A DNA stretch of 64,000 nucleotides from Sphingopyxis fribergensis (lineage in GTDB: Bacteria > Pseudomonadota > Alphaproteobacteria > Sphingomonadales > Sphingomonadaceae), in contig NZ_CP009122.1 of NCBI RefSeq assembly GCF_000803645.1, forward strand, positions 224,501-288,500. Direction: 5' to 3'. The translations under genes were made by a program, and so were the position numbers. Of the stretch, positions 1 to 64,000 are shown one piece after another. Under the pieces are notes generated by a model, which saw only the letters and a program-made list of their open reading frames with translations, searched no databases and was not told the origin of the DNA. Within the stretch, counting starts at the first letter, position 1, and each line of letters begins with the position of its first letter.

Positions 1-707
1 TCGGCCATGTCGAACTGGTCCGTCAGGATCACTGGGGATTTTCCGCCAAGTTCCAGCGTCACAGGCGTGAGATTGGCCGCCGCCGCGCGCATGACGTGCC
101 GGCCGACCGTGGTTGACCCGGTGAAAATCAGGTGATCCCATTTGGCGCCGGAGAATGTCTCTCCCTCCTCCGGACCGCCTTCAATCACGGCGACTTCCTC
201 CGGGGCGAAGTAGCGGGCGATCAGATCGCCCATCAGCGCGGACGATTTCGGCGTGAATTCCGAGGGCTTTACGACAGCGCGGTTGCCCGCGGCAAGAATG
301 CCGGCGAGGGGCGAGAAAACCAGATTATATGGAAAGTTCCAGGGGCCGATAATGCCGACCACACCGAGCGGATGATATTCAACCCGGGCTTCGGCATCGT
401 GAGCGAGACTCTCGTAGAACTCCGGTTGCATCCATCGTTCGACTTGAGCACTTGCGAGCCGTAGCGAGCCAACAGCGGCAAAGACGTCAGCGATGATCGT
501 CTGGATCGTGCTTCTGTGGCCGAAATCCTCTGACAGGGCGGCGGCAACCGCATCCCTGTTTTCCACAAGGAGCGCTATGGCGCGGCTCAGGCGATCGATC
601 CTGATGGCGGCGGAGGGAAATCCATCGGCGATATAGGAGTGTCGCTGGCGGTTGATGATGGTTTCGAGCCGGCTCTTGAAGTCCATGTTCGGGGCCTTTT
701 CGGTCAT
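1..707 (-). CDS. Coniferyl-aldehyde-type aldehyde dehydrogenase, N-terminal half (runs off left edge)
   Basis: This would oxidise an aldehyde to its acid with NAD(P)+. Only the first 235 codons are inside the window; the part with the catalytic cysteine lies beyond the left edge. Visible motifs are GPWNFP at residues 121-126, KPSEFTP near 148, IFTGSTTVG near 194-202 and TLELGGKSP with the general-base Glu at 219. The start ATG at 707 gives MTEKAPNM; a second ATG seven codons later is possible. It lies 29 bp downstream of the alcohol dehydrogenase on the same strand, so the pair probably takes an alcohol to an acid. It is a paralogue of the full-length gene at 29522-30958, which also follows an alcohol dehydrogenase. 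The family is clear; the substrate is not. Confidence 0.9.
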   Translation of the reverse strand, partial: MTEKAPNMDFKSRLETIINRQRHSYIADGFPSAAIRIDRLSRAIALLVENRDAVAAALSEDFGHRSTIQTIIADVFAAVGSLRLASAQVERWMQPEFYESLAHDAEARVEYHPLGVVGIIGPWNFPYNLVFSPLAGILAAGNRAVVKPSEFTPKSSALMGDLIARYFAPEEVAVIEGGPEEGETFSGAKWDHLIFTGSTTVGRHVMRAAAANLTPVTLELGGKSPVILTDQFDMA

Positions 708-736
708 GCCGGTGGTTCTCGGCAGATATGGAGAGA

Positions 737-1855
737 TCACAGCGCGCCGATGCGGAGCACGGGTTTCAGCGTCTTGCCGCTTTCGCTATCGGCAACGGCT
801 TCATTGATCTGGTTGAACTCATAAAAGCGGATCAGCTTGTCGAAGGGGAATTTCCCTTGCTTCCACAGCGCGATCATGTGCGGGATGAAGGTCTTGGGCG
901 TGGCCTCACCCTCAAGCGCGCCGCCGATCGACTTGCCGAAGAGCATGTCCATGGCCGAAAGAGTGAATTCGGCACCAGGTTTTGGCACCCCAACCAGCAT
1001 CGCGCGCCCCCGCATCTTGAGGACATCGACGCTCTGACGGATCACCGCAGGCACAGCGGTCGTATCCAGCGTATAGTCGACGCCCCCCGCCGATAGTTCG
1101 CGGATGGTCTCCACCGTATCAGCTCCGGCTTTCACCACATGGTTCGCCCCGACCTGCCTCGCGAGATCAAGCCGATTGTCATGCAGGTCGACAGCGATGA
1201 TCGTCGTGCAGCCCACCGCGGACGCTGCCATGATAGCGGCAAGCCCGACCGCTCCGGCGCCGAAGACCGCGATCGAGCTGCCCACCTCCGGCCGGAGCAC
1301 GTTGATGACTGTCCCCGCGCCCGTCTGGATACCGCAACCCAGAGGGCCGAGCAGCGCGAGATCGACGTCCTTGACCACCTTAACCGCATTGCGTTCACTG
1401 GCGAGGGCATATGTTGCAAAGGACGATTGGCCGAAGAAGCTTCCGCTGATCGCTTCTCCGTGACAGGTGATGGTTGGGCTGCCATCGAGCCGACGGCCAC
1501 TGAAATTCAGGGGCATGACATTGTCACAATAGACGGTGTGTCCAGTCACGCAGTTGGAGCATTTGCCGCAATGGGTCATGGTGAGAACGACATGATCGCC
1601 AACCGCCAGCGTCGTCACATCCGGCCCGATCTGTTCAATCACGCCAGCGCCCTCATGGCCCAGCACGGCTGGGAGAGGTGTGGGGAGATCCTGGGCGCGC
1701 ACGCTCATGTCCGTATGGCAAACACCCGTCGCCACAATCCGGATGAGCACTTCGTCGCCCCGAGGGGCGTCTAGTTCAGCAGAGGCCATTTCCCATGCGC
1801 CGCCATGGCATGGCGTCAATGCTGCAACGATATCGGTCACTCGATCTTCTCCCAT
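737..1855 (-). CDS. Zinc-dependent aryl/benzyl-alcohol dehydrogenase (MDR family)
   Basis: A 372-residue medium-chain alcohol dehydrogenase of the XylB/AreB aryl-alcohol type, which oxidises aromatic primary alcohols to aldehydes. Catalytic zinc ligands are C46 (in GVCHTD), H67 (LGHE) and C174 (GCGIQTG). The structural zinc set is C96, C99, C102 and C110. The nucleotide-binding loop GAGAVG is at 199-204. The ATG at 1855 is used here; a GTG at 1840 with GGGAG eight bases upstream gives a protein five residues shorter and is equally plausible. It is the first gene of a two-gene unit with the ALDH that follows. Its substrate could be benzyl alcohol or 2-phenylethanol, which would suit the phenylacetate genes next door, but that is inference. 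Confidence 0.9.
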   Translation of the reverse strand: MGEDRVTDIVAALTPCHGGAWEMASAELDAPRGDEVLIRIVATGVCHTDMSVRAQDLPTPLPAVLGHEGAGVIEQIGPDVTTLAVGDHVVLTMTHCGKCSNCVTGHTVYCDNVMPLNFSGRRLDGSPTITCHGEAISGSFFGQSSFATYALASERNAVKVVKDVDLALLGPLGCGIQTGAGTVINVLRPEVGSSIAVFGAGAVGLAAIMAASAVGCTTIIAVDLHDNRLDLARQVGANHVVKAGADTVETIRELSAGGVDYTLDTTAVPAVIRQSVDVLKMRGRAMLVGVPKPGAEFTLSAMDMLFGKSIGGALEGEATPKTFIPHMIALWKQGKFPFDKLIRFYEFNQINEAVADSESGKTLKPVLRIGAL

Positions 1856-2824
1856 TTGATCTATTTTTGTCTAATATCGGCTCGATGACGCTATCCAGCG
1901 AAGTCCGATCACGGCATGCGGCGGCGCTTGTCGCGGAGCCTGAATTACGTCACCAATGTCCAATTGCTGATCGGGCCAGGATCCTCGATGTACCGACCCT
2001 GTCGTGAAACACGCGATTGCGGATAGATTGCGCGCCCGATCCCGACAGGCCATGCTGTCGTCAGCAACAGAAATATTGGTTGAGCTGGCATTGCCAGCAT
2101 CCTCTCAAACTGCTTCATGTCGTTGACCTGAACATCACGGTGACGGCGCGCTCGGTCCCCTGTCCATCAGCTTAAGAGCGCCCCTCAGCTTAGCGCTTCT
2201 ATTGATGGCGCGTTTGCGCCTGCGTGCAGACAATTGCGCATGCGTGCTCTTCTTTCCGGGTGGAAGACCGAAATGATCCTGCCGTTTCCGGATGCGAGGA
2301 AGGAGCGACACGAGTTGGGGATTGTCCCGAAGCAAAAGGGTCGAAGATCAGATTGTAATGCAACTGACCTCCGCCGTGCTGATTGGGCCACGAAGAGGAA
2401 TGGCTCGATCCTGTCACGGGAAAGAGTCTGGGCCTCAATATTCGCACGATGAAGGTGGTTCGACGATCGACAGGCTGAATTGGCCTGCCGGAGACGAGAT
2501 GCAAAATACCCGATGCCTCTCGGGACTGGACAACCGATGTCGTCGATCGGTATGATATTTTATGTGCGGTCGAAACCTCTGCGGTGTCACTCCGTCAGAT
2601 TCCATTGCGTCTGCACAGGTGCCGGCCCTCTGGGGTGGAGGCGGCAAGCGCACGGTGCCGATAACGATCCGTTTGCGCAAGGCCCACTCCGGCACGAAAG
2701 CTTGCCGAACAGGTTGCTGCTTTCCCCGAGAGATATCATCGAGACGCCGACGGGTCGGACAAGCCTACCCCAGGAAGGGCTGCGGCTCGTGCTGCGTTAA
2801 CTGCTATGTCGCTGCCCACACCGC
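1856..2824. other. Gene-free stretch with a possible eroded crotonase remnant
   Basis: I find no intact gene in these 970 bases. Around 2610-2815 on the plus strand, pieces in different frames resemble the C-terminal third of enoyl-CoA hydratases (a VPALWGGGGKRT-like piece, then ARKLAEQVAAFPERYHR). The pieces are broken by stops and frame changes, so at most this is a decayed remnant. The rest shows only short overlapping frames on both strands. Confidence 0.3.
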
Positions 2825-3412
2825 CTAGCTGGGCAGGCCCTTCAGAAAAAGATCGACGACCATGTCGGCAAGCTGGTCTCCATTGATTTCTCCCGCAGGG
2901 TCAAACCAGGTATGAGTCCAATTGATCATGCCAAAATACAGCATGGTCAAAGCTCGTCGCTTTCCCTTGTTCTTGCCCAGTGTGGTGGCGCGATCGACAA
3001 TAATACCGTCAACAATATCGAGAAGCCTTCTCTCGGCCTCTATGATGGCCGATCTCCGCTCGACGGGTAGCTTGTCGAGATCATTGATGAGAACCTTGTG
3101 CCGATAGGATGCGTTGGCGTAGAGCTTCATGAAGCCATGGGTCAGGGCCTTTAAACGATCGGCGGAATCCGGCAGGTCAGAAACCTCATCGGCGGAGGCG
3201 CGCAGCGCTTCGACATGCCCGATCATGATCTCGAACAGTATATCCTCCTTGGAGGAAAAATAATGATACAATAACGACTTCGAGATACCTGATGCTTTAG
3301 CAAGATCTGCGATAGAGCTTCCCAGAAATCCAGTTTCACCGTACAGCCGCGCGGCTATTTCGACGATCGCTTCGCGCCGGTCGTCATAGTCTGCCGCCTG
3401 TGTCCTCGCCAC
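2825..3412 (-). CDS. paaR: TetR-family regulator, PaaR-like repressor of phenylacetate catabolism
   Basis: A 195-residue TetR protein, last in the paaABCDE direction and 68 bp after paaE. The N-terminal helix-turn-helix is clear (ASGISKSLLYHYFSSKEDIL). The opening VARTQAADYD and overall length match the TetR-type PaaR proteins that control paa genes in other Proteobacteria, which are generally thought to respond to phenylacetyl-CoA. The GTG start at 3412 is chosen because GGAG lies eight bases upstream and the protein then begins where the family does; an in-frame TTG at 3472 has no such site. It is the natural candidate to bind the GACCG-N2-CGGTC palindromes upstream of paaA and styA. Family and start are supported; ligand and targets are inferred. 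Confidence 0.85.
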   Translation of the reverse strand: MARTQAADYDDRREAIVEIAARLYGETGFLGSSIADLAKASGISKSLLYHYFSSKEDILFEIMIGHVEALRASADEVSDLPDSADRLKALTHGFMKLYANASYRHKVLINDLDKLPVERRSAIIEAERRLLDIVDGIIVDRATTLGKNKGKRRALTMLYFGMINWTHTWFDPAGEINGDQLADMVVDLFLKGLPS

Positions 3413-3480
3413 GCATATATCTCCAAAGCCAGATTCTTCATCGGCTATGCCAGAGGGCGCGCGCGAGGCCAAGCAGATGC

Positions 3481-4554
3481 TCAGGCGTCGAAGTCCACCG
3501 AGACGTCATCGGTCAACGGCATGGCCTGACAGGTAAGGATGTAGCCCTGAGCGATTTCGTCAGCCGAGAGGCCGTAGTTCGCTTCCATATGCACATCTCC
3601 GGTCACAAGCTTGGCCCGGCATGTCGCGCAGACACCTGCTTTACAGGCATAGGGGGCGGACATGCCGGCCGCGCGGGCATTTTCCAGGATGCTGCCGCGC
3701 GCGCTGTCGAAGCTGATCGAGCGCCTGCGTCCATCAAGCGTGACGCTGACCTTGCGACCCTGTGACTGGCGCTCCAACGCTGCCCGCTGCTCCGCGTTGC
3801 CAGCGGGCCTGTCGGCCGTAAAACGCTCGGCCAAAATAGAGGATGAGGGCACATCCTTGGCGAGGAGCGCGGCCTGGGCTGCATCCATCATAGCGCCAGG
3901 TCCGCACAGAAATGCTGCCTCGATCGTCGAGGGATCAACCAACCGCTCGAAAATATCACCTAGTTTCTCAGCTTCAAGACGACCGTTGAAGAGTTCGATA
4001 TCCTCTTCCTCGCCGCTCAGGAAATGATGGACCTGAAGTCGCCCCATATTGCGGTTCTTGAGGGCAGAAAGCGTCTCGAGAAACATCACTGAGCCGCTGT
4101 GCCGATTGCCATAAAGCAAGGTGAAACGGCTCTCAGGCTCTTGCGCCAGCATCGTCTTGATGAGTGACAGGATCGGCGTGATGCCCGAGCCCGCCGCAAT
4201 ACCAAGATAATGTGCGCGGCGCGCAGGCGTGAATTTCCAGGTAAAGCTGCCATGGGGAGACATTGCCTCCAGGCGGTCACCCTGCTTGAGTTCGCTGTTC
4301 GCCCAGGATGAGAACTGCCCGCCGGGAACCTGCTTGATCGCGACCCATAGCGCGCCTTCGTCTGGCGATGCACAAATCGAATAATTTCGCCGTACATCGT
4401 CGTTTTCGAACAAGCGTCGAAGGGTCAGGTGTTGTCCAGGACTGAAAGCGAACGCATCGCCGCAGTCTTCCGGCAAAGCGAGGCGAACCGCGACGGCGTC
4501 GTCGGTCTCGCGCCGAACCTCGGCGACGGTCAGTTCGTGAAATGCGACGGACAA
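3481..4554 (-). CDS. paaE: PaaE, reductase component of the phenylacetyl-CoA 1,2-epoxidase
   Basis: PaaE passes electrons from NADPH through FAD and a [2Fe-2S] cluster to the di-iron oxygenase PaaABC. The 357-residue protein has an N-terminal FAD-binding region with RRNYSICASP, an NAD-binding region (GIAAGSGITPILS) and a C-terminal plant-type ferredoxin domain with cysteines at 304, 309, 312 and 342 (C-x4-C-x2-C-x29-C). I place the start at a TTG (4554), giving MSVAFHELTV, because AAGGAGAG lies just upstream and the gene begins ten bases after the paaD stop. The open frame continues another 93 codons upstream, but that stretch lies inside paaD and is not part of the protein. Confidence 0.95.
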   Translation of the reverse strand: MSVAFHELTVAEVRRETDDAVAVRLALPEDCGDAFAFSPGQHLTLRRLFENDDVRRNYSICASPDEGALWVAIKQVPGGQFSSWANSELKQGDRLEAMSPHGSFTWKFTPARRAHYLGIAAGSGITPILSLIKTMLAQEPESRFTLLYGNRHSGSVMFLETLSALKNRNMGRLQVHHFLSGEEEDIELFNGRLEAEKLGDIFERLVDPSTIEAAFLCGPGAMMDAAQAALLAKDVPSSSILAERFTADRPAGNAEQRAALERQSQGRKVSVTLDGRRRSISFDSARGSILENARAAGMSAPYACKAGVCATCRAKLVTGDVHMEANYGLSADEIAQGYILTCQAMPLTDDVSVDFDA

Positions 4555-4564
4555 GGGTCTCTCC

Positions 4565-5062
4565 TTAATGACATTTGAAGCGGTCGAACGGCTCCAGGCA
4601 GTCTTCGCACTGCCAGAGCGCCTTGCATGGCGTCGATCCGAAACGGCTGACTTCATGGGTCGCGGCGGATCCGCATCGGGGACACGCTGCTGCCTCCCTA
4701 TTGCGCAGCGAGGACATCGAAGCGCCGCGTGGCGGCGGCGCAATGCCATAAGCCTTGAGTTTTTCACGGCCCGCGTCGCTGATCCAATCGGTCGTCCATG
4801 GCGGCGAGAGTACCGTCCGGATGCCGACTTCACCGAATCCGGCGTGATCCAGAGCGTGCCGCACGGCCTGCTCGATCACAAGAGTGGCGGGACAGCCGCT
4901 ATAGGTCGGGGTGAGCAGGACAGTTGGGGGTGAGCGTTCTATAGCCCTGACGATTCCCAACTCGACCACAGAGATTGCGGGGATCTCAGGGTCGGGCACA
5001 TCGCACAGGACATCGCGCACCCGGTCCTCGAAGCTGGGCGAAGAGATGTCACCAGCGTGCAT
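4565..5062 (-). CDS. paaD: PaaD, Fe-S assembly factor for the phenylacetyl-CoA epoxidase
   Basis: PaaD (165 residues) belongs to the MIP18/DUF59 family and is thought to help mature the iron centres of the PaaABCE complex. The N-terminal DUF59 region contains DPEIPAISVVELGIVR. The C-terminal end carries a zinc-ribbon-like set of cysteines at 127, 130, 152 and 155, with further cysteines at 146 and 164. Its start overlaps the end of paaC by 14 bp, which suggests translational coupling. Confidence 0.95.
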   Translation of the reverse strand: MHAGDISSPSFEDRVRDVLCDVPDPEIPAISVVELGIVRAIERSPPTVLLTPTYSGCPATLVIEQAVRHALDHAGFGEVGIRTVLSPPWTTDWISDAGREKLKAYGIAPPPRGASMSSLRNREAAACPRCGSAATHEVSRFGSTPCKALWQCEDCLEPFDRFKCH

Positions 5063-5822
5063 CGGGAAAACTGCGTGGGATATGCTGCATCACTGCAAGC
5101 AGGTGACCGAGATGTTCGCTGTGCTTGCCCTGGCGGCCGCCGGTGACAGGCCGGTGCTGTGCAGGCAGGTCCAGCCTCGCTTCAGCAAGTGATTGCGCGA
5201 CGATGAGGTCGAAAGGCTCGCGAAGTTTGGCGCGGTCGATGCCGATGCGAGTCTCGATCATCGCTTCGTCCACCGCATCATTGACGAACAGTTCGTCGAT
5301 GAACCGCCAATTCCATTCCAGGCCATCGATCATGCGCCGACGGCTTTCCTCGGTGCCATCGCCCAAGCGGATTACCCACTCGCGCGCGAGGCCTGCATGA
5401 TATTCGGTTTCCTTGACGGCTTTCGCGGCGATTGCTGCAAGTTCGGAATCCGACGATGCGGTCAGCGCCCCGTAGAGCAGGTTCTGGAACGTCGAGAAAA
5501 AAAATTGCCGCGCCATTGTGCGGGCGAAATCGCCATTGGGTTGCTCGACCAGCAGGCAATTGAGAAAGTCGAGTTCGTCCCGGTGAAAGGCGAGGGCGTC
5601 AGCATCCCGGCCGCCATTTTCGATCTCAGCGGCATGCGCCAGCAGCAGCGTCCCCTGGCCAATCAGGTCGAGCCCAAGATTGGCAAGCGACAAATCGACT
5701 TCGACCGAGGGCGCGTGTCCGCACCATTCGGACAGGCGCTGACCCAGGATCAGAGCGTCGTCGCCCAATCCGATCAGATAGGCCACATGCGCCTCGCGGA
5801 CGATCACAGCATTGTCCATCAC
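5049..5822 (-). CDS. paaC: PaaC, structural subunit of the phenylacetyl-CoA 1,2-epoxidase
   Basis: PaaC (257 residues) is the ferritin-like partner that holds PaaA in the epoxidase and binds the CoA substrate region; it is not itself the catalytic di-iron subunit. The family hallmark NLGLDLIGQ is near residue 50, and the length matches known PaaC proteins. It starts within the paaB stop (ATGA overlap) and its end overlaps paaD, so the ABCDE genes are tightly coupled. Confidence 0.95.
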   Translation of the reverse strand: MMDNAVIVREAHVAYLIGLGDDALILGQRLSEWCGHAPSVEVDLSLANLGLDLIGQGTLLLAHAAEIENGGRDADALAFHRDELDFLNCLLVEQPNGDFARTMARQFFFSTFQNLLYGALTASSDSELAAIAAKAVKETEYHAGLAREWVIRLGDGTEESRRRMIDGLEWNWRFIDELFVNDAVDEAMIETRIGIDRAKLREPFDLIVAQSLAEARLDLPAQHRPVTGGRQGKHSEHLGHLLAVMQHIPRSFPDARW

Positions 5823-6103
5823 ATATGCCTCACGGCGTCGGGCAGGTCATAGAAGGTCGGATGCCGATAGACCTTGTCCTCGGCCGGCGCGAAAAGAGGG
5901 CCGGCTTGTCCAGGGTCGGACGCAACGATGTCGGCCGAGCGTACTGTCCAGATGCTCACCCCCTCCATGCGGCGGGTATAGGTGTCCCGAGCATGGCGAA
6001 GCGCCAGTTCGGCGTCGGGCGCGTGGACAGAGCCGACATGCTTGTGGGACAGTCCGCCGCGCGCGCGGACGAAAACCTCCCAGAGAGGCCAATCATTACT
6101 CAT
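5819..6103 (-). CDS. paaB: PaaB, small subunit of the phenylacetyl-CoA 1,2-epoxidase
   Basis: A 94-residue PaaB protein, beginning with WPLWEVFVRARGGLSHKHVGSVHAPD, the signature region of the family. PaaB bridges PaaAC heterodimers and may take part in electron delivery from PaaE. Usual length. It lies 13 bp after paaA and overlaps paaC by 4 bp. Confidence 0.95.
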   Translation of the reverse strand: MSNDWPLWEVFVRARGGLSHKHVGSVHAPDAELALRHARDTYTRRMEGVSIWTVRSADIVASDPGQAGPLFAPAEDKVYRHPTFYDLPDAVRHM

Positions 6104-6116
6104 CGTCGTGTTCCAA

Positions 6117-7100
6117 TCAGGCTGCGAGGCGCTGGCGCCGCTTCATTTCATAGGCATCGGCAGCTTCACGCACCCAGGCGCCATCTTCCCATGCCTTGCG
6201 TCGTGCCTCGATCCGCTCCCTGGCGCAGGGACCTTCACCACGAACGACGGCAAAGAACTCCTCCCATTCGATGGCGCCGAAATCATAACCGCCGCGCGCC
6301 TCGTTCCAGCGTAGGTCGGGATCCGGGATCGTAAGACCAAGCAATTCCGCTTGCGGCACGGTTGCGTCGACGAATTTCTGGCGCAACTCATCATTGGTGT
6401 CGCGCTTGATACGCCAGCGCATCGATTGTTCGGAATTGGGCGACTGGTCGTCAGGCGGACCGAACATCATCAGGGCAGGCCACCACCAGCGGTCCAGCGC
6501 ATCCTGTGCCATGCGGCGCTGCGCCGACGTGCCGGCCGCCAACGTCATCATGATTTCATATCCCTGGCGCTGGTGGAAGCTCTCCTCCTTGCACACCCGT
6601 ACCATGGCCCGTGCATAGGGGCCGTAGGAGGTCCGCTGGAGGGGCACCTGGTTCATGATGGCCGCACCGTCCACCAGCCAGCCGATCGCGCCGATGTCAG
6701 CCCAGGTCGGGGTCGGATAGTTGAAGATCGTGCTGTACTTGGCTTTGCCCGCATGTAGTGCATCGATCATCTCGGCGCGGCTCGCCCCGAGTGTCTCGGC
6801 GGCCGAATAGAGATAGAGACCGTGGCCACCTTCGTCCTGCACCTTGGCGAGGAGGATGGCTTTGCGGCGGAGGGAAGGTGCGCGGGTGATCCAGTTACCT
6901 TCAGGAAGCATGCCGACGATTTCGCTGTGGGCGTGTTGCGAGATCTGCCGGATCAGCGTCCGGCGGTAAGCTTCGGGCATCCAGTCCTTGGGCTCGATGA
7001 ATTCGTCCGCGGCGACGCGCGCCTCGAACGCCGCGACAAGATCAGCCGGCTCGACGCTGCGGACCCCAGGGTCGGCCTTTTGCAATTCGGTCGTGTACAT
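6117..7100 (-). CDS. paaA: PaaA, catalytic di-iron subunit of the phenylacetyl-CoA 1,2-epoxidase
   Basis: PaaA (327 residues) epoxidises the aromatic ring of phenylacetyl-CoA with O2, the committing step of the pathway. The di-iron ligand region [19 protein letters not shown] is near residue 125, and the second ligand helix with [11 protein letters not shown] is near 205. The ATG at 7100 is preceded by GAGGAG. It opens the paaABCDE operon; the 65-bp gap upstream holds a near-palindromic promoter/operator. Confidence 0.96.
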
Positions 7101-7130
7101 GGCTCAAAATCTCCTCGAACATGGTGATAT

Positions 7131-7159
7131 TATTAATCGACCGCTCGGTCAACTAATAA
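7131..7159 (-). promoter_or_regulatory. paaA promoter with GACCG-N2-CGGTC operator in the spacer
   Basis: The 12-bp palindrome GACCGCTCGGTC occupies 7139-7150 and sits in an AT-rich, partly symmetric surround (ATTAAT on one side, ACTAAT on the other). Read leftward toward paaA, a weak -35 box TTATTA (7159-7154) and a -10 box TTAATA (7136-7131) are 17 bases apart. The palindrome begins three bases into the spacer and ends two bases before the -10. An overlapping TTGACC/TATCAC pair (7152-7147 and 7129-7124) is an alternative reading. The styA site has the same palindrome with the same layout. Confidence 0.65.
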
Positions 7160-7165
7160 CTGCGA

Positions 7166-8368
7166 TCAAGGTTGCGCGAGCAGCATGGCGATGCCCTGTC
7201 CGACCCCGATGCACATCGTGCATAGTGCGTAACGCGCGCCCCTATCCGCCATTTCGATGGCCGCCGACTGCGCAAGACGCGCGCCCGACATGCCCAGTGG
7301 ATGCCCAAGAGCAATCGCACCGCCATTTGCATTCACATGGTCCGCGTTGTCGGGAAGGCCGAGTTGGCGCAGGACAGCGAGGCCTTGCGAAGCGAATGCC
7401 TCGTTGAGCTCGATGACGTCGATGTCCTTGAGTGCGACACCGATCCGCTCGAGAAGTCGCTGTGTAGCCGGTGCAGGCCCGATCCCCATGATCCGGGGCG
7501 GGACGCCGGCGACGGCCATGCCAACGATCCGCGCGATCGGATTAAGGTTATATTTCTCGACACTGGCCTGCGATGCGATCAGCAGGGCTGCAGCGCCGTC
7601 ATTAACGCCGCTGGCATTGCCCGCGGTGACACTACCGTCAGGGCGAACGATCGGCCTGAGTTTCGCGAGCGCTTCCATGCTGGTTGCGCGTGGATGCTCG
7701 TCGCGGTCGACGACGATCGGATCGCCCTTCTTCTGCGGGATGGTGACGGGCACGATCTCGCGCGCGAGGCGGCCGTTCTCCTGAGCCCGCGCCGCGCGCG
7801 CCTGACTTTCTACGGCGAAGCGATCCTGATCCTCGCGCGAGATCTGGAAGTCGTCCGCGACGTTCTGGGCGGTCTCCGGCATCGAATCGACGCCATATTG
7901 CGCCTTCATCAGTGGGTTGACGAAGCGCCAGCCGATGGTCGTGTCGAATATCTGTGCTTCGCGCGCAAAGGCGCTTTGCGCCTTTCCGGTCACGAACGGA
8001 GCGCGCGTCATGCTCTCGACGCCACCCGCAACGATCAGATCCGCATCACCCGACCGGATCGCGCGGGCGGCGTAAGCCACCGCATCCAGGCCCGACCCGC
8101 ACAGTCGATTGAGCGTGGTGCCGGGGGCGCCCTCGCCAAGGCCGGCAAGTAGGGCGGCCATTCTGGCAACGTCGCGATTGTCCTCGCCCGCCTGGTTGGC
8201 ACAGCCGAGCACGACATCGTCGATGCCGTTCCAGTCGATCTGGGGATGGCGTTCCTTGAGCGCGCGAATTGGAATGGCGGCCAAGTCGTCCGCGCGCACT
8301 TGCGCCAATGCTCCGCCATAGCGTCCGATTGGCGTCCGGGCGGCGTCACAGATAAATGCTTCAGGCAT
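7166..8368 (-). CDS. paaJ: PaaJ, 3-oxoadipyl-CoA / 3-oxo-5,6-dehydrosuberyl-CoA thiolase
   Basis: A 400-residue thiolase that makes the two thiolytic cuts at the end of phenylacetate beta-oxidation, releasing acetyl-CoA and succinyl-CoA. The nucleophilic cysteine is C90 (NRLCGSG), with H356 (GHPLG) and C386 (CMCIGVGQG) completing the active site. Close PcaF-type thiolases share all of these, but the position between paaI and paaA makes PaaJ the better name. Its start overlaps the end of paaI by 8 bp. Confidence 0.93.
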   Translation of the reverse strand: MPEAFICDAARTPIGRYGGALAQVRADDLAAIPIRALKERHPQIDWNGIDDVVLGCANQAGEDNRDVARMAALLAGLGEGAPGTTLNRLCGSGLDAVAYAARAIRSGDADLIVAGGVESMTRAPFVTGKAQSAFAREAQIFDTTIGWRFVNPLMKAQYGVDSMPETAQNVADDFQISREDQDRFAVESQARAARAQENGRLAREIVPVTIPQKKGDPIVVDRDEHPRATSMEALAKLRPIVRPDGSVTAGNASGVNDGAAALLIASQASVEKYNLNPIARIVGMAVAGVPPRIMGIGPAPATQRLLERIGVALKDIDVIELNEAFASQGLAVLRQLGLPDNADHVNANGGAIALGHPLGMSGARLAQSAAIEMADRGARYALCTMCIGVGQGIAMLLAQP

Positions 8369-8831
8369 CTGATTGAAGTCCTTCGATTACAGGCCTGCCG
8401 AGCGATCGGCTCAGGCCTTGCATGGTAGCGACGACACGGCCGTCCTCGCCAAATACAGTGATTGCGTAGCTGCCTGTCCTTCCACGCACGGCCAACTCGC
8501 GTGCTTCCGCCACCAGCCGTTCCCCTGGGTGGCCGGCGTCTATGAACGCAATCGCACAGCTCTGAGCGACGGCAGCGACGTTGCGGGAGTTGCAGGCGTA
8601 GGCAAATGCCGAGTCGGCAAGCGCGAAGATCATCCCGCCATGAGCAGTGCCATGGCCGTTCGTCATTGCCGACGTCAGTCGCATCGACACGCGGCTCATT
8701 CCTGCATCCGCCGCTTCCAGGGTCAGGGCCCACGCGGTCCCGGTTCCCTCTTTCGACAGCAGGTCAATGGCGACCCGCCAGGCGAGATGCTCGCTGGGAG
8801 ACCGGGAGAGATTTCTGTGGTTCAACATCAT
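8361..8831 (-). CDS. paaI: PaaI, hotdog-fold acyl-CoA thioesterase
   Basis: A 156-residue PaaI thioesterase, thought to hydrolyse ring-hydroxylated or stalled phenylacetyl-CoA intermediates and free trapped CoA. The hotdog signature NGHGTAHGGMIFALADSAFAYACN is present (about residues 58-81), including the family Asp in LADSAF. It is the first gene of the leftward paaIJ unit and is divergent from paaG across an 88-bp gap with a GACCGGTC site. Confidence 0.92.
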   Translation of the reverse strand: MMLNHRNLSRSPSEHLAWRVAIDLLSKEGTGTAWALTLEAADAGMSRVSMRLTSAMTNGHGTAHGGMIFALADSAFAYACNSRNVAAVAQSCAIAFIDAGHPGERLVAEARELAVRGRTGSYAITVFGEDGRVVATMQGLSRSLGRPVIEGLQSDA

Positions 8832-8856
8832 TCCACCTTAGCCGCACGATTAGGAC

Positions 8857-8885
8857 TTGCCAATAATAGTTCGACCGGTCATTCT
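8857..8885. promoter_or_regulatory. Candidate PaaR site between paaI and paaG
   Basis: The 8-bp perfect palindrome GACCGGTC is at 8873-8880, in the divergent region between paaI and paaG. It keeps one full half-site (GACCG) of the palindrome found before paaA and styA; the other half is degenerate. Leftward, a possible TTCGCA / TATTAT pair flanks it with a 16-base spacer; rightward, TTGCCA at 8857 could be a -35. The operator role is inferred from the two better copies. Confidence 0.45.
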
Positions 8886-8919
8886 GCGAATTAAGGGCAG
8901 CATGTCCGCCGGAGGATGC

Positions 8920-9711
8920 ATGGCATATCAAACGATAGTTTTCGAAGCGCAGGACGGCGTTGCGCGACTCACGCTGAACCGGCCCGACCGCCTCAACAGC
9001 TTCACGGTACAGATGCACGAGGAGGTTGCCGAAGCGCTCGGTCGCGTGGCCGGCGACTCATCAATCCGTGCGCTTTTGCTCACGGGTGCGGGTAGGGGGT
9101 TTTGCGCCGGGCAGGATCTGGGCGACCGTGCGGTTGCACCGGGCGCCGAGCCGGTTGACCTCGGAGACTCGGTGGAGCGCTATTATGCGCCCTTGATCCG
9201 CAGTCTTACGTCGCTGCCGATGCCGGTCATCTGTGCTGTGAACGGCGTCGCGGCGGGGGCAGGAGCCAATATCGCACTTGCCTGTGACATCGTTCTTGCC
9301 GCTCGCAGTGCGAAATTTATCCAGTCTTTCGCCAATATTGGCCTCATCCCGGATTCCGGCGGGACATGGGTGTTGCCACGTTTGATCGGACAAGCGCGAG
9401 CGCTCGGCTTAGCGCTGACAGGTGATCCCTTGCCTGCGGAACAGGCGGAAGCCTGGGGCCTCATCTGGCGCTGTGTCGATGATGACGTCCTTGCCGGTGA
9501 AGCTGCCGCTCTGGCGTCGCGTTTTGCGAACGGGCCCACTTCCGGGCTCGCCGCGACCAAGCAGGCCTTGCGGGAATCCTCATTGAAGTCACTCGACGCT
9601 GCGCTCGACAACGAACGCGATCTCATGCGCAGGCTCGGTCGAAGTGCCGACTATGCAGAGGGCGTTGCCGCCTTCTCGGCGAAACGCAAGCCAGCATTTA
9701 CGGGCCGTTGA
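8920..9711 (+). CDS. paaG: PaaG, 1,2-epoxyphenylacetyl-CoA isomerase
   Basis: A 263-residue crotonase-family protein that opens the ring epoxide to the seven-membered oxepin-CoA and later isomerises a double bond. It shows the crotonase oxyanion-hole region GAGRGFCAGQDLGDR, as in PaaG, and NGVAAGAGANIALACDI, while SGGTWVLPRLIG marks the third conserved segment. I choose ATG 8920 (MAYQTIVFEA) because GGAGG lies four bases upstream; earlier in-frame ATGs at 8902 and 8857 give poor N-termini. It is first in a rightward operon whose gaps are all under 25 bp. Confidence 0.93.
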   Translation: MAYQTIVFEAQDGVARLTLNRPDRLNSFTVQMHEEVAEALGRVAGDSSIRALLLTGAGRGFCAGQDLGDRAVAPGAEPVDLGDSVERYYAPLIRSLTSLPMPVICAVNGVAAGAGANIALACDIVLAARSAKFIQSFANIGLIPDSGGTWVLPRLIGQARALGLALTGDPLPAEQAEAWGLIWRCVDDDVLAGEAAALASRFANGPTSGLAATKQALRESSLKSLDAALDNERDLMRRLGRSADYAEGVAAFSAKRKPAFTGR

Positions 9712-9733
9712 CGGCCAAGAAGGAGTTCATCTC

Positions 9734-11764
9734 ATGGCCGTTCGTGCCGTTCAAAGTTACACCGAAGGACATTGGTACACCAGTTCGGGCGGCCGTGAGG
9801 CCGTTGCGTCGGCGGTCACCGGTGAGATCATCGCCGAGATTGGCAGTGATGGGATCGATTTCGGCGCGATGTTGCGCTTCGCACGAGCGACCGGCGGACC
9901 GGCGCTGCGCGCGATGACCTTTCACGAGCGCGCGTTGATGCTCAAGGCGCTGGCGCAAGCCGTCATGGCGCGAAAGGAGGAACTTTACGAGCTTTCCTAC
10001 CCCAGCGGTGCAACGCGTTCGGACAGTTGGATCGACATTGAGGGCGGAGCGGGAACGCTCTTCGCCTATGCATCGAAGGGGCGGCGCGAACTGCCCAACG
10101 AGCGGCTATTGATCGACGGCGACACCGAATTGCTGGGCCGTGCCGGCACCTTTGTCGGGCAGCATGTCTACACGTCGTTGCAGGGCGTCGCCGTTCACAT
10201 CAACGCTTTCAATTTTCCGATCTGGGGAATGCTCGAAAAACTCGGGCCCACCCTGCTCGCGGGCGTGCCGGCCGTCGTCAAACCCGCTCAGTCAACCGGC
10301 TACATCGCCGAGGCCGCTTTCCGGATCATGATCGAATCCGGCGTACTCCCGGCAGGTGCGCTGCAACTTGTGTCGGGCAAGACGGGAGATCTTTTCGATC
10401 ATCTGACTGCCCAGGATGTCGTGGCCTTCACCGGCTCTGCTCGCACAGCCATGCTGTTGCAAAACCATCCGGTCATTGCGCGCGAATCGGTTCGGTTCAC
10501 GGCGGAACGCGACTCGCTCAATGCGTCAATTCTCGGGCCGGATGCGACGCCCGACACGCCCGAGTTCGATCTGTTCGTCAAGGAAGTGGCGAAGGAGATG
10601 ACGGTGAAGGCCGGGCAGAAATGCACTGCCATTCGCCGCGCGCTCGTGCCTGCCAACCTGATCAACGCCGCGCAGGAGGCGCTGTCGGCCCGTCTCGCCA
10701 AGATCAAGGTCGGTGACCCGCGCGACGAAAGCGTGCGCATGGGAGCACTTGCCAGTCGCAGCCAGTTGTTGGACGTCCGTTCAAGGATCACCGAGCTCGC
10801 AAAGGTAGCGCCGATCGTCTTCGGAAGCCCGGACGATGTTCCTCTTACGGGCGAAGGCCTAAGCGGAGGCGCTTTCATGTCGCCCATCCTGCTGCGGACC
10901 GACACGCCATGGAAGGCGACGGCAATCCACGAGGTCGAGGCCTTCGGTCCGGTATCGACGCTAATGCCCTATGACGGCATCGATGATGCAATTGCGCTCG
11001 CGAACCGCGGCATGGGGTCACTCGCGCTATCGGTCGTGACACACGACCCGGACGTTGCGCGTGACGTGATCCTCACAGGCGGCGCCTGGCATGGTCGCAT
11101 CCTCTTCCTCGACCGCGACTGCGCCAAGGAGTCGACGGGTCATGGCTCGCCACTGCCGGTCCTCATTCATGGCGGGCCGGGTCGCGCTGGCGGCGGCGAG
11201 GAAATGGGAGGTATCCGCGGCGTGAAACATTATATGCAGCGCACCGCGCTGCAGGGTGGTCCAGCATTACTGTCAAAGGCCGTGCATCAGCAGTTGCCGG
11301 GCGCCCCGACTGCCGAAGGCGACCGCCATCCCTTCCGACTGACATTCGGGGAAATTGAACCCGGCTACGGCATCCGTACCGCGGCAAGGACCGTTACACT
11401 CGAAGACATTGAGCATTTCGCGCACTTCACCGGCGACACATTCTATGCGCATATGGACGAAGAAGCGGCGTCAAAGAGTCCGATCTTCGGCGGCCGCGTA
11501 GCCCATGGCTATCTGATCCTGTCGTTCGCTGCCGGCCTGTTCGTCGATCCCGCGCCCGGACCAGTGCTCGCCAATTACGGTCTTGAAGGACTGCGCTTCG
11601 TCAAGCCTTTGAAGCCAGGAGACAGCATGAAGGCGGTCCTGACCGCTAAATCGAAGTCCCTCAAGACTCCGGAAATGGGCGAAGTTCGCTGGCATGTCGA
11701 TGTCAGCAACCAGGACGATGAGCTTGTTGCCACCTATGATCTGCTGACGATGAACGCGGTCTGA
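9734..11764 (+). CDS. paaZ: PaaZ, bifunctional oxepin-CoA hydrolase / 3-oxo-5,6-dehydrosuberyl-CoA semialdehyde dehydrogenase
   Basis: PaaZ (676 residues) cleaves the oxepin ring and oxidises the resulting aldehyde. Residues 1 to about 520 form the aldehyde dehydrogenase domain, with the catalytic cysteine in KAGQKCTAIRR. The last 140 residues form a MaoC-like (R)-hydratase domain with the TGDTFYAHMDEEAA catalytic loop and GRVAHGYLILS. Both domains have the expected active-site residues. The ATG at 9734 has AGGAG eight bases upstream; the frame is open further back, but that stretch overlaps the end of paaG. It lies 22 bp after paaG. Confidence 0.96.
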   Translation: MAVRAVQSYTEGHWYTSSGGREAVASAVTGEIIAEIGSDGIDFGAMLRFARATGGPALRAMTFHERALMLKALAQAVMARKEELYELSYPSGATRSDSWIDIEGGAGTLFAYASKGRRELPNERLLIDGDTELLGRAGTFVGQHVYTSLQGVAVHINAFNFPIWGMLEKLGPTLLAGVPAVVKPAQSTGYIAEAAFRIMIESGVLPAGALQLVSGKTGDLFDHLTAQDVVAFTGSARTAMLLQNHPVIARESVRFTAERDSLNASILGPDATPDTPEFDLFVKEVAKEMTVKAGQKCTAIRRALVPANLINAAQEALSARLAKIKVGDPRDESVRMGALASRSQLLDVRSRITELAKVAPIVFGSPDDVPLTGEGLSGGAFMSPILLRTDTPWKATAIHEVEAFGPVSTLMPYDGIDDAIALANRGMGSLALSVVTHDPDVARDVILTGGAWHGRILFLDRDCAKESTGHGSPLPVLIHGGPGRAGGGEEMGGIRGVKHYMQRTALQGGPALLSKAVHQQLPGAPTAEGDRHPFRLTFGEIEPGYGIRTAARTVTLEDIEHFAHFTGDTFYAHMDEEAASKSPIFGGRVAHGYLILSFAAGLFVDPAPGPVLANYGLEGLRFVKPLKPGDSMKAVLTAKSKSLKTPEMGEVRWHVDVSNQDDELVATYDLLTMNAV

Positions 11765-11787
11765 GAGCCGGGAAAGAGGAGAGGAAA

Positions 11788-13083
11788 ATGGCTACCGCGC
11801 TTGCACTTGAACCCATTGAGACAGCTTCGGTCGACGAACTTCGCGCGCTTCAGCTCGAGCGGCTTCGTTGGTCCATACGTCACGCCTATGAAGGCAATCC
11901 CCGCTATCGTGCGAAGTTCGATGCGGCGGGCGTACACCCGGATGACCTTCGAACGCTTGCGGACCTGGCCCGCTTTCCGTTTACGACGAAGGCCGATCTG
12001 CGAGACGCCTATCCGTTCGGCTTCTTCGCCGTCCCGCAAGAGAAACTTTCGCGCATCCACGCATCGTCGGGAACTACCGGAAGGCCCACCGTCGTCGGCT
12101 ATACCAGGAAGGATATCGAAACCTGGTCAGGTGTGGTCGCACGATCCATCCACGCGGCGGGCGGGCGCCCGGGAATGAAGGTCCATATCGCCTATGGCTA
12201 TGGCCTCTTCACCGGCGGCCTTGGCGCCCATTATGGTGCAGAGGCGCTCGGATGCGCGGTCATTCCGATGTCTGGGGGGCAAACCGAAAAGCAGGTCCAA
12301 TTGATCGGCGACTTCCGGCCCGAACTGATCATGGTCACGCCCAGCTATATGCTGTCGATACTCGACGAATTCCGGCGACAGGGCATCGATCCGGCCACCA
12401 CCTCGCTCACGACAGGCATCTTCGGCGCAGAACCGTGGACAGAAGCCATGCGCGCCGAGATCGAACAGGCATTCAACATCAGCGCCGTCGACATCTACGG
12501 CCTCTCGGAAATCATGGGCCCCGGTGTGGCGCAGGAATGCGCTGAATCCAAGGACGGGCCGACCATCTGGGAAGATCATTTCTACCCTGAGATCATCGAT
12601 CCTGTGACCGGCGAGGTCGTGCCCGAGGGCGAGGAGGGCGAGCTTGTGTTCACCTCGCTCACCAAGGAAGCAATGCCTGTCATTCGCTACCGTACCCGCG
12701 ATCTGACCAGACTACTGCCGGGTACGTCACGGACCATGCGTCGCATGGCAAAGATCACTGGCCGCTCGGACGACATGATGATCATTCGTGGGGTGAATGT
12801 CTTTCCGACCCAGATTGAGGAACATATCCTCGGCTGCACTGCGCTCGCGCCGCATTATCTGATCGAGATCACGCGCCCGAGCCGGATGGATCAGGTGAAA
12901 CTGCTTGTCGAAGGGCGGGCGGGCATCGGCGACAACGAATGCGTGCGTGATGGCAAGCGGCTCGCCGAACGGATCAAGACCATGATCGGCATCACGGTCG
13001 CGGTCGATATCCAACCGGCAGGTTCGCTCGTGCGATCCGGTGGCAAGGCTACACGGGTGCTCGACTTGCGGCCCAAGGCGTAA
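11788..13083 (+). CDS. paaK: PaaK, phenylacetate-CoA ligase
   Basis: PaaK (431 residues) activates phenylacetate with ATP and CoA, the entry step of the pathway, and also makes the likely effector of the PaaR-like regulator. The AMP-binding P-loop is SSGTTGRP at 93-100, IYGLSEIMGPG marks the acid-binding motif, and RSDDMMIIRGVNVFPTQIE is the hinge to the C-terminal domain. Length and motifs are standard. It starts 23 bp after paaZ behind a strong purine-rich ribosome-binding site. Confidence 0.96.
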   Translation: MATALALEPIETASVDELRALQLERLRWSIRHAYEGNPRYRAKFDAAGVHPDDLRTLADLARFPFTTKADLRDAYPFGFFAVPQEKLSRIHASSGTTGRPTVVGYTRKDIETWSGVVARSIHAAGGRPGMKVHIAYGYGLFTGGLGAHYGAEALGCAVIPMSGGQTEKQVQLIGDFRPELIMVTPSYMLSILDEFRRQGIDPATTSLTTGIFGAEPWTEAMRAEIEQAFNISAVDIYGLSEIMGPGVAQECAESKDGPTIWEDHFYPEIIDPVTGEVVPEGEEGELVFTSLTKEAMPVIRYRTRDLTRLLPGTSRTMRRMAKITGRSDDMMIIRGVNVFPTQIEEHILGCTALAPHYLIEITRPSRMDQVKLLVEGRAGIGDNECVRDGKRLAERIKTMIGITVAVDIQPAGSLVRSGGKATRVLDLRPKA

Positions 13084-13105
13084 TTTCCCCAGGAGAATCC
13101 GGACC

Positions 13106-13411
13106 ATGCATAAGCTGATGGCGCTCTATAAAATTCCGGCCGATGAGACGGCTTTCTTCGCCCACTATAATTCCGTCCATCTGCCGTTGGTCGAGAAGAT
13201 ACCGGGGCTGTTGAAGACCGAAGTCACGCGGATTGACCGCACATTGATGGGCGAGGAGGGCAATTTTCTCCTGGCTGAGCTTTATTTCGCTGATACGGAC
13301 AGCTTCAAAACCGCCATGAAAAGCGATGAAAATGTCGCAGTTGGCGCCGACGCGGTGGCCTTTGCGCCTGGCATTTTGACGGTCATGACCGGTCACACCC
13401 TGGGCGATTGA
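13106..13411 (+). CDS. EthD-domain protein in the paa operon
   Basis: A 101-residue protein of the EthD family (ferredoxin-like alpha/beta barrel, usually dimeric). It opens with MHKLMALYKIPADETAFFAHYNSVHLPLVEKIPGL, close to the family signature of a hydrophobic strand followed by H-x3-P. EthD proteins are found in several oxidative degradation clusters without a settled biochemical role. AGGAG lies ten bases upstream of the ATG. It sits between paaK and the paaF/paaH fusion, with 22-bp and 7-bp gaps, so it is clearly co-transcribed with them. It is not part of the textbook paa set; a scavenging or chaperone role would be a guess. Confidence 0.8.
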   Translation: MHKLMALYKIPADETAFFAHYNSVHLPLVEKIPGLLKTEVTRIDRTLMGEEGNFLLAELYFADTDSFKTAMKSDENVAVGADAVAFAPGILTVMTGHTLGD

Positions 13412-13418
13412 ACGGACC

Positions 13419-15494
13419 ATGCCCATCCATCAGGAAATCGTCGGCAGGATCCTTCTGCTCAGAGTCGACAATCCCCCGGTCAATGCCTTGTCCAGGGTCG
13501 AGCGCCGCGGCCTGATCGATGGGATTGTGCGCGGGGCCGATGAGGATATCGATGCAGTCGTCATCATCGGTACCGGCGCGAGCTTCATCGCAGGCGCGGA
13601 CATCCGGGAGTTCGGCCAGCCGCCCGAGCCGCCACATCTTCCCGAAGTCGTCGAGGCGATCGAGGCTTCTACAAAGCCGGTCGTTGCGGCGATCGCCGGT
13701 CAGGCGCTCGGAGGCGGGCTGGAAGTCGCCCTAGCATGCCACTATCGGCTGGCAAGCGCAGACGCCAGGCTCGGACTTCCTGAAACGACCCTGGGTCTCA
13801 TTCCTGGCGCGGGCGGGACGCAACGCTTGCCCCGTCTTGTCGATCCCCTTGTCGCCGCAGACATGGTTGCCACCGGTAAGCCGCGCAATGCGACAAGCGC
13901 GCTGCAGATCGGGCTGATCGACTGGATCGCCGAAAGGCCGCTCGAGATCGAAGCTGTGGAGCGGGCTCGAGATGTCGCCAGGCAGTCGCTCGACGGGCGA
14001 CGTCTGTCTGAAGGGAATGTCGCGACATCGACCGCCACAATTGAAGCGCTCGCCCACCTGAAGGCGGACACGGTCAGAAAATCGCGGGGCGCACTCGCTC
14101 CCGGCATCGCCATAGACCTCATCCGTTTGGCGCTACAAAGTCCCTATGATGCCGGTGTGGCCGAGGAACGGGCCCGTTTTCTTGAATTACGATCGAGCCC
14201 GCAAGCCGCCGCCCTGCGGCACATCTTCTTTGCGGAACGGGAAGCCGCGAAAGGACAGGGCGGGGCCGCGCGCAGTGTTGCACGCGTCGGCGTCATAGGC
14301 GCGGGCACGATGGGCGCGGGGATCGCGATGAGCGTGGCGGACGCAGGCTTTCCGGTCACCCTCATCGAACAAAATGAAGCGGCGCTTGCCGCCGGGCTCG
14401 ATCGTATCGCGCGAGCCTATGGCGATGGGGTCGCGCGAAAAAGACTGACCAGCGAGGTAGCGGCCGAGCGCCGTGCCAATATCACCGGCGCAACCGATTA
14501 TGAGGCGTTGGCGCAAGCGGATCTCATTATCGAGGCCGCCTTCGAAACCATGGAGGTCAAGGATTCGATCTTCAGGCGTCTTGACGCCGTCGCGCGGCCC
14601 GAGGCGATCCTGGCGACGAACACCTCCTATCTCGACATCGACGCAATCGCGGCCGTAACCGACCGACCCGGCCAGGTGGTGGGGCTCCATTATTTCAGCC
14701 CGGCCAATGTCATGAAGCTCCTGGAGATCGTGCGCGGGCGCAAAACCGATCCGGCGGTGCTGGCGACCGCGCTCGCTTTCGCCCGCCGAACCGGCAAGAT
14801 ACCGGTCGTCGCTGGCGTTTGCCACGGTTTCATCGGCAACCGGATGCTGCGTGCCTACAACCGGGAGGCGGGGCTATTGTTGCTCGAAGGCGCGACACCC
14901 TCGCGGGTCGACAAGGCTTTGACGGACTTCGGCATGGCCATGGGACCCTTTGCCGTGGCGGACCTCTCCGGGATCGACATCGGTCACAAGGGACGGATGG
15001 TCATGGAACCGGGATCCTATGAGCCTGCTGCTTTCCGCGTCCACGACACGCTGGTTTCGCGTGGATTTCACGGTCGCAAGACTGGCGCTGGTTTTTATCT
15101 CTATTGTGACGGGAAGGTCGAGGGCGACAACCCCGAAGTGGCAGACATCGTGGCGGCGGCGCGCGAGAATTTTGGCGTCGAAGCTCGAAACATCGATACC
15201 CACGAAATCGTGGAGCGGTGCATCTTTGCGGCTGCCGCCGAAGGACTGCAGATCGTGAAAGAAGGGATCGCGGCGCGGCCAGGCGACGTCGATGTGGTTT
15301 TCGTGAACGGCTATGGCTTCCCTCGCCACCGCGGAGGACCGATCTTCCATCTGAACCAGGCCGGCGATGTCGGTGTCGCGGCGCTTCGTGGCTATGCGCA
15401 AGGCCCCTTCGGCCGCTGGTGGCCATCTGCCGATCCGCATGACAGCAACGTCGAGATGCACCCTCGAGGCCAATCAACACAAGATGCCGCTTAA
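13419..15494 (+). CDS. Fused enoyl-CoA hydratase / 3-hydroxyacyl-CoA dehydrogenase (PaaF + PaaH functions)
   Basis: A 691-residue multifunctional beta-oxidation enzyme. Residues 1-190 are a crotonase domain (GADIREFG, GQALGGGLEVALACHYR, PETTLGLIPGAGGTQRLPR). From about 290 there is a 3-hydroxyacyl-CoA dehydrogenase NAD-binding domain with GAGTMGAG, followed by HYFSPANVMKLLEIV and two C-terminal HCDH repeats (GFIGNRML and GYGFPRHRGGPI). Its place in the paa operon, and the lack of separate paaF and paaH genes in the window, suggest it hydrates 2,3-dehydroadipyl-CoA and oxidises 3-hydroxyadipyl-CoA. It could also act in general fatty-acid oxidation. Starts 7 bp after the EthD gene. Confidence 0.9.
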   Translation: MPIHQEIVGRILLLRVDNPPVNALSRVERRGLIDGIVRGADEDIDAVVIIGTGASFIAGADIREFGQPPEPPHLPEVVEAIEASTKPVVAAIAGQALGGGLEVALACHYRLASADARLGLPETTLGLIPGAGGTQRLPRLVDPLVAADMVATGKPRNATSALQIGLIDWIAERPLEIEAVERARDVARQSLDGRRLSEGNVATSTATIEALAHLKADTVRKSRGALAPGIAIDLIRLALQSPYDAGVAEERARFLELRSSPQAAALRHIFFAEREAAKGQGGAARSVARVGVIGAGTMGAGIAMSVADAGFPVTLIEQNEAALAAGLDRIARAYGDGVARKRLTSEVAAERRANITGATDYEALAQADLIIEAAFETMEVKDSIFRRLDAVARPEAILATNTSYLDIDAIAAVTDRPGQVVGLHYFSPANVMKLLEIVRGRKTDPAVLATALAFARRTGKIPVVAGVCHGFIGNRMLRAYNREAGLLLLEGATPSRVDKALTDFGMAMGPFAVADLSGIDIGHKGRMVMEPGSYEPAAFRVHDTLVSRGFHGRKTGAGFYLYCDGKVEGDNPEVADIVAAARENFGVEARNIDTHEIVERCIFAAAAEGLQIVKEGIAARPGDVDVVFVNGYGFPRHRGGPIFHLNQAGDVGVAALRGYAQGPFGRWWPSADPHDSNVEMHPRGQSTQDAA

Positions 15495-15505
15495 GGAGAG
15501 ACGAC

Positions 15506-17008
15506 ATGGCAACGGCGCAATCCTACGTAACCCCGCTCAGCGCGGTCTCCACTTTCATCGGGCATGATCACGGGCTCTTCATCGATGGCGACTGGCGCGC
15601 TGCGAAGGGTACCGAACGACTTGACGTCTTCGATCCCTCGACCGGAGAACCCATCGCGAGCGTCGCCAATGCGTCGCCCGACGATGTCGATCATGCCGTG
15701 CGCGCTGCCCACAAGGCGTTCGAGAGCGGCGTCTGGAGCGGCATTGCCCCCGCCGAGAGGGAACGCCTGCTCCTCAAGTTTGCCGATCTGGTCGAAGCCA
15801 ATGCGGAGGAACTGGCGCAGATCGAAACGCTCAACCAGGGCAAGTCGATCAACATCTCGCGTTTCGTCGATGTCGGTGGCGCACCGGCTTACATGCGTTA
15901 CGTCGCTGGCCTCACGACGAAGATCACCGGGGAAACGTTCGACGTCTCGATCGGCGCGATTCCAGGTGCACGTTTCACGGCCTCGACGCGCCGCGAACCT
16001 ATCGGCGTCGTGGGCGCGATCGCACCGTGGAACTTCCCGATGATGATCGGGCTGTGGAAAATCATGCCGGCGCTTGCAGCTGGCTGCACCGTCGTCCTTA
16101 AGCCATCGGAAGTCACGCCGCTTACGAGCTTGCGGCTTGCGAGTCTGGCGAAGGAGGCGGGGCTTCCCGCGGGTGTTCTCAACGTGATCACCGGTGACGG
16201 CAAGGCAGGCAAAGCGCTGGTCGATCATCCGCTCGTGGCGAAGATCACGTTCACCGGTTCGACCGCAACCGGCAAGGCGATCGCGCGATCTGCATCGGAC
16301 CGGCTTTTGCGCACCTCGCTCGAACTTGGCGGCAAGAACCCCGCCATCTTCCTTGCCGACGCGCCCATCGAACAGGCGGTCCAGGGTGCAATCCTCGGCG
16401 GCTTTTTCAACAACGGTCAGGTCTGCGCGGCCTCCTCGCGGCTCTATATCGCGCGCGCCATCTATGATCCCTTCATCAAGGCTCTTGCCCACGCGGTCGA
16501 TGGTATGACCATGGGCCCAGGGCTGGACACGGCCGCGCAGATCAATCCCGTGGTTTCATTACAGCACCGCGCGAAGATTCTGGACCATATAGCGCGCGCG
16601 CGTCAGGATGGCGCCCAGATTGTCGCGGGAGGTGAAAGTCCCGACCGCGCTGGCTACTATGTCCGGCCGACCGTTGTAGTCGGCGCGGGAGCGCAGCTTG
16701 CCATATCCCGGCAGGAGGTCTTCGGGCCGCTGGTCACCGTCACCCCCTTCGACGATGAGGACGAAGCGATCAACCTTGCCAATGATACCGAAATGGGCCT
16801 GACGGCCTCGTTGTGGACTAACGATCTCAAGAAAACGATGGACCTCGTACCCCGGATCAAGGCCGGCACGGTCTGGGTCAATTGCCACAACTTGATCGAT
16901 CCCAATATGCCGTTTGGAGGCTACAAGGAATCCGGGATCGGCCGCGACTTCGGCATCCATTCGCTGGACGGCTATAGCGAGGTAAAGTCCGTGTGCATCG
17001 CGCACTAA
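15506..17008 (+). CDS. styD: Phenylacetaldehyde dehydrogenase (StyD/FeaB type)
   Basis: A 500-residue NAD+-dependent aldehyde dehydrogenase that would oxidise phenylacetaldehyde, the product of StyC, to phenylacetate, the substrate of PaaK. Key residues are the base Glu near 273 (LELGGKNP) and catalytic Cys near 307 (GQVCAASSR); APWNFPMMIG marks the cofactor region. The family is shared with betaine and other aldehyde dehydrogenases, but N-terminal features and position support StyD. It is the last gene of the paaG operon, 11 bp after the paaF/paaH fusion, and so is not in the styABC operon. Three bases separate its stop from the stop of the convergent LysR gene. Confidence 0.9.
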   Translation: MATAQSYVTPLSAVSTFIGHDHGLFIDGDWRAAKGTERLDVFDPSTGEPIASVANASPDDVDHAVRAAHKAFESGVWSGIAPAERERLLLKFADLVEANAEELAQIETLNQGKSINISRFVDVGGAPAYMRYVAGLTTKITGETFDVSIGAIPGARFTASTRREPIGVVGAIAPWNFPMMIGLWKIMPALAAGCTVVLKPSEVTPLTSLRLASLAKEAGLPAGVLNVITGDGKAGKALVDHPLVAKITFTGSTATGKAIARSASDRLLRTSLELGGKNPAIFLADAPIEQAVQGAILGGFFNNGQVCAASSRLYIARAIYDPFIKALAHAVDGMTMGPGLDTAAQINPVVSLQHRAKILDHIARARQDGAQIVAGGESPDRAGYYVRPTVVVGAGAQLAISRQEVFGPLVTVTPFDDEDEAINLANDTEMGLTASLWTNDLKKTMDLVPRIKAGTVWVNCHNLIDPNMPFGGYKESGIGRDFGIHSLDGYSEVKSVCIAH

Positions 17009-17011
17009 GCA

Positions 17012-17980
17012 TCAGCGGTCGGCTTGACCGCCGTTGGTCTCGGTCCCCCTAGCTACGGACGGAAAGGATCGACGGACCGGAGCGCGGTCGCGGGGCTGGC
17101 TCGCGACCGCGGTGGCAATGTGGTCGATGAAACTGCGTGCACGTCGCGACAGGAAGCGGGTCTGCGGATAGATCACCGTTACCGTTATCGGGGGCAGATA
17201 ATAATCCGGCAGGAGACGCCTGATCTTCTTGTCGCGGACGTCATCGTCGATCAGCCAGGATGGTACAATGGCTATCCCGTCGCCCGCCACCGCAGCCTGA
17301 TAGGCGGCCTCGTCACTGTTGGTACACAGACGACCCGATAGTTGCACGACCTGTCGGCCATTTTCCGAATCGAACTCCAGACGGCCGCTTGCGTTTCGGG
17401 TGGAACGCACGATCTCATGGGCCTCCAAATCGATCGCGCTCTCAGGCGCGCCGTGGGCTGCGAGATAGGCCGGAGAGGCCACGACCGCCCATTCAAATAC
17501 GCGAATGGTTCGGGTAATCAAGGATCCTTCCGTCGGCGCGGCCGTGGTAATAGCAAGCTCCAAGCCTTCCGCGACAATGTCCTTAACATTGTCGCTCAGC
17601 ACCGCATCGAGGCTGATCAAAGGATGGGCAGCCATGAACGAGCGCACCAGAGGGAAGAGGAGGGTGCGGCCGAGCGATTCGGGCAACGCCAGCCGCAAAA
17701 GTCCGGCGGCCTCGGGTTGCTGGCCTTTGACGAGAGCGTGGGCGGTCTCAACGGAATCAAGCATATGTTGCACATGTTCGTAGATTCGGGAGGCCTCCGG
17801 TGTCGGACTGATACGCCGTGTGGTTCTCGTAAACAGTTGAACACCAAGGCTATTTTCCAGGCCTGCAACATGTTTGCTGACCGTGGACTGGGAGATTCCG
17901 AGCTGTCGTCCGGCTGCGGAGAAACTTCCCAATTCCATCAGACGGGCGAACGCGGCGTAAGCTTCGATGCGATCAGTCAT
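17012..17980 (-). CDS. LysR-family regulator between styD and styABC
   Basis: A 322-residue LysR-type regulator. The N-terminal winged helix ([39 protein letters not shown]) belongs to the CrgA-like branch, often autorepressors or redox/aldehyde sensors. The effector domain follows from about residue 90. It is transcribed divergently from styA across 120 bp and convergently with styD, so it is the second candidate regulator of the styrene genes next to the TetR protein. A GCGT-N5-ACGC inverted repeat (18013-18025) just beside the styA operator could be its site, though this is weak. Confidence 0.88.
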
Positions 17981-18018
17981 TTATTCTCTTTCGCATATAT
18001 CATAGTGGATTTGCGTCA

Positions 18019-18047
18019 TTTACGCCTGACCGCTCGGTCGATAAATA
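18019..18047 (+). promoter_or_regulatory. styA promoter with GACCG-N2-CGGTC operator in the spacer
   Basis: A -35 box TTTACG (18019-18024) and a -10 box TAAATA (18042-18047) are separated by 17 bases. The spacer contains the perfect palindrome-type element GACCGCTCGGTC at 18028-18039, identical to the element before paaA and placed at the same offset from both boxes. A protein bound here would block RNA polymerase, which fits a TetR repressor. The promoter lies about 55 bp upstream of the styA start. Confidence 0.7.
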
Positions 18048-18054
18048 GAAAAGA

Positions 18055-18090
18055 AAAGCTTCACCCCAGGAAAGCTTCACTCCAGGAAAG
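18055..18090 (+). repeat. 16-bp tandem duplication covering the styA ribosome-binding site
   Basis: AAAGCTTCACCCCAGG (18055-18070) is followed directly by AAAGCTTCACTCCAGG (18071-18086), a tandem copy with one mismatch, and both are followed by AAAG. Each copy ends in AGGAAAG, so the leader carries two Shine-Dalgarno-like sites; the second is the one spaced for the ATG at 18101. Confidence 0.9.
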
Positions 18091-18100
18091 GATGAATGGC

Positions 18101-19369
18101 ATGAGCAAAAAGATCGGAATTATCGGCGCGGGCACCGCGGGCCTTAAACTGGGCTTGCACCTTCTCAAGAACGGTGTCGAGGTTAAGCTGTTCACCGATC
18201 GTCGCCCGGAAGAATATGCCGGCATGCGATTGCTCAACACGGTGGCGCACCATCATGTGACCGTAGAGCGCGAAGACAAGCTGGGCGTGAACCACTGGCC
18301 GGATGTCGGCTACAAGGGGCATTATTATTACATCGGCACCCCCGAGCCGCTTCAATTCTATGGCGACCTCGTCGCACCGAGTCGTGCGGTCGATTACCGC
18401 ATCTATCAACCCCAGCTCATGCAGGACTTCATCGATCGTGGCGGCGACATCGAATATGGGCAGATCGCACACGAAGACCTCGATGCGATTGCCGACGAAT
18501 TCGATCTCCTCGTGGTTTGCACCGGCAAGGGTCCGTTTGGACAAATGTTCACCCACGAGCCTGCCTACTCGCCGTTCGATCGGCCGCAGCGCGCTCTCTG
18601 CGTCGGCCTGTTCAAAGGCATCCGCGAGCCCGAAACCCGTGCGCTGACGATGTATTTCTCGCCCGGCCACGGCGAGATGATCGAGATCCCGACACTCTCC
18701 TTCAACGGCATGGTCAACGCGCTCGTGATCGAGAACCATATCGGTGGTGATCTCGAAATTCTCGCCAAGACCAAATATGATGACGACCCCAAGGCCTTCA
18801 TCGCGCTTCTCCTCGAGAAGCTACAGAAGCACTATCCAACCTGCTACGAGCGCATTGACCTCGAGGAGTTCGATCTGGCCAATGGCCCGCTCGACATTCT
18901 GCAGGGTGGCGTTACGCCGACTGTCCGCAACAGCTATGCCAAGCTGCCGAACGGCAAGATCGCCGTGGCGCTGGGCGATGTGCAGGCCGTCGTCGACCCG
19001 GTCCTGGGGCAGGGGGCAAACATGGCCTCTTACGCGGCGATCATACTGGGCGAAGAGATTGTCGCCAATGACGTGCTCGACGAGCGCTTCATGGAAAAGG
19101 TCGACGCCCGCCGTCGCGACCGCGTGCTGAGCGCCACGCGCTGGACCAACTACATGCTTTCGTCGCTCGCGACCCTCGATCCCAATCTTCTCCAGTTCAT
19201 TGGGGCTGTCAGTCAGAATCCGAAACTGGCCGACGAGTTCACGGAGAACTTCAATTTCCCGGAGAAGCAGTGGGACTGTTTTTCGAGCCCGGAGCGCGTG
19301 CAGGCGTGGATCCAGGCCCGGCTCGGCACGCCCGCCAACGATGCCGAAGAACTTGTCGCCGCAGAATGA
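18101..19369 (+). CDS. styA: StyA, FAD-dependent styrene monooxygenase (epoxidase)
   Basis: StyA (422 residues) converts styrene to (S)-styrene oxide using O2 and FADH2 supplied by StyB. It begins with the dinucleotide fold [18 protein letters not shown] (GAGTAG at 9-14), and later shows the StyA-type [23 protein letters not shown] segment. Length is close to known StyA proteins (about 415). The ATG at 18101 is preceded by AGGAAAGG at a good distance; an ATG three codons earlier is too close to that site. The frame is open far upstream, but there it only mirrors the LysR gene. It is the first gene of styA-styB-styC-ompW. Confidence 0.96.
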
Positions 19370-19377
19370 GTGATGGG

Positions 19378-19415
19378 TTGCCCCCCTTTGGGGGGGCAAT
19401 CTCACCGAAGTGAGA
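19378..19415 (+). promoter_or_regulatory. Two adjacent hairpins in the styA-styB gap, the second covering the styB ribosome-binding site
   Basis: TTGCCCCCC (19378-19386) pairs with GGGGGGCAA (19391-19399), a nine-pair GC-rich stem with a four-base loop. It is followed at once by TCTCAC-CGAA-GTGAGA (19400-19415), a six-pair stem closed by a CGAA tetraloop whose 3' arm includes the GAGAGG of the styB Shine-Dalgarno. No U-run follows, so this looks like an RNA-stability or translation element, not a terminator. Confidence 0.7.
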
Positions 19416-19425
19416 GGATAAATCG

Positions 19426-19923
19426 ATGGTTCCCGACCAAATGTTTAAGCAGGCGCTGTCCCGGTTGGCTGCGGGCGTGAGCATCGTGTCGACCGCGCAC
19501 AACGGTGAGCGTCGCGGCGTCACTGCCACCGCCGTCTGTTCCGTCTCCGCTGCGCCGCCGACCATCCTGGTCTGCGTCAACACCGCGACCGGTACCTGCC
19601 AGATGATCAAGGAAGCGGGTCATTTCGCCGTCAACCTCCTCGCCGAGCACCATCAGCCTGTTGCTGAAGTCTTCGCCGGGAGGGGGGGGCTGCAGGGCGA
19701 TGAGCGCTTCGGCCACGGCGACTGGATCCGAGGGGAGGAGCGGGGCTTGCCGATCCTGTCGAGCGCCCTCGCAGCCCTGGAATGTCGCGTCGATCAGGCC
19801 GTCGAAGCCGGCACGCATATCGTCTTCTTCGGTATCATCGAAAGTGCCTATTTCGACGAGAATCCACCGCTCATCTTTCATGGCGGCAGGTTCCACGTAC
19901 TGCCGATGGCGAACGCGGCCTGA
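19426..19923 (+). CDS. styB: StyB, NADH:FAD oxidoreductase of styrene monooxygenase
   Basis: StyB (165 residues) reduces FAD with NADH and supplies FADH2 to StyA. It has the flavin-reductase fold typical of short-chain reductase partners: LAAGVSIVSTAHNGERRGVTATAVCSVSAAPPTILVCVN at the N-terminus and FAVNLLAEHHQPVAEVF in the middle. Length matches StyB (about 170). It follows styA after 56 bp containing two hairpins, and precedes styC by 58 bp. Confidence 0.94.
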   Translation: MVPDQMFKQALSRLAAGVSIVSTAHNGERRGVTATAVCSVSAAPPTILVCVNTATGTCQMIKEAGHFAVNLLAEHHQPVAEVFAGRGGLQGDERFGHGDWIRGEERGLPILSSALAALECRVDQAVEAGTHIVFFGIIESAYFDENPPLIFHGGRFHVLPMANAA

Positions 19924-19930
19924 TCTAATC

Positions 19931-19980
19931 GCATAACAATGCATAACAATAATGAGGAGAGATGTAATGAGGAGAGATGT
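19931..19980 (+). repeat. Back-to-back perfect tandem duplications in the styC leader
   Basis: GCATAACAAT occurs twice in tandem (19931-19940, 19941-19950), followed immediately by AATGAGGAGAGATGT twice in tandem (19951-19965, 19966-19980). The second duplicated unit contains the GAGGAGAG Shine-Dalgarno, so the leader has two ribosome-binding sites and two extra in-frame ATGs (19952, 19967) before the assigned start at 19982. Confidence 0.95.
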
Positions 19981-19981
19981 T

Positions 19982-20527
19982 ATGGCAACTCTGGCGGCAC
20001 AGCCCGCGGCTGGTGGGGTGGACGCTGCGCCCGACGTAGAGCGCGAACGCGCGGCACTGCGCAAGATGATGATCGGCAATGGCGTATTGATGATCTTCGC
20101 AGCCCTGGTCGGAGGCCTCGGCCTCTGGATGTATCTCATCGGCGGTTTCATTCCGATCTTCCCCGGCTTTCATTGGGATTTCCAGCTTCCCGGCACTGCT
20201 GAAGGTTGGGCGCGCGCGCACACTGGACCCGTGCTGAACGGTCTTATGGTGATCACCGTCGCCTTTTGCCTTCCCCTGCTATCGTTCACGCCTAAATGGG
20301 CGCGAATCTGGGGCCTCATCGTCGTACTCGACGGCTGGTCGAACACCGGCTTCTACTTCTTTGGCAACTTCGCACCCAATCGCGGGCTCAACTTCACGGC
20401 GAACCGTTTTGGCGAGGCGAACATCTTCAGTTTCTTGGCTCTGGCGCCGGCCTATCTCTTCGGTGTTCTCGTCATGATCGCACTGTTTGCAATCGGGATA
20501 CAGGCGTTGCGGGACGCGCGCCACTGA
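19982..20527 (+). CDS. styC: StyC, styrene oxide isomerase (membrane)
   Basis: StyC isomerises styrene oxide to phenylacetaldehyde by a Meinwald rearrangement at a haem b acting as Lewis acid. From the assigned start it has 181 residues and four hydrophobic helices. Residues I recall as functional in the Pseudomonas enzyme (haem ligand H58, N64, D95, Y103) fall here at H80, N86, D117 and Y125, all shifted by 22. The motifs GWARAHTGPVLNG and LDGWSNTGFYFFGNFAPNRG carry them. I use ATG 19982 because the N-terminus then lacks the repeat-encoded residues; starts at 19952 or 19967, each with the same Shine-Dalgarno, would add MRRDV repeats. Confidence 0.93.
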   Translation: MATLAAQPAAGGVDAAPDVERERAALRKMMIGNGVLMIFAALVGGLGLWMYLIGGFIPIFPGFHWDFQLPGTAEGWARAHTGPVLNGLMVITVAFCLPLLSFTPKWARIWGLIVVLDGWSNTGFYFFGNFAPNRGLNFTANRFGEANIFSFLALAPAYLFGVLVMIALFAIGIQALRDARH

Positions 20528-20593
20528 GCCTCGCCGACGGATTTCAAGTCAATCACAAGAGCGCCCGTCAACCGAGCGCCATAGGGAGGATGT

Positions 20594-21256
20594 ATGAAGA
20601 AGCAACTGACCATTTTCGGGGTTGTCGCCGCAAGTCTCTCGCTTGCGAACCCGGTTCGGGCTGCTGATGGCGATGCGCCAACGTTCAAGCACTGGTTCGT
20701 TCGGGCCGGCCCAGCCGAGGTCATCTATGATGAGGGCGCGAAAATCCGGCTCGGTGGCCAAATAGTGCCTGGCGCAAGCGTGACCGCCAAAAACAACTTC
20801 ACCGGCGAGATCGAGGCGGGTTACTATTTCAATCCCAATGTCTCGGTTTCACTGACAGTCGGGGCGCCCCCGACGGCCACTCTGGTCGGTACGGGCCCGC
20901 TTGCCGGTGTCAAGCTTGGCAAGATCACATACGGGCCCGCAGTGGCAGCCATTCAGTATCACGTGACGGATTTCGGCCCTCGCTTCATCCCTTATATCGG
21001 GGCCGGCGTAAACTATACGATCGTGCTCAGTGAGAAGGATGGAGCAGTCCAAAACTTGCGCGTCAAGAGCTCTGTCGGCGTTACCTTCCAGGCAGGGGCG
21101 GAAAGCATGATCAATGATCGCTTCGGCCTGTTCATCGACGCCAAGAAGATTGTGCTCGATACGACGGCCCGCGGTAATGTCGGCGGTGTGCCTGCCGATG
21201 CGAAGATCAAGATCAATCCGCTGATAGTGACTGGCGGTATCAGCTTTCACTTCTGA
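20594..21256 (+). CDS. OmpW-family outer-membrane protein, probable styrene uptake channel
   Basis: A 220-residue OmpW-type eight-strand beta barrel. A signal peptide of about 23 residues ends at NPVRA-ADG. The C-terminus ends in a Phe (GGISFHF), as expected for outer-membrane barrels, and the middle shows FIPYIGAGVNYT. Members of this family carry small hydrophobic molecules across the outer membrane and are common beside hydrocarbon genes. It follows styC by 66 bp behind AGGGAGG, so it is probably the functional counterpart of the StyE porin in Pseudomonas; the families are not the same. Confidence 0.88.
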   Translation: MKKQLTIFGVVAASLSLANPVRAADGDAPTFKHWFVRAGPAEVIYDEGAKIRLGGQIVPGASVTAKNNFTGEIEAGYYFNPNVSVSLTVGAPPTATLVGTGPLAGVKLGKITYGPAVAAIQYHVTDFGPRFIPYIGAGVNYTIVLSEKDGAVQNLRVKSSVGVTFQAGAESMINDRFGLFIDAKKIVLDTTARGNVGGVPADAKIKINPLIVTGGISFHF

Positions 21257-21263
21257 GTGCCTC

Positions 21264-21307
21264 GCCTCGGGCCGAGTACACGGCCTTCCGTAAAAATAGC
21301 CCGAGGC
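21264..21307 (+). terminator. Long inverted repeat after ompW, possible end of the sty transcript
   Basis: GCCTCGGGC (21264-21272) pairs with GCCCGAGGC (21299-21307), a nine-pair stem with a 26-base loop, starting 8 bp after the ompW stop. There is no T-run after it, so it is an atypical terminator or a stabilising 3' end. Confidence 0.5.
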
Positions 21308-21404
21308 AGCATGGAATGACGTCGATCACATGTCTCAGGTGTCGCAACCGAGCATCGCCGGCCTTGGGAACCCATCCCGCCGTCAATGATGACGAGGACG
21401 CTTC

Positions 21405-21990
21405 ACGCAGATCACCCGCCTTGTTCTTTGCTTGAGCGCGGTGCTTGTGGTTCTACTCGCATACGCGGCAATCCGCGAAGCTGCGGCTCGACTTGGAAAT
21501 CTGCGGATGCCAATGCCAGGTCGCTGAAGCCGAGGCTCGCGACCAGGTCGAAGCGCAATTGCGCCATATCCAGAAGATGGAAAGGGTGGGCCAGCTTACC
21601 GGCGATTTCGCGCATGACTTCAACAACATGTTGGCGATCGTTATCGGTTCGCTCGACTTGCGTCGGCGGCGAAGGTCCGGAGCGGGCGACGACAAGGCAC
21701 TGCGCTACGGCGACGATGCGCGGGAGCGCGCCCAAACCGCCGCGATGCTAACCGCGCGGCTCCTCGCTTTCGCACCCAGCAGCCACTCGAAAAGGTTTTT
21801 GATCCCAATCGCCTCGTCTGTAGCATGTCCGAGCAAATCCATCGAACGGTGAGCGAGACGATGCGAATCGAAATGGTACTGGCGGCAGGTGCGTGGCGGA
21901 GCTGCGCCGATGCGCCCCAGCTTGAGACGCCATCCTCAACCCCGCCGTCAATGCGGTCGACGCAATTCCATCGGGTAGCAACTCCTGCGC
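21405..21990 (+). pseudogene. Eroded sensor histidine kinase fragment
   Basis: Plus-strand pieces in shifting frames reproduce a histidine kinase core. A membrane segment ([17 protein letters not shown]) lies near 21420-21475, and the dimerisation helix with [18 protein letters not shown] and [18 protein letters not shown] (phosphoacceptor His) spans about 21530-21660. A change of frame then gives [17 protein letters not shown] and APQLE, and another gives ILNPAVNAVDAIPSG at about 21935-21980. Most of the ATPase domain and any receiver are missing. It abuts a minus-strand SDR remnant, so both were truncated at a deletion join near 21990. The sequence resembles CHASE3-type sphingomonad kinases more than StyS. 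Confidence 0.8.
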
Positions 21991-22420
21991 TTACTTGGCC
22001 AGGTCGACAACCGTCGGCGTGGTTATCGCCGGGGGCTCGATGGCATTGATGCGGATATTCATATTGGCATTTGCGCCCGCAGCGGTCTTGGTTAGCCCGA
22101 CCGCAGTATGCTTGGCGGCGCCATAAGTCCCGACATTCGGCGTGCCGAACAACGCCGCTTCCTATTCTGTGTTGAAGATCACGCCGCCGCCATGCGCTTT
22201 CATATGCTGGATAGCGTATTTCATGCACAGCCAGACGCCTTTCGCATCGACCGCTATGATGCGCTCGAAGTCCTTTTCCTTGATGTCGGCGATGACGACC
22301 CTGGCGTACTCGCGCGCATAGGCCGCGGCGGTGGCACGCGCGATGCCGGCTGGCCCCGGTGACAAAACCTGCTTTACCGTCAAAGGGCCATAGTCGCGGT
22401 CCTTTCGATGAGAGTCCGCC
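21991..22420 (-). pseudogene. Decayed short-chain dehydrogenase/reductase
   Basis: Reading leftward, FDGKAGFVTGAS (start of an SDR, glycine-rich loop) is followed after a frame change by GIARATAAAYAREYARVVIADI and DAKGVWLCMKYAIQHMKAHGGGVIFNTE. An in-frame TAG then interrupts the reading, which continues as GTPNVGTYGAAKHTAVGLTKTAA (YxxxK catalytic motif) and ends at a TAA (21993-21991). At least one frameshift, a loss around the glycine loop and one nonsense codon make it non-functional. Confidence 0.82.
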
Positions 22421-22590
22421 GTCAACCGATCGAGTGCCTTGCGAGGATTTGTTTCGCCGCAAGCATACAGGTCATTTGACCCGCTCCCGATCGATGGCGC
22501 TCCACAATTCCCACCTTGTGGCATTGACCTGCCAGCATCTCATGTTTAATCAACGCATGATGATTTAAGGCAAGAATCGGAGTTGCAGAC

Positions 22591-22845
22591 GTGCCGCCGT
22601 TCGATCTCACATTTTCTACGGGACCGGATGAAGTGCCGGTTCTCATGTCTCTTGAAGCCTCGGACGAGGGGCATGCCAGGAAGGTCGCATCGAATGCCAT
22701 CGCGGAAGCTTTAGGACGCCCCGGGATGCTTGTGCTTCTTGAACCAAGTGGCCGGTTTACGGCTGGTGTGGGTTTCTGGTCTCGGAGCGGTCACTATGTG
22801 CTGAGTGCTCATCGGGCGCCCACTTCAACCGACGCTGCCAAATGA
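22591..22845 (+). CDS. Small hypothetical protein
   Basis: An 84-residue protein that I do not recognise. It starts at GTG with GGAG eight bases upstream, has no membrane segment or signal peptide, and ends in an ATGA overlap with the next gene. The sequence has a VPVLMSLEASDEGHARKVA segment and a small hydrophobic MLVLLEPSG strand, suggesting a compact alpha/beta fold. The coupled partner makes it likely to be a real gene. Confidence 0.55.
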   Translation: MPPFDLTFSTGPDEVPVLMSLEASDEGHARKVASNAIAEALGRPGMLVLLEPSGRFTAGVGFWSRSGHYVLSAHRAPTSTDAAK

Positions 22846-23381
22846 GTTGGTTTCCGTTGCTTGACGCTTGCAAGGGCGCGGAATGTGCCTTCGGTAGTCG
22901 CTTTGAAGAGTTGAAACAGGCAATATTGACGACCTATCGGACTTATGATGCCCGTGCTAACGATCGCCTCGATTTAGAATGCGCGCTCTTCATTCTCTGG
23001 AGCATCGAGATCGGCCTCCTCAATGCACCGACAAGGTGGTTCGATCGCCATAGAGCGGAAAGGCGATTTGCCAAACTTCTGCGCCGTGGCCTTCGCGAGC
23101 AGGGCATAGAATTTGCCGGGCGGCAAATGGATGAGGTATACAGGGCCCGATTCCGAGATGCGTTGCGCACCATCCGGAACATCTATGTCGAATGGGACAG
23201 AAGCGGATCGCTTAAACCTCCGCTAACAGTGCGCACGACCAAGCTATTCATTAGCTACACGACTGATATTTCTTATCCTCTTTCGTCCCAAGCGCGCACA
23301 GATATGCATCATAGCTTGCACGCTGTTCTAAATGATGGGTGTCGCGCATGTGTCCTTTCAATGCTGCAGCCTGCGGGATAG
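22842..23381 (+). CDS. Hypothetical protein coupled to the preceding gene
   Basis: A 179-residue protein with no family I can name. It is rich in Arg, Trp and Leu (LDLECALFILWSIEIGLLNAPTRWFDRHRAERRF), probably all-helical in the first 110 residues, with no signal peptide. Its ATG overlaps the stop of the 84-residue gene, so the two are translated together. Local base composition is less GC-rich than in the catabolic operons, which points to separate acquisition. Confidence 0.55.
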   Translation: MSWFPLLDACKGAECAFGSRFEELKQAILTTYRTYDARANDRLDLECALFILWSIEIGLLNAPTRWFDRHRAERRFAKLLRRGLREQGIEFAGRQMDEVYRARFRDALRTIRNIYVEWDRSGSLKPPLTVRTTKLFISYTTDISYPLSSQARTDMHHSLHAVLNDGCRACVLSMLQPAG

Positions 23382-23463
23382 CGCATACTGTATAAGATAT
23401 TGATGGATTGCGCCAACCGCCACTATGGGCAGCGGGGTGGCTGTCTGCGGCTCTTGATAGCTA

Positions 23464-24345
23464 TCAGACGAAATTGGCGCTCCATGCAGTTCTTATAGCC
23501 TCCATGAGATCTTTTGATCTGAACGGATTTTTGGGCCTGTGTCCGATCATGAGAGGAATAGGAGTGGGGCCTTCGACAAGGGGGCGTGTCACGACGCCGT
23601 TGAGCAGCAGGCGCGCGGCATATTCCGGCAGGAGTGAGAAGCCACCCACCGAGAGGATGAGTGACAGGGCGGATGCAATATTGGCCGCAGCATGAACCGG
23701 GATAAGAGACAGATCCTTCTGCTGAGCCCATGCATCAATGGCTGATCGTAAAGCCGGTGCCGACCTTCGGCCAACAGAGACATATATTTCGTCAATCAGG
23801 TCGGCGTAGTCCAATTGCGCTTTTGCAGCGAGAGGATGGTCCTCGCGGAGGAAGACCATGACGTGATGATAACCGGCAATCTCAAAATGAATATCGGCCG
23901 CATCTTCATCCTGACGCATGAACGCCATATCAAGGTTGCCTGTGCGCAGTTCGTCTATGATGCGTGGAGACGATGCGCTCATGACCCGAATATCGGCATC
24001 AGCAGAGTAGCCGTTTGCAAGTTCCATCAGTCGGGGCAGGATGGATAGTTCAAGCCCAGGCAGCACACCGAGGCGAAGGATGGCGGGCGTATTTTTTGCT
24101 GCTGCCGCTGCATCCTCGACCTGTTTGAGAATGCGGCGGCCATGTTCAAGAAAGACCTGGCCAGCATCGGTCAGAACGATGCCACGCGATCGTCGATCGA
24201 AGAGCCGGATACCAAGCTCATCCTCCAGTTCGAGAAGCTGTCGGCTGAGCGAAGGCTGCGATGTATGAAGCAGGGACCGCGCCGCTCCGCTCACGCTCCC
24301 TGCGTCCGCAACGGCCACAAAATACCGGATATGACGAAGCTCCAT
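23464..24345 (-). CDS. LysR-family regulator of the adjacent acyl-CoA operon
   Basis: A 293-residue LysR-type activator. It begins MELRHIRYFVAVADAGSVSGAARSLLHTSQPSLSRQL, the classic LysR helix-turn-helix, with AGGAGG in front of the ATG at 24345. The effector-binding domain covers about 90-293. It is divergent from the dehydrogenase / CoA-transferase operon that starts at 24528, and the shared 182-bp gap holds a perfect inverted repeat 29 bp from its own start. It most likely activates that operon in response to an acid or CoA ester. Confidence 0.9.
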   Translation of the reverse strand: MELRHIRYFVAVADAGSVSGAARSLLHTSQPSLSRQLLELEDELGIRLFDRRSRGIVLTDAGQVFLEHGRRILKQVEDAAAAAKNTPAILRLGVLPGLELSILPRLMELANGYSADADIRVMSASSPRIIDELRTGNLDMAFMRQDEDAADIHFEIAGYHHVMVFLREDHPLAAKAQLDYADLIDEIYVSVGRRSAPALRSAIDAWAQQKDLSLIPVHAAANIASALSLILSVGGFSLLPEYAARLLLNGVVTRPLVEGPTPIPLMIGHRPKNPFRSKDLMEAIRTAWSANFV

Positions 24346-24374
24346 CCATGCCTCCTGAGCATGGCTAGTAGAGC

Positions 24375-24389
24375 TACCAAGTCTTGGTA
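24375..24389. promoter_or_regulatory. Perfect 15-bp inverted repeat, LysR binding site candidate
   Basis: TACCAAG-T-CTTGGTA is a flawless seven-plus-seven inverted repeat centred on one base. It lies in the divergent gap between the LysR gene (starts 24345) and the operon at 24528, where an autoregulatory LysR recognition site is expected. Confidence 0.7.
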
Positions 24390-24527
24390 AGTCTGGCAAC
24401 TGCGACCTATCTCCTCCTTGCAATCAAGGCCCGAGCTCGAAGGCAAGCTTTCGGGCTCGTCGGGAAACAACGCGCCGCTCTACGCCCAATCCGATGGAGC
24501 GTGTGCAATTTCATGTGGAGCAGATAG

Positions 24528-25466
24528 GTGAACATACCTCAGAAAATCGGCATTGTTGGATGCGGAGTCATAGGCGCCAGCTGGGCAGCCTATTATCTTG
24601 CACGCGGCTTCGATGTGGGCGCTACCGATCCTGCTCCTGGCGCCGAACAAAAGTTGCGGGAACTTGTCGCCCAGTACTGGCCCGCCCTGATCAAAATTGG
24701 CTTGGCGCCAGGCGCCTCCATGAATCGTCTGACGTTTGATCCCGATCCTGCCAAAGCGCTTTCGGGCGCCGGTTTCGTACAGGAAAATGGCCCCGAGCGG
24801 GTCGATATCAAAAGGATCCTCCTTGCCGAGATTTCGGCCGCCGTGGCGGATGATGTGATCATCGCCACCTCATCATCAGGCATCCTGATCTCGGAAATCC
24901 AGGGAGGCGCAAGCCATCCCGAACGCGTGGTGCTTGGCCACCCGTTCAATCCGCCGCATCTCATCCCGCTGGTCGAAGTTGTCGGCGGCAATGACACCAC
25001 GCCCGAAGTTATCGAGCGCACGCTCGCCTTCTACAGGGACATCGGCAAGAAGCCCATCCACATTCGCCGCGAAGTGAAGGGCCATGTGGCCAATCGCCTT
25101 CAGGCGGCCCTCTGGCGAGAAGCCTTCTATCTTGTGGATCAGGGCATTGCTTCGGTTTCCGACGTCGATACGGCGATCGCCCATGGACCGGGCCTGCGCT
25201 GGGCACTGCTGGGGCCGTTCCTCAATCTCCACCTCTCTGGTGGCAGCGGCGGCATCGGACATGTCATCGATCATCTCGGCCCCCCGATTCAAACCTGGTG
25301 GCACGATCTGGGCGATCTTTCCTTCACTCCGCAAGTAAGGGCGCAGGCCGTTGCAGGCGTGGAAGAGGAATTGAGCGGCCACACGCTGTCAGCCCTGCAG
25401 GATGAGCGCGACGAGGTACTTATCCGCCTGCTGTCGCTTAAGGCTCAAGCCCCCGAGCTGCCCTGA
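24528..25466 (+). CDS. 3-hydroxyacyl-CoA dehydrogenase / L-carnitine dehydrogenase-like enzyme
   Basis: A 312-residue NAD-binding dehydrogenase. The N-terminal Rossmann fold starts at KIGIVGCGVIGASWAAYYLARGFDV, and GHPFNPPHLIPLVEVVGG with the catalytic His follows near residue 140. The C-terminal helical domain begins around GHVANRLQAALWREAFYLVDQG. Single-domain proteins of this kind oxidise 3-hydroxyacyl-CoAs, L-carnitine or L-gulonate; the sequence alone does not decide. GTG start with GGAG upstream. It is first in a three-gene unit with a CoA-transferase and a lipocalin-like protein, which favours a CoA-thioester substrate. Confidence 0.85.
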   Translation: MNIPQKIGIVGCGVIGASWAAYYLARGFDVGATDPAPGAEQKLRELVAQYWPALIKIGLAPGASMNRLTFDPDPAKALSGAGFVQENGPERVDIKRILLAEISAAVADDVIIATSSSGILISEIQGGASHPERVVLGHPFNPPHLIPLVEVVGGNDTTPEVIERTLAFYRDIGKKPIHIRREVKGHVANRLQAALWREAFYLVDQGIASVSDVDTAIAHGPGLRWALLGPFLNLHLSGGSGGIGHVIDHLGPPIQTWWHDLGDLSFTPQVRAQAVAGVEEELSGHTLSALQDERDEVLIRLLSLKAQAPELP

Positions 25467-25499
25467 ACCAGCAATCAACTTTTGGATAGGAATGATGTG

Positions 25500-26996
25500 A
25501 TGAGCAATATCATCGAAGCTCGCATCAAGACGGCGCTGGCGGAACCGCTGACGTCCGACGACAGGATCGATCCGGCAAAGGAGCTACAGGAAGTCCTTTC
25601 CTCGGTCGGCCTGGGTTCGCACGATGCCGACGGTACTATCAGCTTCATTGGCAAGGACCCGGTGATTTCCAGCCCGTGGCCGCTCGCTACCATGGCGGGT
25701 GTATCGCTGATGGCGAAGGCGGTGGCCTTTGCCGGCATATGGAAGACGCGGACCGGCGAGGGGCAGGATTTGTCTGTAGATCTGCGGCGAGTCCTCCACC
25801 GTCTCTGCCCCTTCTACGATAAGAAATGGGAGATGCTGAACGGATATGCCCCAGGTACGCCGTCCGATCCCACCAATCCATTCATGCCCAGTCACATGTA
25901 TCAGACACGCGACGGGCGCTGGATCCAGTTGCTCAACATCTACCCCCGGACCAAATCGGCGGCGCTGGCCCTGCTGGGTTGCAATGATAGCGTCAGCGCC
26001 ATCTCCGCCGCGGTGCGCGGATATGATGGGCTCGATCTCGAACAGCGCTTTAACGAAGCGGGCTTGCAGGCGACGCTCGTGCGAACCGTGGAGGAATTCG
26101 TGGCGACCGAGCAGTTCGGCTATCTCAAGGACATGCCGCTCGTCGAAATCACGAAGATCGGTGACAGCGATCCCGTTCCGTTTACCGCCGATCCCAAGAC
26201 GCCGCTCGACGGTATTCGCGCGCTCGGCCTCGGCCGGGTGATCGCGGGCGCCGGGCTCGGGCGCGCGCTTGCCTATCATGGGGCGGATGTTCTCAATATC
26301 TGGGGGCCGAACGACTTCGAGATGGATCTGACCTATTACACGGCCAATGTCGGCATGCGGTCGGCCACCATGGATCTGAAGCGCGCCGACGAGCTGGCGC
26401 GTTTCAAGGCGCTGGCGCAGGACGCCGACATCATGTTCTCCAACCGCCGCCCCGGCTTCCTTGGTCGCTACAACCTGACGGCAGAGCAGATGGCGGAACT
26501 CAATCCGGGACTGATCCACGTCGATATGTCGCTCTACGGCTGGCATGGGCCCTGGGCGGACCGCATCGGCTTCGACCAGAATGCCGGCGGTGTCAGCGGC
26601 GTCTTCGCCCGCGAAGGTACGCCCGAGCGTCCGCAACTGACCGAGATCTTCGTCGTCAACGACTATGCCATGTCCTGGATTTCGAGCGTCGCCGTGGCGG
26701 CTGCGCTTCAGCGGCGCGCAGTCGAAGGTGGCAGCTATCGCATCCGCATTTCGCTGGCGCGCCTGTCGATCTGGCTACTGAAGATGGGCATATTCGATAA
26801 GTCCTATGCGGCCTCGATCGCGGGCACGCCCGGCGACCACGAGTATCTGGCGCCCGAAATGTTCGAAGCCAATACACCTTGCGGGCACTACCAGGGCGTT
26901 ACCGATCAGGTGCAGATGTCCCGTACGCCGGGCTTCTACGCCACGCCGCTTGTGCCCCGCGGATCGAATAAGCCGGAATGGCTTCCCCGCCGCTAA
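25500..26996 (+). CDS. Family III CoA-transferase with its halves in swapped order
   Basis: A 498-residue CaiB/BaiF-type protein, longer than the usual 400. Residues 60-230 resemble what is normally the C-terminal half: TRTGEGQDLSVDLR, then a HMYQTRDGRWIQLL segment and a VEEFVATEQFGYL segment. The usual N-terminal half follows from about 233: TPLDGIRALGLGRVIAGAGLGRALAYHGADV, NVGMRSATMDLK, NRRPGFLGRYNLT, and GFDQNAGG with the probable catalytic Asp near 359. The order is therefore the reverse of formyl-CoA transferase. Long proteins of this arrangement occur in some actinobacteria and sphingomonads, as far as I recall. The ATG at 25500 has AGGAA seven bases upstream; an in-frame TTG at 25482 is less likely. 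Substrate unknown. Confidence 0.82.
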   Translation: MSNIIEARIKTALAEPLTSDDRIDPAKELQEVLSSVGLGSHDADGTISFIGKDPVISSPWPLATMAGVSLMAKAVAFAGIWKTRTGEGQDLSVDLRRVLHRLCPFYDKKWEMLNGYAPGTPSDPTNPFMPSHMYQTRDGRWIQLLNIYPRTKSAALALLGCNDSVSAISAAVRGYDGLDLEQRFNEAGLQATLVRTVEEFVATEQFGYLKDMPLVEITKIGDSDPVPFTADPKTPLDGIRALGLGRVIAGAGLGRALAYHGADVLNIWGPNDFEMDLTYYTANVGMRSATMDLKRADELARFKALAQDADIMFSNRRPGFLGRYNLTAEQMAELNPGLIHVDMSLYGWHGPWADRIGFDQNAGGVSGVFAREGTPERPQLTEIFVVNDYAMSWISSVAVAAALQRRAVEGGSYRIRISLARLSIWLLKMGIFDKSYAASIAGTPGDHEYLAPEMFEANTPCGHYQGVTDQVQMSRTPGFYATPLVPRGSNKPEWLPRR

Positions 26997-27015
26997 GGGG
27001 GACTCCGATGGTTCT

Positions 27016-27035
27016 GGGCCCCGCAATCCGGGCCC
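27016..27035 (+). promoter_or_regulatory. GGGCCC inverted repeat between CoA-transferase and lipocalin-like gene
   Basis: GGGCCC at 27016-27021 and again at 27030-27035 can form a six-pair stem with an eight-base loop, followed by GATTTTCC. It may attenuate transcription into the downstream gene. Confidence 0.35.
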
Positions 27036-27084
27036 GATTTTCCCTCGCCAGGCGGGGATAACCCACAGAACAAGGAAAAGTGAC

Positions 27085-27534
27085 ATGAGCAAGAGCTTGC
27101 GTGAAAGTCTTATCGGCGCCTGGACACTGGTCTCCTATGTCGAGAAGCCAGTCGACGGATCGCCAACTGTTCATCCTTTGGGAAAAGATGCGACTGGTAT
27201 CATCATGTATACACCGGACGGTTTCATGTCCGCCCAGTTGATGAAATCTGGCCGTCCGGAATTCGCGTCGGGAGACTGGTTCGGCGGTTCGGACGACGAA
27301 TATCGCCAAGCGGGGAACTACATAGCCTATTCCGGTCCCTTCCAAGTGAAGGAAGAGGATCAGACGCTGACACACGGCATGTTCGTTTCGTTCTTTCCCA
27401 ATTGGCTGGGCCAGACCCAGCCTCGCGTCGTCAGGCAGGAAGGCGACCTTCTCCACCTCAGCACGGCGTCGCCCATCCAGTCTGGGGGCAAGACCGTCAT
27501 GTCGTATCTGACATGGACGCGTGCCGGCAACTGA
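27085..27534 (+). CDS. Lipocalin-like domain protein
   Basis: A 149-residue protein of the lipocalin-like (Lipocalin_5) family. It begins SKSLRESLIGAWTLVSYVEKPVDG (GxW lipocalin motif) and continues with YTPDGFMSAQLMKSGRP and YIAYSGPFQV, all family features. There is no signal peptide, so it is cytoplasmic. Members often sit next to degradation genes and may bind or transform a small hydrophobic ligand. AAGGAAAAG precedes the ATG at 27085. It is last in the operon, 88 bp after the CoA-transferase. Confidence 0.82.
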   Translation: MSKSLRESLIGAWTLVSYVEKPVDGSPTVHPLGKDATGIIMYTPDGFMSAQLMKSGRPEFASGDWFGGSDDEYRQAGNYIAYSGPFQVKEEDQTLTHGMFVSFFPNWLGQTQPRVVRQEGDLLHLSTASPIQSGGKTVMSYLTWTRAGN

Positions 27535-27586
27535 CAGGGAGCAGTGCCAAGCGCGTGACGGCTTTGCGCGACCCATCTCTGATCGA

Positions 27587-27617
27587 CCGGCCCGTGGATC
27601 GAAGGACCGCGGGCCGG
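27587..27617 (+). terminator. Hairpin after the lipocalin-like gene
   Basis: CCGGCCCG (27587-27594) pairs with CGGGCCGG (27610-27617), an eight-pair GC stem with a 15-base loop, 52 bp past the stop at 27534. No T-run follows. The remaining bases to 27915 hold no gene I can support. Confidence 0.45.
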
Positions 27618-27915
27618 CATACTTTGCAACATGGTTTTGGCGATCGCCCCGCTGTGCCCGTACCCTCGCTGCCTGGACACAAAAGCCTCTCAACTCAACG
27701 AGACAGATCAAATCCCGCCAGCAAACGGTCGATCAGTGCGACGCCGGTCTATATGACATGGCCGTGAGTGAGGAAATGATCAGCTGGAGATTCCCGCAGC
27801 GCCACTTTGGCCCTCGATGCCCTTGGTGAATGGCAATGCGATCGTTGGCGCATGACCATGCCCAAGGTGGGGGGAGGATGCGCCTGCGATACATCAAGAG
27901 AGGCGCGTCAATGCT

Positions 27916-29277
27916 TCAATGCAGCTTGAGGCGCGGCCGTATGACCTGATTGACCTTGCCGACAGCCATCAACGCGAGACCACGCAGCCAGCCATGGACT
28001 GCCAGAACATGCATACGATAAAGCGACGTGTAGACGAATCTCGCCAATCGACCCTCGACCGCGAGGCGTCCGCCTATCAAATTGCCCATCAAGCTACCGA
28101 CGGTCGAAAAGCGGCTGAGCGATACAAGCGATCCATGGTCGCGATAGACAAAATCGAGGAGGGGCTTGCCGGCGGTGATCCGCAAAAGATTTCGGTAGAC
28201 CATCGATGCCATTTGATGTGCGGCCTGCGCGCGCGGTGGTATCGGCCGCTCGGTGCCTGGAAGGAGGCAGGAACAACAATCCCCCAACGCAAAAATCCTT
28301 TCGTCCTCTGTCGTCTGAAGGGTGGGACGCACAAGAAGCTGAGAAGCGCGATTGACCTCGAGACCATCAAGATGGCTCAACAGGGCATGGCCCTTTACGC
28401 CGGCCGCCCATACCATGAGATCCGCCTCGATCCGTTCGCCCTCTTTGGTAATGATGGCGTGCTTTTCGGCACTCGTGACGGGCACGCCCGTGAGAACCCG
28501 GACACCTAGAGCTTCAAGTTCCGCCTGCGCGGCCTTGGCGAGACGCTCTGGCAGAGCCGGAAGTATGCGCGGCCCCGCCTCGACCAACGTGACCTTAAGC
28601 CTGCTCTCGTCGAAAACCTCGAGGCCGTAAAGGCGAAGCGCCGATGCGGCATTGTACAACTCGGCACTCAGCTCCACTCCGGTAGCGCCCCCGCCAATGA
28701 TCACCACTCGCACATATTCATTGACCGTGCAGTCAGCACTCATTCGTCGCGATACTCTGAGGCAATGATCGAGCAGCTTCGACCGGAAGCGGTCTGCCTG
28801 GGCGCGTTCATCAAGAAAGATGCAGTTTTCGCGAACACCCGGCGTACCGAAGTCGTTGCTCACTGAGCCGATGGCAAGCACGAGATAATCATAGCGGATC
28901 GCATGGCGGCCCACGATCTCGCTGCCATCCTCATCATGCACCGGAGCAATGATGACCTGGCGTTTCGTCCGGTTGATCGTCTCGAGCGTACCGTAATAGA
29001 AGCGGTAGCCCCAGCGATGGCAGTGACCGCGATATCCCACCTCATCCAGATTGGCATCAAGGGAGCCGGCCGCGACCTCGTGCAACAGCGGTTTCCAGAT
29101 ATGCGTGTGGTTGCGATCGATGAGGATTATGTCATGATTCTTTCGCCCAAAATGCGCACCAAGTTTTCTTACCAACTCGAGCCCGCCCGCACCGCCGCCC
29201 ACCACGACGATCTGGGTTTTCTTCGATTTGGCCACCTGTTGTTTAGATTTGGGACGTGAGCTGGTATCGATCGTCAT
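27916..29277 (-). CDS. ndh: Type II NADH:quinone oxidoreductase (NDH-2)
   Basis: A 453-residue single-subunit, non-proton-pumping NADH dehydrogenase attached to the inner membrane face. The FAD-binding fold is IVVVGGGAGGLELVRKL (about 23-39), the NADH-binding fold is VVIIGGGATGVELSAEL near 190, and IFALGDCCS near 322 is the second FAD contact. The C-terminal amphipathic region (RMHVLAVHGWLRGLALMAVGKVNQVIRPRLKL) fits membrane binding. Downstream of the ALDH and ADH genes on the same strand, it could reoxidise the NADH they make, although 244 bp separates it from the ALDH. Confidence 0.93.
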   Translation of the reverse strand: MTIDTSSRPKSKQQVAKSKKTQIVVVGGGAGGLELVRKLGAHFGRKNHDIILIDRNHTHIWKPLLHEVAAGSLDANLDEVGYRGHCHRWGYRFYYGTLETINRTKRQVIIAPVHDEDGSEIVGRHAIRYDYLVLAIGSVSNDFGTPGVRENCIFLDERAQADRFRSKLLDHCLRVSRRMSADCTVNEYVRVVIIGGGATGVELSAELYNAASALRLYGLEVFDESRLKVTLVEAGPRILPALPERLAKAAQAELEALGVRVLTGVPVTSAEKHAIITKEGERIEADLMVWAAGVKGHALLSHLDGLEVNRASQLLVRPTLQTTEDERIFALGDCCSCLLPGTERPIPPRAQAAHQMASMVYRNLLRITAGKPLLDFVYRDHGSLVSLSRFSTVGSLMGNLIGGRLAVEGRLARFVYTSLYRMHVLAVHGWLRGLALMAVGKVNQVIRPRLKLH

Positions 29278-29521
29278 CGCATGCGCCTCTATACTGGGTT
29301 CATTTTGAGTCGTCAGGCTGCCAAGAGAACTGCCCGTCGGGACATCTCGGGGCTGGCGGTCGCGCGCCTGCGTTTGTCAGATAGAGGCCACATCGCTGTC
29401 CAAGCACGCGGTTCTGAGCCCAATCGGGCGAACGGCCCGTGATACAGGCGCCTTCTATGATGACATGAGGGTGCCGCTGCACGGCGAAATCCGTCTGGAC
29501 CTCGCCATGCAGGGTGGCCGG

Positions 29522-30958
29522 TCACGCCGTGATCAAGCCTGCAATTACCTGTTCGGCGCCTTCGCTATAGGGCGCGCGCATCAGGAGGTTCGACTCGCCG
29601 CCTTCGCTCTGCACGAATACCGGCTTCGCATGGCTCAGCGCGCGGAAGCCATATTCGCCATGGTAGTGGCCCATGCCAGACGCTCCGACGCCGCCAAACG
29701 GAAGCGTATCAAGAAAAACATGGGTCATTGCATCGTTCACGATAAGCGCGCCCGATGTGGTCCGCGCTGCAACCTCGGATCGGACATCCAGATTGTTGCT
29801 GAACAAGTAGAGTGCCAGTGGACGAGCACGGGCATTGATATAGGCGATCGCGTCTTCAAGCGTGCCGTAGGTGACAATAGGAAGTAGCGGCCCAAAAATC
29901 TCCTCCCGCGTAACGCGCATTTCATCAGTCGTACCAAGCACCAATGTCGGAGCAACCTTACGCTTCGCTGGATCGGACAAATCTTCGTTTAACGGGTTGA
30001 GCGAGACCAAGGTCGCACCTTTGATCCTGGCGTCTTCGATCAGGGCATGTTGGCGCGCAAACCCCCCCGCATTAAGCATGGAAGTATAGTCATCATTGTC
30101 GCGTAGGCTGGTATACATCGCCGCCACCGCTGCTTTAGCCTGCTCGACAAAATCCTCCACGCGCTCTTCCTGAATCAGGACATAGTCCGGAGATAGGCAA
30201 ATCTGTCCGGCGTTGAAGGTTTTTACCGTAAGGATGCGCTCGGCCATCTCCCGCAAGTCGGCGTCAGCACAGACGAGTACAGGAGATTTTCCGCCAAGTT
30301 CAAGGGTTACGGGAACCAGATTCTCGGATGCTGATCGCATTACATGATGTGCTACCTGCGTACTGCCGGTGAAAACCAAATGGTCGAACGGCTGGGCTGA
30401 AAAAGCCGATCCAGTGGCCGGTCCACCGAGTACAGTGGTCAATTCGTCCTGATCGAAATATTCGTCGATCAGGTCAGCCAAAAGTTGAGATGTTGCCGGG
30501 GTCAATTCCGACGGCTTGAGCATAGCACGATTGCCTGCTGCGAAGCAGTTCGCCAATGGTCCAAAGGCCAGCACGACAGGAAAATTCCAGGGGCTGATAA
30601 TACCGGTTACGCCCAGCGGCTGATACTCGACCCAGGCTTGGGTGCCTGGGAAGGGTTCCAGTTGTGGCTGAGGCCTCATCCATTCATCGATATGGTTGAG
30701 ATTGAAGCGCAGCCCTTCCACGGATGCGAGGATGTCGGCGAGCAAAGTTTCCTGCCGGCTTCGCGTTCCGAAGTCGGACGAGACGACATCGATAATCGCC
30801 TCCTGATGCGTCCGCAACAGGTCGATTGCCCTGCTGATGCGGTCCTTGCGTAAGGCAGGTGAGGGCGGCCCTGCTTCGAACTGAGCGTGTTTCATTCGAT
30901 CGAGCCGTTCACGGATTTGGTCTGCCGAGGGATCGTCGGGAAGTCGCAAATTGGGCAT
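29522..30958 (-). CDS. Coniferyl-aldehyde dehydrogenase family protein
   Basis: A complete 478-residue aldehyde dehydrogenase of the coniferyl-aldehyde type. SPWNFP is at 122-127, the base Glu at 220 (LELGGKSP) and the catalytic Cys at 254 (GQICLSPDY). The C-terminal region contains PFGGVGASGMGHYHGEYGF. It follows the alcohol dehydrogenase by 32 bp. Together they form a second alcohol-to-acid pair, paralogous to the pair at the left edge. Substrate may be any aromatic or long-chain aldehyde. Confidence 0.92.
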   Translation of the reverse strand: MPNLRLPDDPSADQIRERLDRMKHAQFEAGPPSPALRKDRISRAIDLLRTHQEAIIDVVSSDFGTRSRQETLLADILASVEGLRFNLNHIDEWMRPQPQLEPFPGTQAWVEYQPLGVTGIISPWNFPVVLAFGPLANCFAAGNRAMLKPSELTPATSQLLADLIDEYFDQDELTTVLGGPATGSAFSAQPFDHLVFTGSTQVAHHVMRSASENLVPVTLELGGKSPVLVCADADLREMAERILTVKTFNAGQICLSPDYVLIQEERVEDFVEQAKAAVAAMYTSLRDNDDYTSMLNAGGFARQHALIEDARIKGATLVSLNPLNEDLSDPAKRKVAPTLVLGTTDEMRVTREEIFGPLLPIVTYGTLEDAIAYINARARPLALYLFSNNLDVRSEVAARTTSGALIVNDAMTHVFLDTLPFGGVGASGMGHYHGEYGFRALSHAKPVFVQSEGGESNLLMRAPYSEGAEQVIAGLITA

Positions 30959-30990
30959 GTTGTGTGTCCGTTGTTAATAGGGGGCGCGTG

Positions 30991-32064
30991 TCAATCGTGC
31001 GTGAGAACGAGACGACCATTGACCTTCCCGGCGCGAAGTAGCTGGATCGCCTCGTTGACCTCAGCGATGGGAACTTCCTGCACAGGTATAGGCTTGATGG
31101 CGCCAGCACGAACATAGGTCATCAGTTCGACCATTTCATCGAGGCTGCCGACGAACGAGCCGGCAATGCTGACCTGGCGAATTGCCAGCAGCGGAAGCGG
31201 CACATGGGCCTCGCCGCCGAACAGTCCGACAATCACGAGTTTGCCGCTTGTCTTGAGTTGATCCAGTGCAAATTCCGCAGTGGCAGGCGCTCCTACAAAA
31301 TCCACGACACCAGCCAGCCCGCCGGTGGCTTCACGCAGTCGCTCTGCGGCATCAGGTGTTGAGCTGTTGATCGTGAGGTCTGCGCCATACTGGTCGGCGG
31401 CCACCTTCAATCTCTCGTCATTGACATCGACCACCGCGACCTTCTGAAATCCCGAGCCCTTGGCGATGGCGAGCGCCATCATGCCGACGCCGCCGGCACC
31501 AATGATCGCTATCCACTGATCCTGTCGTCCGTCGAGTTTTTTCAGGGCGGAAAAGGAGGTAAGCCCGGAGCATGCATAAGGACCCGCAAGCAGAGGATCG
31601 ACTCCCCTCGCTTCGATCAGGAATTTGGGCTCGCGCACCAGGAGATGATCTGCCTGCCCACCTGGTTGCTGCATGCCGATAACCTGCGGATTGGCGCACT
31701 GGTGATCCAGTCCTCTGTTGCAATATTCGCAGTCACCGCAACCTATCCAGGGGTAGATGATAACGGGACGACCTCGATCAGCTTCGTCCATTCCCGCATC
31801 AGGGCCAAAATCGACGATGGTGCCGAAGGGCTCATGCCCGAGAACGAAAGGCGGATTCACGCCAAGTGCCGTCAGTGGCAGATTATTGCCGCCACCCAGA
31901 TTGAGATGGCCCTCGTGGAAATGCAGATCGGAATGACAAAGACCACAGGAATGCACTCGAACCAGTACTTGCTTTCCGGTCGGCTTGTGCAGTTCGGAAA
32001 TCCGTTCCTCGAGCGGTTCGCCAAATGCGACCACCGTCTGCGCTTTTACGGTTTGATTTTCCAA
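30991..32064 (-). CDS. Zinc-dependent alcohol dehydrogenase (AdhP-like)
   Basis: A 357-residue MDR alcohol dehydrogenase. Catalytic zinc ligands C43 (GLCHSDLH) and H77 (LGHEP), and structural zinc cysteines C109, C112, C115 and C123, are present; IIGAGGVGMMALAIAK is the NAD-binding loop. The only sensible start is a TTG at 32064 with AGAGG upstream. First gene of a unit with the coniferyl-type ALDH. Expected to oxidise a primary alcohol; identity of the substrate unknown. Confidence 0.9.
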   Translation of the reverse strand: MENQTVKAQTVVAFGEPLEERISELHKPTGKQVLVRVHSCGLCHSDLHFHEGHLNLGGGNNLPLTALGVNPPFVLGHEPFGTIVDFGPDAGMDEADRGRPVIIYPWIGCGDCEYCNRGLDHQCANPQVIGMQQPGGQADHLLVREPKFLIEARGVDPLLAGPYACSGLTSFSALKKLDGRQDQWIAIIGAGGVGMMALAIAKGSGFQKVAVVDVNDERLKVAADQYGADLTINSSTPDAAERLREATGGLAGVVDFVGAPATAEFALDQLKTSGKLVIVGLFGGEAHVPLPLLAIRQVSIAGSFVGSLDEMVELMTYVRAGAIKPIPVQEVPIAEVNEAIQLLRAGKVNGRLVLTHD

Positions 32065-32636
32065 GAGTGAGTACCTCTTCTTATTTTACATGGAAAGTGT
32101 GTTTGACGGGGTCATTTCGTGTGCGTTCTTGAATTTTCCCGTCATCTTCAAGATCGAGGTGAAAGATTTCGAGCGTTAGTAAGCGCACACCGACCTGTCT
32201 GCGCGCCGTTGCGTGCAGTGTTCATGCCATTTTGTGCAAAATTGGCTTTAATTGAGGTTCCGACGCGCTAGCCGGTCTTCAATGGCCAAAGGCAAATCTC
32301 GGTCGTCGAGACGGTGGCTGCCAGACGCCCTGAAATTGGAGGTCAGGCTATGCCCTGCAACCTGCACCTGGTTGCGGCCTGGGCAGCCCGGATAAGTCGA
32401 AACCGGAAACTTTTGGTCGGGGATCGGGCGGCCCGTGCCCATCTCAGCGGACCATCAATTTGCCGCAAATGTCGCAGCTATATGGCGCCTCTGTGCTTCG
32501 GAGGTACGCTGGCAAGACTTTGCTACTTTTCCGCCGATCCGGTGGGCGGGCGGGCACGCGTACTGGCCGCTAAAGTGCGGATCCGATGACACCGATCGTG
32601 TCAGACGGTAGGCCTGATGCTGGTCAGCGGTGGGTG
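32065..32636. other. Intergenic region upstream of the alcohol dehydrogenase; weak sigma-54-like site
   Basis: No gene is visible in these 570 bases. On the minus strand, at 32229-32214, TGGCATGAACACTGCA has the GG-N10-GC spacing of a sigma-54 promoter, pointing toward the alcohol dehydrogenase about 150 bp away. The match at the -12 box is imperfect and no sigma-54 activator is encoded nearby (the neighbour is AraC-type), so confidence is low. Confidence 0.3.
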
Positions 32637-33698
32637 TTAGGCGGATCGGCTGGCGCATTCCCGCGCGAGCGTGCTCAAGCGAGGCACTCTTGGCAGCTTC
32701 GTCGTCAATCTCGCGTGGCGATATTCCGTCGGCGTCATACCCAGTTGTTGTTTGAAAAGCCTCGCGAAGTGGGTCGCATCGGGAAACCCTGCGTCTAGAG
32801 CAATATCAGTGACGTTTCTGTGGGATTGGCCGGGATCAGAGAGGATGGCGCAGCTCAAGTCGATCCGATACTGCTGGATGGCCTTGTACGGCGTCTGCCC
32901 GCTCAGCTTCAATACGTTGTACAGGGTCCGCCTGGAAACATGCAGGATGTCCGCCAGGCCCTCCACCGAGAATTCGGGATCGGCGCCGTATGCACGGATC
33001 GCCTGGTGCGCCTGGGAGAGAAGAAGCGTTTCGCGTGACATATCGAGGAAAGCACCGCCATTGTCCATCGATCGACGTATGCCCGCCTCGATAAGTGTCG
33101 CGATTGCATGAGCCGTTGCCGCGACGTCGTCGCGCCCTGCCTCGACCTTACCGTCCAGGCACGCGCTGATAGTTTCGAACGCAATCGCCATGTTGCCGGC
33201 GATTGGATAGGTTTGCTCGGCCCAGTTTGCATCAGCAAGAAATCGTTGAATCGATACCGCTCCAACCGGCATCGCTACCGCTACGCAATCATAAGGTTCG
33301 TCAGAATCGAGCCGGTAAGGGCAGGCTGGATCATAGATGGTCCACATGCCTTCTTTCAGAATCTGGGCGCTTCCGTTGCGCCATAGTCTGCCCTGACCCC
33401 TGGTGATGAAGATCAACTTTACATAGTTGCCAATGTCAGCGGCTTTTCTATTCCAGCGCGCGCCGACACCACTGATCGACAGTCGGGCAAGTCGAAGCGC
33501 CGAAAGGCTGGCAAATTGTCCCAGAAGCTCGGGTTCGCCATTTGGCATATCGTCGTCGCTCACCAAAGAGAGCGGAAGCAATGCGCTCGTGACCGCGAGT
33601 TCGAGATCCGCAAGCCGGGCCCTATAGGGGCTTATCGCTTCGTCGGCAAAGCCCGGTGGTGTCATCTCGGGACGTGTTTGTGCGGTGCGTATGAACAT
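32637..33698 (-). CDS. AraC-family transcriptional activator
   Basis: A 353-residue regulator with an N-terminal AraC_binding_2-type sensor region and a C-terminal AraC DNA-binding domain (FSVEGLADILHVSRRTLYNVLKLSGQTPYKAIQQYRIDLSCAILSD, then VTDIALDAGFPDATHFARLFKQQLGMTPTEYR). This layout is seen in FeaR-like activators of aromatic amine or alcohol use. It points the same way as the ADH/ALDH genes and lies 570 bp upstream of them, so it may activate them. It is divergent from a TetR gene. Confidence 0.88.
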   Translation of the reverse strand: MFIRTAQTRPEMTPPGFADEAISPYRARLADLELAVTSALLPLSLVSDDDMPNGEPELLGQFASLSALRLARLSISGVGARWNRKAADIGNYVKLIFITRGQGRLWRNGSAQILKEGMWTIYDPACPYRLDSDEPYDCVAVAMPVGAVSIQRFLADANWAEQTYPIAGNMAIAFETISACLDGKVEAGRDDVAATAHAIATLIEAGIRRSMDNGGAFLDMSRETLLLSQAHQAIRAYGADPEFSVEGLADILHVSRRTLYNVLKLSGQTPYKAIQQYRIDLSCAILSDPGQSHRNVTDIALDAGFPDATHFARLFKQQLGMTPTEYRHARLTTKLPRVPRLSTLARECASRSA

Positions 33699-33825
33699 GT
33701 CGGCTCCATCCTGCGCTTTTCTCGTCCGGCGCTGCGATCCGATAAGTTGGGGCCGCCCTGCCTCTGTCCATATGGAGAATCAGACTGTATCGCGGCATGC
33801 TTGCAAACTCGGGACGAATGCCATA

Positions 33826-33843
33826 AATCATCATATGTTGATT
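33826..33843. promoter_or_regulatory. AATCA-N8-TGATT inverted repeat, possible TetR operator
   Basis: AATCA (33826-33830) and TGATT (33839-33843) form an 18-bp interrupted palindrome in an AT-rich pocket 23 bp before the TetR start at 33867, within the gap shared with the divergent AraC gene. Confidence 0.45.
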
Positions 33844-33866
33844 AAATCAGAGGGTGGCTGACGTCA

Positions 33867-34514
33867 ATGCCGGGTCGTACCAGGGTTGAAAATGACAGGC
33901 GTGGTCGCGGGAGGCCGAGGCACGGCTTGGAGGCAGACTCCAAGGAGGTGGCGCGGGTCGCCTTCGCCGCGTTTGCGGCTTCGGGCTATGAAGGCGCGAG
34001 CCTGCGTGAGATCGCATCTAAGGCCAATGTTGATCCTGCCCTTGTTTCTCGCAGATATGGATCAAAACTGGGATTGTGGAAATCCACTGTAGATGAACTC
34101 GCCCGGCGTATGGCCGCTGTCCACACACCGATCGCTGAACTGTGCGAAGACGGTTCGTCATACCCCGCCCGGCTGAGGATCGCACTGCGGAAATTCGTCG
34201 CTTTCAGCACGGAGGTCCCAGAACTTGGTCGTTTCTTTGCTGATGAAGTGGCAAAGCCGGGCGAGAGGCGCGACTATATTCTCGAACATATTTGGCGTCC
34301 GCATTTCGATACGGTCCAACCGCTGATGCGCGAGGCGTGCGATACCGGTCTTGTCGAAGTGGACGATCCGGATTTCCTCGTTTTTCTCCTCATTGGCATG
34401 GTTGCCATGCCCCTGATGATGAACTCCGTCATCAAGGATGAGCTGGGGGTCGACGACACCCAGCTCGCAGAACGGCTCAGTCGCTCCGTCGAGCGGCTGT
34501 TTCTTGGCGGATGA
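33867..34514 (+). CDS. TetR-family transcriptional regulator
   Basis: A 215-residue TetR repressor. After a basic N-terminus the helix-turn-helix is SLREIASKANVDPALVSRRYGSKLGLWKSTVDEL; the C-terminal ligand domain resembles TetR_C subgroups with FADEVAKPGERRDYILEHIWRP. The divergent gap to the AraC gene carries a palindrome that may be its operator. No obvious target operon lies downstream, so its target may be itself or the AraC gene. Confidence 0.88.
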   Translation: MPGRTRVENDRRGRGRPRHGLEADSKEVARVAFAAFAASGYEGASLREIASKANVDPALVSRRYGSKLGLWKSTVDELARRMAAVHTPIAELCEDGSSYPARLRIALRKFVAFSTEVPELGRFFADEVAKPGERRDYILEHIWRPHFDTVQPLMREACDTGLVEVDDPDFLVFLLIGMVAMPLMMNSVIKDELGVDDTQLAERLSRSVERLFLGG

Positions 34515-34711
34515 ATGGGCTTGGTCAGAACGGCCGAGCGATGCGCCTTAAACCGGCGCATCGTCGAAGGTCCGTTATGTCGGCCAACCGATGGGTGCAT
34601 CCGCGTATTAGATTATTCGATGATGTGATCTTTAAAAAAGCCAATTTCCGGTCGAGATTTCACCCATCTTGGCTACGCTATCAAGACCGCTTTGCCGACC
34701 TGACGCGAACT

Positions 34712-35317
34712 TCAGCGACGCTTGCGAAGAAGGCCCGCTATGATGGAGGCAGACTGTCTGGCCAATGTCTGTCGGGCTAAAGCAGGTTCGGCTACAGGGC
34801 GGTTGATGAGGCCGCCCATTATGACCAACATTATCTGCACAACGACATCAATATCCTGATCCGGAACGGTCACATCCGCAAATTGTCGAAAGGCGTTGGT
34901 TAGCCGCGCGCGCACCGCCTCATCGGTATCCTGGAGAATAAGGGCAATATTGGGGTTTCTGGCTGCCTCTGCAAACATCTCCAGGAAGAGCGATGGCTCC
35001 AGCGTAACCAACAGCGTTTCGAAAACGCTTCCAAGATTGGCTTCTAGGGCATGCTCGTCCGCAATCCCTGCCTCTACGGCGTCGACGATCGGATCGAATA
35101 GCGCACGTGACTCTCGCTCGACAACTACGCTGACCAGTCCTTCCTTGTTGGTAAAATCGCGATAGAGTTGCTGCGCGGAAACCGTCGCATCTTTTGCAAT
35201 TTGCGCGATACCGGTGCCGTGAAAACCCAGCTCGATAAAGCTCTTGCGCGCAGAACTGATGATTTTCTCGCGGCGAAGCAATGATCGATTTGTCCAGCTT
35301 TCAGTCAATTTGGCCAT
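34712..35317 (-). CDS. TetR-family transcriptional regulator
   Basis: A 201-residue TetR protein: ISSARKSFIELGFHGTGIAQIAKDATVSAQQLYRDFTNKEGLVSVVVERES is the DNA-binding domain. I take ATG 35317 (MAKLTESW) over a TTG four codons upstream; neither has a strong ribosome-binding site. It lies downstream of the polyprenyl synthase gene on the same strand, 113 bp away. Target unknown. Confidence 0.85.
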   Translation of the reverse strand: MAKLTESWTNRSLLRREKIISSARKSFIELGFHGTGIAQIAKDATVSAQQLYRDFTNKEGLVSVVVERESRALFDPIVDAVEAGIADEHALEANLGSVFETLLVTLEPSLFLEMFAEAARNPNIALILQDTDEAVRARLTNAFRQFADVTVPDQDIDVVVQIMLVIMGGLINRPVAEPALARQTLARQSASIIAGLLRKRR

Positions 35318-35381
35318 TCCCAACAACAACGAACAATGTGAAGGCCATTGTGCTACCGCTCTCCAAGACGCAATGTTTCTC

Positions 35382-35401
35382 CGAAACGCGAATGCATTTC
35401 G
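35382..35401. promoter_or_regulatory. Inverted repeat upstream of the second TetR gene
   Basis: CGAAA (35382-35386) and TTTCG (35397-35401) enclose the perfect palindrome AATGCATT (35391-35398, sharing two bases). It lies 65 bp before the TetR start at 35317 and could be an operator. Confidence 0.35.
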
Positions 35402-35430
35402 TTACGCTTCCGTGACCGTTCGGCTCGGCA

Positions 35431-36522
35431 TTAAAAGCACCGACTGACAGCAAAATCCACCGCCATGCTAAGAGCACTCTTCGCCCTAGAATTGCCGAAC
35501 GAACTCAGATGGGATTTGGCAACCCTTCCATGGTTATAAGCGCGGGCTAGCGTATCCCGGATTGCCCCAGTATCTTCCAGAAGTTTGAGGGCGTGTGCAA
35601 AATCTGTGTCGCTCACCTTATTGCCTTGCATTGCGTCTTCCCAGAAACGCCGGTCTGCCGGTGAGCCCCGCGCGAAGGCGATAATCACCGGCAGCGTCAC
35701 CTTGCCGTCTCGAAAATCGTCGCCTGCATCCTTGCCCATACGGGCCGATGTCGACACATAATCGATCACATCGTCGGTCAACTGAAAGGCAATGCCAAGG
35801 GATCGCCCAAACCTTTTGAATTTTACAGCCGTGGCCTTGTTTCCCCCGGGCAGGTATCCAGCTATTTGGCATGATACTTCAAAGAGTGCAGCGGTCTTTG
35901 CGCTGATGATACGAAAATAGGTTTCTTCGGTTGTTTCTATTTGGCGGTGCGAGGCCAGTTGGGAAACCTCGCCGGCGCTAAGGACCATTGAAGCGCGCGA
36001 TATGGCGTTGACCACATCCAAGGATCCATCGTCGACCAGCATCTCAAATGCCCGGCCAAGAAGGAAATCGCCGACAGCGACCGCTCGCCTATTGCCCCAG
36101 ATCGTGTTGGCCGTTGGTTGACCCCGTCTAAGGGCCGAGCGGTCCACCACATCGTCATGCAAGAGAGTGGCAGTATGGATGAACTCCAATGCAGCCGCCA
36201 GCGAAGGCGATCGAGGGCCACTGTAGCCGATTAGGCGCGCGCAGGCCAGGAGCAGGGCCATCCGGATCCGCTTTCCACCATTTGAAATGAGGTATCCGGC
36301 CAGTTCAGGAATCAACTCAACCTTGCTCTGAGCCTTTGTAAACAGGATTGCTTCGGCATCTCTCAAGTCGCTGGCGACCAGTTGCAGCAACGCTTCCAGC
36401 GACGGGGTATCGAAACCAGACTGTTCGTGAGTCCTTGCGTCTTCATCACGCCGAACACCACCGACGCGGGCCTGGCCCGCTAGTAGTCGATCGAGTACCT
36501 CGGATTCTCGCCATTTTTGCAC
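35431..36522 (-). CDS. Polyprenyl diphosphate synthase (IspB/octaprenyl- or decaprenyl-type)
   Basis: A 363-residue trans-isoprenyl diphosphate synthase that builds the long side chain of ubiquinone. The first aspartate-rich motif is LLHDDVVD at 120-127 and the second is QLTDDVIDY further on; GGKRIRMALLLA binds the homoallylic substrate. Starts at GTG. Compared with typical proteins (about 320-340) it has an extra 35-residue polar N-terminus. Such a gene is normally a single housekeeping copy, so its place among accessory regulators suggests a second copy. Confidence 0.88.
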   Translation of the reverse strand: MQKWRESEVLDRLLAGQARVGGVRRDEDARTHEQSGFDTPSLEALLQLVASDLRDAEAILFTKAQSKVELIPELAGYLISNGGKRIRMALLLACARLIGYSGPRSPSLAAALEFIHTATLLHDDVVDRSALRRGQPTANTIWGNRRAVAVGDFLLGRAFEMLVDDGSLDVVNAISRASMVLSAGEVSQLASHRQIETTEETYFRIISAKTAALFEVSCQIAGYLPGGNKATAVKFKRFGRSLGIAFQLTDDVIDYVSTSARMGKDAGDDFRDGKVTLPVIIAFARGSPADRRFWEDAMQGNKVSDTDFAHALKLLEDTGAIRDTLARAYNHGRVAKSHLSSFGNSRAKSALSMAVDFAVSRCF

Positions 36523-37151
36523 TGCCCTTAGCTAGCACTTGGTATTCCCCAAGGCAATAGTGAACGATCACTATCATTTTTCCGGCTTGGCGGATTTTGC
36601 AAATCTGATGGGTTCAATCTGCTGTCCGTCTGGAGCTTACGGGCCGCAAGAACCTCAGCCTGGCCGGTCTTGCCACTTCCATCCGCCGGGTGTGAGCGCG
36701 GCTAGAGCTATGACTTCGCCGCGATTATGAAGGCCATAGACGAACCCCGACCACGGCTGTCTGATGACCTCGAAGACAACCAATGGCGAACGGGCAAAAG
36801 GAAGACCAATGCGGACATCAATTAGGCAACTATGCGGTCATGCGAATCGGCTGCTTGAACGGCGGTGTCTGGCGGAAATGGTCATCGCGGGCGGCGCGAA
36901 GACGCGCCGATGCAAGAGTGATTGATGGAATCTGGCGCGATTAAACCACAGCAGCGTTGCAAGATCGAGGCAATTGGCAGTTACGGATCGGTAGGACGTG
37001 ATTATAAGCCTCAACCTTCGTTCCACCGAGCATCTTCCTGACATCACGCGGGAAGCGGAGCGACAGTGGAGCACACATCACGAAATGCAGCTTGGTAACG
37101 GTTTGCTATGGCGATTTCATGTTCCGCAGGTCCCCTGTTGCATCCCTTCAC
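36523..37151. other. Gene-free stretch between the polyprenyl synthase and glucose dehydrogenase
   Basis: About 630 bases without a gene I can support. Minus-strand pieces such as PLVVFEVIRQPWSGFVYGLHN (36700-36800) and VERRLRLIITSYRSVTANCLDLATLLWFN (36930-37015) look protein-like but do not match a family I know and are not joined in one frame. They may be decayed coding sequence. Confidence 0.35.
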
Positions 37152-39563
37152 CTAATGCTGAAGCGAGAAGGCGACAATATAGTCTCCGCGATCCTGCTTC
37201 TGGGCGAGGTTTCCACCCACTGCAATGGCGAGGTACTGGCGCCCACTACGAGGTGAAACATAGGTCATCGGCGTGGTTTCTGCCCCCATTGGCAGGCGTC
37301 CCTTCCAGAGTTCGTGCCCGTTTCTGATGTCGAAAGCGCGGATGTAATGGTCCTGCGTTCCTGCCATGAACACCAGGCCCGAGGCCGTTGTGACCGGTCC
37401 GCCTATCGCCGGCAGGCCGATGGGAATGCCCATATGCATCGCGAGTCCCAGCGGTCCGGAATCCTGCAAGGTACCCAGCGGCATCGACCACAGTACCTTG
37501 CGAGTGGCTAGATCGATGGCTGTGATCGCCCCATACGGCGGTTCCTGACAGGGGACTGCCAAGGGGGATTCGAGTGTGCCCTGCTCCAGGCCGTAAGGCG
37601 TGCCATATTGCGGCGCGCCCGAACCTTCGCCGCTGCTTTTCCGCGCCTTGGCGTCGTATTCGGCGCGCGGGACCAGGCGCGCCACGACAGGAACGCGCGT
37701 GTCATTGACGATCATCGTGCCACGGTTTTCGGCAATCGACACCGAGCCCCAGTTCATGCCGCCAAACCAGCCAGGGAAATAGATGGCCGTTTTCAGGCCC
37801 GGTGGAGAAAAGTCGCCATCGTAGCGCGCCTTTCGGAAGGCGATCCGGCAATAGAGCTGGTCGAGCGGCGTTGCGCCCCACATGCGCGCTTCTGTCAGAC
37901 GCTCGGCGCCAATGGCGGGCATGCCTGTCGAATAGGGTTGAGTGGGCGAGAGGAAATCGTCCCGCGCGCCGCCTTTCTGGGGGACGGGGCGTTCCTCCAC
38001 CTTCGCGATCGGCTTGCCGGTGCGGCGGTCAAGCATGAAGATCTGTCCGCGCTTGGTCACCTGGATCAAAGCGGGAATCGTGCCACCATGGCCATCAGGC
38101 ACATCGTAAAGCGCGGGCTGGGCCGGCACGTCGTAATCCCACAAATCGTGATGCACGGTCTGGAAGCTCCAGCGCACCCGCCCCGTCGTCACGTCGAGCG
38201 CCACGATGGAGGAGGAATAGCGCTCGGCGGCCGGGCTGCGCTTCGGCCCCCAGGAATCGGGCGTGGCGTTGCCGGTCGGGAGGTAGACCAGCCCGAGCTT
38301 GTCATCGAAAGAAGGCGTCGACCACACATTGGGCGTGCCGGGGGTGAAGCTCTTTCCCGCAGGCGGGCGGCCCGAGGCGTCCGGATTCCCCATGTCCCAG
38401 GCCCAGACCAGCTTGCCGGTGTGGACGTCGAAGGCGCGCACCACGCCCGAGGGTTCGCCTTCCTCGTAATTGTCGCGCACCAGTCCCCCCACGATGATGA
38501 GGTTGCGCATGATGGTGGGCGCGGCGGTGGGGAAGTAGAACCCTGGCTGCATGTTGCTCATGCTGGTGCGCAGGCTCACGACACCACGGTTGCCGAAATC
38601 GGCGCAGGGCAAGCCGGTCACGGCATCGACCGCCACCAGCCTGGCATCGACCGTGGTGGAGATGATGCGGCGGACGCAGGGGCCGGAGGGCGCAGCCATG
38701 GCGACAGCACGGGGCGTTACGGGTGTGGACGGAGCGGGTTTAGACGGGGCGGGAGCATCATCGTGGTAACCCACGCCGCGGCAGCGCGGGCGGAAATTGC
38801 CTTGCGCATGCGGATCGTAGCGCCACAGTTCCTTGCCCGTATCGGCGTCCAGCGCGAAGATCACGTTGGACTGCGTGCAGCCATAGAGCCGTCCGTCGAT
38901 GTGGAGCGGCGTCGTCACGAAGGCAGCCGGGTCCTTGGGGATCTCGCCGGTGCGATAGGTCCAGGCAACCTTGAGGCCAGCGACGTTGGCGGGCGTGATC
39001 TTGTCGAGCGTAGCAAAGCGTGTGCCGGATGGATTGCGCCCCCAATAGGGCCAATCGCCGCCCGCGCTGGGCGCGGCGGACCGGCCGGGAATGGGCGCCG
39101 ACACGGCGTCTGCAACCGCCAACGGCCTGGGCTGAAAGGTGCTGACGATCGTGCCGGCAAGGGCAAGCGCGATCAGGCAGGCCAGGCCCAGAGACGCCTT
39201 GCGAGGCACCGGGCGTGCCATGGGGCGCAGGGCAGGCAGCAGCAGCAACACAGGAATTGCCAGCACGGCCGGCGCGAACAGACGGGAGATCAGCGGCCAG
39301 AAGGTGAGACCGACGTCCCACAAGGCCCAGACGATCGTTGCAATAAATACCACGCCATACAGTCCGGCACCGGCAGGCCGCCGCAGCATCAGCAAGCATC
39401 CCGAGCCGCACAGACCCAGACCCGCGAGGGCAAAATACCAGGAGCCGCCAAGCGCGACCAGATAGGCGCCGCCCCCCAGCATCAACAAGCCAACGATCAG
39501 TATGATCAGGCCCAGGGCGATGACGGCAATTCTGCCGGCCTTGGCGCTTGTCGACGATGGCAT
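37152..39563 (-). CDS. gcd: Membrane-bound PQQ-dependent glucose dehydrogenase
   Basis: An 803-residue quinoprotein that oxidises glucose (or another aldose) to its lactone in the periplasm and feeds electrons to ubiquinone. The first 140 residues form about five membrane helices (IAVIALGLIILIVGLLMLGGGAYL onward). The PQQ-binding propeller begins near WPYWGRNPSGTRFATLDKITPANV and includes GRLYGCTQSNVIFALDADTG and AMHMGIPIGLPAIGGPVTTASGLVFMAGTQDHYIRAFD. Length matches GCD. ATG 39563 is chosen because GAGAGG lies seven bases upstream. No PQQ biosynthesis genes are in the window. A divergent LysR gene follows. Confidence 0.94.
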   Translation of the reverse strand: MPSSTSAKAGRIAVIALGLIILIVGLLMLGGGAYLVALGGSWYFALAGLGLCGSGCLLMLRRPAGAGLYGVVFIATIVWALWDVGLTFWPLISRLFAPAVLAIPVLLLLPALRPMARPVPRKASLGLACLIALALAGTIVSTFQPRPLAVADAVSAPIPGRSAAPSAGGDWPYWGRNPSGTRFATLDKITPANVAGLKVAWTYRTGEIPKDPAAFVTTPLHIDGRLYGCTQSNVIFALDADTGKELWRYDPHAQGNFRPRCRGVGYHDDAPAPSKPAPSTPVTPRAVAMAAPSGPCVRRIISTTVDARLVAVDAVTGLPCADFGNRGVVSLRTSMSNMQPGFYFPTAAPTIMRNLIIVGGLVRDNYEEGEPSGVVRAFDVHTGKLVWAWDMGNPDASGRPPAGKSFTPGTPNVWSTPSFDDKLGLVYLPTGNATPDSWGPKRSPAAERYSSSIVALDVTTGRVRWSFQTVHHDLWDYDVPAQPALYDVPDGHGGTIPALIQVTKRGQIFMLDRRTGKPIAKVEERPVPQKGGARDDFLSPTQPYSTGMPAIGAERLTEARMWGATPLDQLYCRIAFRKARYDGDFSPPGLKTAIYFPGWFGGMNWGSVSIAENRGTMIVNDTRVPVVARLVPRAEYDAKARKSSGEGSGAPQYGTPYGLEQGTLESPLAVPCQEPPYGAITAIDLATRKVLWSMPLGTLQDSGPLGLAMHMGIPIGLPAIGGPVTTASGLVFMAGTQDHYIRAFDIRNGHELWKGRLPMGAETTPMTYVSPRSGRQYLAIAVGGNLAQKQDRGDYIVAFSLQH

Positions 39564-39715
39564 GCGTGAACCTCTCTGGTGGGTCATGTCAGGGAGCAAG
39601 CGGTTGAGGCGCCCTGGGTGGCAACTGCTCACCAGGCATTCGTGGCTCGTCGACCATCACGCGCCGCGAAACCGCGCCTGTTGAAAGCCCCATTATACAC
39701 AGTGCCATTTTGAGG

Positions 39716-39728
39716 ATTAGTCGCTAAT
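39716..39728. promoter_or_regulatory. ATTAG-TCG-CTAAT inverted repeat between gcd and LysR
   Basis: A perfect five-plus-five palindrome with a three-base centre lies 32 bp upstream of the LysR start at 39760, in the 196-bp divergent gap. It is a good candidate for the LysR recognition site controlling both genes. Confidence 0.55.
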
Positions 39729-39759
39729 GTGCGCAAGCTGTTATTAGAAGGCCTTATGA

Positions 39760-40665
39760 ATGGCGCGCGAAAATCTCAATGACCTGGCGGCCTTTGTCAC
39801 CGTAGCGCGAGAACGCAGCTTCACGCGAGCAGCGGCGCAACTGGGTGTGTCGCAGTCGGCCCTGAGCCAGACTATCCGCCTGCTTGAAGCGCGTATGGGG
39901 GTGCGCCTGCTGACCCGCACCACGCGCAGCGTGTCCTCGACTGCCGCGGGCGAACGGCTTTTTCAGTCGCTCGCTCCGCATCTCGACGAGATCGATGCCG
40001 AGCTTCAGGCGATCAGCGACATGCGCGACAAACCTTCGGGCACCATCCGGATCACGGCGGCTGACTACACCATCGATTCCCTGCTCTGGCCCCGGCTCAA
40101 TTCCCTGCTTCCCCAATATCCCGACATCAAGGTCGAACTCGTCGTCGATTATGGCTTGACGGACATCGTGGCGGAACGCTTCGATGCCGGGGTGCGGATG
40201 GGGGACCAGATCGCCAAGGACATGATCTCGGTGCCCATCGGCCCTGCGGTGCGCTTTGCCGTGGTCGGGGCGCCTTCCTATATGAGGGACCGTGACGTTC
40301 CGATCATTCCACAGGATTTGCTCCGGCACAATTGCGTCAATCTGCGCTTGCCGACCTATGGTAGCCATTACGCGTGGGAGTTCGAGAAAGGCGATCAGGA
40401 ACTGAAGGTCCGCGTCGATGGGCAACTGGCCTTCAACAGCGTTCACAACATTCTGGCCGCCTCGCTCGCCGGGCACGGCCTGGCCTTCCTCCCCGAGGAT
40501 ATGGCGATGCCTTATCTGGCCGATGGTAGGTTTGTCCGCCTGCTGGAGGATTGGTGCCCGCCCTGGGAGGGCTATCACCTCTATTACCCAAGCCGGCGTC
40601 AGACCCTGCCGGCGCTGCGCGTGATCGTGGATGCCTTGCGCTATCGCCCCTCGACCGCGCCCTGA
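39760..40665 (+). CDS. LysR-family regulator divergent from gcd
   Basis: A 301-residue LysR protein: LNDLAAFVTVARERSFTRAAAQLGVSQSALSQTIRLLEARMGVRLLTRTTRSVSSTAAGE is the DNA-binding domain, followed by an effector domain with VVDYGLTDIVAERFDAGVRMGDQI. This is the CrgA/PgrR-like branch. It probably controls gcd or the convergent MFS/ADH genes; its stop is 3 bp from the MFS stop. Confidence 0.9.
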   Translation: MARENLNDLAAFVTVARERSFTRAAAQLGVSQSALSQTIRLLEARMGVRLLTRTTRSVSSTAAGERLFQSLAPHLDEIDAELQAISDMRDKPSGTIRITAADYTIDSLLWPRLNSLLPQYPDIKVELVVDYGLTDIVAERFDAGVRMGDQIAKDMISVPIGPAVRFAVVGAPSYMRDRDVPIIPQDLLRHNCVNLRLPTYGSHYAWEFEKGDQELKVRVDGQLAFNSVHNILAASLAGHGLAFLPEDMAMPYLADGRFVRLLEDWCPPWEGYHLYYPSRRQTLPALRVIVDALRYRPSTAP

Positions 40666-40668
40666 AAG

Positions 40669-41853
40669 TCAGGTCTGCGTGGCTGAACCCTTCCTCGGCA
40701 GCATAAGCGCCACAACCGGCATGGCCAGCACGGTGGTCACGGCGCTGGCGATGAACACGCTGCGCAGTCCGGCCAAGCCCGCTAAGGCGCCTAGCGCCGG
40801 ACTCCCGAGACCCAGCGTGACATCGAGAAAGGCATTGTAGACACCCATCGCCATGCCCTTGCTGTCGTCGGGCGCGCGGCGCACCGCCTCGCGGCCCAGC
40901 CCGGGGAAGATCAGCGAGAAGCCGCCGCCGCACAGACCGGCCCCGACAATCGCGACCCAGCCCTTGCCGGCCAGCGCGATCATCAGCAGCCCGGCTGTCT
41001 GGACCACCATGCAGCCCAGCGCGGTCTGCGCGCCCCCCATCCGGTCGGGCAGATCCCCCCACAAAAAGCGCGCCACGATCAGCGCGGCGGCAAAGCCCGT
41101 GAAGGCCAGCGCGCCATGCGCCCAGCCCGCCTGCGCGAAATAGAGCGTCAGAAAAGAGGTGACCGCACCAAAGGTGATGCCCGAGAGGGCAAAGGCGATC
41201 CCGGGCAGGATGACGGCGCTCACCACAGCCCGGACCGACCCTTGCGGCCGGGCCTTGGGCACCAGGGCAGGCTCACGCCAGACTAGCGCGGCGGCCATGG
41301 CGGGCAAGAGCAGCGCGGACACCGCGATCCCGCCAAATCCGGCATGGCGATAGACGAGATCGCCGACCGGCGAGCCCACGGCCATGGCCGCGAACATCGC
41401 CATGCCAACCCAGGCGATGGCCTTGCCCGCCATATTGGCCGGTAGTAGCGCCAAAGCCCAGCTGATCCCGCCGGTGATGATGAGACTTTCCGCCCCGCCC
41501 AGCAGAATGCGCCCGATCAGGATCACGGAAACCGCCAGCACCGGCTGCTGGGGGAACAGCAAGGAGAGGATGTAGCATCCGCCCCCGCCGATGGCCGCGC
41601 ACAGCCCCACCAGCACCGCATGGCGGCTGCCCCGCGTGTCGGCCAGATGCCCGGCCCACAGGCGCGAGGCGAGCGCGGCGAGAAACTGCCCGCCCGAGAC
41701 CAACCCGACGACAAACGGGCCAAAGCCCAGATCGTCATGCACATGCAAGGGCAGGACCGGCAGCGCCATGCCTACCACCAGATAGCCGACGAAGACGGCG
41801 GCCATCACCGGAAAGGCCGGCGCCAGCGGGTGGCGGGCAGGTGTCTGGCTCAC
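40669..41853 (-). CDS. MFS transporter (sugar/drug efflux type)
   Basis: A 394-residue, 12-helix major facilitator transporter of the YhhS/AraJ-like group, with the motif A region RLWAGHLADTRGSRHAVLVG between helices 2 and 3. Starts at GTG with a GTGA overlap on the stop of the alcohol dehydrogenase, so it is the last gene of that operon. It may export or import the substrate or product of the cluster. Confidence 0.88.
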   Translation of the reverse strand: MSQTPARHPLAPAFPVMAAVFVGYLVVGMALPVLPLHVHDDLGFGPFVVGLVSGGQFLAALASRLWAGHLADTRGSRHAVLVGLCAAIGGGGCYILSLLFPQQPVLAVSVILIGRILLGGAESLIITGGISWALALLPANMAGKAIAWVGMAMFAAMAVGSPVGDLVYRHAGFGGIAVSALLLPAMAAALVWREPALVPKARPQGSVRAVVSAVILPGIAFALSGITFGAVTSFLTLYFAQAGWAHGALAFTGFAAALIVARFLWGDLPDRMGGAQTALGCMVVQTAGLLMIALAGKGWVAIVGAGLCGGGFSLIFPGLGREAVRRAPDDSKGMAMGVYNAFLDVTLGLGSPALGALAGLAGLRSVFIASAVTTVLAMPVVALMLPRKGSATQT

Positions 41854-42866
41854 GGGCGCAGGATCGCTTTGATCGCGCGCCGCTCATCCATGGCGCGGTA
41901 GGCATCGGCCACCTGCGCCAGCGGAAGGTCGAGGTCGAAGACCAGCCCGGGGTTGATCTGCTTGTCCCAGACCTTGGCGATGAGGTCGGGCAGGAAGCGG
42001 CGCACGGGCGCGGGGCCTCCATGCAGATGGACATGGTAGAAGAACAGATCCTCGCCGCGCAGCTCGACCCCATGCGGCACGCCCACAAAGGAGGTGAAAC
42101 CGCCGGGCCGTACCACCTTGAGCGCCTGGTCCATCGATTGGGCGGTGCCCACGCATTCCAGCACGCTGTCGGCGCCTACGCCCTTGGTGAGGTCGCGGAT
42201 GCGGGCAATGCCGTCCTCGCCGCGTTCCTCGACGATGTTCGTCGCGCCCAGCTGCCGGGCGATGGCCTGCCGGTCGGGATGGCGGCTCATGGCGATGATC
42301 CGCTCCGCGCCCATCAATTTGGCCGAGAGCACAGCGAGCAGCCCCACTGCGCCATCGCCCACCACAACCGCCGTGGCGCCGGGGCGGACATTGGCGGCAT
42401 CGGCGGCGAACCAGCCGGTGCCCATCACATCCGAGACGGCCAGCAGGCTGGGGATGAGGTCGGCGGACGGGATTTCGGGCGTGGCTACCAGCGTGCCGTC
42501 GGCCAGCGGCACCCGCAGCATTGGCGCCTGCGCCCCGCCGACGAACTCGCGATTCTGGCACGAACTCTGGTAGCCGTGCTGGCAATGGGGGCAGGTGTTG
42601 TCAGAGGCGAAGAAGGAGCCGATGACGAACTGGCCGGGTCGGATGGTCTTGACCGCGCTGCCGACCTCCTCGACGATCCCGCAATATTCATGGCCCATCG
42701 GCATGGGCGCATCGTGGGCCTGAAGGCCTCGATAGGGCCACAGATCCGATCCGCAGACGCAGGCTGCCGTCACGCGGATCACCGCATCGGTGGGGTGCAG
42801 AATGGTGGGCTGCGCGACATCCTCGAAGCGGATGTCATTGGGGCCGTAGAGCATGGTGCCCAGCAT
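41850..42866 (-). CDS. Zinc-dependent alcohol dehydrogenase (threonine/sorbitol-dehydrogenase-like MDR)
   Basis: A 338-residue MDR dehydrogenase. Catalytic zinc ligands are C38 (CGSDLWPYRG) and H59/E60 (MGHEYCGIV); the structural lobe has C92, C95 and C103. NAD(P) loop VVVGDGAVGLLAVLSAKLMG. AGGAGAT precedes the ATG. It lies 60 bp after the tautomerase gene and overlaps the MFS gene. Confidence 0.9.
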   Translation of the reverse strand: MLGTMLYGPNDIRFEDVAQPTILHPTDAVIRVTAACVCGSDLWPYRGLQAHDAPMPMGHEYCGIVEEVGSAVKTIRPGQFVIGSFFASDNTCPHCQHGYQSSCQNREFVGGAQAPMLRVPLADGTLVATPEIPSADLIPSLLAVSDVMGTGWFAADAANVRPGATAVVVGDGAVGLLAVLSAKLMGAERIIAMSRHPDRQAIARQLGATNIVEERGEDGIARIRDLTKGVGADSVLECVGTAQSMDQALKVVRPGGFTSFVGVPHGVELRGEDLFFYHVHLHGGPAPVRRFLPDLIAKVWDKQINPGLVFDLDLPLAQVADAYRAMDERRAIKAILRP

Positions 42867-42926
42867 GGAAATCTCCTGTCTGGCTGGTGGCAGCGATAGG
42901 ATGCTGCGGGAAAGTCTAAGAAAGGG

Positions 42927-43160
42927 TCAGGCGTCGGGCCCGTAGCCCGGTCGTTTGGTGAGGCTGGCCGCGTTGCCCGCAATGTCGGGCGTGAAGACCG
43001 TGTCCATCCAGGCCTCAGGGGCGACCTGCTCGACCGCCACCGACACCAGCGCCTCATCGACTCTCAGCACGTCGGTAACGTCGGGCAGAATGAGATCGGT
43101 AAGGCGTCGAAGTTGCTCCGGACTCTTGCCTGGGACAATTTTCACGATGACATGGGGCAT
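42927..43160 (-). CDS. 4-oxalocrotonate tautomerase family protein
   Basis: A 77-residue tautomerase. It begins MPHVIVKIVPGKSPEQLRRL, so the catalytic N-terminal proline is exposed once Met is removed. Slightly longer than 4-OT (62), like the PptA/YdcE group. Tautomerases handle enol-keto conversions of small dicarbonyl or dienoate intermediates. It sits between LysR and the alcohol dehydrogenase in the same transcription direction. Confidence 0.88.
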   Translation of the reverse strand: MPHVIVKIVPGKSPEQLRRLTDLILPDVTDVLRVDEALVSVAVEQVAPEAWMDTVFTPDIAGNAASLTKRPGYGPDA

Positions 43161-43205
43161 CCGAGGGCTTTCACTGTCGGTTACCGCAAAGCGTTGGCGC
43201 GGGCC

Positions 43206-44114
43206 TTACAGGCCCAGCGGCGCCAGTTCGCGGATGAGGTCGATGAGCAGGCGCAGCGGCACGGGCAGCTGCCTGCGACTGGGGTAATAAATGTGCATGC
43301 CCGGGCCCATCGAGGCCCAGTCGTCCAGCACGATCCGCAGCTCCCCCCGCGCGACCAGATCGGCGATGCCGGGCTGCGCGGCGTAGATCAACGCGGCGCC
43401 GTGGCGGGCCATGGCGACGGCGGTTTCGCCATCGTCGATGGTGATGGCCCCCGGCACGGACAGTTCCAGCGTTTCAGCGCCGCGGTCGAATTCCCAGCGG
43501 TAGATGCGCTCGTCGCCCAGCTTGATCTGGATGCAGCGGTGAGACAGCAGATCCTCGGGATGGGCGGGCGTACCGAAGCGGTCGAGATAGGCAGGCGAAC
43601 CGGCGACCACCCAGCGGATGTCGGCGGACAGACGCTGGGCGATCATGTCCTCGGGCACGGTGCCACCATAGCGGATTCCCGCGTCAAAGCCGCCATCGAC
43701 GACATCGACAAGACTGTTCGTGACGCTCAGGTCGATCTCGGCATCGGGATAGCGGTCGAGGAACACCGGCATCACCGGCGCCAGCAGATGGGTCGCCGCT
43801 TGATCGAGCACATTAAGCCGGATGCGACCGGCGGGCGAGGCCCGAAAGCGGTTGAGTACATCGACGGCATTGTCGATCCGGCGGAATGGCTCGGCGATGT
43901 TGGCTAGAAGTTCCTCGCCCGCCACGGTTAGCGTCACGCTACGGTTGGTGCGGTTGAGCAGACGCACGCCGAGGCGTTCCTCGAGCCCGCGCATCGCATG
44001 GCTGAGCGCCGAGGTGCTGATGCCCAGTTCGAGCCCCGCCAGACGAAAGTTGCGATGCCGCTCGATCGCCAGGAAATAGCCCAGATTGGCGATGTCCGAT
44101 CGGTTGAACCTCAT
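43206..44114 (-). CDS. LysR-family regulator inside the cupin/tautomerase operon
   Basis: A 302-residue LysR regulator (YFLAIERHRNFRLAGLELGISTSALSHAMRGLEERLGVRLLNRTNRSVTLTVAGEELL). It is embedded in a leftward run of genes, 26 bp after the cupin gene and 46 bp before the tautomerase. A perfect inverted repeat upstream of the first gene of the run (46724-46738) is a likely target. Confidence 0.9.
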   Translation of the reverse strand: MRFNRSDIANLGYFLAIERHRNFRLAGLELGISTSALSHAMRGLEERLGVRLLNRTNRSVTLTVAGEELLANIAEPFRRIDNAVDVLNRFRASPAGRIRLNVLDQAATHLLAPVMPVFLDRYPDAEIDLSVTNSLVDVVDGGFDAGIRYGGTVPEDMIAQRLSADIRWVVAGSPAYLDRFGTPAHPEDLLSHRCIQIKLGDERIYRWEFDRGAETLELSVPGAITIDDGETAVAMARHGAALIYAAQPGIADLVARGELRIVLDDWASMGPGMHIYYPSRRQLPVPLRLLIDLIRELAPLGL

Positions 44115-44139
44115 GGCGCTATCCTGTGGGGCGGGGCGC

Positions 44140-44613
44140 TCATTTCACGCCCGGACCCTTGGCGTAATCGGCATCGCTGACCTTTTCCAGCCACTCGACA
44201 TTCTTGCCGTCGACCGCCTCCTGCACCGACAGCTGGACGAGCCCGGTGGTCGCCGAGGCGCCGTGCCAGTGCTTCACGCCCGGCGGGCACCACACGACAT
44301 CGCCGGGGAGGATCTCGACGATGGGCTGGCCTTCTTCCTGCGTCCAGCCCACGCCCGAAAGGACGATCAGATATTGCCCCTTAGGGTGACGATGCCAGGC
44401 GCTGTGCGCGCCGGGCTGGAAGGTGACCGTGCCGGCCGAGGCCGTGCTGGGCGCATGGGGATCGAACACCGGCTGAACGGTGACCATGCCGGTGAAACGT
44501 TCGACCGGGCCGGGCACGGCAGGGTGAGAGCCGGCGCGAAACACCTCGACATGGGCGGTCTGCGCCCATGCAGGGGTGGCGACCAGCGCGGCGAGGGCAA
44601 GCAGCGCCTTCAT
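44140..44613 (-). CDS. Exported cupin-domain protein
   Basis: A 157-residue single-domain cupin with a signal peptide (MKALLALAALVATPAWA-QTA). The metal-binding motif 1 is PGAHSAWHRHPKGQ and motif 2 includes PGDVVWCPPGVKHWHGASATT. Because it is exported it should act in the periplasm, unlike its paralogue at 46180-46587, which has no signal. Starts in an ATGA overlap with the CMD-domain lipoprotein gene. Confidence 0.87.
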   Translation of the reverse strand: MKALLALAALVATPAWAQTAHVEVFRAGSHPAVPGPVERFTGMVTVQPVFDPHAPSTASAGTVTFQPGAHSAWHRHPKGQYLIVLSGVGWTQEEGQPIVEILPGDVVWCPPGVKHWHGASATTGLVQLSVQEAVDGKNVEWLEKVSDADYAKGPGVK

Positions 44614-45407
44614 TGCGCATGCCTCTTGGCGAACACATCCTTGGCAACCGGTAGCGCCGACATGGCATTGGGCCAACCGGCGTAGAAGGCCAGATGGGTG
44701 ATGACTTCGGCGGCCTGCGTCTCGGTCAGGCCATTGTCCATCGCGCGGTTGAGATGGTAGGGGATCTGTGCCGTCTGCCCGGCGGCGATCAGCGCCGCCA
44801 TGGTGATCAGGCTGCGGTCGCGCGGGGCCAGATCGGGGCGCAGCCACAGGTCCTTGAACAGATAATCGGTGGTGTAGTCCACTAGCCCCGGCGCCGTTGC
44901 GGCGAAGTTGTCACCCACCAGCTTGGCCCGCGCGGCCTCGGCCTTCTCGTCGATGGGCAGCAAGGGCGGGCTGACTGCGGGTAGTTGATCCGCCCCGATG
45001 TGGTGCCGGGCGAACACATCGCTCACCGGCGGGATGGCCGCCATGGCATTGGGCCAGCCCACGTAATAGGCCAGATGGGTGATCGTCTCGGAAATCTCCG
45101 CGGGTTTCACACCGTTGTCGAGCGCCTTTTCGGTATAATAGCCCAAGGCAAAACTCTGCCCGCGCGCGATCAGCGCGGCGATGGTGACCAGGCACCGGTC
45201 GCGGGTGGAGAGGCCAGGGCGTTTCCAAACAGTGCGCTCCAGCCGCTCCTGCCCATAATGGTCGAGCGCGGGAGCGACCGAGCGTACTTGCTCTCGGGTG
45301 ACGGGACGCGCTGCGTCGAGCGGGGTCTGGGCGTGGAGGTCGGTCATACTGGAACATCCTGCGAGAACGAGGAGGGAGAAACGGCCCAAGGCCCGCGCGC
45401 GACGCAT
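44610..45407 (-). CDS. Lipoprotein with two carboxymuconolactone-decarboxylase (CMD) domains
   Basis: A 265-residue protein. I choose ATG 45407 because the N-terminus then forms a lipoprotein signal (FSLLVLAGCSS, lipobox Cys at 19). Two CMD domains follow: one with RDRCLVTIAALIARGQSF and ITHLAYYVGWPNAM, the other with RDRSLITMAALIAAGQTA and ITHLAFYAGWPNAM. They are near copies, so the gene arose by internal duplication. I see no CxxC peroxidase motif, so an AhpD-like role is unlikely. The usual CMD protein has one domain of about 120 residues in the cytoplasm; a lipid-anchored tandem copy is unusual. Confidence 0.85.
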   Translation of the reverse strand: MRRARALGRFSLLVLAGCSSMTDLHAQTPLDAARPVTREQVRSVAPALDHYGQERLERTVWKRPGLSTRDRCLVTIAALIARGQSFALGYYTEKALDNGVKPAEISETITHLAYYVGWPNAMAAIPPVSDVFARHHIGADQLPAVSPPLLPIDEKAEAARAKLVGDNFAATAPGLVDYTTDYLFKDLWLRPDLAPRDRSLITMAALIAAGQTAQIPYHLNRAMDNGLTETQAAEVITHLAFYAGWPNAMSALPVAKDVFAKRHAQ

Positions 45408-45415
45408 CACGCGGC

Positions 45416-46183
45416 TCAATGCGTGGTGAAGCCGCCGTCGACCGGCAGCGCCACGCCCACGACAAAGCTGGCGCCTGGGCTGCACAGCCACAACACGCTT
45501 GCGGCGATTTCCTCAGCCAGACCAAGGCGGCCGATGGGTTGCAGCTTGAGGAATTCGTCCATGGCTTCCTTCTGGGTTTCCAGCATGTCGGCCACCATCG
45601 GCGTGTTGATGACGCCGGGACAGATCGCGTTGATCCGCACGCCGCGCGGGGCATATTCCAGTGCGGCGCTCTTGGTCAGCCCAATGACGCCGTGCTTGCT
45701 GGCATGATAGGCCGCGCGCTGCGGCAAGCCGACCAGACCGCCCAGCGACGAGCAGTTGACGATGGCGCCGCTCCCCTGATGGCGCATCACCTTCAGCTCA
45801 TGCTTCATGAAGGTCCATATGCCGCGTAAATTGACGCTGTTGACGAGGTCGAAATCCTCCGCCGTCTCGTCAGCGGCGTCGGTCGGGGGCACCTGAATAC
45901 CCGCGTTGTTGAAAGCCATGTCGAGGCGACCGAAGGCGGCGACCGTCTGCTCGACGGCGGCGGCGGCCTGCGCTTCATTGGACACATCGCAGCCGATGCC
46001 GATGGCACGATGCTCGGCGGCAATCAGCTTCTCGGCCTCGGCCTGTGCTGCCGCCAGATTGCGGTCGATGATCGCCACGGCGGCGCCCGCCTGCGCAAAG
46101 GCCTTTGCAGTGGCCAGCCCCATGCCCGAGGCGCCTCCGGTCACCAGGGCGACCTGTCCGGTGAAATCATAAGACACGCTCAT
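45416..46183 (-). CDS. Short-chain dehydrogenase/reductase
   Basis: A 255-residue classical SDR: cofactor loop [13 protein letters not shown] near residue 15, NNAGIQVPP near 89, catalytic Ser in VNCSSLGGL and YHASKHGV (YxxxK) near 155. PVDGGFTTH ends the protein. It starts in an ATGA overlap with the upstream cupin and ends 8 bp before the CMD gene, so it is fully embedded in the operon. Substrate unknown. Confidence 0.92.
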
Positions 46184-46587
46184 GCCTGCAACTCCGAGAG
46201 ATAATCCTCGTCGCTCACCTTCTCCATCCACACGACATTGACGCCATCGAGCGCTTCCTGAACGGCGATATGGGTCATGGCGGTGGTGGCGGTCGCGCCG
46301 TGCCAATGCTTGTGGCCGGGCGGGCACCAGATGACGTCACCGGCGCGGATCTCGACCTTTTTGCCGTCCTCGCACTGGGTCCAGCCGCAACCGGCGGTGA
46401 CGATCAGCGTCTGGCCAAGCGGATGGGTGTGCCAGGCACTGCGCGCGCCCGGTTCGAAGGTGACCGCCGCGCAGGACGCGCGCGCGGGAGCGGGCGGCGC
46501 GTTGAGCGGATCGATACGAACGGTGCCTGTGAACCAGTCCTCGGGGCCTTTCATCGAAGGCTGACTGCCTGCTCGTTTCAATTCCAT
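46180..46587 (-). CDS. Cytoplasmic cupin-domain protein, first gene of the operon
   Basis: A 135-residue cupin without signal peptide. Metal motif 1 is [14 protein letters not shown] and motif 2 is [21 protein letters not shown]. It is clearly a paralogue of the exported cupin at the other end of the same unit. The regulatory region upstream contains a 15-bp palindrome. Confidence 0.88.
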
Positions 46588-46723
46588 GGTTGCCTCGCAA
46601 AGGTCCCGATCACCGGGACGGGAACGTCAGGAGCAAGGGATAGGCCACGTGCCCGCTGACAGGGATATGGCCATTTACGCTCGAACAGGGCGGTCGGGGC
46701 CATGAGAAAAGCCCAACGGTGAG

Positions 46724-46738
46724 TTGAATGAAATTCAA
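46724..46738. promoter_or_regulatory. TTGAAT-GAA-ATTCAA inverted repeat, probable LysR box
   Basis: A flawless six-plus-six palindrome with a three-base centre, 137 bp upstream of the first cupin gene (start 46587). It contains the T-N11-A pattern typical of LysR sites, and a LysR gene lies within the operon. Confidence 0.6.
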
Positions 46739-46802
46739 GAGGAGCTGACGGATCATGTCCGCTGGCCTGTTGGACGATAGAACACCGTCGTCATGGCCCA
46801 GT

Positions 46803-47078
46803 ATGAAAACAAGGTTCCGGATTGGAGGTGCATCGTCCTTTGCGCTAGTCGCGCTCGCCGCATGCAACGGGGAAACAGAAGGGGGAACGGAGTCGGGCCG
46901 TTACCGTGAGCGATCGCGCTGCCAACGATCCTACCGGAAATCGCATCATCAACGTTGGGGGCGACCCCGACAATTGGCTATGTCACGGGCGTGGCTATGA
47001 TCAGTCACGCAACAGCCCGCTCACTCAGATCAACACCCGCAATGTAGGCCAGCTCGGATTGAAGGGGGCATCCATCCC
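46803..47078 (+). pseudogene. N-terminal remnant of a PQQ-dependent alcohol dehydrogenase
   Basis: The piece begins with an export signal (MKTRFRIGGASSFALVALAAC, lipobox-like) and, after a frame change near 46890, reads DPTGNRIINVGGDPDNWLCHGRGYDQSRNSPLTQINTRNVGQLGL. This is the start of quinoprotein alcohol dehydrogenases (the W-x-x-YGRxYxxQRYSPLxQIN region). The rest of the roughly 650-residue enzyme is missing. Confidence 0.75.
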
Positions 47079-47184
47079 ATCAGTTCGCCCCGAACCGGCG
47101 GTCACTTCGCTCCGGCGAATCTACGCTCCGCTAATCTGACGGACCGCAGAAGCGTCGCTTCATCCACCGCGCAGATGGCGACCC

Positions 47185-47583
47185 TCACCGTGAAAAGAAG
47201 CGTTCTACGATATCGCGCGCGAGGCGGGCGGGACGGTGTGTGTTCGCATCGATGCAGCACCAACTCGACCGAACTACAGCAAGCACGTCCTCGCCGCGTT
47301 TGATGATCGTCTCATAGAAGGCTCTTGCCCCCTGCACCTTCTCCAGCAGAACTGTAGCGACTACGACATCGTCAAGAAAGGCGGGCTTACGATAGGTGAT
47401 CTCGTGCTTCAGGGCCACCCAAAGGTGACTGCTGACGGCTTCTGCTGGAGCCACACGTTGCCAGTGGTTCAGCACGGCCGCCTGGACCCATTTGAGATAG
47501 CTCGCGTTATTAACATGCCCCATGAAATCGATATCGTCTTCTTTGATACCGATCGGGTAGCTATGGGGAATGGCGGCAGACAT
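47185..47583 (-). CDS. 4-hydroxybenzoyl-CoA thioesterase family (hotdog) protein
   Basis: A 132-residue single hotdog thioesterase with the motif DIDFMGHVNNASYLKWVQ near residue 18 (catalytic Asp region of the 4HBT/YbgC group) and KHEITYRKPAFLDD near 59. It would hydrolyse an acyl-CoA. It stands alone between the PQQ-dehydrogenase remnant and the IS element. Confidence 0.88.
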   Translation of the reverse strand: MSAAIPHSYPIGIKEDDIDFMGHVNNASYLKWVQAAVLNHWQRVAPAEAVSSHLWVALKHEITYRKPAFLDDVVVATVLLEKVQGARAFYETIIKRGEDVLAVVRSSWCCIDANTHRPARLARDIVERFFSR

Positions 47584-47960
47584 GATTCTCCGTTAGCACG
47601 GATGCTGCAGCGCAGCGAGCCGATCTTTTCCCAGATCCGGCTTATACGGGCAGGTAATTGGCGCCGGCGGGCCGTCCCACAACTCTGCCGCGATCGAGGT
47701 GCTCTGACCGTCGTCGTGTCAAAGAGCAGCGGACGTGCAGCACTATAGTCACTGGGACGCACGCTGTCGCGCGAAGCGCTGCTCGCTATTCGTGGGTAGA
47801 CCCGGGTAATGCTCCTTGCTCGGAGCGGGACGCGTATTTTTTCCAGGCAGTGGCCAAAATCGCCGCAGCCAGGATCATTTGAGACGATAGAGATGTTTGC
47901 GATATCATATGGTTTCTCAGGGATCATCAGGCTGATCGCTGCCACGGAAGCGCCAACGCG
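47584..47960. other. Gene-free stretch before the IS element
   Basis: I see no gene, RNA gene or clear repeat here; short overlapping frames on both strands have no recognisable protein character. Confidence 0.4.
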
Positions 47961-48022
47961 TGATCTGCCCCTTCTGAGTGGCCCATCGACTATCATCGTC
48001 TGGATCGCGAAGGAGGAATTGA

Positions 48023-48298
48023 AAGGCTCGCAAGCACAAGCCCGAGGAGATCATCGGCAAGCTGAGTGAGGCGGAGATCATCCTGGCACCGGGCGGTACG
48101 GTTTGGGATGCTTGCCGCCGGATCGGCGTCACCGAACAAAGCTACTATCGCTGGCGCAAGGAGTATGGCGGTCTGAAGATGGATCAGGCGCGGCGGATGA
48201 AAGACCTGGAACGAGAGAACGCCCGGCTTCGACAGGCGGTGTAGGACCTGACGCTCGAGAAGCTGATCCTGCTGGAGGCTGCCAGGGGAAACTATTGA
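48023..48298 (+). pseudogene. IS3-family orfA (DNA-binding half of transposase), nonsense-mutated
   Basis: Reads KHKPEEIIGKLSEAEIILAPGGTVWDACRRIGVTEQSYYRWRKEYGGL, then a leucine-zipper region ending in a TAG at 48242-48244, then continues in frame as DLTLEKLILLEAARGNY to the normal stop at 48296. No good in-frame start remains; a TGA lies just upstream. Confidence 0.88.
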
Positions 48299-49189
48299 GC
48301 CCCGCGCGCCGACGGCGCTGTATCGATCACATCCGAGGGATGATGCCGGTGTCCGAGCGGCGGGTTTGCCGTGTGCTTGGGCAGCATCGATCGACGCAGC
48401 GCAAGGCGTCCCGCGGGGCGGACGACGAAGCGGCTCTGACCGACGACATCATCGCACTTGCTCGGCAGTATGGTCGTTACCGCTATCGCCGGTTGACGGC
48501 CTTGCTGCGCGATGCCGGCTGGCATGTGAACCGCAAGTGGGTCGAGCGTATCTGGCGGCGCGGGGCGCTCAAAGTGCCGCAGAAGCAGCCGAAGCGCGGC
48601 CGTCTGTGGATCAATGACGGATCGTGCATGCGGCTGCGCCCCGAGTATCCGGGGCAGGTGTGGTCCTACGACTTCGTCGAGCGGCGCACCCACGATGGCC
48701 GCAAGTTCCGCATCCTGCCGATCATCGACGAGGCCAGCCGCGAGTGCCTGGCCTTGCCGGTGGCGCGGCGGCTCAGGAGCGAGGATGTGCTGGCGGCGTT
48801 GGTCGAGCTGTTCGTCACCTGCGGCCCGCAGGCACACATACGTTCGGACAACGTCCTGAATTTATCGCCACGGCCGTCCAGCAATGGCTGGCCAGGATCG
48901 GTGTGAAGATGCTCTACATCACACCCGGCAGCCCGTGGGAGAACGGCTACTGCGAGTCCCTCAACGGCTCGATGCGCGACGAGCTGCTCAACGGTGAGAT
49001 CTTCTCCACGCTGGCCGAAGCCCGTATCCTGATCGAAGCATCGCGGCGGCACTATACACCGACAGGCCGCATAGCTCGCTGGGCTATCGACCGCCGGCCC
49101 CGGAAACTGCGACGCCGGCATGGCCGCCCTCCGGTTCCGCTGCGCTCCATCTGCGACCGACCATGGCGCCGGAGGCGACAATGCACTAA
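48295..49189 (+). pseudogene. IS3-family orfB (DDE integrase), two frameshifts
   Basis: The rve-type integrase shows the HTH_21 region (ALTDDIIALARQYGRYRYRRL), the first Asp in WSYDFVERRTHDGRKF and the second in IRSDN. One base is missing directly after this (around 48852) and the reading resumes as PEFIATAVQQWLARIGVKMLYITPGSPWENGYCESLNGSMRDELL, which carries the catalytic Glu. A second missing base near 49057 shifts the frame again to TDRPHSSLGYRPPAPE, ending at the TAA at 49187-49189. A functional protein cannot be made. Confidence 0.88.
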
Positions 49190-49289
49190 CAATCAAACCG
49201 GACCACTCGGTGTGGGCCGATCATTCGGAAGCTGCCGGACATTGTGCTGAAACGCTTCTGCTATTCTCAACAGCAAATTGGATATCAGC

Positions 49290-49580
49290 GTGGATTACGT
49301 CAATCTCGGCCATTAGGATCTCTAGGTCTCTCGCCTGTGTTTTGGCTGCTCGAGCTATGGCGAGCCCGGACGGGGGGCATGGTCTTTAAGCGAGGAAGGC
49401 AGGCGCTGGAGGCAGGGATCAATTCTTCGACACGGCCAATCCCAGCGGCAGTTCGGAAGAGATCGTCGGCCAGGGCTCGCGCGATATGGCCGTCCTGTGG
49501 CGACCACGGTCAGCAAGAAGGCATGCGCGGCTGCCTGATGGCCGAGCCGAAAACCAATACTGGGGAATATTGTGGTTATC
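49290..49580 (+). pseudogene. N-terminal remnant of an aldo/keto reductase
   Basis: In one frame the DNA reads DYVNLGH-stop-DL-stop-VSRLCFGCSSYGEPGRG, the start of an aldo/keto reductase (normally YxxLGxTGLxVSxLCLGxMxYG). After frame changes come RQALEAGI and FFDTANPSGSSEEIVGQ, the FDTAxxYGxxSEExxG catalytic Asp region, and a terminal RLPDGRAENQYW. Two stops and at least two frameshifts are present, and the rest of the protein is gone. The remaining bases to 49771 hold nothing I recognise. Confidence 0.75.
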
Positions 49581-49771
49581 CGAGTTGAAGAGCTTCATAA
49601 CTCGCGCCGAAAGACGAGTTCTTCAGGGCGGTGTTCGTTGTCAGCGCCAATGCTTCGGCCGCGCCGATTCGTCTTTGGCTGCCATCAAGTTTCGCTGCTA
49701 TTGCCAGTAAGGAATCGGTGTACGAAGTTTCCTGAAGTGTCTGATGCCGGTACTGGTGGCGGTCAAAACGG

Positions 49772-50347
49772 ATGAATGATATTGCCCGATACGGCTCGGG
49801 TTTCGATGCGCGGAAGGACAAGTCTGCCGAACCGGCGGGCGATTCTCCGGCAATCGCTGAACTTCTGGTCGCGTTGGAAAGAGACTATCTAATCCTACTG
49901 CATCGATTGTCGCATCGCCTGCACTCGCAGGAGGCGGCGGAAGACGCTCTTCACGACGTTTATGTGAAGCTCCGATCATATCCGGACATCGGAGAAATCC
50001 GGAGCCCCAAGGCCTATCTTTATCGGATGGGGCTCAACCTCGCGAAAAATCACATCCGCGCCCATAGCCGAACCGCAATGGTCGATGACTTCATCCTCGC
50101 GCTGGTTCCGGACATTGCCCCGGATCCCGAGCAGGTTGCTTTCGCTCGCCTTGAGATGGATCGAGCGCTTGAAGCACTGCACGCCATGCCCGAGCGGCGA
50201 CGGCAATTGTTTCTTGCAAGATGGCGGGACGGCAAGCCACAGGCTGAAATCGCCTTGGAATTCGGATTACACAAGCGATCAGTGCAAAAAGAACTCGCGC
50301 GCGCCGAAACGTTCCTTCGCAAGGTTCTGCGCCGACCAAAACTGTAG
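49772..50347 (+). CDS. ECF-family RNA polymerase sigma factor (FecI-like)
   Basis: A 191-residue extracytoplasmic-function sigma factor. Region 2 is LLHRLSHRLHSQEAAEDALHDVYVKLRSYPDIGEIRSPKAYLYRMGLNLAKNHIRAHSR and region 4 is ALEALHAMPERRRQLFLARWRDGKPQAEIALEFGLHKRSVQKELARAETFLRKVL. This is the FecI-like group that usually sits before a FecR anti-sigma and a TonB receptor; neither is here, so it is an orphan. Confidence 0.9.
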   Translation: MNDIARYGSGFDARKDKSAEPAGDSPAIAELLVALERDYLILLHRLSHRLHSQEAAEDALHDVYVKLRSYPDIGEIRSPKAYLYRMGLNLAKNHIRAHSRTAMVDDFILALVPDIAPDPEQVAFARLEMDRALEALHAMPERRRQLFLARWRDGKPQAEIALEFGLHKRSVQKELARAETFLRKVLRRPKL

Positions 50348-50401
50348 AACGGGGCCAGTGGTCCGCGCCATGGGGCGGCAATCGCCTACATATCCCGCGA
50401 T

Positions 50402-50432
50402 AAAAAAAAAGAGGGCGCCTTTCTGATCCCTC
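50402..50432 (-). terminator. Rho-independent terminator on the minus strand
   Basis: Read leftward, GAGGG (50432-50428) pairs with CCCTC (50415-50411) and is followed by nine Ts (50410-50402). This is a good intrinsic terminator, but no minus-strand gene ends just before it. Confidence 0.6.
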
Positions 50433-50594
50433 AGGTGTCCAGGCGCGGGAATGGACGGATTTCCTCCTCAGGCGACCGCGGATGTACCGTGCCGGATTTG
50501 GGGTGGTGATCGAGGAAGCAGGTGCGTTGAGGTTCCCAGCGCAAAAAAGGCTGCTTCAATACACCCGAGGAGTCGCCATGGCGGCTTTGAACGT

Positions 50595-51044
50595 ATGACC
50601 GTAGATGTCGCACTATGCGCTCGACAGTCGGAGACCCGGCCGCCCCTCGCGCCACCGAACCGGGGCCGAACGCGTCGGACGACCGCACATGCAAGACCTG
50701 ACGCCCGACCGACGCTAGCGCCTTGGCAGGTCAGGCTCGCAACCCAGATCATGCAACGCGATTTCAGCAAGGGTATTTCGATTCTCGATATCGCGTGCCA
50801 GTGTCGGTTGTCCCTCAGTCACTTCATCAGGGCGTTCTCCAACACGGTGGGCACCGCACCATATGCATGGTTCGTGCAGAAGCGCGTGCAGCATGCTGAA
50901 GCTCTGCTAACCGAAACACACCTCCCGATCGTCCAGATCGCACTCGAATGCGGCTTTACGGATCAAGCCCATTTCACGAAAGCGTTTGCCAAGGCGAATG
51001 GGACAACGCCCGCACGGTGGCGGCGTCAACCCTCGTCGGGATAG
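50595..51044 (+). CDS. Short AraC-family regulator
   Basis: A 149-residue protein consisting of an AraC DNA-binding domain (SILDIACQCRLSLSHFIRAFSNTVGTAPYAWFVQKRVQHAEALL, then PIVQIALECGFTDQAHFTKAFAKANGTTPARWRR) after a proline/arginine-rich linker. The usual N-terminal sensor domain is missing. I use ATG 50595; the frame is open back to 50451 but that part has no protein character. It is either a stand-alone short regulator or the stump of a longer one. Confidence 0.72.
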   Translation: MTVDVALCARQSETRPPLAPPNRGRTRRTTAHARPDARPTLAPWQVRLATQIMQRDFSKGISILDIACQCRLSLSHFIRAFSNTVGTAPYAWFVQKRVQHAEALLTETHLPIVQIALECGFTDQAHFTKAFAKANGTTPARWRRQPSSG

Positions 51045-51058
51045 CCAGGAGGAAACGA

Positions 51059-51442
51059 TCAGCTGTTCTCGGTTGGCAAGCCCTTGCGGGCGGCGCGGCG
51101 GCGAAGCGCCGTTCCCAAAAGCCTGGGATCGTGCACGGGGCGATTCCAGCGCGCAGAATCATTGAGGGCGGTGAGATCTTCAAGATGGGTCAGGAAAGTA
51201 TACACCCGGTTGACGATCTCGATCATGAGAGCTTTCATCTCGGCATCGGAGATCTTCGAGACTTGGGTCCAAGGGATTTCGCCGAACGGTGTCAACACCT
51301 TGACGTCAGTGAAGTCTCCAGAAATGCTGTTCGGTGTCGTTCCAGCGTGCAAATCCTCAAGGCGACTATTGCGAACGCATTGCTCGACAAGCGCAAGTGC
51401 GATTCTGCGCGCCGCCCTGTCGGGAATTGCCTCCTCAGCCAC
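51059..51442 (-). CDS. Hypothetical protein, 127 residues
   Basis: I do not recognise this protein. It has an acidic, helical start (EEAIPDRAARRIALALVEQCVRNSRLEDLHAG), a TPFGEIPWTQVSKISDAEMKALMIEIVNRVYTFLTHL segment and a basic tail ending in LRRRAARKGLPTENS. No signal or membrane segment. Conserved-looking and well formed, it may belong to a family of small proteins on mobile elements; it is convergent with the AraC gene. Confidence 0.6.
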   Translation of the reverse strand: MAEEAIPDRAARRIALALVEQCVRNSRLEDLHAGTTPNSISGDFTDVKVLTPFGEIPWTQVSKISDAEMKALMIEIVNRVYTFLTHLEDLTALNDSARWNRPVHDPRLLGTALRRRAARKGLPTENS

Positions 51443-51642
51443 GTGATCACCCTCGATTCCGGAAGATTGCTTGGTCTCTCGCTCTGCGGCCGGTGGTCAT
51501 TATAGACCATTGTCACCTTGTGGTTCGATGCTCCAGTTGTCACGCGAAACTCTGCAAGCGGATCTTGCCACGGTCCGCCTGACGCGTACTCAACGATGAG
51601 TATCTTTCGGCATCCCCTCCGCGCGGAGCCATCCGCTCAGAA

Positions 51643-51670
51643 CCGGCAGCGGGCATCCGCGCACTGCCGG
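51643..51670 (-). terminator. Hairpin after the HU gene
   Basis: CCGGCAG (51643-51649) and CTGCCGG (51664-51670) form a stem that can be extended inward by GCGG/CCGC. It begins 9 bp after the HU stop at 51680 (reading leftward). Only a short TT follows. Confidence 0.5.
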
Positions 51671-51679
51671 CTCAGTTGT

Positions 51680-51955
51680 TCACGCGTTCAGTTTGTCCTT
51701 TACCGCCTTGGCGGGCGCGAAGGTCAGCTTCTTTGACGCAGCGATCTGAATGGTTTCGCCAGTCGCCGGATTACGCCCTTCGCGAGCTGCGGTTTCCTTA
51801 ACCTTGAACTTGCCGAAACCGTTGAGGGAAATCTCTTCGCCGCCCGCTGCGGCTTGGGCGATCGCGGCGAACACGGCATCGACGGTCTTGCGCGCATCGA
51901 CCTTGCTCAGGCCAGAGTCGGCAGCCAGCTTATCGGCGAGATCACTGTTATTCAT
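51680..51955 (-). CDS. hup: HU-family DNA-binding protein
   Basis: A 91-residue histone-like HU protein: MNNSDLADKLAADSGLSKVDARKTVDAVFAAI is the helical base, GRNPATGETIQIAASKKLTFAPAKAVKDKL is the DNA-binding arm and end. It bends and compacts DNA. GGGAG precedes the ATG. On mobile elements extra HU copies are common; the host would normally carry its own. Confidence 0.93.
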   Translation of the reverse strand: MNNSDLADKLAADSGLSKVDARKTVDAVFAAIAQAAAGGEEISLNGFGKFKVKETAAREGRNPATGETIQIAASKKLTFAPAKAVKDKLNA

Positions 51956-52001
51956 GCAAAAACTCCCATTGTGTTACAGTGGTTCGGTGAGGGCCACGCC
52001 T

Positions 52002-52916
52002 TTATATCTTTGCCTGCAGATCAGCCAGTTTTTCCTGGCATAGTTCGTTGACGACGTTGCCGAGCAGTTCAATCCGCTCGGAAAGAAAGGAGAACTCCTC
52101 GTCGGTCATCTGGAACCAGTCGGAGTGTCGGGCCTTCACATAAGCGTCTTTGAGTTTCAGGAAGCGCGCCTCGAGTTTCCGCTTGTCGCGTGGCCAGACA
52201 TCTACGAGCTTGGGCGACAACCTTTCCGCCAGCTGCCGCAGAAACTTGATGTTATGGCTGTAAGGCGTGTAGAAAGTGAACACGAGCAGGATGCAATAAT
52301 AGAGCCGTTCGCACGCCTGTTGCAGGTTATAGGCGGCGTCCGGATACTGCTTGTTCGAGTAACAGAACTGATATGTCATCCGCGAAGATACGGCCAGCCC
52401 GAACCACTGGTCATAATAGCCTTTGGCCATGTCATAGGCCTGCTGCGGCGTCTTCGGCTTGGGCTTGTGTAACTCGCTGTCGTCGGCCTGATAGAGCGCA
52501 ATGCCCTCGCGGGCGATGTCCATGAAGAAATACCGGCCATGCGCCAGTCCGTCATTCACCTCCTGAAGGGTGTGAACGATGAAATTGACCGGGGTCCGCA
52601 GCCGGTTCAGGATCATGGTCTCGCGGTCAAGGCGCTCCGCCGCCTTTTCCCAATATTCGAGCCGGTCTGTCAGTTCCTTCTGGTTGACGATGATGAGCAG
52701 GTCGAAATCCGATCGATAGCCGCGTTCGGTGTGCGGCTCATGGACCCAACGCCCGGTCGCGTATGAACCGTACAGAATGATCTTCAGGATGCGGCCAAGC
52801 TTGCGCGGGCCGGTCGGCTGGCCATGCGCGTCGTCGAATTCCTCGAACAGGATCTGGATGACCCGATCAAGTTCGCGTCGCTTGTTCGCAGGCAGATGGT
52901 GAAGTTCGGTTTTCAT
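52002..52916 (-). CDS. Nucleotidyltransferase-HEPN fusion protein
   Basis: A 304-residue protein. The N-terminal half is a MNT-type nucleotidyltransferase with IILYGSYATGRW near residue 47 and a second acidic motif SDFDLLIIV near 70, i.e. the GS...DxD pattern. The C-terminal half (from about 160) is an all-helical HEPN domain with an AYDMAKGYYDQWFGLAVSS region and a KARHSDWF segment. Related split pairs (MntA-HepT) act as toxin-antitoxin, with the transferase AMPylating HEPN RNase. The fusion is 19 bp after vapC on the same strand. Function here is unknown; antibiotic nucleotidyltransferases share only the first half. Confidence 0.85.
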   Translation of the reverse strand: MKTELHHLPANKRRELDRVIQILFEEFDDAHGQPTGPRKLGRILKIILYGSYATGRWVHEPHTERGYRSDFDLLIIVNQKELTDRLEYWEKAAERLDRETMILNRLRTPVNFIVHTLQEVNDGLAHGRYFFMDIAREGIALYQADDSELHKPKPKTPQQAYDMAKGYYDQWFGLAVSSRMTYQFCYSNKQYPDAAYNLQQACERLYYCILLVFTFYTPYSHNIKFLRQLAERLSPKLVDVWPRDKRKLEARFLKLKDAYVKARHSDWFQMTDEEFSFLSERIELLGNVVNELCQEKLADLQAKI

Positions 52917-52935
52917 CGTCTCGATGTCGCTCGGC

Positions 52936-53388
52936 TCAGGTCAAAGGGAAGCGGGAGGGATCGTCTTCCCAGGGATTGAAGATCACGGCCCCGCTGTGGC
53001 GCGTATCCTTCACGTTGCGCGTCACGAGGAAGAGATCATGTTCGATCGCGGTGGCAGCGAGCAATGTGTCGATGACCGGCGGAGCCTGCCGGACTCTCCG
53101 TTTGACGTCGCCGGAAATCGCGCCCCAGCGGTAGACGATGGCGTCGTCGACAGAGAGGAGCCGATCGCTGAAGCGGTGCGCGAGCGCATCGCGCGCGGCC
53201 GTGTAACGCGAGCGATCGGGGTGGTCGGGCTCCAGATTGTGAATACCTTTGTCATATTCCGCGAGCGCCAGCACGCTCAAGAACATGCGATGCTCAGGCT
53301 GCCCCGTCGCCCAAGCCTTCACGCTTGGCGCACCACTCGGACTTGCGAGCGCCGAAACGACATGTGTGTCGAGCAGCCAACCTTTCAC
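52936..53388 (-). CDS. vapC: VapC-type PIN-domain toxin (FitB-like)
   Basis: A 150-residue PIN-domain ribonuclease. Acidic active-site residues appear in WLLDTHVVSA (Asp7), LAEYDKG and VIDTLLAATA, with LVTRNVKDTRHSG at the end. Starts at GTG in a GTGA overlap with the antitoxin gene. Target RNA cannot be predicted. Confidence 0.92.
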   Translation of the reverse strand: MKGWLLDTHVVSALASPSGAPSVKAWATGQPEHRMFLSVLALAEYDKGIHNLEPDHPDRSRYTAARDALAHRFSDRLLSVDDAIVYRWGAISGDVKRRVRQAPPVIDTLLAATAIEHDLFLVTRNVKDTRHSGAVIFNPWEDDPSRFPLT

Positions 53389-53681
53389 AGGATGATATCC
53401 CTTCCACGGTCGACCTCGCGCTCAAGATCGAGACCATCGAGCCCAAGACCCTCCAGGAACGGCACGAAAGCAGGCTTGCCGGCACCCCTGGGGAGAAGGC
53501 GGTCGAGTTCGTCAACGCTGATCACGACAACAGCTTCCCGACCTCGAACCGTGACCCTCTGCGGCCCTTCGCTCTGCGCGCGCCTGACCACTTCACTGAA
53601 GCGAGCCTTGGCATCCTCCAGTTTCCAGGCTCCGGGCGGACCGGATTTGTCCCTGTTTCCTTTGCGAACGGCTGTGCCCAC
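53385..53681 (-). CDS. Phd/YefM-family antitoxin
   Basis: A 98-residue antitoxin. GAWKLEDAKARFSEVVRRAQSEGPQRVTVRGREAVVVISVDELDRLL is the Phd/YefM DNA-binding fold; the tail from about residue 72 should wrap the VapC toxin. GTG start with AGGAG seven bases upstream. It is first in the operon antitoxin-VapC-nucleotidyltransferase/HEPN, and a palindrome overlaps its promoter. Confidence 0.9.
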   Translation of the reverse strand: MGTAVRKGNRDKSGPPGAWKLEDAKARFSEVVRRAQSEGPQRVTVRGREAVVVISVDELDRLLPRGAGKPAFVPFLEGLGLDGLDLEREVDRGRDIIL

Positions 53682-53691
53682 TTGCGTTCTC

Positions 53692-53735
53692 CTGACTAGC
53701 TAGTCAGATATAGCCTCTGGGTCCCGGTTCGGCAA
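53692..53735 (-). promoter_or_regulatory. Promoter and 16-bp autoregulatory palindrome of the Phd-VapC operon
   Basis: CTGACTAGCTAGTCAG at 53692-53707 is a perfect 16-bp palindrome directly upstream of the antitoxin start (53681). Read leftward, a -35 TTGCCG (53735-53730) and -10 TATATC (53712-53707) are 17 bases apart and the palindrome begins at the -10 edge. This is the usual arrangement for autorepression by an antitoxin-toxin complex. Confidence 0.8.
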
Positions 53736-53914
53736 GCGGCTCAGGTAGCTTTTGCGGAAAAGTCTTCTGCTAGTTTCCGAAACTCGCGGTGCATGCGGAT
53801 CATGCCCCATTTGTTGGTCTTGATCGACGATTGCGGAGCCGGACCGCTTTGCGGTCGCCCACAAGACCTGTGGAATTGGTTCCGCACTTCGGGTTCCGCG
53901 TTTATCATCACGCT

Positions 53915-54136
53915 ATGACCAAGCAGAACGATTCGAGCCAAGGTTCACTGTTCGGCGCCAGCGAATTGCCCGCAATCAAGCGGACAAAGCAGGCGCTACC
54001 CGACCGGTCAACGCTTGAGCCATTGGACCAATTGTCCCCTGATCGCATGCATGCTCTCATCAAGCGTCACGGCGCTAACCGCAATCCCATACGAAGGTGG
54101 TTCAGTGCACTGATCACGCGCCGAAAGCACATCTAG
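53915..54136 (+). CDS. Small hypothetical protein (doubtful)
   Basis: An open frame of 73 residues beginning MTKQNDSSQGSLFGASELPAIKR and ending in RRWFSALITRRKHI. It is highly basic with no family I know. The start has no strong ribosome-binding site and neighbours read the other way, so it may be spurious or the stump of a longer gene. Confidence 0.35.
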   Translation: MTKQNDSSQGSLFGASELPAIKRTKQALPDRSTLEPLDQLSPDRMHALIKRHGANRNPIRRWFSALITRRKHI

Positions 54137-54199
54137 CATCTCCATCTACTGGCCCGGCGCATGATCTCCCATCGGTCCGATCCGCCCCGGTTCGGCCAT

Positions 54200-54760
54200 T
54201 CAGGACTCAACAAATATCTTTCCGTAGTGACGGGCGAGGACGGTCGCTTGAGCCGCTCCGATCGCAATCGCTTTGGTCGTCGTTTCGGCAATCGCGTCCG
54301 CGGCGCGATCGAACAGCGCTACGCACCGATGGTCGTCGAACCGGGAGGTGTAAAGGATGCCGTCGGCGACGGTCGTTGCGTGAATTTCGGCGCTGACCTC
54401 CCAGCATCGTAGATATTCGACGCCATGGAGATCGGTAGAGGAGAGGCCGTGTGCTAAGGCGCCGGCATCGATCAGAGGATAGAGCCTCAGCGCTCTTGTA
54501 GTCTCCAATTCACTGCGCACTCGGGCTTCGATGCCTGACGAGAGAATGTATGGGGTCTCGGGAGTTCGGACGAGTGTCTCGCCGAACGCCATTTCGAGCA
54601 TCCTTGCCGCATACAGCACCTTATAGCTGCCATCCGGCGAGTCGAAACGGGACTGCGGGGTATCGCCGACAGGTCCGAAAAAAATCGGACTGTGCTCGGC
54701 ACGATGTATGCGATGAACGCGAACGCCCGCATCAATACGCCTCAATCGGATGGACGCCAT
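54200..54760 (-). CDS. RES-domain toxin
   Basis: A 186-residue RES-domain protein; characterised RES toxins degrade NAD+. The RES fold begins VRVHRIHRAEHSPIFFGPVGDTPQSRFD and carries the conserved YAARMLEMAFGETLVR and ELRCWEVS-like LRCWEVSAEIHA segments; FDDHRCVALFDRAADAI lies near the end. It starts 6 bp after the stop of the antitoxin-like gene. Confidence 0.85.
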   Translation of the reverse strand: MASIRLRRIDAGVRVHRIHRAEHSPIFFGPVGDTPQSRFDSPDGSYKVLYAARMLEMAFGETLVRTPETPYILSSGIEARVRSELETTRALRLYPLIDAGALAHGLSSTDLHGVEYLRCWEVSAEIHATTVADGILYTSRFDDHRCVALFDRAADAIAETTTKAIAIGAAQATVLARHYGKIFVES

Positions 54761-54766
54761 TTACGA

Positions 54767-55402
54767 TCAGGCAGTCCAGCTCGCCGCCAAACCCGCAAGC
54801 TGCTTTAGAATTTTCTGCTCCGGCCGTCTTGCGAGCGTTTGGAAGATCGTTTCGGGGGATGATCCGAACCCATCGACCGGCGTGGTGAGCATCATCAATT
54901 GCTCCCAGGGGTTCATATCGTCGAAGGCTTCCAGCACGGCCTTGAGGCCATGCAACACCTCGCCTTTAACAAACTGCGCGGCAGGATAGCGAAGCTCCGT
55001 TCCGTAGGGGACGCCCAGAATCTGGCGACGCTGTCGCTGCTTGTCGATCGCGGCCGAGGAGACACCGAGCATCTCGGCGACATGGGCGCGGTCGAACATG
55101 CCGCCGGCCCGCTCGGCCATTTCCTCGCGAAATTGCGCGGTCCGTTCGCGTGCCGACCTGATCGCTTCGAGGTCGGCCGGCGCTTCGGGAGCGATGTCGC
55201 GCGGCGCGATGACCAGCGCGTGCCGGAGATCCTCAGAACCGACTATATCGGCAAGCGTATCGTCGCTGGCGGACTCCACTGCTTTGGCAATTGCCAGCGT
55301 CAGCCTTTCCAGCGCCTTGTGCCGCAAAGTGTCGCTCGCGGAGAAGGGCGCGCGAGGCGAGGTGCGCCGGCTGGATTTCGCGACGTGGGCGGTGCTGGCC
55401 AT
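54767..55402 (-). CDS. Probable antitoxin partner of the RES toxin
   Basis: A 211-residue protein (start ATG at 55402). Around 105-140 is a helix-turn-helix-like segment with ERAGGMFDRAHVAEMLGVSSAAIDKQRQRRQILGVPY. The C-terminal end (NPWEQLMMLTTPVDGFGSSPETIFQTLARR) resembles the ParS/MbcA/Xre toxin-binding region that usually pairs with RES. It is longer than the usual 130-180 residues. Its ribosome-binding site AAAGGACAA forms one arm of a 9-bp inverted repeat. Confidence 0.7.
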   Translation of the reverse strand: MASTAHVAKSSRRTSPRAPFSASDTLRHKALERLTLAIAKAVESASDDTLADIVGSEDLRHALVIAPRDIAPEAPADLEAIRSARERTAQFREEMAERAGGMFDRAHVAEMLGVSSAAIDKQRQRRQILGVPYGTELRYPAAQFVKGEVLHGLKAVLEAFDDMNPWEQLMMLTTPVDGFGSSPETIFQTLARRPEQKILKQLAGLAASWTA

Positions 55403-55404
55403 GA

Positions 55405-55449
55405 TTGTCCTTTCCGTCTGCAATATGTCAATTACGACAAAAAGGACAA
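55405..55449 (-). promoter_or_regulatory. 9-bp inverted repeat at the RES operon promoter
   Basis: TTGTCCTTT (55405-55413) and AAAGGACAA (55441-55449) are exact inverted copies 27 bp apart. One arm overlaps the ribosome-binding site of the antitoxin gene. A shorter TGTC-N6-GACA repeat lies between. Probable operator, or an mRNA stem that hides the start. Confidence 0.6.
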
Positions 55450-55530
55450 GGGCGGATTGTCCATTGGGAGTGACGTTAGACGCCTTTGATGGTAAGAGGA
55501 ATTCGAAAGGATTTCACGGTGGAAACCGCC

Positions 55531-56001
55531 ATGGACGATCAGAATAATGCGAGCAGCCCGGAGGTGCCGAAACTGTCGGCATGGCTCTGGTCGCCTTGGT
55601 ATGCCAAGCTCTGGTGGACGGCTATTTCCATCTGGTGGGTGGGTATGGCCATGTCGACGCGCGTTGACGCGCTGGCTGTGTTTTATCGTGGAGCACTGGC
55701 GGGCTATCTGAATATCCTGTTCTTCCCAATGACCGCGCTCATGGTGCTCGGCGTTGGTTACGTTCGCGAGCGCCTCGATAGTTTCGTCGGACCAGGCGGT
55801 GGTGTGCCGCTGTCCGATGAAGATGCGGAGGCTTTCTTGGAACAGCACAACAGGGATGAGCTCGAGCGCATGATGAAAGCGGCGCGCGCAAGGTCTAACC
55901 CAATGGATCCGCGTTCTGGACCACTATGGATCGGTAACCCGATGAATCCGACAAACCCGGGACATATCAATCCTCACACCGGGAAGTTCAACGCTACTTG
56001 A
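55531..56001 (+). CDS. Membrane-associated hypothetical protein
   Basis: A 156-residue protein with two hydrophobic stretches (LWWTAISIWWVGMAM near 28-42 and GYLNILFFPMTALMVLGVGYV near 57-77), then an acidic, Pro/Asn-rich tail (GNPMNPTNPGHINP). I do not recognise it. The stop overlaps traG convergently by eight bases, and it is divergent from the RES operon. It could be an accessory of the conjugative element. The assigned ATG at 55531 has GGTGGAAA upstream. Confidence 0.55.
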   Translation: MDDQNNASSPEVPKLSAWLWSPWYAKLWWTAISIWWVGMAMSTRVDALAVFYRGALAGYLNILFFPMTALMVLGVGYVRERLDSFVGPGGGVPLSDEDAEAFLEQHNRDELERMMKAARARSNPMDPRSGPLWIGNPMNPTNPGHINPHTGKFNAT

Positions 56002-59000
56002 ACGTGCTGTCCCCATCACCTGGACTTCCCGGAATATCGGTCGAGAAGCTCCCCTTCGCGAGAACGGAGTTTTGTTCCAGCGAGGTCAGCGGTCCGGTGA
56101 TATCAAACGTGGCCCGCCCGTTGTCCGCGTCCTGCAGATAGCGATTGCGCATGCCTTCAGTCCCGAGGATGCGGTTCGAGAGTTCACGCGAGAATGCCGC
56201 CTCGGGAGTGCTCGAGCGGGCTGCTGCTCGCTCCGCGGCGGCGATGGACTCTCGGACATCATAGTTGACGATATCCAGGTTCGATTGCGCCCCTTCGGAA
56301 GTGCTGCCGGTGTCGTGGCTTTCAAAGCCGACCCCCGCGCCGAAACGTCCGGTTGTCGTGCGGTCCGTTTTCTCAACTGGCGTTCGTGCCTGCCGCGCCC
56401 GACCCGAAGCTCCGGCATGACCACCGGATGTTTCGGTGTCGGAAACGTGGAAATCCCGGCCGACATTGATGCTGACGTTGGTTCCCATCGTCGTTTGATC
56501 TTGGGCCAAACGAGACAGGGATCTCTGCCATCCCGTCTGCGCCATGACCGCCTGCACATCGCGCTGGAGCGTGTCAGCGACCTGAGGCTTGAGGCGCCAC
56601 TCGCCCTTGCGGTCCATCTCGAACCCACCGCGCAGCCAGTTTGAAAGCATGGCCTGCCCCTCGGCCCCGCCGCCCATGAAATGCTCGATCGTGTCCGGCC
56701 CAGCCTGTTTGCCGGCCTCGAACCGTGTGCTGGTGTCGCTGCGCGCCGAACGGCTGAAATCCGTCCCGCTTGAGACAAGGAGGTCATTGTGGGCGAAACT
56801 GAACCGTGCATGCCCTCCATTGGCAATCGCGCCGAGTTGACTCTCGTTGATGAGCCCCGCCTTCCACATGGCTGCAGCGGTCTCGGGGGTGAGATTGAGG
56901 CCAAGATCGCCATTCTGATCCATGGCGATCTGGCGCTTGCTCAGGTTGACACCATGCTCGGCAAGCAGGCCCTGCATGCGGGTGAGACGCTCCCGATCGA
57001 CGATCGAGGTCAGCCGCTCGTTACGCGCGCGATCGGCGATACCGGGCGCACCACCTTCGGACATTTCGACCTGGTTGCCGGCCGTCCGGCTCAGTGCCTG
57101 GATGAAGCTGTCGAGACGCGCAGCCTCGCGTGTCGACGCGCCAGCAGCCGCAGCTCCCTCTGCAAAGCCGAAATTCTCTGACTGCCTGCGTTGCTCGCCG
57201 ATGCGCGCCGCGTCGCGCGTCCCGGAGGTTCCAACCTCACGCTGCGCGTCGAGCCTGCCCGAGCGCTCGGCGAAATCATAACCGGCCGCCTCGCGGGTCC
57301 GGCCATAGACGCTTGTGCCTTCGCGGCCTGCCTCTGCAGTCGCGCCATCAGCGGTGCCAAGGTGGCTGGCCGCACTGTAACTCTCCAACGCAGCCTCAAC
57401 CTGCGCCTCGTTGCGGCCAGTGGCACGGGAGAGTTGACTGATCGCCGTGCTGCGCGCTTCGCCCGACAGGGCATTGATAAATCCTATGCGGCGGGATGTC
57501 TCGTCCACCGACAGGCCCAACATCGATGCCGCTTCGCGCTGGCCCTGATTGCTGCCGGTGCGCCAGCCCTGTTCGGTTGTGACATTGGCGCGTTCGATGC
57601 CGGCTACATTGTCGCCAGCATGGTCCCGGCGTCCCTCCATCGCGCCCACCTGAATTTGCGCGGAGGTAAGATCGTTCCTGAACATCTGTTCCTGGTCGAA
57701 AGCATTGGCAGTGAGCTTGGCGAAGGTGGGGTCGGCCTGCGCCTCGCCGATAACACCCGACGCCTTGAGCTGCGCGTCCGCTGGCGAATATCCAGCGCGC
57801 TCAAAGTGGCGCGCCGCCCCTTGCATCATCATGCCGTAGGCGCGCTGGTCGCCGAATGCGCGCCACTGGACAAGGTTCTGGCTGAAGGTCGCGAACGCCT
57901 TCTCACCGGCTTCGCCCTGGCCGAAATAGCTTGTCCCAAGACTTCTCAACGCATCCTTCTCGGCGAACTGATGGATGGCCGTGGTCGCAGCATTGGCCTG
58001 AACCGCGCGCGCGACAGCCGGATCGGCAAGATCGCGGCCGCCCAGCGCGGGCGCGAGGCTCCCCAACTGGCGCGAACCCTCGATGCCGCCGAGCGCGAAA
58101 GCCGTACCGCCCGGCGTTCCTGGGCGCTCACCCAGAATGTGGCCAGCCTCGCCATATGTCCGGTTCGCGCCGAAGGTGGAGCGCTCCCCAAAATCCCCAA
58201 AGCTCGAAGCCGCCGCGGCGCGGGAACGCGTTCCCGTCGCCGAAGCCTGAGCCTCCAGCGCCGAAGCCTGACCCTCGGTGGTCCCCATCGGCGCGGCGGC
58301 GGCTGTGCCCTGACTCGCAATCCCAAGCGATCCCGAGGTGAAGGAAGTGAACACGTTGCCGCTGAAACGGAAAACGGTAAACACAAAAGCCCCGGCAAGC
58401 CCGGCGGCGGCCGTGCGGAAACTGCCGAAGATCGCAAGCGCCTTCATTGCGGCGGACGGCGCCAGCAACCAGGCATTGGCAGCGAGCGCATTGGATCGCA
58501 ATTCGGCGAGCGTCGCGGTCGCACGGCCGAGAGTGAGCTGATAGATGCCCGCGTCGATCACACCCCAGAGCGCCACGAAGACGAACATACCGAGCGCGAA
58601 GCTCGCCACGCGCAGGTTGATCGGCGTCAGGATGAACAGCAAAGCGATAGGGATTATGAAAAGCATGATACCGAACACCGTGGCCCGGATCGTCGGCATC
58701 CATTCGTTTGCGACCGACATGGTCGCCAGGCCATTCGAGATGACCGCGCGATTGGCCATGACCCTGGCCGCACTGGCCGGCGAATCCTCGAAGAGAACGT
58801 CGCCGACCGTGTTGCCTAGAAGGATGTGGGTCAGGAACGCCTGCGCGCTCAGCGGCCGGTCGAGCATCATCTGGCCCATTTCGCCAAGCTGTTGCCGACA
58901 GCGGGTCATCTGCTGGGCATTGCCGGTGTCATAACCCGTGCGTGCGCAGATCTGACTGGTGTAATTATCGAACAGCACGGGGTCGGACAGGCGATCCGAA

Positions 59001-59752
59001 ATGTGCGTCCAGGCGTCGGTGCAACTCACCGTCGTGCCGCCCTTGTCGGCCTCGGTATAGACCGTCGAGAAGGTCGCTGGCCCCGCCATCGCCGCGAACG
59101 AGGCCGGCAAGTCGGTCGAGGTCCGGAACAACTGATCGTCATTGACGCCATAGGCGGCCGACACGCGCGCGACCGGATAGCATTGACGGACATAGTCCTT
59201 GATGGTCGCATCGAGGAACACATCGGTCATTGGCCCGCGTGGGCTGACCGCGTTGAGGAACAGGTCGAAACTGTGTCCTCCCGCGCCGAATTCGATCTTG
59301 GCGTTGGGATCGAGCGTATTGTCGTCGATCGTCTCGACCATCGCGCGCTCCATCATGTTGGTCGCTCCAGCGACGAGGACAAGCAGATTGGGAACGCCGC
59401 CGACCGGCTGATAGGCGTTGCGGACGCGATCATAGACATGGACCGTGCCAGTCGTGGCGATCAGGCCGACGAAGAGCCCGACGCCGACCAGGATCTGGAA
59501 ACCGAAGGCGACGAGGCCCATGCCGGTTCCTCGCACGCTGGCGATTATTGCCCCGAGACCGATGCCTACCGTCGCGACGATCATCACCAGTGTCTCGTAG
59601 CGTGGATCCCCGAAGATCATCGAGACAAGACGGAAGGCGTCGACCGTCTCGGCAAACCCGTCATAGGTGTGGAAGCTCGTATCGACCGCGAGCGCGGGCG
59701 AAGCGAGGAAAAGGGCGGGGAAGGTGGCAATCAGCCTCGCAAGCCTGCGCAT
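55994..59752 (-). CDS. traG: TraG, F-type conjugation: mating-pair stabilisation and entry exclusion
   Basis: A 1252-residue inner-membrane protein. After a signal peptide (FLASPALA), the TraG N-terminal domain has TM segments and TFSTVYTEADKGGTTVSC...C pattern cysteines; more TM helices follow around 340-490 (VFGIMLFIIPIALLFILTPINL). The long C-terminal part is soluble and polar and would lie in the periplasm. F TraG is 938 residues; the longer tail is normal in ICEs. It comes 12 bp after traH. Confidence 0.9.
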   Translation of the reverse strand: MRRLARLIATFPALFLASPALAVDTSFHTYDGFAETVDAFRLVSMIFGDPRYETLVMIVATVGIGLGAIIASVRGTGMGLVAFGFQILVGVGLFVGLIATTGTVHVYDRVRNAYQPVGGVPNLLVLVAGATNMMERAMVETIDDNTLDPNAKIEFGAGGHSFDLFLNAVSPRGPMTDVFLDATIKDYVRQCYPVARVSAAYGVNDDQLFRTSTDLPASFAAMAGPATFSTVYTEADKGGTTVSCTDAWTHISDRLSDPVLFDNYTSQICARTGYDTGNAQQMTRCRQQLGEMGQMMLDRPLSAQAFLTHILLGNTVGDVLFEDSPASAARVMANRAVISNGLATMSVANEWMPTIRATVFGIMLFIIPIALLFILTPINLRVASFALGMFVFVALWGVIDAGIYQLTLGRATATLAELRSNALAANAWLLAPSAAMKALAIFGSFRTAAAGLAGAFVFTVFRFSGNVFTSFTSGSLGIASQGTAAAAPMGTTEGQASALEAQASATGTRSRAAAASSFGDFGERSTFGANRTYGEAGHILGERPGTPGGTAFALGGIEGSRQLGSLAPALGGRDLADPAVARAVQANAATTAIHQFAEKDALRSLGTSYFGQGEAGEKAFATFSQNLVQWRAFGDQRAYGMMMQGAARHFERAGYSPADAQLKASGVIGEAQADPTFAKLTANAFDQEQMFRNDLTSAQIQVGAMEGRRDHAGDNVAGIERANVTTEQGWRTGSNQGQREAASMLGLSVDETSRRIGFINALSGEARSTAISQLSRATGRNEAQVEAALESYSAASHLGTADGATAEAGREGTSVYGRTREAAGYDFAERSGRLDAQREVGTSGTRDAARIGEQRRQSENFGFAEGAAAAGASTREAARLDSFIQALSRTAGNQVEMSEGGAPGIADRARNERLTSIVDRERLTRMQGLLAEHGVNLSKRQIAMDQNGDLGLNLTPETAAAMWKAGLINESQLGAIANGGHARFSFAHNDLLVSSGTDFSRSARSDTSTRFEAGKQAGPDTIEHFMGGGAEGQAMLSNWLRGGFEMDRKGEWRLKPQVADTLQRDVQAVMAQTGWQRSLSRLAQDQTTMGTNVSINVGRDFHVSDTETSGGHAGASGRARQARTPVEKTDRTTTGRFGAGVGFESHDTGSTSEGAQSNLDIVNYDVRESIAAAERAAARSSTPEAAFSRELSNRILGTEGMRNRYLQDADNGRATFDITGPLTSLEQNSVLAKGSFSTDIPGSPGDGDSTFK

Positions 59753-59764
59753 GACAATTTGTTC

Positions 59765-61189
59765 CTATTGGTTGCGGGCAGCGGCGCCGGCGGCGTCGCG
59801 AGCATCACGGTCGCGTGTCCGCAGGAGGCCGGCGTAGTTCGCGGATAGATTGGCCTGGTTGAGAGCGGCCATGTAACTTTGGCGCATCTGCGCGCGCTGG
59901 CGCAGCACCTCGTCCCTGAGATCCCGTAACTGCTCGATGCCTTCGGACAGTATCCGCGTCTGGCAGACATTCTTGTTGTTCCCGTCTGCCGAACCCGCGA
60001 CGGTCGCGCCGCGCTCGGCGTTCATCACGGTGAAGTCGATCGTGCGGGTCAGGTCATTGAGCATCTGGTAGGCGAGGGTGAGGGCCACCAGTTCGTCGGT
60101 ATCGGCAATGACGGAGTCGACGACGCCCTGACGAACGCCCCATTCCAGCATGCGATAGACCGGAAGCGTCCTGACATTGGCGACGAACTGCTTCTCCTCG
60201 GCCGAGAGCGCCGCACGGGTGCGGATCTTGGTCGCGATCGACTGCATGCGCTCTCGGGCCAGAACGAGCGCGCCGCGCCCCGATCCATCCTGCCCGCAGT
60301 CGGCACCGGTCGGCGGGAAATTGAGCGTACGGCGCTGGACGCGGCCTGTCAGGAAATCCTGCGCGCTTTCCGTGTCCTGTGCGGGGCATTGCGGAATGGC
60401 GGTGAACAAGGGCACGCGGTCGCCGTCGTCCCAGCGCATATAAACATCGCCGACCCGGGCGCGCATCACGCTCGCCCAGTCGGCTGCGCCGACGCGCGAG
60501 GCCGCATGAGAAAGCAGCGAGCCGGTGCGGAAGATGTCGGTCACTTCTGCCGGGCAGTTGGCGAGCGCGTCCTTCAGGTCTTCGGTAGGGTTGTTGTTGT
60601 TCGCCTCGATCTTCTCGCGGCTTTGCTGGTAGCTCTTCGCAAATCCTTGCTTGACCGAACGATAGCCGGTCATCTCCTCGATGATCCCCGACATATTGTC
60701 GTCGCCCTTGGCGATCTGGACCATGCGATTGGCGAGACGGCAGTCATTGACCTGAATCGAGTTCAGGAAATTGGTGGCCGCTTCCATTTTCGAGATGATG
60801 TTCCCCATCTTCTCATCGAGCGTCTCGAGCAGATACTGGAAGGCGACCGCCGGCGCCGCCTGAAGGATGCTCTCCAGCTTCTGGACCAGATAATCGGGAT
60901 CGAGGAACGACATGCCGCCGAGGAACATGTCGATGCCGCCGCAACCCGCCCTGACCTTGGGCAGGCTCACCGACATCAGATAGTCATTATGGACGTCCAC
61001 CCGGCCCGACATTCCGCCTGCGGTCACATAGCCGCGGGTCTGATCCTCGAAGCTGCCGGGGGATGAATAGGTGACGTTGTCGAACCAGCTCTCGGCCCAA
61101 CTCTGGGCATGGGCGGGCGCCGCGGAGAAAACCGTGGCGACAAGGAGAGCGATCAGCGCGCGAACGGCTGCACGAGGCCTGGCAAACAT
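59765..61189 (-). CDS. traH: TraH, F-type conjugative pilus assembly protein
   Basis: A 474-residue periplasmic protein with signal peptide (LLVATVFSAAPAHA-QSW). Typical TraH features: RGYVTAGGMSGRVDVHNDYLMSVSLPKVRAGCGGIDMFLGGMSFLD near the start, and NDCRLANRMVQIAKG later; several cysteines are likely disulfide-bonded. I choose ATG 61189. Length fits F TraH (about 450). It sits 53 bp after trbB. Confidence 0.94.
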   Translation of the reverse strand: MFARPRAAVRALIALLVATVFSAAPAHAQSWAESWFDNVTYSSPGSFEDQTRGYVTAGGMSGRVDVHNDYLMSVSLPKVRAGCGGIDMFLGGMSFLDPDYLVQKLESILQAAPAVAFQYLLETLDEKMGNIISKMEAATNFLNSIQVNDCRLANRMVQIAKGDDNMSGIIEEMTGYRSVKQGFAKSYQQSREKIEANNNNPTEDLKDALANCPAEVTDIFRTGSLLSHAASRVGAADWASVMRARVGDVYMRWDDGDRVPLFTAIPQCPAQDTESAQDFLTGRVQRRTLNFPPTGADCGQDGSGRGALVLARERMQSIATKIRTRAALSAEEKQFVANVRTLPVYRMLEWGVRQGVVDSVIADTDELVALTLAYQMLNDLTRTIDFTVMNAERGATVAGSADGNNKNVCQTRILSEGIEQLRDLRDEVLRQRAQMRQSYMAALNQANLSANYAGLLRTRDRDARDAAGAAARNQ

Positions 61190-61242
61190 GGCGGACTCCA
61201 GACAATCTGAGGTGAGGGAGGAAGGGCTGAGGCCGCCATCGC

Positions 61243-61821
61243 TCAGCGCCTTCCGGTTCGGGTCGCCGGCAGCCCCACGATGCCGGTGAACTTGGACATG
61301 GCGCGGACGCCGACCGCGGGTCTCACGCCCGTCAGCATCTTCGCGGCCAGATAGAGATTGCGGGCCAGGTTGGGCGCGTGGTCGGTGCCGATCGCCACCG
61401 GCACGACCCGAATATCGTCCGAGACCGGCCGAACCCAGGCGACGGGATGCCCGACCCAGGGCAAGCCGAGACGTCCCGACCGGATCATCGCCTCCTGGGC
61501 GCCGATCGTGCGGACGTGCCAGCCATATCGCGTGCCCAGCGCCGTCAGCTTGGTCCAAAGGTCGCCGCAGGGCACGCAGCCGGCTGTTGTCGTCATTTCG
61601 ATGACGAACGCGGCGCCATGCCCTCTCAACGTGGTCGTGAAATCATCGGGGAACTCCCGTGTGACCGGAACCCGCGAGAGCCAGGCCTGCATCGCCTTCG
61701 CGTCGCCGACCGGGTGGATCGCGGCCCGCATCGCCTCCGCTTGGCTGACGGTCTGCGCGGATGCCGAACCCATGCCGATGACCAGGCCCGGGATGCCGAG
61801 GAGGATGAGCGCACGCATCAC
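61243..61821 (-). CDS. trbB: TrbB-like periplasmic thioredoxin-fold protein of the conjugation system
   Basis: A 192-residue protein with signal peptide (GLVIGMGSASA-QTV) and a thioredoxin-like active site CVPC in TTAGCVPCGDLW, near residue 82. In F the order traF-trbB-traH-traG is conserved; this gene occupies the trbB position. It probably helps form disulfides in TraH and other Tra proteins. Starts in a 4-bp overlap with traF. Confidence 0.85.
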   Translation of the reverse strand: MMRALILLGIPGLVIGMGSASAQTVSQAEAMRAAIHPVGDAKAMQAWLSRVPVTREFPDDFTTTLRGHGAAFVIEMTTTAGCVPCGDLWTKLTALGTRYGWHVRTIGAQEAMIRSGRLGLPWVGHPVAWVRPVSDDIRVVPVAIGTDHAPNLARNLYLAAKMLTGVRPAVGVRAMSKFTGIVGLPATRTGRR

Positions 61822-62735
61822 GGCTTCCGTCCAATGGAAGCGTCTACCAGATCGCCGTCGAGAGCACGGGGATCGGTTGCGGACACCGGGCCGTTGCCGA
61901 GTGCATCGAAGAAGCCGGCATCTTCGCCCGGTCCTGTCATGAACTGCTCGGGCCGGATATCGCCGCGCAGCAAGCGCACCGCCTGATAGGCCATCTGTGC
62001 GAGGTTGGGATATGCCTCGACGCCAGAGGCTATGATCATGCGTTGCTGGCTGCCGCGCCGGATGATCATGGTCGTCGGCGTGACCTCGACTCCGAACCGC
62101 GCGCTGACATCAGGCCGCTTGTCGATATCCATGAGCGTGACCTGCCAGCCCATTTCCTCCTGGAATCGCTGGATGATCGGCCACTGGACCCGACAATATC
62201 CGCAGGTTGAACGCGAGAACATGACGAGAGCGAACTCGCTCGCATGGGCGCGCAGATAGGATCGGCGAATGGCGTCCTTCTCCGCCGACATCTCTGACCG
62301 GGCATCACCGACCATCGGGTTGGCCGACTTCGAGTTGAGTTCGGGATATTGCAGCATTGCGATCTGCGTCACACCCGCGAACGCGCGTGCCTTGCGCCGT
62401 GCGAAATCCTGAAGCCGCCAGAAATCGGCGACCGCGTCGACCGTCAGCACCGTCGCGGCATAGTCGCGCTGCTCCTCGATGAGCTTGCGGATCTTCGGCG
62501 GAGTCCAGGTCGCCAGTTCCGCCATCGGTGGTATGACGGGCTTGACCAATGCGTCCGGCTCGGCGCTGTCCTCAGGCTTTGGCTTGGGCGCCTCATACCA
62601 CCAATAACCTTGCCTGGATGGGACGGTAGCCGAAGCGCCTTGCGCACTGACCGATGGCGGAAGCGCAAAGAGCGCCGCGAGGGTGAGGCCGATGATGGAA
62701 AGTCGACGATGCGGGCTGTCACTTTGTATTGACAT
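61818..62735 (-). CDS. traF: TraF, F-type conjugative pilus assembly protein
   Basis: A 305-residue periplasmic protein with signal peptide (LTLAALFALPPSVSA-QGA), the TraF N-terminal region (GYWWYEAPKPKPED) and a C-terminal thioredoxin fold with active-site CGYC in FSRSTCGYCRVQW. F TraF lacks this cysteine pair whereas many relatives keep it. I choose ATG 62735 (MSIQSDSPHRR); the frame is open far upstream but crosses tacAT genes on the other strand. Overlaps trbB by 4 bp. Confidence 0.93.
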   Translation of the reverse strand: MSIQSDSPHRRLSIIGLTLAALFALPPSVSAQGASATVPSRQGYWWYEAPKPKPEDSAEPDALVKPVIPPMAELATWTPPKIRKLIEEQRDYAATVLTVDAVADFWRLQDFARRKARAFAGVTQIAMLQYPELNSKSANPMVGDARSEMSAEKDAIRRSYLRAHASEFALVMFSRSTCGYCRVQWPIIQRFQEEMGWQVTLMDIDKRPDVSARFGVEVTPTTMIIRRGSQQRMIIASGVEAYPNLAQMAYQAVRLLRGDIRPEQFMTGPGEDAGFFDALGNGPVSATDPRALDGDLVDASIGRKP

Positions 62736-62777
62736 TGTCGTGGCAAAACGCCAGATACGGCCAAGGAGTTTAGCGAC

Positions 62778-63080
62778 ATGGCACAGCACGCACATACCGA
62801 TCGAAGCGCCTCGACGCGTAAGGACGATGTCATCCAGATCAGGGCTGCGGCCGAGCTCAAGGCGATGCTCAGCCGCGCCGCTTCGTTGCGTGGTCAGAAG
62901 CTGTCCGAGTTCATGCTCGCGAGCGCGAGGCGGGAAGCCGAAGCCGCGATCCTCGATCAGCGCACTTTTTTCCTGGATGCCGAAAGCCATGAGCAGTTCC
63001 TGGGCCTTCTCGATGCGCCGCCCGCGCCGTCGCCAGCCCTTGAAAAGCTGATGAAACGCGAACCACTCTGGAATCGATGA
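62778..63080 (+). CDS. tacA: TacA-type (DUF1778) antitoxin
   Basis: A 100-residue DUF1778 antitoxin. VIQIRAAAELKAMLSRAASLRGQKLSEFMLASARREAEAAI is the ribbon-helix-helix region; the C-terminal tail (PPAPSPALEKLMKREPLW) should cover the toxin. AAGGAG precedes the ATG. A consensus -35 TTGACA (62729-62734) lies over the traF start, so the two promoters face each other across a 42-bp gap. Confidence 0.9.
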   Translation: MAQHAHTDRSASTRKDDVIQIRAAAELKAMLSRAASLRGQKLSEFMLASARREAEAAILDQRTFFLDAESHEQFLGLLDAPPAPSPALEKLMKREPLWNR

Positions 63081-63101
63081 TCGGACGCATCGCGCGATTC
63101 C

Positions 63102-63617
63102 ATGTCCACGCGCCGTGTTACGCCGCCCGAACGCCTCAACGTCGATCACGAGGTCGCCGCGTTCGATAATGGGCGCCATGCCTCGCTCAACAGCTGGCTC
63201 GCCGAGCGCGCCCTTGCCAGCGAAGGCGCTTCGGCACGCACCTATGTGGTCTGCGATGCCGAGCGGCCCCGTCAGGTGGTCGGCTATTATACGATTACCA
63301 CCGCGATGGAGGAGCGCGCGGCCTTGCCCACTGCGAGACTGCGCAAGGGTATGCCCGACAAGGTGCCCCTGCTTTTGATCGCGAGGCTGGCCGTTGCATC
63401 GAGCTTTCAGGGGCTTGGCCTTGGCGCCGATCTGCTTGCCGATGCCCTGCGCCGCTGTGCTGCCGCCTCGGAGATCGCCGGGGTTCGCGCGGTCATCGTG
63501 CACGCGATCGACGACGAAGCCGTCGGCTTCTACGCGCGGCATGGTTTCATCGTCTCGCCGCTGGGAGAGCGCGTTCTGCTCATGCCCATCGAAGCGGTTC
63601 GGGCCGTGCAAGGCTAA
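63102..63617 (+). CDS. tacT: TacT-type GNAT acetyltransferase toxin
   Basis: A 171-residue GNAT toxin, 21 bp after its antitoxin. TacT proteins acetylate the amino group of charged tRNAs and halt translation. LLIARLAVASSFQGLGLGADLLADAL holds the acetyl-CoA loop (Q-G-x-G); FYARHGFIVSPLGE near the end carries the conserved Tyr. Length is normal. Confidence 0.92.
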   Translation: MSTRRVTPPERLNVDHEVAAFDNGRHASLNSWLAERALASEGASARTYVVCDAERPRQVVGYYTITTAMEERAALPTARLRKGMPDKVPLLLIARLAVASSFQGLGLGADLLADALRRCAAASEIAGVRAVIVHAIDDEAVGFYARHGFIVSPLGERVLLMPIEAVRAVQG

Positions 63618-63697
63618 CCACATAAGACACTGCGTGCTGCGTAGCGTGGTCTGGCACTCCGGGCGCTGCTCGGTGAGCCTATTCTGATCGCGACCGC

Positions 63698-64000
63698 TCA
63701 CAGGATGCGCTCCATGCGAATGAGACTCGTGATCGGCAACAGCCCGAAATAGCGACTGTCGAACCCCCTGGGATGCGTCGATCCGACATAGGCCATCCCG
63801 GCGGGGATGATGCCGCTCCATTTCATATGGCTGAGTTCCATCCCGTTATGGGCCAGTGGAAGGCTCACACCCAGAAGCTGGCCATTGCAGTAATAGTGAC
63901 CGTCCCAGCTGCTCGGCTTGAGTGGGGAGGGCGTCTCGAACATTGTAAGCCGGTCGCCGGGCAGGCAGAGCGCATGCTTGGTGACCGATACCGGCTTTGG
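63698..64000 (-). CDS. Conjugation signal-peptidase-like protein (S26, TrhF/TraF-peptidase type), C-terminal part
   Basis: The last 100 residues of an S26 peptidase, running off the right edge. KHALCLPGDRL is the S26 region following the catalytic Lys, and GSTHPRGFDSRYFGLLP is the C-terminal SxSRYFG signature. F-like ICEs encode such a peptidase to mature the pilin or a Tra protein. It lies 80 bp from the end of tacT and points toward traF. Confidence 0.85.
   Translation of the reverse strand, partial: PKPVSVTKHALCLPGDRLTMFETPSPLKPSSWDGHYYCNGQLLGVSLPLAHNGMELSHMKWSGIIPAGMAYVGSTHPRGFDSRYFGLLPITSLIRMERIL

Follow-up and report, generated by a model that had tools for sequence, protein, structure and literature searches.

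The DNA analysed here, a 64-kb window on contig C1 (4,993,584 bases) of the two-contig, 5,202,172-base genome of Sphingopyxis fribergensis, carries the phenylacetate (paa) genes next to the styrene (sty) genes (Table 1). StyA and StyC score above their NCBIfam cut-offs, StyB has a flavin reductase domain (Pfam), and the best match of StyD, NF045735, lies below cut-off (656 of 850 bits; NCBIfam). The names paaB to paaE follow gene order and the usual make-up of the paa family, and presumably apply. In the FadJ-like paaFH gene, enoyl-CoA hydratase and 3-hydroxyacyl-CoA dehydrogenase are fused, and several relatives have a separate paaH-like match. A gap of 335 bases precedes paaFH, and the genes from paaG to styD may form one transcript. 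An OmpW gene follows styC. This order agrees with what the cited part of a review says of the S. fribergensis Kp5.2 cluster, in which an aldehyde dehydrogenase gene lies upstream of styABC beside phenylacetate genes and a LysR gene is present (PMC5874493); styD appears as feaB in the pages cited of PMC7910268.

Positions 1-21976 of the window are shared with Sphingobium sp. AP50 (L151, L053, L188, and L190) at 97.8 to 99.7% nucleotide identity, and beyond that point only short pieces match. The whole sty-paa block has probably moved recently between genera, and AP50 was dropped as independent support for being nearly identical to the window there. Two further TetR genes (33867-34514 and 34712-35329), which have an AraC gene and a gene for a polyprenyl synthetase nearby, are unlike paaR.

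Table 1. Genes, predicted core promoters, and candidate regulatory sites in the window
Feature	Position	Strand	Basis or remark
paaR, TetR-type repressor gene	2825-3412	-	Last gene after paaE; Pfam
paaABCDE	3481-7100	-	NCBIfam (PaaA); tblastn map against relatives
paaE	about 4560 down to 3481	-	
paaD	4565-5062	-	
paaC	5049-5822	-	
paaB	5819-6103	-	
paaA	6117-7100	-	
Predicted paaA core promoter	7124-7152	-	-35 TTGACC 7152-7147, N17, -10 TATCAC 7129-7124
Putative PaaR operator core, paaA promoter	7139-7150	-	Exact GACCGCTCGGTC; top R1 match
paaI and thiolase gene paaJ		-	Same side as paaA-E
Degenerate PaaR site, divergent paaI/paaG promoter	Site 8866-8891, promoter 8857-8891	+	Intergenic alignment
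paaG, paaZ, paaK, styD	Stretch 8902-17008; paaZ 9644-11764, paaK 11788-13083, styD 15506-17008	+	Pfam, NCBIfam
paaFH, FadJ-like	13419-15494	+	Pfam, NCBIfam
LysR-type regulator gene	17012-17980	-	Divergent to styA; Pfam
Degenerate LysR-type box ATTCTCTTTCGCAT	17983-17996	+	Where relatives carry ATTCC-N4/5-GGAAT
Probable styA core promoter	18019-18047	+	TTTACG 18019-18024, N17, TAAATA 18042-18047
Putative PaaR operator, styA promoter	18027-18046, core 18028-18039	+	Exact GACCGCTCGGTC; third R1 match
styABC	18101-20527	+	
styA	18101-19369	+	
styB	19426-19923	+	
styC	19952-20527	+	

Putative operator sites and predicted core promoters

A shared 12-mer had been pointed out in the paaA and styA promoters by the initial annotation, and it is indeed exact at both sites and found nowhere else in the window, with GACCGNNCGGTCGATNAAT reading toward the gene in each case. 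The bare palindrome, GACCGNNCGGTC, is not rare, occurring 40 times in the genome versus 24 for a reversed control; of the other 38 copies, a crude GC3 rule puts 27 in an open frame and leaves 11 unplaced. At up to two mismatches the window holds 18 copies, a count that shuffling also yields (mean, 12, with 18 reached in 8 of 100 shuffles). The bare palindrome was dropped as a test of a site on these two counts, and a two-mismatch copy at 28716-28734 was discarded, as it falls within ORF 27916-29277. In the genome-wide motif search proposed with the initial annotation, the flanked form, GACCGNNCGGTCGRTNAAT, a pattern designed with both window sites already known, has two perfect matches in 5.2 Mb, the paaA and styA sites, and none at one mismatch.

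An independent sequence-only model, R1, was trained on 14 paaA operators from other genomes; these were all but one of the 15 loci with the site then available besides the window and AP50, the Donghicola site (upstream of paaJ) being omitted. With 150 of 4822 first-look candidates scored in the genome, the top score goes to the paaA site (23.2 bits), the next to its other strand, and the third to the styA site (14.3 bits; E = 0.26), followed by five weaker matches, the top two of which lie within ORFs. The styA site is the best R1 match outside paaA and, taken alone, is without genome-wide significance, its E value falling to 0.0032 when the search is limited to the window. Two positions considered as extra PaaR targets, C2:46858 and C1:4159061, are both within ORFs and were ruled out.

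Intergenic alignment points to a third, degenerate site in the divergent paaI/paaG promoter, with a PWM score of 14.4 bits that only 1 of 1000 shuffles equalled. This site reads GACCGGTCATTC, and its right half overlaps the -10, the same compromise being seen in relatives. A 4-bp deletion was considered here and abandoned, as the alignment gave a degenerate right half over the -10. Before paaFH, the 140 bases at either end of the gap contain no PaaR site.

Core promoters were compared among the loci carrying the site, 23 with the window included. Five were omitted: L151, which nearly duplicates the window, L178, which nearly duplicates L177, and L154, L172, and L173, where the operon begins with a different gene. 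All 18 remaining paaA promoters contain TTGA(C/T)C-N17-TA, in which the operator's left half makes the -35; the rows were aligned on the operator, so that GACC is given and the informative letters are TT and TA. The average match per six letters is 4.9 + 3.5 for this pair versus 1.4 + 2.3 for the paaA hexamers of the initial annotation (TTATTA/TTAATA in the window), which we reject on the strength of 18 of 18 promoters. Its 17-base-spacer pair at styA fared better: TTTACG-N17-TAAATA is joint best there, weak at 7/12, and conserved in SC_3 and YR768 and not in Donghicola. As the styA operator sits within this spacer and the paaA operator supplies its own -35, the operator does not occupy an identical position in the two promoters, as had been proposed. 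At paaI/paaG, predicted as TTGCCA-N17-CATTCT, the degenerate site covers spacer and -10. A consensus scan called no promoter at the paaA or styA site. All three sites lie within the predicted core promoters, and their placement differs.

In two loci, L179 (about 10862-10905) and L153 (about 12476-12519), the paaA operator is inside a palindrome of ~40 bases extending as far as the -10 on each strand. It resembles a two-way promoter under one operator and in L179 lies between divergent paaA and paaG.

PaaR and the distribution of its putative sites

The TetR gene that had been placed, as PaaR-like, at the end of the paa operon is confirmed there, its product containing TetR_N and TetR_C_24 domains (PF00440 and PF17932) above cut-off. 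Assignment of this protein to the PaaR type is supported by these domains, by the paa neighbourhood, and by an operator of the ACCGNNCGGTCGGT type in the predicted paa core promoters, comparable to the published operator. The genome contains only one PaaR relative at E <= 1e-10. An S-K-(S/A)-L-x-Y-H-Y segment of the helix-turn-helix is kept in 10 aligned PaaR homologues, and the nearest solved structures, 3ccy and 3vpr, were both deposited without the PaaR name.

To relate regulator and site, we surveyed genomes with PaaA. The family sample of 149 genomes has 15, our own included; among the other 14, the site (at most one mismatch in the 12-mer) precedes paaA in 12, all with a PaaR homologue at 44 to 59% identity, and the two without the site have no PaaR homologue at E <= 1e-10. 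In 10 of the 14 family clusters the retrieved sequence includes the homologue, and in G085 and G066 it is on another contig. Within the genus, PaaA occurs in 5 of 80 genomes, and the four besides our own carry the site and PaaR at 46 to 57%. Genomes with styA behave likewise, AP50, SC_3, YR768, and Donghicola having the site and a TetR protein at 99, 46, 51, and 31%, respectively; in G322 and G418 the site precedes paaZ, and their TetR matches, elsewhere in the genome, are weak at 27 and 37%. In total, site and PaaR homologue are found together in 22 of 24 other PaaA genomes (19 clear at >=44%, and the weak three being Donghicola, G418, and G322) and neither is found in two. These counts ignore kinship: the two genomes with neither belong to one genus (g77), as do G322 and G418 (g137), and L177 seems almost the same as L178. 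In six control genomes that lack PaaA, any TetR match stays at or below 30%, where there is one at all. Because site and PaaR homologues co-occur across PaaA genomes, PaaR is the probable binder of the site.

With a threshold of E <= 1e-60, the five PaaA genomes among the 80 of the genus, our own included, imply that the phenylacetate pathway is sporadic there.

The site also resembles a characterized operator. In Burkholderia cenocepacia, whose PaaR is likewise a TetR protein encoded near paaABCDE with its operator in the paa core promoter, the excerpts cited report that ACCGACCGGTCGGTT lies between the -10 and -35 and is required for repression (PMC2770484) and that PaaR comes off it in the presence of the inducer "compound II" (PMC9493321), which we take to be phenylacetyl-CoA, as PMC4424350 names that compound for PaaR. 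In the same register, 13 of 15 letters agree at paaA and 11 of 15 at styA by hand count. Whereas the Burkholderia authors concluded, in the portions cited, that the repeat is specific to paa clusters (PMC2770484, PMC9493321), it is also present here at an upper-pathway promoter. According to the passages cited for Thermus thermophilus, the TetR repressors PaaR and PfmR use palindromes of the same build (CNAACGNNCGTTNG; TACCGACCGNTNGGTN), but the half-sites of its PaaR differ from those in the window and styrene genes are not involved (PMC6651687, PMC7022988).

Does the styA site persist in relatives? The operator starts 73 bases before the styA start codon in the window, 69 in SC_3 (one mismatch), 52 in YR768 (exact), and 49 in Donghicola (one mismatch). 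In an operator-anchored alignment of the window and two independent Sphingobium clusters, SC_3 and YR768, the latter two with StyA proteins 80 to 83% identical, 29 of 37 columns are identical within a block picked after the alignment was viewed, versus 17 of 62 outside it (Fisher P = 1e-6). The styA site shares its right-hand flank with the paaA sites. R1 recovers the styA site in Donghicola (16.0 bits; E = 0.0038) and YR768 (12.3 bits; E = 0.058), and it misses the one in SC_3 at default filters, giving it 10.1 bits once the filters are switched off. Four styA genomes were added from a class sample of 385 genomes (G322, G418, G494, and G156), none with the 12-mer within one mismatch before styA, and the site at that level is present at five of nine alphaproteobacterial loci, one of them AP50, nearly the window itself.

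A PWM from the same 14 operators was compared with 1000 dinucleotide shuffles of each styA promoter, leaving aside L058, where the sequence ends at the gene start. Its score is matched by 3 shuffles for the window, 2 for AP50, 4 for SC_3, 5 for YR768, and 0 for Donghicola, where it reaches 29.2 bits. The counts are 5 for G322, 3 for G418, and 10 for G494, with the best match on the opposite strand in all three, and as many as 158 for G156 and 475 to 913 for Nevskia L057 and Nocardioides L059 and L060. Judged by sequence, sphingomonads and Donghicola show a clear link between styA and the operator, three other Alphaproteobacteria a marginal one, and the remaining loci examined none. As the flanked site is unique to two promoters, PaaR co-occurs with the site, the site is like the Burkholderia operator, and the styA copy is kept in relatives, styA very probably belongs to the PaaR regulon.

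Proposed control of styA by PaaR and a LysR-type protein

A LysR gene lies divergent to styA in nine of nine alphaproteobacterial loci and in Nevskia L057, and was not found beside styA in Nocardioides L059 and L060. Between the two genes, ATTCC-N4/5-GGAAT occurs with zero or one mismatch in eight of nine loci tested (the window, L152, L153, L154, L172 to L175, and L057), the window being the exception with three mismatches (P = 0.66). This probable LysR box adjoins the LysR start in eight of nine styA loci. For the Kp5.2 cluster, the section cited of the review names a LysR protein and a histidine kinase as supposed regulators (PMC5874493); a Pfam scan of 30 window ORFs revealed no histidine kinase. 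According to the same section, phenylacetic acid did not act as an important inducer of sty genes in seven strains, whose genera include Sphingopyxis (PMC5874493). Because of that report, a LysR step has to be added to any control by PaaR, and the LysR protein appears the likelier primary, substrate-specific activator of styA.

We consider it likely that PaaR acts at paaA, paaI/paaG, and styA and that at styA its gate is superimposed on LysR activation. PaaR, whose gene follows paaE, would be a TetR-type repressor with the repeated palindrome as its operator. As long as phenylacetyl-CoA is lacking, PaaR would sit on GACCGNNCGGTCGRT in the core promoters of paaABCDE, paaI/paaG, and styABC and block RNA polymerase; styD, as the end of the presumed operon starting at paaG, would come under the paaI/paaG promoter. 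PaaK would make phenylacetyl-CoA, and PaaR would then be released. At styA this repression would be set over the divergently encoded LysR-type activator, which probably senses styrene or an early intermediate, so that styABC would be fully on only with substrate present and lower-pathway product flowing. Such gating would limit build-up of styrene oxide and phenylacetaldehyde. The model predicts that phenylacetate alone would give little sty induction and that loss of paaK would reduce induction by styrene. The sequences themselves show the sites, how far they are conserved, and that they co-occur with PaaR; the effector, the direction of control, PaaR binding, and the LysR role are presumed.

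The strongest competitor, which we nonetheless hold to be unlikely, has PaaR bind at styA with little consequence, trimming the basal level while LysR, sensing styrene or styrene oxide, alone sets sty expression. The presence of the LysR gene at all nine alphaproteobacterial styA loci versus five for the PaaR site (at most one mismatch), together with the reported unimportance of phenylacetic acid (PMC5874493, part cited), speaks for it, but in three diverged clusters no part of the styA promoter is as well conserved as the operator block. The opposite extreme is the plain loop of the initial annotation, in which styA is hard-wired to a phenylacetyl-CoA repressor, PaaR is sole controller, and the end product suffices to induce its own formation. 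The operator common to styA and paaA and the PaaR-type TetR protein bear out the wiring; control by PaaR alone does not agree with the LysR gene divergent to styA, nor simple end-product induction with the review's section on phenylacetic acid (PMC5874493), and we regard this loop as very unlikely.

Recognition of the styA site by another TetR protein would fit the report, in the excerpt cited, that PfmR and SbtR of Thermus use similar palindromes, which counts against specificity (PMC7022988), and the window does encode two further TetR proteins; yet in a comparison of the window's TetR genes these two are unlike PaaR and outside the AP50-shared block, the genome has the one PaaR relative, and the styA site has the paaA-type right flank, making this highly improbable. 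Least probable of all is a chance or vestigial palindrome: the abundance of bare copies in the genome and the E value of 0.26 leave room for it, but the site is kept in SC_3, YR768, and Donghicola, and no shuffle reaches the Donghicola score.

The joint model, a PaaR gate over LysR activation, can be set beside the systems known from Pseudomonas. StySR, the two-component system, and the arrangement proposed for the window would be alike in substrate-specific control of styABCD; however, the review section cited reports that the Sphingopyxis sty cluster yielded neither styS nor styR (PMC5874493), and here a LysR gene adjoins styA. The contrast with Pseudomonas drawn by the initial annotation breaks down at another point, as phenylacetyl-CoA control of styA is already known there: in strain Y2, PaaX represses PstyA without phenylacetyl-CoA (del Peso-Santos 2006, as told in the part cited of PMC2442086), and a role in avoiding toxic intermediates was proposed by the PaaX authors (PMC2442086). 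The likeness is that a repressor of the phenylacetyl-CoA pathway acts on the styA promoter too, with relief by phenylacetyl-CoA, as is predicted here. Y2 PaaX, however, is of the GntR family, whereas here there is an unrelated TetR-type PaaR, another operator, and LysR instead of StySR. A search of the library for styrene, PaaR, and styA together found no paper, and neither section 5 of PMC5874493 nor the pages cited of PMC7910268 mention a TetR protein.

We lean, by a little, toward the reading that styA came under phenylacetyl-CoA gating on two or more occasions through repressors unrelated to each other, Pseudomonas using PaaX and the sphingomonads and Donghicola using PaaR, the latter over LysR as an AND-type switch (substrate and a running lower pathway) and not an end-product loop. 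The circuit is concrete and testable, with one repressor, three promoters, and one activator. The promoters for the start and finish of styrene breakdown carry the same probable repressor site, suggesting that the two halves are tied together, and, if true, this would be convergent evolution of product-gated entry to a pathway with toxic intermediates.
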